Shown here piece by piece: positions 1 through 36,652 of a stretch of 36,652 bases of DNA (the stretch's first letter is position 1; the number at the start of each line of letters is the position of its first letter). The notes beneath the pieces are model-generated. The model had not been told where the DNA came from and did not search any database. It worked only from the letters and a program-made list of their open reading frames with translations. A program made the translations under genes and the position numbers. Source of the stretch: Halorubrum saccharovorum DSM 1137 (GTDB lineage: Archaea > Halobacteriota > Halobacteria > Halobacteriales > Haloferacaceae); the NCBI RefSeq assembly GCF_000337915.1, contig NZ_AOJE01000070.1, positions 149,109 to 185,760 on the forward strand, given 5' to 3'.

Positions 1-91
1 GTCCGACCTCAAATACCTCCGTCCGACCTCAAATACCTCCGTCCGACCTCAAATACCTCCGTCCGACCTCAAATACCTCCGTCCGACCTCA
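1..91. repeat. 20-bp tandem array, at least 4 copies
   Basis: Four identical, head-to-tail copies of gtccgacctcaaatacctcc fill positions 1-80, followed by a partial copy (gtccgacctca) at 81-91 that overlaps the stop codon of the FKBP gene. The array begins at the window edge, so its true length is unknown. There are no spacers, so it is not a CRISPR. The unit is 20 bp, so it could not encode a constant peptide repeat in one frame. Confidence 0.95.
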
Positions 92-559
92 GTTGACGTC
101 GACGATCTCGACGTCGAACGTCAGCGTTTCGCCGGCGAGGCGAGGGTTGAAGTCCACCCGGACGACCTCCTCGTCGACGTGGACGACCTCGCCCTGGCTG
201 CCGTTCTGGGCCTCGAGGTAGGAGCCCTCTTCGGGCGTCTGGCCGCCGAGCATCTCCCGGAGCTCCTCGGTGTCGAACTCCTCGACGTTGTCGTCGCTGG
301 GCTCGCCGTAGGCCTTCTCCGGCGGAATCGTCAGGGTCTCCGTCTCCCCGGCCGCCAAGCCGATCAGGCCCTCCTCCATTCCCTGGATAACCTGTTCGGC
401 GCCGATTTCGACAGTCAGCGGCGCATACTCTCGTTCGGGCTGAGCCTCGGCCAGCCCCGTCTCCTCGGCGACGGACTTCCGGGAGGTGTCGAACACCGTT
501 TCGTCCTCAAGCCGTCCCGTGTACTCCAGCGTCACAGAATCGCCAGTAGCTATCGTCAT
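89..559 (-). CDS. FKBP-type peptidyl-prolyl cis-trans isomerase, SlyD-like
   Basis: This 156-residue protein should catalyse prolyl cis-trans isomerisation and act as a cytoplasmic folding helper. It begins MTIATGDSVTLEYTGRLEDE, the usual FKBP opening, followed by FDTS, the VEIGAEQVIQGMEEGLIG core and an E-rich insert (GEPSDDNVEEFDTEELREML) in the position of the insert-in-flap domain of archaeal short FKBPs and SlyD. The frame extends upstream to 817, but that extension is Arg-rich shadow sequence. The ATG at 557-559 fits the family and has a TATA-like element about 29 nt before it. The stop lies inside the tandem array at the window edge. The paralogue cannot be named from sequence alone. 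Confidence 0.93.
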   Translation of the reverse strand: MTIATGDSVTLEYTGRLEDETVFDTSRKSVAEETGLAEAQPEREYAPLTVEIGAEQVIQGMEEGLIGLAAGETETLTIPPEKAYGEPSDDNVEEFDTEELREMLGGQTPEEGSYLEAQNGSQGEVVHVDEEVVRVDFNPRLAGETLTFDVEIVDVN

Positions 560-582
560 ACGAGCGTGAGGTGTGCCACACG

Positions 583-596
583 GAAAGGTTATTGCA
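583..596 (-). promoter_or_regulatory. Probable TATA box for the FKBP gene
   Basis: Read on the minus strand, gcaataaccttt lies about 29 nt before the chosen ATG, the spacing of haloarchaeal leaderless promoters. It also lies in the short gap after the glmS stop at 634. Confidence 0.45.
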
Positions 597-633
597 TCGA
601 GAGACGGGCGCCGTCGCCGGGGTCGGGCGGGCC

Positions 634-2514
634 TCACTCCACGGTGACGCTCTTCGCCAGATTTCGCGGCTTGTCGATCGGCCGCCCCTTCTCGTTGGCG
701 ACGTGATACGCGAACAGCTGCAGGTACACGTTCGCCACCAGCGGCTCGACGACGCCCACGTCGGGCACGTCGAACGACGCGTCGAGGGTGTCGTACTCGT
801 CGCCCGCGGAGACGCACCCCAACGCCGGCGCGCCCCGCGTCTGCGCTTCGGTGACGTTGTTCATCGTCTCGTCGGCCCGTGCCCCGTCAGTCAACACGGC
901 GATCACGGGCGTCTCTGGCGTCACCAGCGCTAACGGACCGTGTTTGAGCTCGCCGGCGGCGAACCCCTCCGCGTGATCGTAGGAGATCTCCTTGAGCTTC
1001 AACGCGCCCTCCAACGCAACGGGCACGCCGAGCGACCGGCCGACGAAGAAGAACGCCTCGCTGTCCTGAAACTCTCGGGCGGCCTCCCGCACCCGCTGCT
1101 CCTCGTCGAGGACCTGCTGGACCGCGCCCGGAAGCCCCTGCAGGTCCTCCAAGACTGAGCGCGCGTCGGCGGCCGCGAGCGCGCCGCGGTCACGCCCGAT
1201 CGCCACCCCGAGCATCGCGAGCGTCGCCACCTGCGAGGCGAACGTCTTGGTCGCGGCCACGCCGATCTCCGGGCCGGCGCGGATGAACGCGGTGCCGTCG
1301 ACCTCTCGCGTCACCGTGCTCCCCAGGGTGTTCGTCACGGCGAACGTCCGGGCGCCCGCGGCGTTCGCGCGCCGGATCGCCCCGAGCGTGTCGGCGGTCT
1401 CCCCGCTCTGGGTCACGGCGACCACCAGCGTCCGGTCGGGCGTCCGCCCCGCACCGAACTCGTACTCGCTGGCGATCTCGACGGTCGCGCGCACCCCCGC
1501 GAGATCCTCGAACAACTGCGCTGCGTACCGACCCGCGTAGTAGGAAGTCCCGCAGGCGACGATCCGGATCTCCTCTAAGTCCGCGAGAAAGCCCGGCGGG
1601 AACGACACGTCCAAATCCACGTCGCCGGCGTCCACGTCCAACCGCCCGGCGAGGGTCTGCCGGAGCGCGGTCGGCTGCTCGTGGATCTCCTTGCGCATGT
1701 AGTGCTCGTAGCCGCCCTTTTCGGCGGCGTCGGCCTCCCACGTCACCGTCTCGGTCTCGCGGTCGACCGCGTCGCCGTCAGCGTAGACCTCGACGCCGTC
1801 GGGCGACAGCGCCGCCACGTCGCCGTCCTCGAGATAGGTCACGTCGCGGGTGTGCTCTAAGAACGCGGTCACGTCGCTGGCGACGAACGACGCGTCCTCG
1901 CCGCGGCCCAACACCAGGGGGCTCCCGCGGCGCGCGACGACGATCCGGTCGTCGCCCTCGCGGACCGCACAGATCCCGTAGCTCCCCTCCAGTCGCCCCT
2001 CGACCCGCCGGACCGCGGCGAGGAGGTCCGCGCCCTCACCGCCCTCCTCGCCGCCGGAATCGGCGGCCAGTTCCTCCTCGATCAGGTGCGGGATGACCTC
2101 CGTGTCCGTGTCGCTGGTGAACTCGTGGTCCGCCAGCTCCGCTCTGAGCGCCTCGTAGTTCTCGACGATGCCGTTGTGGACGACCGCCACGTCGCCGACG
2201 CAGTCCGTGTGCGGGTGCGCGTTTGCGTCCGTCGGCGGTCCGTGCGTGCTCCAGCGCGTGTGGCCGACGCCGAGCGTCGCGTCGGGCACGTCCGGCACCG
2301 ACAGCGCGTCGACCTCTCCCGACCGCTTCGCGAGGGTGAGTCCGCTCTCCGGCCCCACGAGCGCGACGCCCGCGGAGTCGTACCCGCGGTACTCGAGGTT
2401 CTTGAGGCCGCGATGGACGATCTCGCCGACGCTGCCCGGCGTCTCCTCGTCTGTCGTCTCACCGCCGCCGTCAGCCGCGTGCAACTCGCCGATGTAGCCG
2501 ATGATCCCGCACAT
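634..2514 (-). CDS. glmS: Glutamine--fructose-6-phosphate aminotransferase (isomerising)
   Basis: GlmS makes glucosamine-6-phosphate from fructose-6-phosphate and glutamine, the first step to UDP-GlcNAc. The 626-residue protein starts MCGIIGYIGE, so Cys2 is the N-terminal nucleophile of the glutamine amidotransferase half. RGYDSAG and VGHTRWSTHG follow. Two SIS sugar-isomerase modules make up the rest, with CGTSYYAGR and TQSGETADT in the first and KLKEISYDHAEGF in the second. The C-terminus KPRNLAKSVTVE is typical. An acidic loop near residues 155-165 (DSGGEEGGEGAD) looks like a haloarchaeal insertion. The start lies 2 nt after the stop of the upstream nucleotidyltransferase gene, so the two are almost surely one transcript. 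Confidence 0.97.
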   Translation of the reverse strand: MCGIIGYIGELHAADGGGETTDEETPGSVGEIVHRGLKNLEYRGYDSAGVALVGPESGLTLAKRSGEVDALSVPDVPDATLGVGHTRWSTHGPPTDANAHPHTDCVGDVAVVHNGIVENYEALRAELADHEFTSDTDTEVIPHLIEEELAADSGGEEGGEGADLLAAVRRVEGRLEGSYGICAVREGDDRIVVARRGSPLVLGRGEDASFVASDVTAFLEHTRDVTYLEDGDVAALSPDGVEVYADGDAVDRETETVTWEADAAEKGGYEHYMRKEIHEQPTALRQTLAGRLDVDAGDVDLDVSFPPGFLADLEEIRIVACGTSYYAGRYAAQLFEDLAGVRATVEIASEYEFGAGRTPDRTLVVAVTQSGETADTLGAIRRANAAGARTFAVTNTLGSTVTREVDGTAFIRAGPEIGVAATKTFASQVATLAMLGVAIGRDRGALAAADARSVLEDLQGLPGAVQQVLDEEQRVREAAREFQDSEAFFFVGRSLGVPVALEGALKLKEISYDHAEGFAAGELKHGPLALVTPETPVIAVLTDGARADETMNNVTEAQTRGAPALGCVSAGDEYDTLDASFDVPDVGVVEPLVANVYLQLFAYHVANEKGRPIDKPRNLAKSVTVE

Positions 2515-2516
2515 GA

Positions 2517-3701
2517 TCAGCCCCTCCGGACGACGGCGTTCGGTTCGACGCGCCCGTCGACCACGACGCCCGCGTCGGCCCGCACGTCGTCGCCGACGAC
2601 GGCGCCGTCGGTGAGCGTCGCGCCGCCGCCGATCGACGCGTTGTCGCCGACGACGCCGCCGAGCGTCACGTCGCGGTGGACGGTGTCCCCGACCACGACC
2701 GTCGACACCCCTCCGGTGATCGTCGCGTTCGGCCCGATCTGCGCGTTCCCGGCGACGACGGCGTCGCGGACGACCGCCCCCGGCCCGATGACGGCGTCGG
2801 GGAACACGACGGTGTTCTCGACGACCGCGTTGGCCGCGATCGTGACGTTGCTACCGATCGCCGTCGCCCCGCTCAGGGTGGCGTTCGGCCCGACGCGAAC
2901 GTTTCCGGCGAGGACGACGTCGTCCGCGACGGAGACGGTGTCGCCGATACGCCGTCCCGTCGTCGGGGCTTCGCGGGCGTGGTCGGTGTCGTGGATCAGC
3001 GCCGCGTTCACCGTGAGAACGTCCCAGAGGTTCGACACGTCGAGCCACCGACCGTCGTAGCCCAAGCCGGTCACCTCGTCCCGCTCGGCCAGGTCGTTCA
3101 GCGTCGCGGTGATCGCCAGCTCCCCCGTCGCGTTCGTCGCCCGGATCGCGTCGAATATCGCGGGCGAGAAGCCGTAGACGCCGGCGTTGATGCGGTTGGT
3201 GTCGACCGGTCCCTCGGGCTTCTCGTCGATGTCGATCACGCGGTCGCCGTCCAGTCGGACGACGCCGTAGTCACGCGGGCGCTCCACGGCGGTGACGGTC
3301 ACCAGCGGCGCGTCGCCGTCGCTGAGGCGGTCGCGGACGGCCGACACCGCCTCGGCGTCGACGAGCCGGTCGCCGTTGAGAACCACGAAGGGGCCGTCGA
3401 CGACGGGTTCGGCCTGTAACACCGCGTGTCCCGTCCCCAGTTGCGTCGACTGCTCGACGTACTCGATCGTCACGTCCCAGTCGTCGCCGTCGCCGAAGTG
3501 GTTTCGGATCCGCTCCTGTTTGTATCCGACGACGAGGACGATCCGGTCGATGCCAGCCGCGACCACGGCCTCGACGACGTGTTCGAGCAGCGGGCGGTTC
3601 GCGACGGGTACCATCGGCTTCGGTCGCCGGTTCGTCAGCGGCTCCAGCCGGCGTCCCTCCCCCGCGGCGAGGACCACCGCGGTTCCTGACTCATCACGCA
3701 T
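2517..3701 (-). CDS. GlmU-type sugar-1-phosphate nucleotidyltransferase with left-handed beta-helix
   Basis: This 394-residue protein has an N-terminal nucleotidyltransferase domain (LAAGEGRRLEPLTNRRPKPM near residues 11-30, and a metal/nucleotide motif VLNGDRL). A C-terminal hexapeptide-repeat domain runs from about residue 255 to the end (repeats such as VGPNATL, IGSNVTI, IGPGAVV). It should join a sugar-1-phosphate to UTP or dTTP. Pairing with glmS in a two-gene operon points to UDP-GlcNAc synthesis, but a glucose-1-phosphate thymidylyltransferase role is possible. Its beta-helix lacks the GAGTNVANLRHD motif seen in the second GlmU-like protein at 11089, so acetyltransferase activity is doubtful. 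It has its own TATA-like box and is divergent from the response regulator. Confidence 0.9.
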   Translation of the reverse strand: MRDESGTAVVLAAGEGRRLEPLTNRRPKPMVPVANRPLLEHVVEAVVAAGIDRIVLVVGYKQERIRNHFGDGDDWDVTIEYVEQSTQLGTGHAVLQAEPVVDGPFVVLNGDRLVDAEAVSAVRDRLSDGDAPLVTVTAVERPRDYGVVRLDGDRVIDIDEKPEGPVDTNRINAGVYGFSPAIFDAIRATNATGELAITATLNDLAERDEVTGLGYDGRWLDVSNLWDVLTVNAALIHDTDHAREAPTTGRRIGDTVSVADDVVLAGNVRVGPNATLSGATAIGSNVTIAANAVVENTVVFPDAVIGPGAVVRDAVVAGNAQIGPNATITGGVSTVVVGDTVHRDVTLGGVVGDNASIGGGATLTDGAVVGDDVRADAGVVVDGRVEPNAVVRRG

Positions 3702-3723
3702 ACGTCACCCCTCGCCCGCCCCG

Positions 3724-3733
3724 GTGTTAAATG
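3724..3733 (-). promoter_or_regulatory. Probable TATA box of the glmU-type/glmS operon
   Basis: The minus-strand sequence catttaacac lies about 28 nt upstream of the ATG at 3701. It is in the 97-bp divergent gap shared with the response-regulator promoter. Confidence 0.5.
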
Positions 3734-3770
3734 GCTCGCGGCCCCCGCGCCGGGCGGTGTAGAGACAAGG

Positions 3771-3780
3771 TAAAGTAGAT
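3771..3780 (+). promoter_or_regulatory. Probable TATA box of the polysaccharide operon
   Basis: The sequence taaagtagat lies about 25 nt before the GTG start of the response regulator. That spacing fits a leaderless transcript and supports the GTG start over upstream alternatives in other frames. Confidence 0.45.
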
Positions 3781-3798
3781 CTGACGTGTATACCGCCC

Positions 3799-4179
3799 GT
3801 GACGAAATCGGCCGTCATCGCGGACGACGACGAGACGATCCGGTCGATCCTCGAGTACAAACTGTCGAACGCGGGATTCGAGGTCACCGCGTGCCACGAC
3901 GGCGAAGCGGGCCGCGAGGCGCTGAACGACCCCGACGCAGACCCGGACATCGTCGTCCTCGACGTGATGATGCCGCGGCTGAAGGGGACCCAACTGCTCC
4001 GGGCGGTGCGGCGCGGAGAGCTCGCGGTCGACCCCGACGTTCCCGTCGTCATGCTCACCTCGCGCGGCCAGGAGGCGGACGTGCTCGAGGGGCTCGAGTC
4101 CGGCGCGAACGAGTACCTCACGAAGCCGTTCAGCCCCAACGAGCTCCTCGTCCGGATCGAACGTCTGGTCGAGGAATGA
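3799..4179 (+). CDS. Receiver-only (CheY-like) response regulator
   Basis: The 126-residue protein is a single receiver domain with no output domain. Visible are the acidic pair D10/D11, the phospho-acceptor D55 in VVLDVMMPRLKG, T87 in MLTSRG and K109 in YLTKPF, so all key residues are present. It should be phosphorylated by a histidine kinase; the GAF kinase at 7429 is the only candidate in the locus. The start is GTG. Its stop overlaps the next start as ATGA, which indicates translational coupling to the HEAT protein and the GT2 synthase. By inference it switches polymer synthesis by binding one of those partners, since it has no DNA-binding domain. Confidence 0.93.
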   Translation: MTKSAVIADDDETIRSILEYKLSNAGFEVTACHDGEAGREALNDPDADPDIVVLDVMMPRLKGTQLLRAVRRGELAVDPDVPVVMLTSRGQEADVLEGLESGANEYLTKPFSPNELLVRIERLVEE

Positions 4180-5432
4180 GCGTGGACCCGTCGAGCGTCC
4201 CTCTCCCGCCGTTTTCTTCCCCGGTCCTCCTCTCGCTGCCGGGGCCGCTCTCTCGGGGCCTCGCGCTCGCCGCGGTCGTCCTCGGGTCGCTCCTGCTCGC
4301 GGTAGTGATCGTGACGGTCGGCTACTCCCTTCGTGCGGCCCGTAGCCGCCGACGGCGGACCCCGGCCCGCGAGACCCTTCGGTCAGAGCTGCTCGACCGG
4401 CTCTACGGGCGCGACGACCCGGCGTGGGACGAGTGGGTCGCCGGGCTCTCGGCGCTCGAACGCGACGAGCTCGAGTCGCTGCTCGACGTGTATCTGCGCG
4501 AGCTCGAGGGCGGGGACGCCGACCTGTTGGCCGAGCTGGGAACGGCGTTGGGAATCGACGAGCGCGCGCGCCGCGAGATCGCCGACGGCGGCTACTGGGA
4601 CCGGCTACACGCGCTCGTCTGGCTCGCCCTACTGCGCGATGCGCCGGACCGCGACCTCCTCGAGACGCGCTGCACCGACACGTCCCGCGAACGCGCTGCG
4701 GCTGCACGGGTGTTGTACGCCGCGGGGACGGACGACTGCGCGACGGCCGGCGTCGACCTGCTGTTGCGAGACGACCCCCGTTCCTTCTCGGTGTTCGGCG
4801 TCGACACGCTCTACCGCGTCGCGGAGCGAGACCCGACGCCGTTCTTCGAGCGGGTCGCCGCCGACTTCGACGAGTGGGAGCCGTCGCTCCAGCGACAGGC
4901 GCTGCTCGTGGTCCGCCACCTCACCACCGTCGTCGGCGGCGCCGACCGATCGTGGATCGTCGGAGCGCTGTCGAGTCCGGACCCGAGCGTGCGGTCGGCC
5001 GCGTGGCGGGCGCTGGGCGCGTACGGCTGGGACCGGGGCCTCCGTGACGGAGTCGACCTCTCGGCGATCGGAGAGGATCCCGTCCCCTCCGTCCGCGCGA
5101 ACGCGTACCGAGCGCTCGGCGCCTGGGGCGACGGCGAGGCGACCGCGGCGATCGAGTCCGCGGCGACGACGGACCCGGACGCCCGCGCGCAGGTCGCGGC
5201 CGCGGAGACGCTGGTCGCGAACCGAGGGACGGACGATCCCCCGTCCCGGCGAGTTCCGGGTAGCGAGTGGGTCGCCGGCCCCGAGGGCGTCGCCTCCGTG
5301 ACCGACGAGTCGGCTGAGACCGAGCCCTTCGGCGCCGCGTGGGCGTGGGCGACCGAACACGCACGGTTCGACCGGCTCGCGCGGGACATCTCCGCGGAGC
5401 GCGAGCGGCTCCACGAGGAGGTGCGCGGATGA
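4176..5432 (+). CDS. Membrane-anchored HEAT-repeat protein
   Basis: The 418-residue protein has one clear hydrophobic segment at about residues 26-52, followed by a basic stretch (RAARSRRRR) that should stay cytoplasmic. The rest is helical with HEAT-like repeats, clearest at SSPDPSVRSAAWRALGAYG and DPVPSVRANAYRALGAWG. HEAT solenoids are scaffolds for protein contacts, and no enzymatic motif is visible. It starts within the ATGA overlap with the response regulator and ends in an ATGA overlap with the synthase gene. By inference it links the receiver to the membrane synthase. I do not recognise a named family beyond HEAT. Confidence 0.85.
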   Translation: MSVDPSSVPLPPFSSPVLLSLPGPLSRGLALAAVVLGSLLLAVVIVTVGYSLRAARSRRRRTPARETLRSELLDRLYGRDDPAWDEWVAGLSALERDELESLLDVYLRELEGGDADLLAELGTALGIDERARREIADGGYWDRLHALVWLALLRDAPDRDLLETRCTDTSRERAAAARVLYAAGTDDCATAGVDLLLRDDPRSFSVFGVDTLYRVAERDPTPFFERVAADFDEWEPSLQRQALLVVRHLTTVVGGADRSWIVGALSSPDPSVRSAAWRALGAYGWDRGLRDGVDLSAIGEDPVPSVRANAYRALGAWGDGEATAAIESAATTDPDARAQVAAAETLVANRGTDDPPSRRVPGSEWVAGPEGVASVTDESAETEPFGAAWAWATEHARFDRLARDISAERERLHEEVRG

Positions 5433-7381
5433 CGACGCTCGGATCGGTCGCGACGGCGGTCATCGCCGGGTCGGGCTTCTTCATCGTCACGTACTACCTG
5501 CTGATCAACGCCGGCTACCTGCTGATCCACGCCCTCGCGCTGCTCCAGCTCCGCGACAACGTCCGCGAGTCGGCGTGGAAGCCGTCGTTCCGCGCGTTCG
5601 ACAGCCCGTTCTATCCGGGCGTCGCGATGGTCGTGCCGGCGTACAACGAGGCGACGACGATCGTCGAGAGCGTGCGGTCGATGCTGGCGCTCAACTACCC
5701 CGACCAGGAGATCGTCGTCGTCAACGACGGCTCCTCCGACGCCACCCTCGACCGGCTCGTCGAGGCGTTCGGGCTCCGCCCGGTCGACGCCGAGGTCCCG
5801 TACGACGTGCCTTCGGAGCCGATCCGCGGCGTGTACCGCTCGGCGATCCACGAGGACCTGCTGGTCGTCGACAAGGAGAACGGCGGGAAAAGCGACGCGC
5901 TCAACGCCGGCGTCTGGCTCACCGAACAGGAGCTGTTTTGCGCGGTCGACGCCGACACCCTGATCGACCGCGACGCGCTGTTGGACGTGGTCGCGCCGTT
6001 CCTGGAGGAGCCCTCGCGAACGGTCGCCAGCGGAGGCACCATCCGGGTCGCCAACGACTGCGTGGTCCAGGACGGGCAGGTCAAGGAGGTCAACCTCCCG
6101 AAGACGGGACTTCCCGGCGTGCAGGTGATGGAGTACCTGCGGGCGTTCTACTCCGGGCGGCTCGGCCTCGCCCGGCTCAAGGGGCTGATCCTCATCTCCG
6201 GCGCGTTCGGCGTGTTCCGGACCGACCGCGTCCGGGAGATCGGCGGGTACCGACACGACACGATCACCGAGGACTTCGACGTGGTCGTCCGGCTCCACGA
6301 ACACCTCTCTGACGCCGACATCGACTACCGGATCGAGTTCGTCCCGGAGCCGGTCGCGTGGACGGAGGTGCCCGACAACCTGCGGACGCTCGGCCGCCAG
6401 CGCCGCCGCTGGTACCGCGGGATGATAGAGACAGTGTTCGCCAGCCGTCGGATGTTCTTCCGGCGGCGGTACGGTCGGGTCGGGACGGTCGTCCTCCCGT
6501 TTTTCACCGCGGCCGAGGCGCTCGGTCCGCTCATCGAGGGGCTCGGATACGTGCTGCTCCCGATCGCGTGGTACCTGGGCATCCTGAACGTCGAGTTTTT
6601 CCTGGCGTTCCTGCTGTTGACCGTCGGGGTCGGGGTCTTCCTCTCGTGGTTCGGCGTGTTCAGCGAGGTGTGGAGCTACAACCGGTACGAGTCGCCGCGG
6701 GACGTGCTCCGCCTGCTCTGGTACGGCGTCCTGGAGAACTTCGGCTACCGCCAGTGGAAGACGATCGTCGCGTGGCACGGCCTGATCGAGTACCTGCGCG
6801 GCGACCAGTCGTGGGGGGTCATGGAGCGGCGCGGGTTCGGATCCGAGGGCGAGACTTCGGCGGCGGCCGCGGCGGCTCCGGTCGCGGGCGCAAGAGGAGA
6901 CGGCGCCGAGACCGTGGCCGACGACTCCGCCGCCACCAGCGGATTCGTGTGGATCGACTGGCTCTCCGAGGCGCCCGACACCGACGGGATTCGGTGGCTC
7001 GACCGAGTCGCGAGCGACGGGGCGCCCGGGCGGTTCGTTTCGGTCGCCGATCCGGCCGTCGGCGTTGGAGACGGCGGGTTCGTCTGGACCCGCGACTTCG
7101 CCGACGGCGTGGGTGACGGCGGGTTCGTCTGGATGACCGATCCCTCGGACGGCGCGGGGGACGGCGGCTTCGCGATCGCGTCCGACGGGGACGGCGTGCT
7201 TCGGCTCGTCGAGACGGCGGACTTCACCGACGGTCTCGGCGACGGCGGGTTCGTGTGGACGACCGATCCCGACCTCGGAGCCGGCGACGGCGGGTTCGTC
7301 TGGACCCGCGACTTCGCGGAGGGGACGGGCGACGGCGGGTTCGTGTGGCTCGTCGGTGCGGCCACGGGTGGCGACAACTGA
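5429..7381 (+). CDS. Processive family-2 glycosyltransferase (polysaccharide synthase) with GDGGF-repeat tail
   Basis: This 650-residue membrane synthase resembles the PgaC/BcsA/hyaluronan-synthase type. An N-terminal membrane segment (about 8-40) leads into a GT-A domain with VVPAYNE (68-74), VVNDGSSD (97-104), K/N-rich GGKSDALNAG, DAD at 174-176, TED at 280-282 and QRRRW at 324-328. DxD, TED and Q/RxxRW together mark processive polymer synthases. Further membrane helices lie at about 352-412. The last 180 residues are unusual: an Ala-rich linker, then six GDGGF units starting at 547, 562, 577, 604, 619 and 634, most reading GDGGFVW. The donor is not shown by sequence. UDP-GlcNAc is a reasonable guess from glmS/glmU/glmM nearby. 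The gene overlaps the HEAT gene by ATGA. Confidence 0.92.
   Translation: MTTLGSVATAVIAGSGFFIVTYYLLINAGYLLIHALALLQLRDNVRESAWKPSFRAFDSPFYPGVAMVVPAYNEATTIVESVRSMLALNYPDQEIVVVNDGSSDATLDRLVEAFGLRPVDAEVPYDVPSEPIRGVYRSAIHEDLLVVDKENGGKSDALNAGVWLTEQELFCAVDADTLIDRDALLDVVAPFLEEPSRTVASGGTIRVANDCVVQDGQVKEVNLPKTGLPGVQVMEYLRAFYSGRLGLARLKGLILISGAFGVFRTDRVREIGGYRHDTITEDFDVVVRLHEHLSDADIDYRIEFVPEPVAWTEVPDNLRTLGRQRRRWYRGMIETVFASRRMFFRRRYGRVGTVVLPFFTAAEALGPLIEGLGYVLLPIAWYLGILNVEFFLAFLLLTVGVGVFLSWFGVFSEVWSYNRYESPRDVLRLLWYGVLENFGYRQWKTIVAWHGLIEYLRGDQSWGVMERRGFGSEGETSAAAAAAPVAGARGDGAETVADDSAATSGFVWIDWLSEAPDTDGIRWLDRVASDGAPGRFVSVADPAVGVGDGGFVWTRDFADGVGDGGFVWMTDPSDGAGDGGFAIASDGDGVLRLVETADFTDGLGDGGFVWTTDPDLGAGDGGFVWTRDFAEGTGDGGFVWLVGAATGGDN
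7067..7351 (+). repeat. Coding repeats for GDGGFVW motifs in the synthase tail
   Basis: Six copies of a motif read as GDGGFVW (one is GDGGFAI) lie 15 residues apart in the first and last runs and 27 apart in the middle. The links alternate between TRDFADGV-like and TTDPDLGA-like sequences. The DNA is also repetitive (ggcgacggcgggttcgtctgg-like blocks), so the array probably grew by recent duplication. Confidence 0.9.
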
Positions 7382-7418
7382 GCCGCGACGACTGAGCCGC
7401 GACGACCGAGCCGCGACG
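7377..7418. repeat. 14-bp tandem triplication across a stop codon
   Basis: Three head-to-tail copies of actgagccgcgacg (the third with one change) start inside the last codons of the synthase gene. The TGA stop (7379-7381) lies in the first copy and a second TGA in the next copy. The repeats fill the gap to the convergent kinase gene. Confidence 0.85.
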
Positions 7419-7428
7419 GGCGCCGCGC

Positions 7429-8628
7429 TCAGTTGCCGTCCACGCCGTGATGGATCGGCTCGGCGGCGTTGACGTCCGTCACTTCGAACCGGGTCCCCGC
7501 CTCGGAACTCGTGACCGAGAGGTCCCATCCGTGGCCGGAGACCACGCGCTGGACGACCAGCAGCCCGAGGCCGAACGACTTCACGTTCTCCGCGTCGGCC
7601 TCGACGAGGGCGCTCTCGACTTCCGGCGGGAGTCCCGGCCCGTCGTCGGCGACCGCGAAGCCGCGTCCGTCCCCCGTCACCGTCACGGAGACGGTCGGCC
7701 CGCCGTGCTCGACGCTGTTGCGGAACAGGTTCTCGAAGAGCCGCCGGAGGCGCATCTCGTCGGCGACGACCGTCGTGTCGGGCGCGAGCTCAACCGTCAG
7801 CGTGGCGTTCCGGGTTTGGACGGTGTCCCACGCGTCGCGGACGAGCGGTTCGAGCGCGGTCTCGGTTCGCTCGCCGACGTCGGCCCCCTCCTTCGCCAGC
7901 AGCAGGCACTCGGCGATCATCGACTCCATGCGGTCCAGCGAGCTGCGGACGCGGCCGAGGAACTCCGCGACCTGCCCGGACACCGCGTCCTGCGCGAGCT
8001 CGGTGAAGCCGATCGCGCCCGCCAGCGGATTGCGGAGGTCGTGAGCGACGATGCCGGCGAACTCGTCGAGCCGATCGTTCTGGTCGCGGAGTTCGGCGTA
8101 GTGTTTCTGTCGTTCGAGCTCGGCGCCGACCCACTCCGCGAGCACCGAGACGAAGTCGCGCTCCCGGTCGGTGATCGGGTCGGACCTGGGCTCGTCGTCG
8201 GAGAAACACAGCGTCCCGTACGTCTCGCCGTCGACGTCGACTTCTGCGCCGACGTAACAGCGGAGGCCGGTCGCCTCGAGCGCGGCGTCGTCGCGGTACT
8301 CGCTGTCGACCGCGTCCGCGAACCCGATCGTCTCCCCCGTCCCGACGACGTGCCGACACCACGTCCCGTCGAGGTCGACGACGCCGCCCTGCGCGTACGG
8401 ACCGCCCTCGATGTTCGTCTCGACCACCTCGTACCGTCCCTCGCCGGTGTACGAGAGGACCCCGTTGTCGACCCCGAGGTACTCCCGGCCGACGCCGATC
8501 GCCCGCTGGATCCGCTCGTCGGTGGTCAGGTCGCGCGCCGTCAGCCGCAACAGGCTCTCGAACGGGTCGGGGCGGTCGGAGCGGTCGAGACGGTCGGGAC
8601 GGTCGGGGCGGTCGGAGGTGCCGGTCAT
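7429..8628 (-). CDS. GAF-domain sensor histidine kinase
   Basis: The 399-residue protein has a short low-complexity N-terminus (DRPDRPDRLDRSDRPD), a GAF sensor domain at about 30-175, a HisKA helix pair with phospho-acceptor H196 in IVAHDLRNPL, and an HATPase domain. The HATPase domain has an N-box with N300/N304 (ENLFRNSVEHGG), a G1 box (VADDGPGLP) and a G2 box (SFGLGLLV). It has no membrane helix and no receiver, so it is a soluble kinase needing a separate response regulator. The frame is open up to 8769, but the ATG at 8626-8628 gives the normal haloarchaeal GAF-kinase layout; an ATG 15 codons upstream is an alternative. It is convergent with the synthase and divergent from the lipoprotein. 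By inference it acts on the receiver at 3799. Confidence 0.92.
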   Translation of the reverse strand: MTGTSDRPDRPDRLDRSDRPDPFESLLRLTARDLTTDERIQRAIGVGREYLGVDNGVLSYTGEGRYEVVETNIEGGPYAQGGVVDLDGTWCRHVVGTGETIGFADAVDSEYRDDAALEATGLRCYVGAEVDVDGETYGTLCFSDDEPRSDPITDRERDFVSVLAEWVGAELERQKHYAELRDQNDRLDEFAGIVAHDLRNPLAGAIGFTELAQDAVSGQVAEFLGRVRSSLDRMESMIAECLLLAKEGADVGERTETALEPLVRDAWDTVQTRNATLTVELAPDTTVVADEMRLRRLFENLFRNSVEHGGPTVSVTVTGDGRGFAVADDGPGLPPEVESALVEADAENVKSFGLGLLVVQRVVSGHGWDLSVTSSEAGTRFEVTDVNAAEPIHHGVDGN

Positions 8629-8767
8629 GGTCGAGAACGTCTCCACCGTTCCTGCGGGGCCACCAAAACCCATCGCTGTGCCCGGGAGCGCCCGTGAGCG
8701 ACCCGGAGCGTCCGAACGCGTTCGTCGGCGGCGCTCGGCGACACCGGGCTCTCGCCGAGGCGTGGCC

Positions 8768-8777
8768 AACGTTATGA
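8768..8777 (+). promoter_or_regulatory. Possible TATA-like element for the lipoprotein gene
   Basis: The sequence aacgttatga lies about 28 nt before the GTG at 8800, within the 171-bp gap shared with the divergent kinase promoter. It is a weak match. Confidence 0.3.
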
Positions 8778-8799
8778 CCGTCCGGCGAGTGGATGGGTC

Positions 8800-11034
8800 G
8801 TGCGCAGACGCAGATTCCTCGGTCGCGTGGGCGTCGCCGGAGCGATCGGCACCGCCGGCTGCGGATCACGGGGCGACGGTGGTCCGGGAGATCCCTCCGA
8901 AGCGCCGACCCCGCGCCGCTTCCGAATCGGCGACGACGGGTTCGAGGTCGCAGTCGGCGACGGTCCGTTCACCGAACTCGGCGTCCGCGGCGTCAATCTG
9001 GGCATGGCCAAGCCCGGACGCTTCCCCGGCGAGGCGGCGATCACCCGCGCGGAGTACGACCGCTGGCTCGCGGCGATGGGCGAACTGCACGTCAACGTCG
9101 TCCGGGTGTACACCGTCCACCCGCCCGCGTTCTACCGGGCGCTCGCGGCGTACAACCGCTCGCACGCGGAGCCTATCTACGTCCTCCACGGCAACTGGAT
9201 CGGCGAGGAGACCCTCCGCGAGGCGGGCGACGCCACGTCGGTGTCGGCCGCGTTCGACCGCTCGTTTCGGCAGGTGATCGACGCCGTCCACGGCGCGACG
9301 ACGGTCGCTCCGGAGCCCGGCTACGCGAGCGGGACGTACGACGCCGACGTGAGCGACTACGCCCTGGGGTACGTCGTCGGCATCGAGTGGCCGCCGGCGG
9401 TGGTCAGGGAGACGAATAGGGTCGGCCAGCCGGACGGCTCCGAGGGCCAGTACCTCACCGCCCCGGACGCGCCCCCCTTCGAACGGTGGCTCGCGGCGCG
9501 ACTCGACGCCGGGGTCGCCTACGAGATCGACGAGTACGGCGCGCAGCGGCCGGCGGCGTTCACCAACTGGGTGACGACCGATCCCCTCTCTCACCCCTCC
9601 GAGCCGTTCGTCGACGAGGACGCGGTCAGCGTCGATCCCGACGCGGTCGCCGCGACCGACGCGTACGACGCCGGGACGTTCGCGGCGTACCACGTCTATC
9701 CGTACTACCCGCCCCTGCTGAACGAGACGCCCGAGTACGTCGACTACGTCGACCACCGCGGCGAGCCGAACAGCTACGCGGGCTACCTGAACGACCTCGT
9801 CGGCGCCACCGATCACCCGCTGCTCGTCGCGGAGTTCGGCGTACCCTCGTCGCGCGGGATCGCACAGAGAGACGTTCATGGTCGCGATCAGGGCCGTCAC
9901 ACGGAGGCCGAACAGGGCGAGATACTCGCCGCGATGTACGAGGACGTCCGCGAGGCCGACACCGCCGGCGGGGTCGTGTTCAGCTGGCACGACGAGTGGT
10001 TCAAGCGGACGTGGAACCTCGCCCCCTTCTCCGATCCCAACCGCCGCCCGTTCTGGTCGAACGTCCAGACGCCCGAACAGCGGTTCGGCCTTCTCTCGTT
10101 CGACCCGGCAGACGCCGTTCCGCTCGACGGGTCGCCCGACGCGTGGGAAGACGCCGCGGTTGCGACCCCCGAGAGCGACCCCACCCGAATCGGCGACGGG
10201 GGCGACGACGCCCGCGAGCTGACCGCGGTGCGGGTCACGAGCGACGCGGCGTACCTCTCCGTCCGGCTCGAATTCGCGGACCTCGGTGCGGGCGTCGACT
10301 GGAGCGAGACGAACTACCTCCTCGCGCTCGGGCTCACCGACCGCGGGGCGCGGGTCCTCCCGTACGACACGGCCGCGACCGCGCCCGCCGACTTCGTCGT
10401 CCGGCTCGGCGGCCCCGACGCCTCTCGCGTGACCGTCGACCCGCGCTACGACGCCTTCGCGTACGAGTACGGCGCGGCGGCCGGCCTCGACCTCGACCGG
10501 TACCGCGATCCCGATCCCGGCGTCTTCGCGCCGCTGCGGATGGTGATCAACCGCGGGTACACCGTCCCGGAGACGGGCGAGCGCGTCCCGTTCGAATCGG
10601 TCGAGACGGGGCGGCTCCGCTACGGCAACGGGAACCCTGACTCCCCGGCGTACGACTCGCTGGCGGACGTGCACGCCTCGCCGTCGACCGACGCGATCGA
10701 GGTCCGGCTCCCGTGGCTCCTGCTCAACGTCGCCGACCCGAGCCGCCGCCGGCGGCTCGGCGACTTCTGGAACGAGGGACTCGACGCGTACGAGACGTTC
10801 GAGGCGATCGAGGTCGCCGCGGCGTCGTACGTCCCGGCGGACGCCGAGGGAACGGCGACCGCGCTCGACGCCCCGACGAACCTCACGCACGCGGTCCCCG
10901 GCGTCGCGGACGGGGAACTGCGGTCGCTGTCGTTCGCCCCGCCGACGTGGGACCGACCGGCGTACGCGGAGCGGCTCAAGGAGTCGGGCCGTGCGGTTGG
11001 TGAGGTCTTCGAACGGTACACGGGGCGGGAGTGA
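8800..11034 (+). CDS. Tat-exported lipoprotein with glycoside-hydrolase-like (clan A) barrel
   Basis: The 744-residue protein starts from GTG with a twin-arginine signal (RRRRFLG) and a lipobox GTAGC, giving a lipid-anchored Cys21 on the outer face. Residues 58 to about 420 resemble a TIM-barrel glycosidase of clan GH-A: VRGVNLGMAKPG, ELHVNVVRVYTVHPPAFYRAL, IYVLHGNWIG. Candidate acid/base E196 lies in VVGIEWPP and candidate nucleophile E345 in LLVAEFGVPSSRG. FSWHDEWFKRTWN follows. The C-terminal 300 residues look like beta-sandwich carbohydrate-binding modules. Its place after the GT2 operon suggests it trims, remodels or releases the polymer outside the cell. The family number and substrate are not determined here, and the two glutamates are assigned by pattern only. 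Confidence 0.8.
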   Translation: MRRRRFLGRVGVAGAIGTAGCGSRGDGGPGDPSEAPTPRRFRIGDDGFEVAVGDGPFTELGVRGVNLGMAKPGRFPGEAAITRAEYDRWLAAMGELHVNVVRVYTVHPPAFYRALAAYNRSHAEPIYVLHGNWIGEETLREAGDATSVSAAFDRSFRQVIDAVHGATTVAPEPGYASGTYDADVSDYALGYVVGIEWPPAVVRETNRVGQPDGSEGQYLTAPDAPPFERWLAARLDAGVAYEIDEYGAQRPAAFTNWVTTDPLSHPSEPFVDEDAVSVDPDAVAATDAYDAGTFAAYHVYPYYPPLLNETPEYVDYVDHRGEPNSYAGYLNDLVGATDHPLLVAEFGVPSSRGIAQRDVHGRDQGRHTEAEQGEILAAMYEDVREADTAGGVVFSWHDEWFKRTWNLAPFSDPNRRPFWSNVQTPEQRFGLLSFDPADAVPLDGSPDAWEDAAVATPESDPTRIGDGGDDARELTAVRVTSDAAYLSVRLEFADLGAGVDWSETNYLLALGLTDRGARVLPYDTAATAPADFVVRLGGPDASRVTVDPRYDAFAYEYGAAAGLDLDRYRDPDPGVFAPLRMVINRGYTVPETGERVPFESVETGRLRYGNGNPDSPAYDSLADVHASPSTDAIEVRLPWLLLNVADPSRRRRLGDFWNEGLDAYETFEAIEVAAASYVPADAEGTATALDAPTNLTHAVPGVADGELRSLSFAPPTWDRPAYAERLKESGRAVGEVFERYTGRE

Positions 11035-11046
11035 AGAGTCGGGTCG

Positions 11047-11094
11047 GCGGGATCGCGCACGGCGCTATTCGCGGGATCGTGCCCGGCGCTACTC
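11047..11094. repeat. 24-bp tandem duplication at the 3' end of the second glmU-type gene
   Basis: Two adjacent copies beginning gcgggatcg and ending ggcgctaYtc, with three differences, lie at 11047-11070 and 11071-11094. They fill the gap between the convergent lipoprotein and glmU-type genes and cover the TAG stop at 11089-11091. Confidence 0.8.
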
Positions 11095-12318
11095 CGACGG
11101 CCGGTCGCGCGTGACCGCCTCTCCGAGCCCGGTCGTCTCGCCCGCGCCGAGCTTGACCCCGGCGTTCAGCGACGTGTTGATCCCGGTCTTCGCCCCGTCG
11201 CCGACGATCGCGCCGAGCTTCCGTCGCCCGGTGTCGACGCGGTCGCCCTTGACGGTCAGCCGGACGTTCTCGCCGTCGTGCCGGAGGTTGGCGACGTTCG
11301 TTCCGGCGCCGAAGTTCACGTCGCGGCCGAGCACCGAGTCGCCGACGTACGAGAGGTGGCCGACCGAGGCGTCGGCCATGAGCACGCTGTTTTTGATCTC
11401 CACCGAGTGGCCGACGTGCGCGTCCGGACCGATCACGGTCGACCCGCGAACGTACGCGTTCGGCCCCACGTCGGCGCCCTCGCGGATCAGCGCCGGCCCC
11501 TCGACGTAGGCGCCCGACCGGACCCTCGCCCCTTCCTCGACGGCGACCGGGCCGCGCAGGTGGACGCCCTCTTCGACCGTGCCGGCGACCGCCTCCGCCG
11601 TGTCCGCTGACTCGTCCCGCGCGTCGAGCTCCGCGAGTGCCAGCTCGTTGGCCTCCAGCAGCTCCCACGGGCGCCCGACGTCGAGCCACGTCCCCTCGTA
11701 AGGCGCCACGTCGATCCGGTGGCCGTCGTCGAGCAGGAGGTCGATCGTCGTCGTGATCTCGTATTCGCCGCGCTCGCTCTCGGGCGTTTGGTCGATGTAC
11801 TCGAACACCTCGGGCTCGAAGGCGTAGCAGCCGACGTTCGCGAGGTTCGTCGGCGGGTCCGCGGGCTTCTCGACGATCCCCGCGAGCGAGCCGTCCGCGG
11901 CGGTCGAGAGCACGCCGTACGCCCGCGGGTCCGCGACCTCGGTCGCCGCGACCGCCGTTCCCTCCGCCTCGGCGAGCGCGCGCGCGAGCGACGCGTCCAC
12001 GACCACGTCGCCGTTGAGCACCAGGAAGTCGTCGTCGACGACGGGCTCCGCCTGCGCGACCGCGTGGGCCGTCCCGAGCGCCTCCGCCTGCTCGACGTAG
12101 TGGACCGGATGCCCTCGGTACGACTCGCCGATCCGCTCGCGGATCGCCTCGCCACGGTAGCCGGTGACGACGACGAACTCGCCGACCACGTCGGCGGCGG
12201 TGTCGAACACCCGTTCGAGCAGCGAGCGATCGCCGACCGGGAGGAGCGGTTTCGGACGACGGTCCGTCAGCGGTCGCATGCGAGTCCCGCGGCCGGCCGC
12301 GAGCACGACTCCGTACAT
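11089..12318 (-). CDS. glmU: Bifunctional GlmU-like GlcN-1-P acetyltransferase / GlcNAc-1-P uridylyltransferase
   Basis: The 409-residue protein begins MYGVVLAAGRGTRMRPLTDR, with RPKPLLPVG next and VLNGDVVVD as the metal site. The C-terminal beta-helix contains EIKNSVLMADASVGHLSYVG, FGAGTNVANLRHDGENVR and GDGAKTGINTSLNAGVKLG. This pattern matches the archaeal bifunctional GlmU group, where the helix carries amino-sugar acetyltransferase activity, so this copy is the better GlmU of the two here. It sits between the polysaccharide locus and the origin, with glmM just beyond the orc gene. The frame stays open to 12537 only because of the CCCCA array, and the ATG at 12316-12318 is the family start. 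Confidence 0.92.
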   Translation of the reverse strand: MYGVVLAAGRGTRMRPLTDRRPKPLLPVGDRSLLERVFDTAADVVGEFVVVTGYRGEAIRERIGESYRGHPVHYVEQAEALGTAHAVAQAEPVVDDDFLVLNGDVVVDASLARALAEAEGTAVAATEVADPRAYGVLSTAADGSLAGIVEKPADPPTNLANVGCYAFEPEVFEYIDQTPESERGEYEITTTIDLLLDDGHRIDVAPYEGTWLDVGRPWELLEANELALAELDARDESADTAEAVAGTVEEGVHLRGPVAVEEGARVRSGAYVEGPALIREGADVGPNAYVRGSTVIGPDAHVGHSVEIKNSVLMADASVGHLSYVGDSVLGRDVNFGAGTNVANLRHDGENVRLTVKGDRVDTGRRKLGAIVGDGAKTGINTSLNAGVKLGAGETTGLGEAVTRDRPSE

Positions 12319-12492
12319 GTCCGGAGCCGACGGTGGGACGGGGCTTATCGGCTGCGGTCGGAGAATATCGCGGAGCGGGTGCGTGAGGCGGTCGGCGGAG
12401 AGCGCCGCACACAGTAGCGCGGATTTCGGAGTCGCGGACGGGTCTCCGTCCCGTACGTGTCCGCGGTCTGCTCGCGATCGAGAGCTCCGTCT

Positions 12493-12550
12493 CCCACACC
12501 ACCCCACCCCACCCCACACCACCCCACCCCACCCCACCCCACCCCACCCT
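12493..12550 (-). repeat. CCCCA/TGGGG pentanucleotide array, G-quadruplex-prone
   Basis: The plus strand is an almost pure run of accccacccc with two cacacc interruptions. The minus strand is therefore about ten runs of four guanines separated by single T or short TGT links, well beyond the minimum for a G-quadruplex. The right end (accccaccct) is also the G-string of the origin-box-like element at 12541-12569, so the array looks like an expansion of that G-string. Confidence 0.95.
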
Positions 12551-12569
12551 GTCGAGTGTTCTCGAGCGG
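12541..12569 (-). promoter_or_regulatory. ORB-like element A
   Basis: On the minus strand this reads CTCGAGAACACTCGAC, then AGG and GTGGGG. TCGAG and CTCGA form a dyad around four bases, followed by a G-string. It shares the core ACACTCGACNNNGTGGGGTG with elements B, C and D. Confidence 0.75.
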
Positions 12570-12640
12570 AAGATCGGTGGGATGTGAGAGGTCCGCGTCG
12601 GGGCTCCGCCGAGCAACCTCCGTGGGCGGTCGACGTTCCC

Positions 12641-12670
12641 TCACCCCACTATGTCGAGTGTTCTTCGAGC
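12641..12670 (-). promoter_or_regulatory. ORB-like element B overlapping the orc 3' end
   Basis: On the minus strand it reads CTCGAAGAACACTCGAC, then ATA and GTGGGGTG. It covers the TAG stop (12649-12651) and the codons for the last residues EEHST of the Orc protein. The orientation is the same as A, with the G-string pointing left. Confidence 0.75.
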
Positions 12671-13872
12671 ATGCGGGCCACCTCTCGCGGGAACGCGATG
12701 TCTTCAAAATCCTTGACCACGCCGGTAACGAGCTCGAGGGAGACGTTGAACTCGTATTCGTAGTACTGACCGCCGGCACGCCCCTCGTTCCGCGCGTGTC
12801 GATCGAGAATACCGAGCATCGCGAGGTCAGCGAGATGGTCGTGCATCCGTCGGCGAACGAGCGGATCCACGTCGGAGTGTTCCGCGATACGTCGGTACAA
12901 CGGGAACACGTCGCGGACTCTCGCGGGCGTCTCGTCTTCGAGGGCTAACTGGAGCGACGCGACCAGCGAGAGGTGTCCGTGCTTCGTTAGCTCGCGCATC
13001 CCGTGTTCGATCTGACTCTGTTCAAGGGCGTCCTTGGCGCGATACACCTGCGATTCCGTGATCCGGTCTGCCCCTTCCGACCGCGTGAGTTCGCCGGATT
13101 TGTACAGCAGGTCCAGCGCCTGTCGCGCGCTTCCGGTGTCTTGCGCCGCCATCGCCGCACAGAGAGACACCACGGCATCGTCGGCCGCGTCGTCGTAGAA
13201 GGCGCCGTCCGCACGCTCGCGGAGGATCGCTTCGAGTTCCGGCGCGTTGTACGGCGAAAAGTGAATCTCCTCTTCGCACAGCGTGTCCTTCACTTTCGGC
13301 GAGAGGTCGTCACGAAATCCGAAGTCATTGCTGATCCCGATCACGCCCGGCTTCGTGTCGTCGAGATACCCGTTCGAGCGGGCACGCGGAATCTCGTATA
13401 AGATTTCGTCGTTGCTGCCGATGTGATCGATCTCGTCGAGGACGAGGAGGACCGTTCCGCCGACCCGATCGAGCTCCTCATAGAGAATGTCGAACACCCG
13501 CTGTTGCGGGTAGCCAGTCGTGCTGATCCGACCGTCGTCGGGGCGAAGCGTGTTGACGAGGTTAACCGCAACCTGATACGACGACGAGAGATTCGTACAG
13601 TTGAGCCAGAAGATGGACAAATCGACATCGTCGTACGCGGCGGTGTCTCGCTGGAGCTGTTTCAGCAAATACCGTGACACCGCGGTCTTTCCGACGCCCG
13701 TTTTTCCGTAGAGGAAGATGTTCCGCGGCTGCGCTCCGTTTATCACCGGTTGAAGGGCCGTCTTGTAGGCATCGAGCTCCTGCTCTCGCGCCGTGATCGA
13801 GTCCGGCTGGTAATCCTCCCGGAGCACGTCCTCGTCTCGGAAGATGTCCGTGTCGCGAGTGAACGTCGCCAT
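12649..13872 (-). CDS. orc1/cdc6: Orc1/Cdc6 family replication initiator
   Basis: The 407-residue AAA+ protein should bind origin recognition boxes and load MCM helicase. Walker A is GKTGVGKT (56-63), Walker B is [10 protein letters not shown] (142-151) and a sensor-1-like segment is [12 protein letters not shown]-terminal winged helix follows, containing [33 protein letters not shown] and GGQYYEYEF. The N-terminal [21 protein letters not shown] is typical of haloarchaeal Orc proteins. The frame is open to 14013, but the ATG at 13872 starts the family N-terminus and has a TATA box about 33 nt upstream. The base composition is visibly less GC-rich than the neighbours. ORB-like elements lie on both sides, one in its promoter and one over its stop, so it probably serves this origin and regulates itself. 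Confidence 0.96.
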
Positions 13873-13901
13873 CGGTTTGATGATTCCACAACAGTGATCG
13901 T

Positions 13902-13908
13902 CATAAAA
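13902..13908 (-). promoter_or_regulatory. TATA box of the orc gene
   Basis: On the minus strand ttttatga lies about 33 nt upstream of the orc ATG. The G-string side of ORB-like element F (CGGTGG) runs directly into it, so Orc binding at F should compete with TBP/TFB. Confidence 0.6.
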
Positions 13909-13933
13909 CCACCGTGTCGAATGTTTCGAGTGA
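13909..13933 (-). promoter_or_regulatory. ORB-like element F in the orc promoter
   Basis: On the minus strand it reads ACTCGAAACATTCGAC, then ACG and GTGG. TCGAA and TTCGA form a perfect dyad around three bases. The G-string is shorter than in the other elements. It lies immediately upstream of the orc TATA box. Confidence 0.6.
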
Positions 13934-13955
13934 TCTGTAGATCGGCGGCCTTCCC

Positions 13956-13986
13956 GAAGATAGCACTCGACAGCATGGGGTGGAAA
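13956..13986 (+). promoter_or_regulatory. ORB-like element E
   Basis: It reads CGAAGATAGCACTCGACAGC followed by ATGGGGTGG. The CACTCGAC core and G-string match the other elements, with AT in place of GT before the G-run. The orientation is opposite to F. Confidence 0.65.
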
Positions 13987-14025
13987 CTCCACAGCATGGA
14001 GTGGAAACACCACATGGAGTGGGAG
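13971..14025. repeat. 21-bp tandem repeat, 2.6 copies
   Basis: Two copies of a 21-bp unit beginning CAGCATGGRGTGGAAAC lie at 13971-13991 and 13992-14012, with a partial third (catggagtgggag) to 14025. The unit contains the G-string of ORB-like element E. Confidence 0.85.
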
Positions 14026-14120
14026 AACGTGATCGCGAAGGGGAGTCAGAGCGGTCTAGTCGCGAGCTCGTCACCCTGACCGAAGCCGGCGATCCCGCAT
14101 TCTGTCACCGCTAAGCGCCT

Positions 14121-14147
14121 CAAAGAACACTCGACAGGGTGGGGTGG
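14121..14147 (+). promoter_or_regulatory. ORB-like element C
   Basis: It reads CAAAGAACACTCGAC, then AGG and GTGGGGTGG on the plus strand. It is nearly identical to element A in the opposite orientation on the far side of orc. Confidence 0.75.
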
Positions 14148-14186
14148 CTCGGAGTCTCCCGGTGTCAAAGCGGAGCGTTCGACGGA

Positions 14187-14214
14187 CCGAAAACACTCGA
14201 CGCGGTGGGGTGAG
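14187..14214 (+). promoter_or_regulatory. ORB-like element D
   Basis: It reads CCGAAAACACTCGAC, then GCG and GTGGGGTGAG on the plus strand. The core and G-string match A, B and C. Confidence 0.75.
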
Positions 14215-14220
14215 CGAACG

Positions 14221-14270
14221 GAGCCACTCCGCGACCCGCACCGCGGAGCCACTCCGCGACCCGCACCACG
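14221..14270. repeat. 25-bp tandem duplication
   Basis: Two adjacent 25-bp copies beginning gagccactccgcgacccgca differ at one position. They lie just outside ORB-like element D. Confidence 0.85.
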
Positions 14271-14290
14271 GAGTGCCGTTCGCGGTTTTC

Positions 14291-14353
14291 GGCCGGGTCA
14301 CCGATCCCGCCGGCCGGGTCACCGATCCCGCCGGCCGGGTCACCGATCCCGCC
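14291..14353. repeat. 21-bp tandem triplication downstream of glmM
   Basis: Three perfect head-to-tail copies of a 21-bp unit beginning ggccgggtcaccgatcccgc, plus a partial fourth start (ggccga), end 20 bp from the glmM stop. No spacers are present. Confidence 0.9.
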
Positions 14354-14373
14354 GGCCGACTCCCCGACTCCGC

Positions 14374-15696
14374 CTAGACCGCCTCACCGGCCCGCCCGAC
14401 GAGCCCCCGCGCCGTCTCGAACAGCTCGTCGGCGTCGCGCTCGTCGCGCGCCTCGGCGGTGATCCGCACCAGCGGCTCGGTGCCGCTCGCGCGGACGAGG
14501 AACCAGCCCGTCTCCGTCTCCACTCGGATCCCGTCGAGCGCCGACACGTCGTCGAACCGCTCGCGGGCGCGCTCCGCGACGCGCTCCACGACCGTCCCTT
14601 TCGATTCGGTCCGTATCGAGTCCCGGCGGATCGGGTACGTCGGAAGCTCGTCGACCATCGCGGCCAGCGATCCCTCCGCGCCGACCAGTCCGGCCAGCGT
14701 GCAGGCGGCGAGGGGGCCGTCGGGACAGCGCGTCTGCTCGGGCCAGATCCACGCGCCGCTCGGTTCGCCGCCGAAGACGACGTCCGGGTTCGCGGTCTCG
14801 GCGGCGACGTACGCGTCGCCGACCCGCGTGTACGTCACGTCCGCGCCGACCGCGGCGAGCGCGTCCGCGACGAGGAGGCTCGTGTCGACGGGGACCGCCA
14901 CGCGGTCGCCGTCTCCGGCCTCGCGCCGGGCGAACAGCGCGAGGAGCGCGTCGCCCGAGACGAACCGCCCGCGCTCGTCGATCGCCATCATGCGGTCCGC
15001 GTCGCCGTCGTGGACGACCCCGAGGTCCGCGCCGGTCGCCTCGACGAGCTCGCACGCCGTCTGACAGTTCTCGGCCGTGGGCTCGCTCGGACGCCCGGGG
15101 AACCGCCCGTCGCGCTGACCGTTGAGCGTCTCCACGTCGCAGCCGGCCGCGTGGAGCGCGTCGGCGGTGACTCGCCCGACGCCGTTCCCGAGATCGACGA
15201 CGACGGAGAGGTCGTCCGGGATCGCGACCGACTCGCGGAGCGCGCGCTCGTGGTGGTCTCGCGCTCCGCCCCCGTCACGGCGCTCGCCGAGCTCGTCCCA
15301 CGCCGCGAGGTCGAACGCCCCCTCGCGGACGATCTCGCCGATCCGATCGTTCGCGTCCTCACCGAACGCCCGGCCGTCGGCCGCCCAGAGCTTGATCCCG
15401 TTATCGGGCGCCGGGTTATGCGAGGCGGTGACGACGACGCCGGCGTCGGCCCCCTCCCGGACGACGCTCCGCGCGACGGTCGGGGTCGGCTGGACGCCCA
15501 CGTCGATCACGTCTCCGCCGCACTCGGTGACTCCGGCCGACACCGCCCGGCTCAGCGTGCGTCCGCTCTCCCGGGCGTCTCGCCCGAGGACGACCGTATC
15601 GGCGCCGTCGGTCGCCAGCGCGCGCCCGACGTGGAGCGCGAGTTCGGCCGTGATCTCCCCGCCGACTCGGCCTCTGACGCCGCTCGTTCCGAACAT
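14374..15696 (-). CDS. glmM: Phosphoglucosamine mutase (alpha-D-phosphohexomutase)
   Basis: The 440-residue enzyme converts glucosamine-6-phosphate to glucosamine-1-phosphate, the step between GlmS and GlmU. It starts MFGTSGVRGRVGGEIT. The phosphoserine is S92 in VVVTASHNPAPDNG, the metal loop is HDGDADRMMA, the sugar loop is GGEPSGAWIW and the phosphate loop is RASGTEPLVRI. All four phosphohexomutase signatures are present. GGEPSGA favours the GlmM/PMM-type archaeal group over glucose-specific mutases. A phosphomannomutase activity is possible, but glmS and two glmU-type genes nearby support GlmM. Confidence 0.92.
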   Translation of the reverse strand: MFGTSGVRGRVGGEITAELALHVGRALATDGADTVVLGRDARESGRTLSRAVSAGVTECGGDVIDVGVQPTPTVARSVVREGADAGVVVTASHNPAPDNGIKLWAADGRAFGEDANDRIGEIVREGAFDLAAWDELGERRDGGGARDHHERALRESVAIPDDLSVVVDLGNGVGRVTADALHAAGCDVETLNGQRDGRFPGRPSEPTAENCQTACELVEATGADLGVVHDGDADRMMAIDERGRFVSGDALLALFARREAGDGDRVAVPVDTSLLVADALAAVGADVTYTRVGDAYVAAETANPDVVFGGEPSGAWIWPEQTRCPDGPLAACTLAGLVGAEGSLAAMVDELPTYPIRRDSIRTESKGTVVERVAERARERFDDVSALDGIRVETETGWFLVRASGTEPLVRITAEARDERDADELFETARGLVGRAGEAV

Positions 15697-15804
15697 ACCG
15701 CGGCTTCATCCGCGGGCGAAAAGACGCTTCGGGTCGTGGGTCCACGATTCGCGTTCGGGTCGCGGGTCCGCGGTTCGCTCTCTCCGCGGCCCGACGACGC
15801 GCGG

Positions 15805-17646
15805 TCAGACCCCCCAGAGAACGGTGATTCCGGCCGTCGCGACGACGGCGAGGAGCAGCTGGAGCGGGCCGCCGACGCGCAGGAAGTCCGTGAACTCGTA
15901 GCCGCCGGGGCCGTACACCATGAGGTTCGTCTGGTAGCCGACGGGCGTCATGAACGATGTCGCGGACGCGAACATCACCGCCAGCAGGAACGCGAACTCG
16001 TTGGCCCCGAGCTGCGCGGCCGCGCTGACGCCGACCGGGATCATCAGCACCGCGGTCGCCACCGGCGTGATGACGCTCGCCAGCACCCCGGCGACGGCGT
16101 ACAGGACGAACATGACGCCGACGGTCGGGAGGTACCCGCCGGTCGCGACGAGGAACGCCGAGACGACGGCCGCGCCGCCCGTGGACTCCAGCGCGAGCCC
16201 GAGCGGGATGACCCCGGCCAGGAGGAATATCACGTTCCACGAGACGGCGTCGTAGGCGTCCGCGGTCGTCAGACAGCCGGTGACTACCATCGCGACGACG
16301 CCGGCCAGCGCCGCGATCACGATCGGGAGGACGTCGAGCGCGGCGAGCGCGACGACCCCGACGAGCACGCCCACGGCGATCGGCGTCTTCGGCGACAGCG
16401 GTGCGATCTCGTCGATGTCCGCGTCCGCCAGCCGGTCGAGCACGCGCTCGTCGGCGACGACGAGATCGCCGGTGTCCGTGAAGTACCGGACGGACGCCGG
16501 CGTCGTCCGGACCAACAGCAGATCGCCCGCCTCCAGCGTTCGGTCGGAGAGGCCCGTCCGGAACAGGTCGCCGCCGCGGCGCACGGCGAGGACGCTCGTC
16601 TCGTGGTAGTCGTGGAGGCCGGTCTCGCCGACGGTCTCGCCGACGAACGACGACTGGTCCGGGACCACCGCCTTCGCGAGCATCCCGTCGGTAGCGGACG
16701 ACTCGAACGTCTCCTCGGTCACCGTCTCGCGGGGCCGTCTCCCGAGCGTCGCCTCCTCGCGGAACCGGGCGACCGCCTGCAGGGGGCCGTGGACGACCAC
16801 GCCGTCGCCCGTCTCGATGACCCGGTCGGAGTGAGGCCCGGCGTACGCCTCGCCGTCGCGTCGGACCTGCAGGATGCGGACCTCCGGGTGCGCGTCGTCG
16901 AACGCCTCCACGGACAGCCCGGCGGCGGCCGATCCCGGCCGAACGTACAGATGCGCGAGGTAGTCGTCGAGGTCGAACTCCGTGACGGGGTCGCTGTCCA
17001 CCGGGACCCGGGCCGGCGTGAGCCGCCAGCCGACGGTCAACAGGTACGCGCCCCCGACCGCGAGCAGGACGGCGCCGAGTCCCGTGAACTCGAACATCCC
17101 GATGCCGTCACGGCCGTCGATGAGCAGGCGCGCGAAGTCGCTAGCGAGGATGTTCGTCGAGGTCCCGATGAGGGTGAGCGTGCCGCCGAGGATGGCGGCG
17201 TACGACAGCGGGAGGAGGAGCTTCGACGGGCTCATCTCCGAGTTCTCCGCGAGGCCGGTGACCATCGGGATGAAGACGGCGACGACGGGCGTGTTGTTTA
17301 CGAACCCCGCGATCGGACCGGTCGTACAGACGGTGGCGACGAGCGCCCGGAACTCGCGCCCGGCGGTGAACTCCGCGAGGTAGACGCCGAGCCGCTCGAC
17401 GACGCCCGTGTTCTGGACGCCCGCGCTGAGCATGTACATCGCGATGATGGTGACCGTCGCGGGGTTCGCGAACCCCGAGATCGCCGCGCGCGCTCCGACG
17501 CCGGTCCACGGTTCGAGGACGACGAGCGCGGCGACGACGCTGATCGCGGTGACATCGTTTGGGACGACCTCGGTGACGAACGCCGCCAGCACGGCGAGGA
17601 TGAGCAGGAAGACGACGGCGACGCCCGAAACCTCGGCAATCGGCAT
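15805..17646 (-). CDS. SLC13-family permease with two RCK_C (TrkA-C) domains
   Basis: The 613-residue membrane protein has two hydrophobic halves around a soluble insert. The first half carries FANPATVTIIAMYMLSAG, FVNNTPVVAVFIPMV and LIGTSTNILASD, motifs of the divalent-anion:Na+ symporter group. The insert at about 215-400 has two RCK_C-like modules (for example RILQVRRDGEAYAGPHSDR and SVLAVRRGGDLFRTGLSDR), which sense ligands in this family. The second half ends MTPVGYQTNLMVYGPGGYEF. Likely substrates are sulfate or dicarboxylates, and sequence alone does not decide. With a CysD-like gene two genes away, sulfate is a fair guess. It is divergent from the epimerase gene. Confidence 0.9.
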   Translation of the reverse strand: MPIAEVSGVAVVFLLILAVLAAFVTEVVPNDVTAISVVAALVVLEPWTGVGARAAISGFANPATVTIIAMYMLSAGVQNTGVVERLGVYLAEFTAGREFRALVATVCTTGPIAGFVNNTPVVAVFIPMVTGLAENSEMSPSKLLLPLSYAAILGGTLTLIGTSTNILASDFARLLIDGRDGIGMFEFTGLGAVLLAVGGAYLLTVGWRLTPARVPVDSDPVTEFDLDDYLAHLYVRPGSAAAGLSVEAFDDAHPEVRILQVRRDGEAYAGPHSDRVIETGDGVVVHGPLQAVARFREEATLGRRPRETVTEETFESSATDGMLAKAVVPDQSSFVGETVGETGLHDYHETSVLAVRRGGDLFRTGLSDRTLEAGDLLLVRTTPASVRYFTDTGDLVVADERVLDRLADADIDEIAPLSPKTPIAVGVLVGVVALAALDVLPIVIAALAGVVAMVVTGCLTTADAYDAVSWNVIFLLAGVIPLGLALESTGGAAVVSAFLVATGGYLPTVGVMFVLYAVAGVLASVITPVATAVLMIPVGVSAAAQLGANEFAFLLAVMFASATSFMTPVGYQTNLMVYGPGGYEFTDFLRVGGPLQLLLAVVATAGITVLWGV

Positions 17647-17750
17647 ACTCGAACGACTTGCGTCGGCGCCTTCACTGTTCCCCCGGAACCCGGCCCGATC
17701 GAGTGGTTGAAACCGAAGCGATAATCCCCCTTCTCCGGCGACACACGCGC

Positions 17751-18674
17751 ATGCAGAACAAGCGCGTGTTGGTCACGGGCGGGGCGGGCTTTATCGGCTC
17801 GAACCTCGCGAACCGCCTCGCGGCCGACAACGACGTGATCGCGGTCGACGACACTTATCTCGGGACTGCCGATAACCTCGATTCCGACGTGGAGTTCGTC
17901 GAGGCCTCCGTGCTCGACGACGACTACCCCGCCGACGTCGACGTCCTGTTTCATTTGGCCGCGCTCTCCTCGCGGAACATGCACGAGAACGACCCCCAGC
18001 GCGGCTGCCGCGTCAACGTCGAGGGGTTCGTCAACGCCGTCGAGCGCGCCCGGCAGGAGGGCTGCGAGACGGTCGTCTACGCCTCGACCTCCTCGATCTA
18101 CGGGAGCCGCACCGAGCCCTCGCCCGTCGACATGGAGGTGGAGGCGCGCACGGCCTACGAGGCCTCGAAGCTCTCGCGCGAGCGCTACGCCGAGTACTAC
18201 GCCAACCACCACGGGATGAACGTGGCGGGACTCCGCTTCTTCTCCGTGTACCAGGGCTTCGCCGGCAACGAGGAGCACAAAGGCGAGTACGCGAACACGG
18301 TCGCGCAGTTCGCGGACGCGATCGCCTCGGGCGAAGCGCCCGAGCTGTTCGGCGACGGCACCCAGACCCGCGACTTCACCCACGTCTCCGACGTGGCCCG
18401 CGCCTGCGAGCTCGCCGCCGACCACGAGCTCACGGGCGTCTACAACGTCGGAACCGAAGAAGCGTACTCGTTCAACGAGATGGTCGAGCTGATCAACGAC
18501 GCGCTCGGCACCGACGTCGATCCGGAGTACATCGAGTGCCCCTTCGACGACTACGTCCACGACACCATGGCCGACTACTCGGCGTTCCACGAGGCGACCG
18601 GCTGGGTGCCCCAAATCGACTTCGAGGAGGGCGTCCGACTCGTCTGTGAACCTTACCTCGACGGCGAGCGCTGA
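17751..18674 (+). CDS. NAD-dependent sugar-nucleotide epimerase/dehydratase (GalE-like)
   Basis: The 307-residue extended short-chain dehydrogenase has the NAD motif VTGGAGFIGSNLA near its start, DVLFHLAALSS, a catalytic serine in YASTSSIYGS and the YEASK dyad (Tyr and Lys). The typical C-terminal DFTHVSDVARA and VYNVGTEEAYSF follow. It should epimerise or dehydrate a UDP- or dTDP-sugar. UDP-glucose or UDP-uronate 4-epimerase is likeliest given the UDP-sugar dehydrogenase downstream. The ATG at 17751 is preceded by a weak TATA-like gataatc about 27 nt upstream. It converges on the CysD-like gene. Confidence 0.9.
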   Translation: MQNKRVLVTGGAGFIGSNLANRLAADNDVIAVDDTYLGTADNLDSDVEFVEASVLDDDYPADVDVLFHLAALSSRNMHENDPQRGCRVNVEGFVNAVERARQEGCETVVYASTSSIYGSRTEPSPVDMEVEARTAYEASKLSRERYAEYYANHHGMNVAGLRFFSVYQGFAGNEEHKGEYANTVAQFADAIASGEAPELFGDGTQTRDFTHVSDVARACELAADHELTGVYNVGTEEAYSFNEMVELINDALGTDVDPEYIECPFDDYVHDTMADYSAFHEATGWVPQIDFEEGVRLVCEPYLDGER

Positions 18675-18718
18675 ACCCTCTCAACGCGCGGTTTTCGCGT
18701 CGATCGGGAAACCAGACA

Positions 18719-18780
18719 TCAGCCGATCGACGGTCGGTATCGAAACCGGGCGTCAGCCGATCGACGGTCGGTATCGAAAC
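18719..18780. repeat. 28-bp direct repeat, period 34, between convergent genes
   Basis: Two identical 28-bp copies beginning tcagccgatcgacggtcggt lie at 18719-18746 and 18753-18780, separated by ccgggcg-type sequence. Each contains an imperfect palindrome around ccgatcgacggtcgg, so the pair could form hairpins between the two convergent stops. Confidence 0.85.
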
Positions 18781-18799
18781 GAAGCGATTTCGCCGGGCG

Positions 18800-19771
18800 T
18801 TACATGTAGCCGAGGTCGCGCAGACGCTCCATCAGGTCCTCTTTGTCCTGGGCGCGGCCGGCGCGCTCGGTCGTGTCCTCAAGGTCCTGGAGCCACGCGG
18901 GCTCCTCCGTCGTCTTCTCCGTACTGACCTCGCTGCCGAGCGATCGGAACCCGGCGAAGTACTTCGGCGAGATCGGCACGTCCTCCTGCGTGACGCCCTC
19001 GGGGAGGTCGTCGTCGGCCTGCGGGACGTACCCCTCGTCGGGGAACGCCTCGACGGTGTCGGGGACGACGTAGTTCCAGAAGGCGTCCCACACGTCGGCC
19101 TCGGCGAACTGCAGGATGGGCTGGATGCGGTCGTGCGGCGGGAACAGGTCGGGGTCGTGGCGCGGCGAGAAGAACGTCTCGTCGGCGCGAGCCTCCTGCT
19201 CGTCCCAGCGGACGCCGGAGATGACGCCGTCGATGTCGTGCGCTTCGAGGGCGTTGTTGAGCGCGACCGTCTTCAGGAGGTGGTTCCCCACGTAGGTGTC
19301 GAGCAGGAACGGGAAGGAGTCCTCCTCGAACTCCAGGATGTCGCGGATGTGGTGCTGGTTCTGCTCGTTCAGCTCGTCGACCGGAATGTCGTCGCCCGGC
19401 TCTAAGCCGTGCTCGTCGACGTACGCGCCCACGTCCTCGTTGCGGGCGTACACGAGCTCGATGTCCCACTCGTCGGCCCAGCGCTCGACGAAGTCAGTGA
19501 TGTCGTCGAAGTGCTGGAAGTGGTCGATGAACACCGCGGTCGGCTTCTCGTAACCGAACTCCTCGGCCACCTGGTTGATGAAGTACAGCGTCAGCGTGGA
19601 GTCCTTCCCGCCGGTCCACATCACGGCCGGGTTGTCGTACTGCTCTAACCCGCGGCGCGTGACCTCGATCGCCTTCTCGATCTTGTGTTGCAGCGACGGG
19701 TAATCCGCCGGATCCTCGCCCTCGCCGTCGGCGTAGTCGACGTCGACGCTCGCCGGGAAGTCGTCGGTCAT
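18800..19771 (-). CDS. CysD-like PP-loop ATPase (PAPS reductase/ATP sulfurylase superfamily)
   Basis: The 323-residue protein has a PP-loop (MWTGGKDSTLTLYF) that binds ATP for adenylation or sulfotransfer chemistry. Its C-terminal part (FRSLGSEVSTEKTTEEP, then TERAGRAQDKEDLMERL and GYM at the end) parallels the end of the sulfate adenylyltransferase subunit CysD. I find no ECGxH redox motif of true PAPS reductases, so the common label of PAPS reductase is probably wrong. No CysN-like GTPase is in the window. The start MTDDFPASVDVDYADG was chosen over a longer open frame to 20077 because the upstream part is Arg-rich shadow. A role in sulfating surface glycans is possible but inferred. Confidence 0.82.
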   Translation of the reverse strand: MTDDFPASVDVDYADGEGEDPADYPSLQHKIEKAIEVTRRGLEQYDNPAVMWTGGKDSTLTLYFINQVAEEFGYEKPTAVFIDHFQHFDDITDFVERWADEWDIELVYARNEDVGAYVDEHGLEPGDDIPVDELNEQNQHHIRDILEFEEDSFPFLLDTYVGNHLLKTVALNNALEAHDIDGVISGVRWDEQEARADETFFSPRHDPDLFPPHDRIQPILQFAEADVWDAFWNYVVPDTVEAFPDEGYVPQADDDLPEGVTQEDVPISPKYFAGFRSLGSEVSTEKTTEEPAWLQDLEDTTERAGRAQDKEDLMERLRDLGYM

Positions 19772-19984
19772 ACGCCGGATATGTCCCCGCGGAGGGGAAT
19801 AGGCCTTCTGAATCGGCGCGGCTTGCCAGCGCGCGCGAACCCCGGCGTCATTCGCCGCGAACGGCGGGCGACGGCGTCTCTCGGCCTCGGCGACCGACGC
19901 CGGCATGACTCGCCGCAATCGGCGGATCGCGGCGCGACTCGCCAGAACACAAGGGATTTGTCGGCTCGAAGTCACCCCTCGTCC

Positions 19985-21331
19985 ATGGGACTGTTCGATC
20001 GGCTGCGCGGCGGCGACGACGAGCGCGTGGTCTTCCTCGGCATCGACGGCGTACCGTACGACCTCGTGCAGGATCACCCCGACGTCTTCGAGAACCTGAC
20101 CGACATCGCCGAGACGGGCTCGGCGGGCCGGTTAGAGAGCATCGTGCCGCCCGAGTCGAGCGCGTGCTGGCCGAGCCTCACGACGGGGAAAAACCCCGGC
20201 GAGACCGGCGTGTACGGCTTCCAAGACCGCGAGGTCGACTCCTACGAGACGTACGTTCCGATGGGGAAACACGTGTCGGCGACGCGGCTGTGGGACCGCG
20301 TCACGGACGACGGCCGCGACGCGACCGTGCTCAACGTCCCCGTCACGTTCCCCCCGTCGAGCCGGATCCAGCGGCAGGTCTCCGGGTTCCTCTCGCCCTC
20401 GCTCGACGCGGCCGCGAGCGACGACGCGGTCCGACAGGTGCTGGAGGACCACGACTACAAGATCGACGTGAACGCGAAGCTCGGTCACGACGACGACAAG
20501 ACCGAGTTCGTCGAGAACGCGCACGCGACGCTCGACGCCCGCTACGACGTGTTCACTCACTACCTCGCGGAGGACGACTGGGACCTCTTCTTCGGCGTCT
20601 TCATGAGCACCGACCGGGTCAACCACTTCCTGTTCGGCGACTACGAGAACGACGGGGAGTACGCCGAGGAGTTCCTCGACTTCTACCGGACGCTCGACGA
20701 GTACGTCGGCGAGATCCGCGATCGGCTCGACGACGACACGACGCTCGTCGTCGCCTCCGACCACGGGTTCACCGAGCTGGAGTGGGAGGTGAACTGCAAC
20801 CAGTTCCTCGCCGACGAGGGGTGGCTCTCCTACGAGGACGACGACCACGACTCGCTGACCGACATCGACGACGAGACCCGCGCGTACTCGCTCATTCCCG
20901 GCCGATTTTACCTCAATCTGGAGGGCCGCGAGCCGGATGGCGTCGTCCCCGAGTCGGAGTACGAGGCGGTCCGCGACGAGCTCGTCGACGACCTCGAATC
21001 GCTCACCGGCCCCGATGGCCGGCGGGTGTGCAAGCGGATCGTGCGGGGCGAGACCGTCTTCGACGGCGACAACGACGAGATCGCGCCCGACCTCGTGGTC
21101 ATCCCCGCGGACGGCTTCGACCTGAAGTCCGGATTCAGCGGCAAGGAGGCCGTCTTCACCGAGGGCCCGCGCAACGGGATGCACAAGTTCGAGAACTCGC
21201 TGCTCTACTCGACCGACGCCGACCTCGACGTCGAGGGCTCGAACCTCTTCGACGTGACCCCGACGATCCTCGATCTGATGGACGTCGAGGCCGACGCCGA
21301 CTTCGACGGCGAAAGCCTCCTAGACACGTAA
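19985..21331 (+). CDS. Alkaline-phosphatase-superfamily phosphodiesterase/nucleotide pyrophosphatase
   Basis: The 448-residue protein has the first metal site in VVFLGIDGVPYDL, a nucleophile region SSACWPSLTTGKNPGETGVY and later metal ligands in TLVVASDHGFTELE and NGMHKFENS. This layout is that of type I phosphodiesterases and related sulfatases. It has no signal peptide or membrane helix, so it should act in the cytoplasm. The substrate is unknown. Homologues are often found near glycosylation genes, which fits the sugar-nucleotide genes on both sides. It is divergent from the CysD-like gene and ends 56 nt before the stop of the next, convergent, gene. Confidence 0.88.
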   Translation: MGLFDRLRGGDDERVVFLGIDGVPYDLVQDHPDVFENLTDIAETGSAGRLESIVPPESSACWPSLTTGKNPGETGVYGFQDREVDSYETYVPMGKHVSATRLWDRVTDDGRDATVLNVPVTFPPSSRIQRQVSGFLSPSLDAAASDDAVRQVLEDHDYKIDVNAKLGHDDDKTEFVENAHATLDARYDVFTHYLAEDDWDLFFGVFMSTDRVNHFLFGDYENDGEYAEEFLDFYRTLDEYVGEIRDRLDDDTTLVVASDHGFTELEWEVNCNQFLADEGWLSYEDDDHDSLTDIDDETRAYSLIPGRFYLNLEGREPDGVVPESEYEAVRDELVDDLESLTGPDGRRVCKRIVRGETVFDGDNDEIAPDLVVIPADGFDLKSGFSGKEAVFTEGPRNGMHKFENSLLYSTDADLDVEGSNLFDVTPTILDLMDVEADADFDGESLLDT

Positions 21332-21387
21332 GCCGTCAGAGCGTCCGAAGCCGGGCTCCCAGAGAAGCGACCGCCGCTCGCCCGGCG

Positions 21388-22278
21388 TCAACGCGGCGCG
21401 TCGCCTCCCGCTCCCCCGCTAATCTCCCGGTAGAACGCGACCGAGTACGTCGCGTAGAACGCCCCGGCTATCCCGGTCAGGAGGACGTAACCGATGGCGA
21501 CGGCGGCGACGATCGCCGGGGTCGGATCGATCGAGACGACCTCCGCGAACGGGGAGCCGGCGGGCTGTTGCGGCCCGAAGACGAGCGATCCGGCCGCGGC
21601 CAACACCCCGACCAGCACGCCGCCGATCGTGAGCACCACCGTGTAGCCGAACACGCTGAGGAAGTTCGACCGGACGAGCCCCGCGCTGCGGCGGAACCCA
21701 TCGACGAGCTCGGTGTCGTCGAGGACGACGGCGTGGGCGTAAAACTGGAGGAAGAAGGTGATCAGGAGGTAGACTAACACGAGGCCGACCGCGACGACGG
21801 CCACCACCACGAGCAGCGTGGGATCGAAGCCGAAGGCGGGCGCATCGACGCCCGTGCCGGCCCCGCCCATTCCGCCCCCGGTTCCGCCGTTCATCCCGGC
21901 GATCGACCCGCCGATGACCACGACGATCGCGCCCGTGAACGCGAGGAATCCGAAGACCATGTTCACCGCGAGCAGGGCGAAGTAGCCCAGGAGGAGCGGG
22001 ACGTAGTTCGCCTTCCCGACCGCGACCAGCGTGCCGAGACGCGTCGTGCCCGCGACCGCCTCGTCGGCCATCCCGAGCAGACCGCCCTGGAAGAACGGGA
22101 GGACGAGGACCATCACGCCGAACGTGACGAGCGAAATCGCCGACGCGAGCAGCGGACCGGCCGACTGCACGAGCAGGTTCGGGAGCTGAAAGAGCCCGTA
22201 CAGCGCCGTGACGAGCACCAAAATAGGGTTGCGAACGACGCCGCTGACCGCCGGACGGAGGGATTGGAGGGCCGCCAT
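21388..22278 (-). CDS. Haloarchaeal multi-pass membrane protein (DUF7847-like)
   Basis: The 296-residue protein has about six long hydrophobic segments. It opens MAALQSLRPAVSGVVRNPIL, a style I associate with a haloarchaeal membrane family labelled DUF7847. A Gly-rich loop (MNGGTGGGMGGAGTG) near residue 130 is probably outside or flexible. No catalytic or transport motif is visible, so the function is unknown. It has the clearest TATA box in the window. Confidence 0.8.
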   Translation of the reverse strand: MAALQSLRPAVSGVVRNPILVLVTALYGLFQLPNLLVQSAGPLLASAISLVTFGVMVLVLPFFQGGLLGMADEAVAGTTRLGTLVAVGKANYVPLLLGYFALLAVNMVFGFLAFTGAIVVVIGGSIAGMNGGTGGGMGGAGTGVDAPAFGFDPTLLVVVAVVAVGLVLVYLLITFFLQFYAHAVVLDDTELVDGFRRSAGLVRSNFLSVFGYTVVLTIGGVLVGVLAAAGSLVFGPQQPAGSPFAEVVSIDPTPAIVAAVAIGYVLLTGIAGAFYATYSVAFYREISGGAGGDAPR

Positions 22279-22299
22279 ACCCGGTTATTTCATTCGAGA

Positions 22300-22310
22300 T
22301 ATATAAATAA
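22300..22310 (-). promoter_or_regulatory. Strong TATA box for the DUF7847-like gene
   Basis: On the minus strand ttatttatatat lies 22-32 nt upstream of the ATG at 22278, in an AT-rich gap that stands out from the surrounding GC-rich DNA. Confidence 0.7.
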
Positions 22311-22337
22311 GCAGGTGTCTGACCGAAGAGAGATCGG

Positions 22338-25088
22338 CTACCAGGTGAGTCCCTCGTAGGTGAGTCCCTCGCGCCGATCGATCACTCGGCGGCCGTCTAT
22401 CACGACGGGATCCGCCATCGCGTCGAACGCGTCGTCGAGGGCCGCGAACTCGTCCCAGTCGGTGACGGCGAGCGCCGCGCTCGCCCCGTCGAGCGCGGCC
22501 GCGGCCGAATCCGCGTACTCGATGTCGGGGAACCGCTCTCGGGCGTTCTCGGTCGCGACGGGGTCGTACCCCACCACGTCGGCGCCCCGCGCCTGCAGCC
22601 CCTCGATGATCGGAATCGCGCGGGAGTTCCGGATGTCGTCGGTGCCGGGCTTGAACGCGAGCCCGAGCACCGCGACGCGCTTGCCCGCGACCTCGACGTG
22701 AGCGTCGAGCAGTTCGAGCATGCGCTCCGGCTGCCCGTCGTTCACCGCGACCGCGGCGTCGAGGAGCGCTGGCTCGTAGCCGGCGTCGCGGGCCGCGGCG
22801 CGGATGGCGTCGACGTCTTTGGGAAAGCAGTTGTGGACCGCGATTCCATCTGTCGTGACGAACGTGTGGTCGTCATCGACTTCGAGAGAGTAGACGGATA
22901 TCGGTTCGTCCAGATCGACCGTTTCGATATCCCGGACGCGAACCGCCGTGTGTGATCCACCGTCCGTGTGGCCTGTGGGGGCAATCTGTTTCGCGTAGCT
23001 GTCCAGTCGCCGATCGATCTTCGCGATATCGGTGTCCAAGAACAGCTCTTTGAGTTGGTCGATCTGCTCGCTGGAACTCACCCTGAGAAAATGTGCCGGC
23101 TTGGTAGACTTCGCGGATGTCGATGTCTTGTAGCTGGGAATGATCCCGATACTGTGTAACAGCAGTTGCATTCCGGCTATCAGCTCTTCGCTCACGGAGC
23201 CGTACTCGTACACGACGGCGTTCGAGTGACTCGGATACGCGATGTGTCCGTCGCCCCGAAACAGTCCTGACAGGACGGCTTTACGATGTGACTCCGGTTC
23301 CTGGTAAACCGCGTCGGGGAGCGCCGCGGTGTACGATCCTGTTCCGCAACCCAGCTGTTCGAGGAATCGTGCGAAGATCCGGCTCGACACTTCAATCTGT
23401 GTCGTGGTCTCCCGCTGCCTTGTCATGTGTCGAATTCCCAGTGACTCGAAGAATGACTCGACATCCGAGACGTATTCCGGCTCATCCGTGGGATGGAAAC
23501 TCAGGGCGACGCGTCGCCGTGTCGTCGATCCGTGTCCGGACTCGTCGTCGTTGACGTGACCCTCGCTGATGTAGTAGCCGATGAACCGCCAGAAGGCTTC
23601 GTCGGCGGAAACGATCGCCGGGACGTAGGTTTGACCGCCGCCTCTCGTCGTATACAGCGATAGAGCTTTTCGGTCGAACTCGATTTCATCCTCGTATTCG
23701 AGGAAAACATCGAGTGAGAGGTAGTTGTTCCGGCAGAACTCGTGTACCCGGTCGTAGCTATGCCGGCGGTTGTATCCGTCGAGTACGTTCCGCAAGTGAT
23801 CTTTCCGATCTGAGAGGTCGAAGTCGGGTTTGAGATACACCTCGTCAGTCGGGAAGTTCGGATCGTCCGCAATGAGTTCGATCAGGTCGAAGTGACTGAC
23901 CGGATCAACGCTAACATTGGTTTGAACGGGAAGTTGATCCGTTTCAGTTAGCGATCCCGCTTCTCGAACAACAAGGTCGTTCCCCTCGACGACGAGCATC
24001 GGGTGATCCTCCGTCACCGTCACCTCTTTGCTCATTTTGGTCTGGATACGACGCAGTTCGCCGTCGTAGTCCCGGCGGGTCGCGCCGAGGACCGGTTTGA
24101 ACGTACTGTTCCCTTCCTTATCATAGCTCAGCACGGCGACGTCATCGACGTGCGCCGCGTCCTCGTCCACATATCGGTCGAAGAATTCTTCGAACGTCAG
24201 GAACCGCGTCCCCTCGTCGTCTTTGGCCAGCACCCGTTGGTCGCCAGTCAGGCAACTCCCGCCCCAGCCGACCCCCGAACGCAGGAACTTCGCGCCGATC
24301 CGATCGTCGAGGCCGACCGCGTCCATCACCTCGTAGGCGTCGATCCCGAACCGTTTGCAGACGTTGCCCAGATCGTTCGCCAGCGAGATCTTCGACGCCA
24401 GGAACGCGTTGTTGGCGTACTTGATCATCACGGCCGTCTCCGGGTCGGTCCGGATGACCGGCGCGTCCGAGTCGGTCGCGGCGAGCAGGGGTTCGTACAG
24501 CTCCTCCAGCCGCTCCGTGGCCCACTCCGACTCGGTCCCGAAGACGAGCTTGTCCGGGTGCTGGAAGTCGTCGACGGCGGACCCCTCGCGGAGGAACTCC
24601 GGGTTGGTCGCGAGCTCGACGCGGTCGGCCGCGTCGCCCGCACCCTCGAGGAGGGCCTCGCGGACCCGCCCGACCCCCGGGGGCGTGATCGTGCTCTTGA
24701 CGACGACGAGGTGGCGGTCGTCGGGGGTCGCGACCGAAGGGCCGGCGCCTTCCCCCCTCGCCGCCAGCGCCTCGCCGGTCATCTCCGCGGCCGCGCTGAG
24801 CGCCCCCAGATCGATGCTCCCGTCCTCGTTCGAGGGGGTGCCGATCGCGAGGAACGTCACGTCGGCGTCCGGAACGCTCTCGTACTCGGTCGTGGCGCGG
24901 AGCCGGTCGCCCGCGTGCTCGGCTAGGAGGTCGTCGAGCCCGGGCTCGTGGATGGCCGCGTGCCCGTCGTTGATCGCGGCGACCACGTCCGGATCGATGT
25001 CGACGGCGGTCACGTCGTGACCCGCGTCCGCGAGGCAGGCCGCGAGAGTCGTTCCGACGTAGCCGCTTCCGACGACGGTGACTCGCAT
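22338..25088 (-). CDS. UDP-glucose/UDP-sugar 6-dehydrogenase precursor containing an intein
   Basis: The 916-residue precursor has two extein pieces that join to a 441-residue dehydrogenase. The N-extein (1-278) starts MRVTVVGSGYVGTTLAACLA, an NAD-binding fold, and ends GVGWGGS. The C-extein (754-916) starts CFPKDVDA, so splicing rebuilds GGSCFPKD, whose Cys is the catalytic thiol of the UDP-glucose/UDP-ManNAc dehydrogenase family. KRVAVLGLAFKPGTDDIRNS marks the UDP-binding domain. It oxidises a UDP-sugar to a UDP-uronate using NAD+; glucose versus ManNAc is not settled. Without splicing the enzyme has a displaced active-site Cys and should be dead. The ATG at 25086-25088 is the family start, and an upstream Ser/Arg-rich extension is shadow. 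Confidence 0.96.
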   Translation of the reverse strand: MRVTVVGSGYVGTTLAACLADAGHDVTAVDIDPDVVAAINDGHAAIHEPGLDDLLAEHAGDRLRATTEYESVPDADVTFLAIGTPSNEDGSIDLGALSAAAEMTGEALAARGEGAGPSVATPDDRHLVVVKSTITPPGVGRVREALLEGAGDAADRVELATNPEFLREGSAVDDFQHPDKLVFGTESEWATERLEELYEPLLAATDSDAPVIRTDPETAVMIKYANNAFLASKISLANDLGNVCKRFGIDAYEVMDAVGLDDRIGAKFLRSGVGWGGSCLTGDQRVLAKDDEGTRFLTFEEFFDRYVDEDAAHVDDVAVLSYDKEGNSTFKPVLGATRRDYDGELRRIQTKMSKEVTVTEDHPMLVVEGNDLVVREAGSLTETDQLPVQTNVSVDPVSHFDLIELIADDPNFPTDEVYLKPDFDLSDRKDHLRNVLDGYNRRHSYDRVHEFCRNNYLSLDVFLEYEDEIEFDRKALSLYTTRGGGQTYVPAIVSADEAFWRFIGYYISEGHVNDDESGHGSTTRRRVALSFHPTDEPEYVSDVESFFESLGIRHMTRQRETTTQIEVSSRIFARFLEQLGCGTGSYTAALPDAVYQEPESHRKAVLSGLFRGDGHIAYPSHSNAVVYEYGSVSEELIAGMQLLLHSIGIIPSYKTSTSAKSTKPAHFLRVSSSEQIDQLKELFLDTDIAKIDRRLDSYAKQIAPTGHTDGGSHTAVRVRDIETVDLDEPISVYSLEVDDDHTFVTTDGIAVHNCFPKDVDAIRAAARDAGYEPALLDAAVAVNDGQPERMLELLDAHVEVAGKRVAVLGLAFKPGTDDIRNSRAIPIIEGLQARGADVVGYDPVATENARERFPDIEYADSAAAALDGASAALAVTDWDEFAALDDAFDAMADPVVIDGRRVIDRREGLTYEGLTW
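22343..22372. repeat. 15-bp coding tandem duplication at the dehydrogenase C-terminus
   Basis: aggtgagtccctcg plus one base occurs twice in a row and encodes LTYEGLTYEGLTW at the very end of the protein. It is another short duplication at a gene 3' end. Confidence 0.85.
22830..24254 (-). mobile_element. Intein with LAGLIDADG homing endonuclease
   Basis: 475 residues, in frame, from Cys1 (CLTGDQRV, block A) to Asn475 (IAVHN, block G), followed by Cys+1 of the host. Block B is VTVTEDHPMLV with His84, and block F is SVYSLEVDDDHTFV. Two LAGLIDADG-type motifs are present: FIGYYISEG (acid at E231) and LSGLFRGDG (acid at D335). All splicing residues (C1, B-block T/H, the terminal H-N and C+1) and both endonuclease acids are visible, so both activities look intact. 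The DNA is markedly less GC-rich than the flanking exteins, as expected for a laterally moving element. Confidence 0.95.
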
Positions 25089-25185
25089 ACCGGAGTAAGC
25101 GCCCGCCGACTCAAAGAACGTTGCGCGTTCCCGGACTCGAGACGGCTCCGGACGATACTTACCCTCGGACCGCCGAGGCGACGAT

Positions 25186-25791
25186 ATGTCCGAGGGACCG
25201 GGATCCGAGACGGCGACCGCGCGTCGATCGGAGTCGGACGACCGCGACGGTCGCGACGACCGCGACGGCCGCGACGGTCGCGACGACCGCGACGGCCGCG
25301 ACGGCCGCGTCGCCGGCGTCTCCCGTCGGGTCGGCTGGCTCCTCGTCGTCGCCCTCCTCGCGGTCCCGATGGCCGTGATCCCCGGCGGCGACCTCACGGT
25401 CGTGAGCCTCTGGGGGTTCCTCAACACGGCGGGGCCCGGCCTCGGCGTCGGCGGCTACCCGGTGTGGGCGTACTTCCTCGAACAGCCGCGCCCGTTCGGA
25501 GCGCTCCCGGCGTCGATCCGAGCGTGGCCGCTCGCGATCGGGTTTTACCTCCTCGCGACGGCCAGCGCGACGGCGGGGGTCGCGCTCGGTCGAGAGGACC
25601 GGCGCGTCACCGGCGGCCTGCTCGCGCTCGCCGCGGCGGCGAGCCTGTGGGTCTCCGTCGGCGTCGCGACCCGATTCGGCGTCGGGACCACGTCCGGATG
25701 GCTCGCCGTGCTCCCGGTCGGCGCGCTCGCGACGCTCGCGGTCGCCGTCGGCGTCTACGGGCGCGACCTCCGCGGAATCGTCGAGGCGTGA
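25186..25791 (+). CDS. Haloarchaeal integral membrane protein (TIGR04206-like)
   Basis: The 201-residue protein has an Asp/Arg/Gly-rich N-terminus (about 18-42) then about four hydrophobic segments, including WLLVVALLAVPMAVIPGGDL and SLWGFLN. The PGGDLTVVSLWGFLN stretch resembles the haloarchaeal family TIGR04206, but I cannot confirm that without a search. The function is unknown. It is divergent from the dehydrogenase, and a TATA-like gatactta lies about 30 nt upstream of the ATG. Confidence 0.75.
   Translation: MSEGPGSETATARRSESDDRDGRDDRDGRDGRDDRDGRDGRVAGVSRRVGWLLVVALLAVPMAVIPGGDLTVVSLWGFLNTAGPGLGVGGYPVWAYFLEQPRPFGALPASIRAWPLAIGFYLLATASATAGVALGREDRRVTGGLLALAAAASLWVSVGVATRFGVGTTSGWLAVLPVGALATLAVAVGVYGRDLRGIVEA
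25238..25308 (+). repeat. DRDGRD-coding short tandem repeats
   Basis: Units of cgcgacggYcgcgacgaY encode alternating DRDGRD and DGR strings in the N-terminus of the membrane protein at 25186. The 9- and 15-bp periods indicate slippage in frame. Confidence 0.85.
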
Positions 25792-25820
25792 GCCGAACGG
25801 CGCGCTGCCGGTGCGGCGGT

Positions 25821-25828
25821 GTTTAACA
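25821..25828 (+). promoter_or_regulatory. TATA box of the ZIP transporter gene
   Basis: gtttaaca lies 24-31 nt before the ATG at 25852 and fits a leaderless transcript. This supports the chosen start over the in-frame GTG at 25819. Confidence 0.6.
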
Positions 25829-25851
25829 ACCCGGGCGCTGAACCCGATTCC

Positions 25852-26760
25852 ATGACCGATCTCGTCGGGGTGGTGACGGTGAGCGGCGTCGCGGGCGTCG
25901 CGACGGGACTCGGGGCGCTCCCGGTGTTCTTCCGCACTCGCGTCACGCACCGCGTCTACGACGCCGCGCTGGGGCTCGCGGCCGGGCTGATGGTCGCGGC
26001 CAGCGTCTTCGGCCTGATCATCCCCGGAATGGAGGAGGGGACGCTCTCGGCGGTGATGGCGGGGCTGCTCCTCGGCGGCGTCGGCCTGCTCGCCGGGAAC
26101 TACGCCATCCCCCACCTCCACGCGCAGTACCGCGAGTGGCTCCCCGAGGGGGGCGCGACCGGCGACGACGCCGCGGCGATGCCGATCTCGGACGAAAGCG
26201 AGAGACCGAATCGCGAGCTCTCGGAGTTCGCCGATCCCGTCGGATCTGCTGATCCCACCTCGTCCCCCGATCCCGACGAATCTGCCGACGCGGCCGCGGA
26301 GCGAGAGGTGACGCTCCGGAAGGCGCTGTTGATCGGCGGGGCGATCACCCTCCACAACGCCCCGGAGGGGCTGGCGATCGGCGTCGCGTTCGCCTCCGGA
26401 CTGGAGGAGGTCGCGCTGGTGTTGGCGATCGTGATCGGCCTCCAGAACGTCCCCGACGGATTCGCGTTCGCGGTGCCGATGGCGGACACCGGGATGTCGA
26501 ACCTCCGAGTGCTCTGGTACACCACCCTCTCGGGAGTCGTCCCCCAGGTCGTCGCCTCGGTGTTCGGCTTCCTGCTCGTCGCGCTCGCGGCCGGGCTCTT
26601 CCCCGTCGCCTCCGGGTTCGCGGCCGGGGCGATGCTCGCGGTCGTCTTCCGCGAGCTGATTCCCTCCTCGCACGGTCACGGCCACGCCGACGCCGCGACC
26701 GGCGCGTTCCTCGTCGGCTTCGTCCTGCTCGTCGTCGTCGACACGGTCATCGTCGTGTGA
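25852..26760 (+). CDS. ZIP/GufA-family divalent metal transporter
   Basis: The 302-residue membrane protein has about eight hydrophobic segments. The family metal motif HNAPEGLAIG lies in one helix, and IGLQNVPDGFAFAV in the next matches the QNxPxG form seen in GufA-type ZIPs. A His-rich HGHGHAD follows near the end. The acidic loop between helices 3 and 4 (about 100-150) takes the place of the His-rich cytoplasmic loop of other ZIPs. It should move Zn2+ or a related metal into the cytoplasm. The start is supported by the TATA spacing. It is downstream of, and in the same direction as, the TIGR04206-like gene but has its own promoter. Confidence 0.9.
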   Translation: MTDLVGVVTVSGVAGVATGLGALPVFFRTRVTHRVYDAALGLAAGLMVAASVFGLIIPGMEEGTLSAVMAGLLLGGVGLLAGNYAIPHLHAQYREWLPEGGATGDDAAAMPISDESERPNRELSEFADPVGSADPTSSPDPDESADAAAEREVTLRKALLIGGAITLHNAPEGLAIGVAFASGLEEVALVLAIVIGLQNVPDGFAFAVPMADTGMSNLRVLWYTTLSGVVPQVVASVFGFLLVALAAGLFPVASGFAAGAMLAVVFRELIPSSHGHGHADAATGAFLVGFVLLVVVDTVIVV

Positions 26761-26811
26761 CTCGCGCGAGACCGCGACGCCTTTTCAACGCGGCGCGCCC
26801 TTCTCTCGAAC

Positions 26812-27021
26812 ATGTCCACGACCGCCTCCGCGCCCGACGCCGACGAGACGTGCGCCTACTGCGGCTCGCGGATCTTCGACCACGACCCGATCTGCGTGCG
26901 CGACTGCGACGACGGCTGCGGCTCGCCCGCCTTCTTCTGTAACTACGCGTGCCTCTCCGCGCACGTCGACGAGAACGATCTGACAGCGGGCGACGCCTGC
27001 GAGTGGTCGCCGGAGGAATAA
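26812..27021 (+). CDS. Small CxxC zinc-binding protein
   Basis: The 69-residue acidic protein has ETCAYCGSRIF, ICVRDCDDGCG and FFCNYACLSAH: seven cysteines plus His, enough for one or two zinc sites of treble-clef type. Such small proteins are frequent and poorly characterised in haloarchaea. It follows the metal transporter by 51 nt in the same direction, with cttttcaac about 33 nt before its ATG as a possible TATA element. It may be involved in metal handling or in protein-nucleic acid contacts, and nothing in the sequence decides between these. Confidence 0.85.
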   Translation: MSTTASAPDADETCAYCGSRIFDHDPICVRDCDDGCGSPAFFCNYACLSAHVDENDLTAGDACEWSPEE

Positions 27022-27060
27022 AACGAACCGAGAGAACGGTCCCGAGGGCCGGACGAGTCG

Positions 27061-28248
27061 CTACTCGTTGTCCGGGCTGCTCGGGTGGTAGTCGGTGTCG
27101 TACTGCCCCGGATCGTTGTCGACGCGGTCGGGGTTGATCCGCCCGGCGAGCAGCATGAAGTCGAGGACGGTGCAGTACAGCATCGCCTCGACAACGGGGA
27201 CGGCCCGCGGCGGGAGCACCGGGTCGTGGCGGCCGACGACCTGTATCTCCTTCTCCTCGCCGGTCTCCCAGTCGGCGGAGCGCTGCTTCTTCGGGATCGA
27301 GGTGGGCGCGTGCCACGTCGCCTCGCCGTAGATGGGTTCGCCGGTCGTGATCCCGCCCTGGAGCCCGCCGTGGTCGTTGCCGACGGGGACCGGGTCACCC
27401 TCTTCGCTCTCGACGTGGTCGAACGACTCGCCGTCGTCGAACGTCCAGTCCTCGTTGCGCTCGCTGCCCGTCACGTTCACGGCGTCTTTGCCCAGTCCGA
27501 ACTCGACGCCGGTGGTCGCCGGGATGGAGAACATCGCCTGTCCGAGCCGGGAGGGGAAGCCGTCGAAGCGCGGGGCGCCGAGCCCGCGCGGGACCCCGCG
27601 GCACTCGAAGTAGATGGAGCCGCCGATGGAGTCGCCCTCCTCCTGGTACCGTTCGATCAGCTCCTGCATCTCGGCGGCGGCCTCGGGATCGGCGCAGCGC
27701 ACGTCGTTCTCCTCGCTGTTCGCGAGGAGCTGTTCGAAGCTCACGTCGTCGGCCTCCACGTCGCCGATGCGGTTGACGTGGGCTTTGATCTCCACGTCGT
27801 AGTCGGAGGCGTCGAGCACCTGCTCGGCGACCGCGCCGGCCGCGACCCAGTTCACCGTCTCCCGCGCGGAGGAGCGCCCGCCGCCGCCCCAGTTTCGCGT
27901 GCCGAACTTCGCGGAGTAGGTGTAGTCGCCGTGCGAGGGGCGCGGCGCCGTGACGTACGGCTCGTACTTCCCCGAGCGCGCGTCCTTGTTCTGGATCACC
28001 ATGCCGATCGGCGTCCCGGTGGTGTAGCCGTCCTGCACGCCGGAGTTGACGACGACCTCGTCGGGCTCGCCCCGGGAGGTCGTGATCATCGACTGACCCG
28101 GCTTGCGCCGGTCGAGCTGCGCCTGGATCGCCTCCTCGTCGAGCTCGACCCCCGCGGGCACGCCCGAGACCGTCACGCCCATCGCGTCGCCGTGGCTCTC
28201 GCCGTACGTCGTTACCTGGAAAAGCCGACCGAACCGGTTCCCGTTCAT
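27061..28248 (-). CDS. aroC: Chorismate synthase
   Basis: The 395-residue enzyme makes chorismate from EPSP using reduced FMN, the last shikimate step. It starts MNGNRFGRLFQVTTYGESHG, with GESHG as signature. RPSHGDYTYSAKFG, GGGGRSSARETV and GNDHGGLQGGITTG are the other conserved blocks. A start 8 codons upstream is possible, but MNGNRFG is the family N-terminus. The C-terminus is acidic, as usual in halophiles. No other shikimate gene is nearby. Confidence 0.97.
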   Translation of the reverse strand: MNGNRFGRLFQVTTYGESHGDAMGVTVSGVPAGVELDEEAIQAQLDRRKPGQSMITTSRGEPDEVVVNSGVQDGYTTGTPIGMVIQNKDARSGKYEPYVTAPRPSHGDYTYSAKFGTRNWGGGGRSSARETVNWVAAGAVAEQVLDASDYDVEIKAHVNRIGDVEADDVSFEQLLANSEENDVRCADPEAAAEMQELIERYQEEGDSIGGSIYFECRGVPRGLGAPRFDGFPSRLGQAMFSIPATTGVEFGLGKDAVNVTGSERNEDWTFDDGESFDHVESEEGDPVPVGNDHGGLQGGITTGEPIYGEATWHAPTSIPKKQRSADWETGEEKEIQVVGRHDPVLPPRAVPVVEAMLYCTVLDFMLLAGRINPDRVDNDPGQYDTDYHPSSPDNE

Positions 28249-28284
28249 ACGCGACCGTATGGCCGAGGGCATATAGGGGTTGCA

Positions 28285-28328
28285 ATCCGCGCAACCGGCT
28301 GCGGGTCACGATCCGCGCAACCGGCTGC
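28285..28328. repeat. 18-bp direct repeat in the aroC divergent promoter gap
   Basis: atccgcgcaaccggctgc occurs at 28285-28302 and 28311-28328, a period of 26 bp, close to two and a half helical turns. It lies between the divergent aroC and the small membrane protein gene, so it could be an operator pair or a simple duplication. Confidence 0.7.
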
Positions 28329-28373
28329 CGCTTCGCCGCGACCGGTGGTGGTTTATCACCGGGCCGCGTTGAC

Positions 28374-28601
28374 GTGAGCGTGCGCGATCGACTCACCTCT
28401 GATCTCGGTGTGTACGCCCTCTCCGGGCTGTTCTCGCTCGTCGTCTTCGTCGTCGCGCTGACGATCCTCTCGCGGACGCTGCCGGGCGGGCTCGGCTCCC
28501 GCCAGCTCGTCGGACTCGTGGTCGGATACCTGCTGTTCATCGGGGCGTACGCCACCGCGTGGTTCATCTACAGCGAGATCGACAGCCGCGAGGAGATCTG
28601 A
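28374..28601 (+). CDS. Small two-helix membrane protein
   Basis: The 75-residue protein starts from GTG and has two hydrophobic segments at about 15-33 and 45-66, ending in the acidic tail SEIDSREEI. A TATA element (gtttatca, 28351-28358) about 20 nt upstream supports the GTG. The function is unknown. It precedes an enoyl-CoA hydratase by 59 nt in the same direction. Confidence 0.75.
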   Translation: MSVRDRLTSDLGVYALSGLFSLVVFVVALTILSRTLPGGLGSRQLVGLVVGYLLFIGAYATAWFIYSEIDSREEI

Positions 28602-28660
28602 GGGCTTCGCTCGGGTTCCGCCTGCCGAACGGTTTTCACCCCGCCCCGAGACGGGCCCGT

Positions 28661-29440
28661 ATGACCTGGGACACGATCACGCTCGACACCGACGACGACA
28701 CCGGCGTGGCGACGGTCACCGTCGACCGGCCGGAGCAGCTCAACGCTCTCACCGTCGACACGCTCGAAGCGGTCGAGGAGGCGCTCGCGGAGGCCGAGGC
28801 GGCCGGGGTCCGCGCGCTCGTGCTCGCCGGCGCGGGCGACGAGGCGTTCGTCGCCGGTGCGGACATCTCCTACATGGCCGAGCTGTCGACGCCGGAGGCG
28901 CAGGCGTACGCCGAACTGGGCCACCGCGTCGCGGACGCGATCGAGTCGTTCCCGGCGCCGACGGTCGCGGCGATCGACGGCTACGCGTTCGGCGGGGGCT
29001 GCGAACTCGCGCTCGCCTGCGACCTCCGTGTCGCCGCCGAGCGCGCCGTGATCGGGCAGACCGAGATCGACCTCGGGATCATCCCCGGCTGGGGCGGGAC
29101 CCAGCGGCTCCCGGACCTCGTCGGCGACGAGACCGCGAAGCGACTCGTCTTCCTCGGCGAGCGGATCGAGGCGAGCGAAGCCGCGGAGGTCGGGCTCGTC
29201 GGCGAGGTCGTTCCGGACGACGCGTTCGACGACCGGATCGACGAGCTGGCGGGCGAGCTGGCCGCGAAGCCGGCGTTCGCGACCCGCGCGGCGAAGGAGG
29301 CGCTCGACGCCGCCCGCGACGGGTCGCAGGCGGACGGGCTCGCTCTGGAACGCCGGGCGTGGTCCGGCCTGTTCGGGACCCACGACCAGCGCGAGGGGAT
29401 GGCGGCGTTCTTAGAGAAGCGGGAGCCGGAGTTCGAGTAG
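28661..29440 (+). CDS. Enoyl-CoA hydratase/isomerase family protein
   Basis: The 259-residue crotonase-fold protein has the oxyanion-hole segments [12 protein letters not shown] and [13 protein letters not shown]. The two catalytic glutamates of hydratases are visible (in GGGCELA and in [18 protein letters not shown]), so hydration of enoyl-CoA is likely. GTQRL and the helical C-terminus [14 protein letters not shown] are typical. The natural substrate (3-hydroxybutyryl-CoA or longer chains) is not shown. It seems to be a stand-alone gene here. Confidence 0.93.
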
Positions 29441-29520
29441 GCGGTCCGGACCGCGAACGGCGCGGCTCGCGTCCCCCCGTCCCGTGCGATCGGTGTCCAC
29501 GGAACCGGGGGATCGCCACG

Positions 29521-29530
29521 CTTTATTAAT
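29521..29530 (+). promoter_or_regulatory. TATA box of the purine phosphoribosyltransferase gene
   Basis: ctttattaat lies 20-29 nt before the ATG at 29550, a near-consensus haloarchaeal TATA box for a leaderless transcript. Confidence 0.75.
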
Positions 29531-29549
29531 CCGCCCGAGTACCGGCGAC

Positions 29550-30119
29550 ATGGACCAGTTGCGGCAGTCGCTCCTCGACGCGCCGATCATCGAGAAAGGC
29601 GAGTACCAGTACTTCGTCCACCCGATCAGCGACGGCGTACCCATGCTCAAACCGGAGCTCCTCCGGGAGATCGTCATCCGGATCATCCGGAAGGCGGAGC
29701 TGGAGAACGTCGACAAGATCGTCACCCCCGCGGCGATGGGGATCCACATCTCCACCGCGCTCTCTCTCATGACCGACATCCCGCTCGTCGTCATCCGCAA
29801 GCGCCAGTACGGCCTCGACGGCGAGGTCCCGCTGTTCCAGGAGACCGGCTACTCCGAGTCGGAGATGTACATCAACGACGTGGAGGAGGGCGACCGCGTC
29901 CTCGTCCTCGACGACGTGCTCTCCACGGGCGGCACGATGAAGGCGATCATCGACGCGCTGACGAACGAGGTCGGCGCGGACGTCGTCGACGTCGTCGCCG
30001 TGATCAAGAAGGCGGGCGAAAACGAGCTCGACGACACCGACTACAACGTGAAGACGCTGATCAACGTCACCGTCGAGGACGGCGAGGTCGTGATCGTCGA
30101 CGCGCACGGCGACGACTGA
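29550..30119 (+). CDS. hpt: Hypoxanthine/guanine phosphoribosyltransferase (archaeal type)
   Basis: The 189-residue enzyme salvages purine bases with PRPP. The PRPP loop is [15 protein letters not shown]. An N-terminal [20 protein letters not shown] and [14 protein letters not shown] match the archaeal HGPRT/APRT-like group. Adenine versus hypoxanthine specificity is not certain from the sequence. The leaderless promoter and ATG agree. Confidence 0.93.
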
Positions 30120-30161
30120 CGCTCGCTTCGGTCTACTCTCCGTTCCCTTCCTCCGACGCCC

Positions 30162-30845
30162 TCACTCACTCCGCGCTCGGAGCTCTTCGAGCACGCTGGC
30201 GGTGCCGTCCATGTACGACTCCGCCAACACGGTGTCTGCGGCGTCCCGGGCGGCGACGTCGGCGTTCGCGACCGCGTACGACTCCCCGGCGACCGCGAAG
30301 GTGGACACGTCGTTCTCGCTGTCGCCGACCGCGACGAACTCGTCGGGAGCGAGGCCGAGGGCGTCGCCGACGCGTTCGAGCCCGCGGCCCTTGCTCACGC
30401 CGGTCGATTTGACGTGGTACGCGTAGCCGGTGTCGACGACCTCGACGTCGCCGCCCGCGGCCGCGGCGACCTCGCGCAGCAGCGTCTCGTCGGCGTCGAG
30501 CGACAGCGCAACCTCCGTCTCGCGCCAGCGGTTCACCGTGTCGCGGGCGCCCCACCCCAGGTCGCCGCCGCGCTCGCGGAACGCCTCGACGACGGCCCGC
30601 GGGGCCTCGGGGTCGCCGAGGACCGCCGTCTCGCCGTCGACGTGCACGACGCCGCCGTTCTCGGCGATGACGGTCTCCGCGCGCCCGAGGAAGTGCGCCA
30701 GCGCGACCGGGTAGGGAAACGCCTTCCCGGTCGCGAGCACCACCGGTGCGTCCCAGTCCGGTAACAGCTCGAAGACGCGCGCGTCGATCCGGCCGCTCGC
30801 CGTCGTCAGCGTTCCGTCGATGTCCAACGCGAGAGGCGGAACCAT
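30162..30845 (-). CDS. HAD-family phosphatase, archaeal phosphoglycolate phosphatase type
   Basis: The 227-residue protein has motif I LALDIDGTLTT with the nucleophilic Asp near residue 8, motif II VVLATGK, the motif III lysine near KSTGVSKGRGL and motif IV AVGDSENDVSTF. The IIB-type cap lies between motifs II and III. Archaeal members remove phosphate from phosphoglycolate, but sugar phosphates are also used in this group. The start MVPPLALDIDG was chosen because motif I must be near the N-terminus; the longer open frame to 31598 overlaps the Cdc6-like gene and is shadow. It converges on the phosphoribosyltransferase gene. Confidence 0.9.
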   Translation of the reverse strand: MVPPLALDIDGTLTTASGRIDARVFELLPDWDAPVVLATGKAFPYPVALAHFLGRAETVIAENGGVVHVDGETAVLGDPEAPRAVVEAFRERGGDLGWGARDTVNRWRETEVALSLDADETLLREVAAAAGGDVEVVDTGYAYHVKSTGVSKGRGLERVGDALGLAPDEFVAVGDSENDVSTFAVAGESYAVANADVAARDAADTVLAESYMDGTASVLEELRARSE

Positions 30846-30955
30846 ACCGGACGTGAGGCGACGACGCGCAACTGTCTTGCGTTCGGGCGCGACCCAGGAG
30901 GGCGGGCGGAGGTACGGACGCGGACGGATCGGGGAGAAGGTAGCGTCGAGGCCGC

Positions 30956-32128
30956 TTAAAACGACCACGAGGGGCGGTCGAACAGCTCCCGGAACACCAG
31001 CGTCGGGAACCGCGGGACGAGACGGCTCGGCGGACGCCCCTTCCCGCCGCTCTGCCGGGCCGTCACCCGGTCGAGCAGGCCCGCGTCCGCGAGTTCGTAG
31101 AGCACTCGGCGGACCGTCGAGGGGGACAGGTCGACCGCCTCGCGCGAGGCGATCGTCTCCGTCGCCGCGCTCACCGACGCCCGGTCGTCGTCGGACAGGC
31201 TCACGAGCTCGTAGAGGAGCCGACGCCGACTTTCCGAGAGCGCGAGCACTCGTCCGAGCGCGACGCCCGGACGCGGAACCGCCCCGATCCCGGCGTCGAG
31301 ATCCTCCGGCCGCACCGTCGAGGCGCCCGCGCGCTCCGCGGTGACGGCCGCGCCGGAGATGGCCGCGAGCGCGTCGTGCGCGTCCCCCTCCGCCCACTCG
31401 CTGATCTCTCGGATCTGGTCGTGGGTGAGCGCGTCGCGCCCGAGGCCGGTCGAACACCGACTCGTCAGCAGCTCGACGAGCACGTGCCGGCGGTACGGTT
31501 CGAACGCCACCGCTTCGCTCGGCTCCCACTCGATTTCCGCCGGGTCCTCGCGGCCGAGACACACCGGGACGACCCGGTCGCTGACGGCGGTGAGCCACTC
31601 GACGACGGTCGTCGCGGTCGGCGTCTCCGGCTCGTTGACGTGGTCGACCGCGACGACCAGATCGGGCCGGACATCGACGGCCTCGCGCAGCGACTCGGTC
31701 AGCTCGTCCGTGCCGATCCCGTGTTCGGGGACCGCGTCGTCGCTGACCGCGTCGAGCGCGGCGTGGTAGAGCCGGAAGCGCGTCGGCGCCCGACGCGCGT
31801 CGACGTAGACGAACCCGGGCAGTGTCGGTTCGACCGCGCGCGTCGACGTCTGGATCGCTCGTCGCGGGCCGCTGTGAGACGCCAGCCGCTGAAACAGCGT
31901 GGAGACGATCGCCGACTTCCCGCTCCCCTTCGGTCCGTGAACGTAGGCGCTCGGCGGGATCGACCCGGCGAACGCCGGCTCGAACACGTCGAGGAGCCGC
32001 TCGATCGCCGGCCCTCGACCGATCGGCGACTCGGTGTGCGACACCGGCGAGACGGCGTCGGGGTCCACGAGGACGCCGGCTCCCACGTCGTAGCCGAGTC
32101 GCCGCTCGATCCGATCGTCGATGTTCAC
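30956..32128 (-). CDS. Cdc6/Orc1-like AAA+ ATPase, divergent paralogue
   Basis: The 390-residue protein has an N-terminal IGRGPAIERLLDVFEP typical of Cdc6 proteins, Walker A GPKGSGKS (65-72) and a winged-helix-like C-terminus (SPSTVRRVLYELADAGLLDR). Walker B is VVAVDHVNE, where the usual DE is DH at 162-163, so the catalytic glutamate is missing and ATP hydrolysis may be weak. It starts from GTG with a TATA box about 27 nt upstream. I see no ORB-like CACTCGAC/GTGGGG elements around it, unlike the orc gene at 12649, so it may be a regulator or accessory protein rather than an initiator of its own origin. Confidence 0.85.
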   Translation of the reverse strand: MNIDDRIERRLGYDVGAGVLVDPDAVSPVSHTESPIGRGPAIERLLDVFEPAFAGSIPPSAYVHGPKGSGKSAIVSTLFQRLASHSGPRRAIQTSTRAVEPTLPGFVYVDARRAPTRFRLYHAALDAVSDDAVPEHGIGTDELTESLREAVDVRPDLVVAVDHVNEPETPTATTVVEWLTAVSDRVVPVCLGREDPAEIEWEPSEAVAFEPYRRHVLVELLTSRCSTGLGRDALTHDQIREISEWAEGDAHDALAAISGAAVTAERAGASTVRPEDLDAGIGAVPRPGVALGRVLALSESRRRLLYELVSLSDDDRASVSAATETIASREAVDLSPSTVRRVLYELADAGLLDRVTARQSGGKGRPPSRLVPRFPTLVFRELFDRPSWSF

Positions 32129-32150
32129 GGGCGACCCTCCTCGATGCTCC

Positions 32151-32159
32151 GATAAAACC
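32151..32159 (-). promoter_or_regulatory. TATA box of the Cdc6-like gene
   Basis: On the minus strand ggttttatc lies 23-31 nt upstream of the GTG at 32126-32128. This supports the GTG start and a leaderless transcript. Confidence 0.6.
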
Positions 32160-32361
32160 GGACCGAAGCGCGGTCGCTACCGGTTCGATCTGAGTGTCGC
32201 CCGGGTCTCGTGTGACGTTTCATTGGTTGGTCCAGCGGTCTCGGTCGCTCTGCGTGTGGCGTGTCTCGGCGGGCGCTGCGACCGCGCAGCGGTCACCGCG
32301 CGATCGAGTCGGTTCGGGGCGATCCGCGGGGTCGATCCGGGACCGACCCCAGCGAGCGGCG

Positions 32362-33450
32362 TTAGAGGTAGCCGGCGTTCGGCAGCACGCCGAGGATGGC
32401 GAGGATGCCCACGGCGAGCATCATGATCGCGATGGCCATCGCCGGCGGGTCGACGTGGGTCCCGGAGTGGGAGTAGAACAGCCGCTGGGTGACCTCGCCC
32501 ACGAGGCCGCTGAGGGCCCCGAGCACGCCGGCCGCCAGCAGCGCGACGACGCTGCCCGCGACGGGGTCGATGACGACCGCACCGACCGCGCCGAGGAGCG
32601 TGATGTGATGCGTCACCGGGATCTTCTCGACGCCGAGGTTCAGGAACAGCAGGCTCATCGCGGAGATGCCGTAGCCCATGAAGATGCTCCCCGTCTGCAG
32701 CCAGATGTAGCCGCCGAGGATCCCGCCGACGAGGCCGATCGTAGTGACGCCCGACCACTTGTACTGGTGGGGGAGCCACGGTTCCGTCGCCGGGCGCCCG
32801 GCGTGCTCGCCCTCGCTGTCGGCCTTCGGATGGTCGTCGCCGCGCTCGAACGGCGACATGTCGAGGTACCCGTCGCCCGCCGGCTTCCCGACGATCGGGT
32901 AGCCGAAGACGGGGCGCGCGAGGAACGCCGTCGCGAACACCGACACCGCGATGAAGTCGGTCGGCGGCGTCATCTCCAACACGTTGATGAAGACGCCGTT
33001 GGCGACCCGGGTGAACAGCATCCCGACGACCCCGAAGATCGCACCCACGGCGAGGATGTCGGGCTTCGTCCCGAACGCGTACGTGATGTCCTTCCCGAAG
33101 TGGTACCCGCCCTCGGCGGGGTTCATGTCGGGGTACTTCTTGCCGGCGTACGCGGAGGCGGCCACGCCGCCCGCGAACGCGATGTGCGGACCGGTGACCG
33201 CGCCGAAGCCGATGACGCCGGTGATGCCGGCCGCGAGTTCGCCCGCGGGGATGCCCTCGATCGCGCCGACCTGCCGCTGGAGAACTCCGATCCCCTCGCC
33301 GAGGAACACGACGAACCCGGTGAAGATGAACGACGGAAGCGCGCCGAGGGCGGCGCCGAACGCCCCCCCGGCGAGTGCGGTGATGAACAGCAGGAGGAAC
33401 TGTTCGACCTCCATCCCGATGACCGGAACCTGGAGCAGGAGCTCGTTCAT
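32362..33450 (-). CDS. Multi-pass membrane protein coupled to glpK, candidate glycerol transporter
   Basis: The 362-residue protein has at least eight hydrophobic segments with many Gly/Ala helices (for example FITALAGGAFGAALGALPSF and GVIGFGAVTGPHIAFAGG) and an acidic loop at about 205-230. Its ATG (33448-33450) directly follows the TAA stop of glpK, so the two are co-translated. It has no NPA motifs, so it is not an aquaporin-type GlpF. As I recall, a membrane protein also follows glpK in Haloferax volcanii and has been proposed as a glycerol facilitator; this supports, but does not prove, glycerol uptake here. Confidence 0.78.
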   Translation of the reverse strand: MNELLLQVPVIGMEVEQFLLLFITALAGGAFGAALGALPSFIFTGFVVFLGEGIGVLQRQVGAIEGIPAGELAAGITGVIGFGAVTGPHIAFAGGVAASAYAGKKYPDMNPAEGGYHFGKDITYAFGTKPDILAVGAIFGVVGMLFTRVANGVFINVLEMTPPTDFIAVSVFATAFLARPVFGYPIVGKPAGDGYLDMSPFERGDDHPKADSEGEHAGRPATEPWLPHQYKWSGVTTIGLVGGILGGYIWLQTGSIFMGYGISAMSLLFLNLGVEKIPVTHHITLLGAVGAVVIDPVAGSVVALLAAGVLGALSGLVGEVTQRLFYSHSGTHVDPPAMAIAIMMLAVGILAILGVLPNAGYL

Positions 33451-34983
33451 TTACTCGTCCTCCTGTGCCCAGTCGAGGGACTTCTCGACGGCGTCGCCCC
33501 AGCGGTCGTAGAGCTTGTCGACCTCTTCCTGGCTCTTCTCGGGCGTGAACTCGCGGTCGACCTGCCAGTTGTCGCGCAGCTCGTCGACGGTGTCCCAGTA
33601 GCCGACCGCGAGCCCGGCGGCGTACGCCGAGCCCAGCGCGGTGGTCTCGTCGACCTCGGGACGCGCGATCTCCGTCTGGATGATGTCCGACTGGAGCTGA
33701 CAGAGGAAGTTGTTCTTCACCGCGCCGCCGTCGACCCGGAGGCTAGTCGTCTCGACGCCGGAGTCTGCCTCCATGGCCTCGGCCACGTCCCGGGTCTGGT
33801 AAGCGATGCTCTCCAGCGTCGCCCGGACGATGTGTTCTTTGCTCGTGCCGCGGGTCATCCCGACGATGGTCCCGCGGGCGCGGCCGTCCCAGTGGGGCGC
33901 GCCGAGCCCGGTGAACGCCGGGACCATGTAGACGCCGTCGGTCGAGTCGACCGAGCGCGCCAGCTCCGCGGTCTGTGCCGCATTGTTGATCAGGTCGACG
34001 TCTTCGAGCCACTCGATGGCGGCGCCGGTGATGAAGATCGATCCCTCGAGCGCGTACTGGACGGGCTCGCCGGACATCTGGAAGCCGATGGTCGTCAGCA
34101 GTCCGTGGTCGGACTCGACGGCCTCGTTGCCCGTGTTCATCAGGTAGAACGAGCCGGTGCCGTAGGTGTTCTTCGCGTCCCCCTCGTCGAAGCAGGTCTG
34201 GCCGAACAGCGCGGCCTGCTGGTCGCCCAGGGCGCCGGCGACCGGGACCTCCTCGCCGAGGAAGCCGTCGGCGTCGGTGTGACCGTAGTAGTCCTCGTCG
34301 GAGGAGGGGCGTACCTCGGGCACCATCTCCTTCGGGACGCCGAACTCCTCCAGCAGCTCGTCGTCCCACTCCAGGTCCCGGATGTTGTACAGCATCGTCC
34401 GGGAGGCGTTGGTGACGTCCGTGATGTGGTTCCCCGTCAGGTTGTAGATGAGCCACGAGTCGATCGTTCCCATGACGACCTCGCCCTCGCGGGCCCGGTC
34501 GCGGAGGTCGCCGCCTCGGGAGCTCTGCATCTTGAGCGGCTCGGCGTTATCGAGGATCCACTCGGTCTTGGTCGCGGAGAAGTACGCGTCGGCCTCGAGG
34601 CCGGTCTTCTCGCGGATCTCCTCGACTTTGTCAGCCTCTTGCAGCTCCTCGACGCGGTCCGTGGTCCGGCGGTCCTGCCACACGAGCGCGTTGTGGACCG
34701 GCCTTCCGGAGTCTTTGTCCCAGACGATCGTCGTCTCGCGCTGGTTCGTGATCCCGATCGCTTCGAGTTGATTCGCCTCCAGCCCCGCGTCGGCGAGGCC
34801 GTCGAGGACGACCTGTTGGGTGTTCTCCCAGATCTCGATGGGGTCGTGTTCGACCCAGCCCGGGTTGGGGTAGATCTGTTCGTGCTGTTCGTACGCGTTC
34901 GCGACGACCTGCCCCGCATGGTCGAACACCATGAATCGGGTGCCGGTCGTCCCCTGGTCTATCGCACCGACATACTGTGTCAT
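33451..34983 (-). CDS. glpK: Glycerol kinase
   Basis: The 510-residue FGGY-family kinase phosphorylates glycerol to sn-glycerol-3-phosphate. It begins MTQYVGAIDQGTTGTRFMVF, with DQGTTGTR as phosphate loop. GITNQRETTIVWD, AALGDQQAALFGQTC and GTGSFYLMNTG are further family blocks, as is RVDGGAVKNNFLCQ. The frame is open to 35226, but a Shine-Dalgarno-like AGGAGGG (34993-34999, minus strand) lies 9 nt before the ATG and settles the start. This leadered start is unusual here, where most genes look leaderless. It is divergent from gpdA; together they turn glycerol into dihydroxyacetone phosphate. Confidence 0.97.
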   Translation of the reverse strand: MTQYVGAIDQGTTGTRFMVFDHAGQVVANAYEQHEQIYPNPGWVEHDPIEIWENTQQVVLDGLADAGLEANQLEAIGITNQRETTIVWDKDSGRPVHNALVWQDRRTTDRVEELQEADKVEEIREKTGLEADAYFSATKTEWILDNAEPLKMQSSRGGDLRDRAREGEVVMGTIDSWLIYNLTGNHITDVTNASRTMLYNIRDLEWDDELLEEFGVPKEMVPEVRPSSDEDYYGHTDADGFLGEEVPVAGALGDQQAALFGQTCFDEGDAKNTYGTGSFYLMNTGNEAVESDHGLLTTIGFQMSGEPVQYALEGSIFITGAAIEWLEDVDLINNAAQTAELARSVDSTDGVYMVPAFTGLGAPHWDGRARGTIVGMTRGTSKEHIVRATLESIAYQTRDVAEAMEADSGVETTSLRVDGGAVKNNFLCQLQSDIIQTEIARPEVDETTALGSAYAAGLAVGYWDTVDELRDNWQVDREFTPEKSQEEVDKLYDRWGDAVEKSLDWAQEDE

Positions 34984-35387
34984 GTATTGGATCCCTCCTG
35001 TGGCGCTGGTCCGTTCGCGGCGTCGACGACGTCGTCGACGCCGATCGCCCTGCGAGCGCCGACCGGGGGCACAGTTCGTCCCCCGGGTCGTCGGCCGCGA
35101 CGCCGCGTCCGCCCCGTCACCGGTCGAGCCACCGTCCGCGTCTCGACCTGAGAGCCGGTGTCGCCGTCGCCGCGACATATCTTCACGGAAGCTGCCACGC
35201 CACTCGTGAACATAATGTACTACCATAATAATCTTCCTGTTAAAATTCGGTATTCTCGGCGATCGAAAAAGTAAGTATATAAATCAACCGTCGCCGACAA
35301 CGATTGTACTACTTGAACGTCCCTGATTGTTATGGGTGACCCTGATGAGGAGGTAAAGTAAAGTGGGCGGGGTCCGACCGGATCGAC
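34984..35387. promoter_or_regulatory. glpK-gpdA divergent regulatory region
   Basis: 404 bp without a confirmed gene. Positions 35000-35205 are GC-rich and would be the glpK leader. Positions 35210-35340 are AT-rich and hold atttatatac/gtatataaat (35273-35284), which can serve as a TATA box in either direction. The octamer TGTACTAC occurs at 35216-35223 and 35305-35312, 89 bp apart on the same strand, and may be operator halves. A nine-codon reading frame (MGDPDEEVK) lies at 35332-35361 in the gpdA leader. No known regulator motif is recognised. Confidence 0.55.
34993..34999 (-). promoter_or_regulatory. Ribosome-binding site of glpK
   Basis: aggaggg on the minus strand, 9 nt before the glpK ATG, is a strong Shine-Dalgarno match and fixes the start. 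Confidence 0.7.
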
Positions 35388-36652
35388 ATGGACCAACAGG
35401 TGGACGTCGTCGTCGTCGGCGGGGGATCGACGGGGTGCGGCGTGGTCAGGGACCTCGCGCGGCGGGGGCTCGACGCGGTGCTCGTCGAGAAGGGGAACCT
35501 GACGCACGGGACGACGGGACGGATGCACGGGCTCTTACACAGCGGGGGGCGGTACGCGGTCTCCGACCAGAAGAGCGCGAGGGAGTGTATCGAGGAGAAC
35601 GAGGTGTTACGCGAGATCGCGGGCCACTGCGTCGAGGAGACCGGCGGGCTGTTCGTCAAGCGCCCGGAGGACTCCGAGGAGTACTTTCAAGAGAAACTGG
35701 AGGGCTGTCGCGCCTGCGACATCCCCGTCGAGGTGATCGACGGCGAGGAGGCCCGGCGCCGCGAGCCGTATCTCGCGCGCGACGTGGAGAAGGCGATCGC
35801 GCTGCCGGACGCCGCGGTCGACCCCTTCCGGCTCTGCGTCGCGAACGCGGCCGACGCCCGCGATCACGGCGCGCGGATCGAGACCCACGCCCCGGTGACC
35901 GACGTGCTCGTCGAGGGCGGCGAGGTCGTCGGCGTCGAGGTCGAACACGAGACCGGCCCCGGAAAGCGCATCCACCGCGAGCCGGGGGCGACCGAGGAGA
36001 TCCGCGCGCGCCACGTCGTCAACGCGACCGGCGCGTGGGCGGGCAACGTCGGCGAGATGGCCGGCGTCGACGTGGAGGTCCGCCCCTCGAAGGGCGTGAT
36101 GACGGTGATGAACACCCGGCAGGTCGACACCGTGATCAACCGCTGCCGGCCGAAGGGCGACGCCGACATCATCGTCCCCCACGAGACCGCCTGCATCCTC
36201 GGCACGACCGACGAGGAGGTCTCCGACCCCGAGGACTACCCCGAGGAGGAGTGGGAGGTCGACCTGGTGATCGAGACGCTCTCGGAGCTCGTGCCCGCCC
36301 TGAAGGACGCCCGGACGCTCCGCTCCTTTTGGGGCGTCAGACCCCTCTATGAACCCCCCGGGACCGGCACCGAGGACCCGACCGACATCACCCGCGACTA
36401 CTTCCTCTTGGACCACGGCGACCGCGACGACCTCCCCGGAATGACCACCATCGTGGGGGGGAAGCTCACCACCTACCGCATGATGGCCGAGTCCATCTCC
36501 GACCACGTCTGCGACGCGCTCGGTCGCGACGCGACCTGCGACACCGCCGACGCGCCGCTCCCCGGCTCGGAGGACCCGGCGCGCATGGAGGATCTGATGG
36601 ACGAGTTCGGGCTCCGGTCCCCCGTCGCGCGGCGCTCGGGCCAGCGGCTCGG
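35388..36652 (+). CDS. gpdA: Anaerobic-type glycerol-3-phosphate dehydrogenase subunit A (partial, runs off the window)
   Basis: At least 421 codons are present without a stop. The protein begins [20 protein letters not shown], an FAD-binding fold, then [20 protein letters not shown], which holds the typical flavin-contacting segment. [33 protein letters not shown] and [12 protein letters not shown] are family blocks, and [12 protein letters not shown] closes the FAD domain. The CxxC-like cysteines (CRAC near residue 108) suit an electron-transfer partner. It oxidises glycerol-3-phosphate to dihydroxyacetone phosphate with subunits B and C, which should follow beyond the edge. The ATG at 35388-35390 was chosen because it begins exactly at the family N-terminus. 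Confidence 0.95.

Follow-up and report, generated by a model that had tools for sequence, protein, structure and literature searches.

We analyzed a window of 36,652 nucleotides from Halorubrum saccharovorum DSM 1137, the term denoting the whole stretch of DNA under study. Within it, five genes form a cassette, around which lie GlmS, GlmM and a pair of GlmU-like genes. The features are as follows.

634 to 2514, minus strand: GlmS, glucosamine-6-phosphate synthase (TIGR01135, 710 bits)
2517 to 3701, minus strand: GlmU1, a divergent Arch_GlmU-like sugar-1-phosphate nucleotidyl/acetyltransferase that forms the left border of the cassette (TIGR03992, 272 bits; cut-off 292)
3799 to 4179, plus strand: RR, a receiver-only (CheY-like) response regulator of 126 amino acids (Pfam Response_reg, 2.3e-26)
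4176 to 5432, plus strand: HEAT, 418 amino acids, overlapping RR by ATGA (Pfam HEAT_2, 1.7e-11)
5429 to 7381, plus strand: GT2, a processive-type membrane glycosyltransferase of 650 amino acids, overlapping HEAT by ATGA (Pfam Glyco_tranf_2_3, PF13641, 8e-18)
7067 to 7351, plus strand: cytoplasmic GT2 tail, which contains five perfect copies of GDGGFVW at a period of about 15 residues
7429 to 8628, minus strand: HK, a soluble histidine kinase of 399 amino acids without a receiver (Pfam GAF, HisKA and HATPase_c)
8800 to 11034, plus strand: LP, a Tat lipoprotein of 744 amino acids with a predicted clan GH-A barrel and a C-terminal beta domain
11089 to 12537, minus strand: GlmU2, a bifunctional GlmU that forms the right border of the cassette (TIGR03992, 525 bits)
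14374 to 15696, minus strand: GlmM, phosphoglucosamine mutase (TIGR03990, 474.6 bits, above the cut-off of 439)

Third-position G+C of 0.89 to 0.93 in RR, HEAT, GT2, HK and LP indicates that these frames are coding, and the same measure rules out the long antisense frames as genes. HK is convergent with the other signaling and synthase genes, on the opposite strand. The ATGA overlaps at positions 4176-4179 (RR and HEAT) and 5429-5432 (HEAT and GT2) agree with a sequence-only reading of this DNA, which had concluded that the trio is made together. Cotranslation is supported both by these junctions and by 39 of 40 further haloarchaeal loci, in which the order RR-HEAT-GT2 and the tight junctions are kept while HEAT identity falls to about 31%. 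That reading had also staked its case on conservation of the trio as a unit, and this outcome favors it.

GT2 carries DxD (residues 174-176), TED (280-282) and QRRRW (324-328). These motifs, previously proposed as marks of a processive synthase, vary little or not at all among 25 aligned relatives. Hydropathic segments occur at both ends of the protein, several of them C-terminal, as in processive GT2 synthases. The best NCBIfam match is PgaC_IcaA (TIGR03937), with a score of 133.3 bits that is far under the cut-off of 422.3, and profiles for BcsA, hyaluronan synthase and chondroitin synthase also match. Pfam detects no PilZ domain in GT2, and the CelA model scores 48.7 bits versus 699, so the protein does not qualify as BcsA. 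The tail of GDGGFVW repeats is present in most Halorubrum copies of GT2 and, outside the genus, only in a degenerate form at one locus (L051). Another haloarchaeal GT2 of the processive type (L164), which serves as a small negative control, has no HEAT or receiver gene within 1.5 kb.

The earlier statement that the regulator lacks an output domain is correct: RR consists of PF00072 alone, as expected of a CheY-like (REC-only) protein. Its phosphorylation residues D10, D55 and K109 are present in 39 of 39 aligned sequences, and D11 in 38 of 39. About 40% of the response regulators of archaea are receiver-only proteins, most of them without a known target (PMC5847659). The partner set of this one is nearly constant, and its target is therefore directly testable. 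HK, whose H-box reads HDLRNP, adjoins the trio in most haloarchaeal loci. A related kinase gene in Haloarculaceae lies directly after GT2 on the same strand, at a distance of 24 bp in Haloarcula halophila. This arrangement supports the previous assignment of the kinase to the trio.

Hydropathy and structure prediction together describe HEAT as one N-terminal membrane helix (about residues 30-48), followed by an arginine-rich stretch, an alpha-solenoid predicted to be cytoplasmic, and a C-terminal helix. PF13646 and PF02985 both score above their cut-offs, consistent with tandem HEAT repeats. The AlphaFold model (pLDDT 90) places helices at residues 84-350. Its closest solved structures are alphaRep and HEAT proteins (Z 16), a likeness that, among helical repeats, perhaps reflects arrangement only.

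To survey the distribution of this arrangement across species, we inspected the best 80 GT2 relatives, about 70 of which are bacterial. A HEAT gene is present at 79 of these, directly upstream of GT2 in 78, and the remaining locus ends at a contig end. A receiver is found at 67 of the 80. It is absent nearby at the other 13, several of which are on cut-off contigs, and RR therefore need not be the sole input. Among these 80 loci, we found no natural fusion of RR with HEAT or of HEAT with GT2. We found the three-gene core in about twenty phyla of Bacteria and Archaea, and archaea other than haloarchaea yielded only distant GT2 matches. Conservation on this scale is far beyond chance, and the trio is not a chance neighborhood.

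The sequence-only reading had taken the module for the archaeal equivalent of bacterial systems. This view does not hold, because a HEAT-GT2 operon, usually RR-HEAT-GT2, is found in many bacterial phyla; the system is thus no archaeal oddity, and the bacterial majority among the best relatives rules out one that is specific to archaea. Operons of Proteobacteria and Bacteroidota include a gene for a TPR/YaiO-type outer-membrane barrel, as would be expected for polymer export, and in Bacteroidota and rhizobia this gene is placed between RR and HEAT. Operons of Neomarinimicrobiota and Cloacimonadota encode GGDEF-REC proteins. Given these GGDEF domains, the earlier wording that the receiver and scaffold act instead of c-di-GMP and PilZ is too strong, although no domain for c-di-GMP synthesis or reception was detected in the window ORFs that were scanned.

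LP begins, as is typical of haloarchaeal Tat lipoproteins, with a twin-arginine signal and the lipobox TAGC (MRRRRFLGRVGVAGAIGTAGC), in which G20 and C21 are invariant. No Pfam or NCBIfam model matches LP, and a profile search of solved structures returned no match. The AlphaFold model (pLDDT 78.6) contains a barrel that resembles GH157 (Z 26.5, rmsd 2.9, 306 residues aligned), GH2 (Z about 24) and Gas2 (Z 22), with identities of 11-15% in alignments to GH157-, GH2- and GH72-type folds. E196 and E345 are invariant in 24 sequences. The previous description of a Tat lipoprotein with a clan-A-like barrel is thus upheld. We predict that LP is a glycosidase or transglycosylase with the (beta/alpha)8 barrel of clan GH-A. 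E196 and E345 would be its two catalytic glutamates, which we read from the model as lying at strands 4 and 7, and LP looks like a new family of that clan.

Gain and loss of LP follow the trio. Among Halorubrum genomes, LP is present in 16 of 16 that carry the trio and in 0 of 19 that do not, and five supported independent contrasts on an AroC tree all agree. Relatives of LP share operons with the module in Clostridium, Alkalibacterium, Gemmatimonadota and Actinomycetota, which further supports the proposal that the lipoprotein belongs with the trio. Two haloarchaeal loci have RR-HEAT-GT2 in one place and HK-LP in another. Several trio-free Halorubrum genomes are clean empty sites in which GlmU1 abuts GlmU2, and this presence or absence of five genes within one genus offers natural strains with and without the cassette. 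In 7-8 Halorubrum genomes GlmS and GlmU are present without the trio, so we rejected the idea that GlmS strictly marks the module, and neither gene was found near the bacterial loci. GlmU and GlmS directly follow GT2 on the same strand in Halosolutus. Because genes for UDP-GlcNAc synthesis, on which the sequence-only reading did not remark, flank the cassette here and follow GT2 in another family, an amino-sugar polymer is favored.

The gene set most likely makes a cell-surface sugar polymer under the control of a signaling protein and a scaffold. We lean toward a specific form of this reading, in which a synthase-dependent exopolysaccharide module is under two-component control through RR, HK and HEAT, with LP acting outside. 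GT2 would take a sugar nucleotide, most probably UDP-GlcNAc, polymerize it on the inner side of the membrane and extrude the chain. HEAT, anchored by its single helix, would dock its cytoplasmic solenoid on GT2 as a control subunit. HK, encoded alongside, would phosphorylate RR, and RR would bind the solenoid and thereby set synthase activity. Lipid-anchored LP may trim, release or remodel the chain outside the cell. We infer the switching of GT2 by a phosphorylated receiver through HEAT, as well as the protein contacts, the sign of control, the polymer identity and the reaction of LP.

HEAT might instead be a constitutive subunit for assembly or stability of GT2, with the gene overlaps only matching protein amounts and the receiver having another role, such as acting on a transcription factor or serving as a phosphate sink. 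Linkage in the best 80 relatives is indeed closer for HEAT and GT2 (79) than for the receiver (67), the barrel gene separates the receiver from HEAT in Proteobacteria and Bacteroidota, and the targets of most archaeal REC-only proteins are unknown (PMC5847659). However, the RR-HEAT junctions of haloarchaea are as tight as the HEAT-GT2 junctions, and the genes next to the trio include no conserved DNA-binding partner. We consider a constitutive role for HEAT unlikely.

The same gene set could direct synthesis of a beta-glucan, or of a mixed GlcA/GlcNAc polymer, rather than poly-GlcNAc, which strikes us as somewhat doubtful. The fold matches of LP comprise GH157 laminarinase, GH2 glucuronidases and Gas2, of which GH157 and Gas2 are beta-1,3-glucan enzymes, and genes for a UDP-glucose dehydrogenase (22338-25427) and an epimerase (17658-18674) lie in the window. 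Fold matches do not, however, give the substrate, and both the PgaC_IcaA match, the best characterized for GT2, and the positions of GlmS, GlmU and GlmM around the cassette and behind GT2 in Halosolutus argue against such a polymer. Haloarchaea also use GT2 enzymes to make N-glycans, so that GT2 might be nonprocessive and glycosylate a lipid or S-layer protein, with LP an unrelated secreted scavenging glycosidase. We regard this as very improbable, because the QxxRW and TED motifs, together with several C-terminal membrane segments, point to a processive enzyme, LP tracks the gains and losses of the trio, the two are linked in four bacterial groups, and bacterial operons include an outer-membrane barrel gene.

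The sequence-only reading knew of no description of the RR-HEAT-GT2 set, and our search of the searchable open-access literature found none. EmbRS of Rubrivivax was rejected as a related system because EmbR is a LuxR-type DNA-binding regulator, the "lipocone" paper was rejected as a source because HEAT appears there only for beta-catenin, and literature on YaiP/YaiO yielded nothing useful. The module is real and widespread, and apparently an undescribed variant of synthase-dependent exopolysaccharide systems. More tentatively, RR-HEAT-GT2 may constitute an undescribed cross-domain synthase class in which HEAT is the universal control subunit and the receiver, joined by GGDEF in some bacteria, is the switch, such that control is driven by phosphorylation and not by PilZ.

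The poly-GlcNAc (PNAG) systems PgaABCD and IcaADBC resemble the module in having the best characterized match to its processive GT2, and genes for UDP-GlcNAc supply adjoin it here. The TPR and outer-membrane barrel protein of its Gram-negative relatives likewise recalls PgaA. The module departs from these systems in that its GT2 reaches 133 bits where the cut-off is 422, control is assigned to RR and HEAT, and no polysaccharide deacetylase (PgaB/IcaB) was found among the window ORFs scanned. Bacterial cellulose synthase BcsAB shares a GT2 with DxD, TED and QxxRW, a dedicated control part and an associated glycosidase (BcsZ), but it responds to c-di-GMP through PilZ, where this module has a HEAT solenoid and a receiver, and a clan GH-A protein in LP. 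NfrA/NfrB-type and YaiO-linked glycan secretion of enterobacteria presumably resembles the bacterial relatives, with a GT2 and a TPR/outer-membrane barrel (YaiO domain) protein. We know of no HEAT or receiver partner in those systems, and no outer membrane is present in the archaeal version.

Methanobacteriaceae have direct REC-GT2 fusions, such as MTH_548, that also join a receiver to a PF13641 glycosyltransferase in archaea, but as a single chain with no HEAT described (PMC5847659). These fusions speak for the two-component reading, since they point to a synthase under receiver control in archaea. BgsA, the mixed-linkage beta-glucan synthase of Sinorhizobium, is likewise a GT2 enzyme in which no PilZ domain is predictable, and it is activated by c-di-GMP through a domain of its own; the portion of that report consulted mentions no HEAT or receiver (PMC5567048). 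If HEAT is indeed the switch, a whole branch of the biofilm polymers made by bacteria and archaea would be under scaffold-mediated phosphorylation control, unlike the systems that rely on PilZ and c-di-GMP.

The sequence-only reading of this locus had claimed a receiver-only response regulator (RR), a membrane-anchored HEAT-repeat protein (HEAT), a glycosyltransferase family 2 synthase (GT2), a histidine kinase (HK) and a Tat lipoprotein (LP). All five genes are real, and the ATGA overlaps proposed at the RR/HEAT and HEAT/GT2 joints are both exact. Codon-position G+C favors these frames over long antisense frames.

Genes of the module and GlmS (window positions)
634-2514, GlmS, left of the RR-HEAT-GT2 trio and divergent from it
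3799-4179, + strand, RR, a bare receiver
4176-5432, + strand, HEAT, a single membrane helix, then Arg-rich residues
5429-7381, + strand, GT2, every processive-synthase motif present
7429-8628, - strand, HK, GAF-HisKA-HATPase
8800-11034, + strand, LP, Tat lipoprotein signal at its start

HK, which lacks a membrane segment and a receiver, lies tail to tail with the trio on the opposite strand. Because Arg-rich residues follow the membrane helix of HEAT, the positive-inside rule would place its solenoid in the cytoplasm. A gene for a GlmU-like protein (GlmU1) is likewise left of the trio and divergent, and LP is followed on the right by genes for another GlmU (GlmU2), for Orc1/Cdc6 and then for GlmM, so genes for UDP-GlcNAc supply bracket the block. 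A (CCCAC)11 repeat covers the beginning of the GlmU2 frame (12493-12549), whose true start may therefore be further in. A sugar epimerase gene and a UDP-glucose dehydrogenase gene (22338-25427, - strand) lie further right; the latter is interrupted by an intein that carries a LAGLIDADG domain, as its relative in genome G147 (L041) apparently is and that in G152 (L040) is not. A perfect 20-bp tandem repeat, GTCCGACCTCAAATACCTCC, occupies the window edge (1-91, 4.6 copies). The host genome (3.42 Mb; window on contig C70) has Halorubrum lipolyticum as its nearest named relative in our scans.

GT2 has a C-terminal cytoplasmic tail in which GDGGFVW recurs exactly five times, with a period of about 15 residues (7067-7351); these repeats occur nowhere else in the host genome. 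Most Halorubrum copies have them. Outside the genus, locus L051 has a degenerate form, DGFxW, and the other genera compared lack the tail. The repeats may serve as a multivalent binding site.

When 292 Halobacteria genomes were queried with the HEAT protein, 66 contained matches, and those listed below about E 1e-20, in roughly 45-50 genomes, are likely orthologues. For 40 of these loci we examined the surrounding DNA, at most 20 kb each. RR, HEAT and GT2 are adjacent on one strand in 39 of the 40, even at 31-35% HEAT identity, and at most joints the genes overlap or are a few tens of bases apart. After the trio, HK and LP are the commonest neighbors, but their position varies; loci of the Haloarculaceae type have HK immediately after GT2, in the same orientation, and LP divergent from RR. 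The annotation of Haloarcula halophila lists a response regulator, a HEAT protein, a family 2 glycosyltransferase and a GAF sensor kinase consecutively. L063 has a split GT2, and in the Halorubrum LUM.57 genome (L048, also L076) LP is divided over two frames; these represent decay or assembly errors.

Natrialbaceae loci have an extra gene of 330-400 aa that abuts or overlaps RR on its upstream side (L216:4422-5438; L065:8065-9060; L066:8047-9126; L068:7878-9101; L070:8105-9118). Its start resembles a HisKA helix pair that lacks the His, and receiver-like sequence comes next (a weak receiver match in L064); it is perhaps a pseudo-kinase input.

The GT2 alignment was used to scan the genomes of 84,980 species, and we examined the loci of the 80 nearest relatives. 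After haloarchaea, full-length relatives at 38-50% identity occur in many bacterial phyla, including Pseudomonadota, Actinomycetota, Gemmatimonadota, Bacteroidota, Bacillota, Bdellovibrionota, Myxococcota and Chloroflexota; the GT2 tree carries 21 phylum labels. Other archaeal classes lack close relatives, except one Thermoplasmatota bin (L094). In a quick tree, the GT2s of haloarchaea group as a single clade, separate from their bacterial relatives (SH-aLRT 100). What the module does is better explained by the bacterial operons. In Bacteroidota and rhizobia, a TPR protein with a YaiO-type barrel is encoded between RR and HEAT, which corresponds to what passage of a polymer through the outer membrane needs. 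Neomarinimicrobiota and Cloacimonadota operons encode Hpt/GGDEF/receiver proteins. LP relatives lie upstream of RR in Clostridium caldaquaticum, Alkalibacterium and one Gemmatimonadota bin, and downstream of GT2 in one actinobacterial bin.

LP has no match among family models or solved-structure profiles. Its AlphaFold model (pLDDT 78.6) consists of a barrel and a C-terminal beta domain, with best fits to GH157 (Z 26.5), GH2 glucuronidases (about 23-24) and yeast Gas2 (22.2), a beta-1,3-glucanosyltransferase, all at 11-15% identity. E196 (in GIEW) and E345 (in AEFG) are invariant in the LP alignment, and we read them as the putative strand-4 and strand-7 glutamates of clan GH-A. The fold type and these two residues point to retaining hydrolysis or transglycosylation as the likely activity.

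Within the genus, LP is present in 16 of 16 trio-bearing versus 0 of 19 trio-free genomes, including cases where it sits elsewhere, beside HK and GlmS. In a tree of these 35 genomes built on chorismate synthase, the module changed state at least five times when supported branches are counted (10 in the best tree), and LP changed each time (sign test p 0.06 on supported pairs, the limit for five pairs). GlmU2 follows GlmU1 after about 50-190 bases in four trio-free genomes and about 550-860 in two more; G226 has other DNA at this site. The six sites where GlmU1 and GlmU2 are adjacent indicate that gain or loss between these two genes affects RR-HEAT-GT2-HK-LP as a single cassette. In G170 and G015, HK-LP-GlmS-GlmU1 lie together (L172, L173) on a different contig from the trio, which in G015 is accompanied by a large PAS/GAF hybrid kinase of its own, encoded behind GT2.

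The best characterized match of GT2, well under the cut-off, is the PNAG synthase PgaC/IcaA. A link to glucosamine supply is seen in three haloarchaeal arrangements: GlmS-GlmU1 lies divergent from RR or next to LP, and a Halosolutus plasmid carries GT2-GlmU-GlmS on one strand. Natronorubrum texcoconense also has GlmU-GlmS, 3-6 kb upstream. However, some genomes carry GlmS-GlmU1 without the module, and these genes are not near the bacterial loci, both of which count against a strict link. An amino-sugar polymer is probable as the product, ahead of a glucan or mixed polymer.

The sequence itself shows gene overlap, the membrane topology and the conservation of the phosphorylation chemistry. In the proposed mechanism of control, HK would phosphorylate RR, phosphorylated RR would bind the HEAT solenoid, and HEAT would set GT2. 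The main rival is that HEAT is an assembly subunit and RR acts elsewhere. Its best support is that HEAT is linked to GT2 more tightly than RR is: a HEAT gene is present at 79 of the 80 loci (mostly detected with the haloarchaeal profile, 16 more with a bacterial HEAT profile at E < 1e-30), the exception (L138) starting at a contig end, and 67 of the loci have a receiver no more than 3.5 kb upstream. At L134, the RR-HEAT pair is 7 kb upstream of GT2.

Searches of open-access full texts turned up no description of the set. The control module of these synthase loci appears to be undescribed, and is widespread. The module belongs among synthase-dependent exopolysaccharide systems, as a variant. 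A precedent for a receiver controlling a GT2 is the gene fusion of the two in Methanobacteriaceae (PMC5847659).
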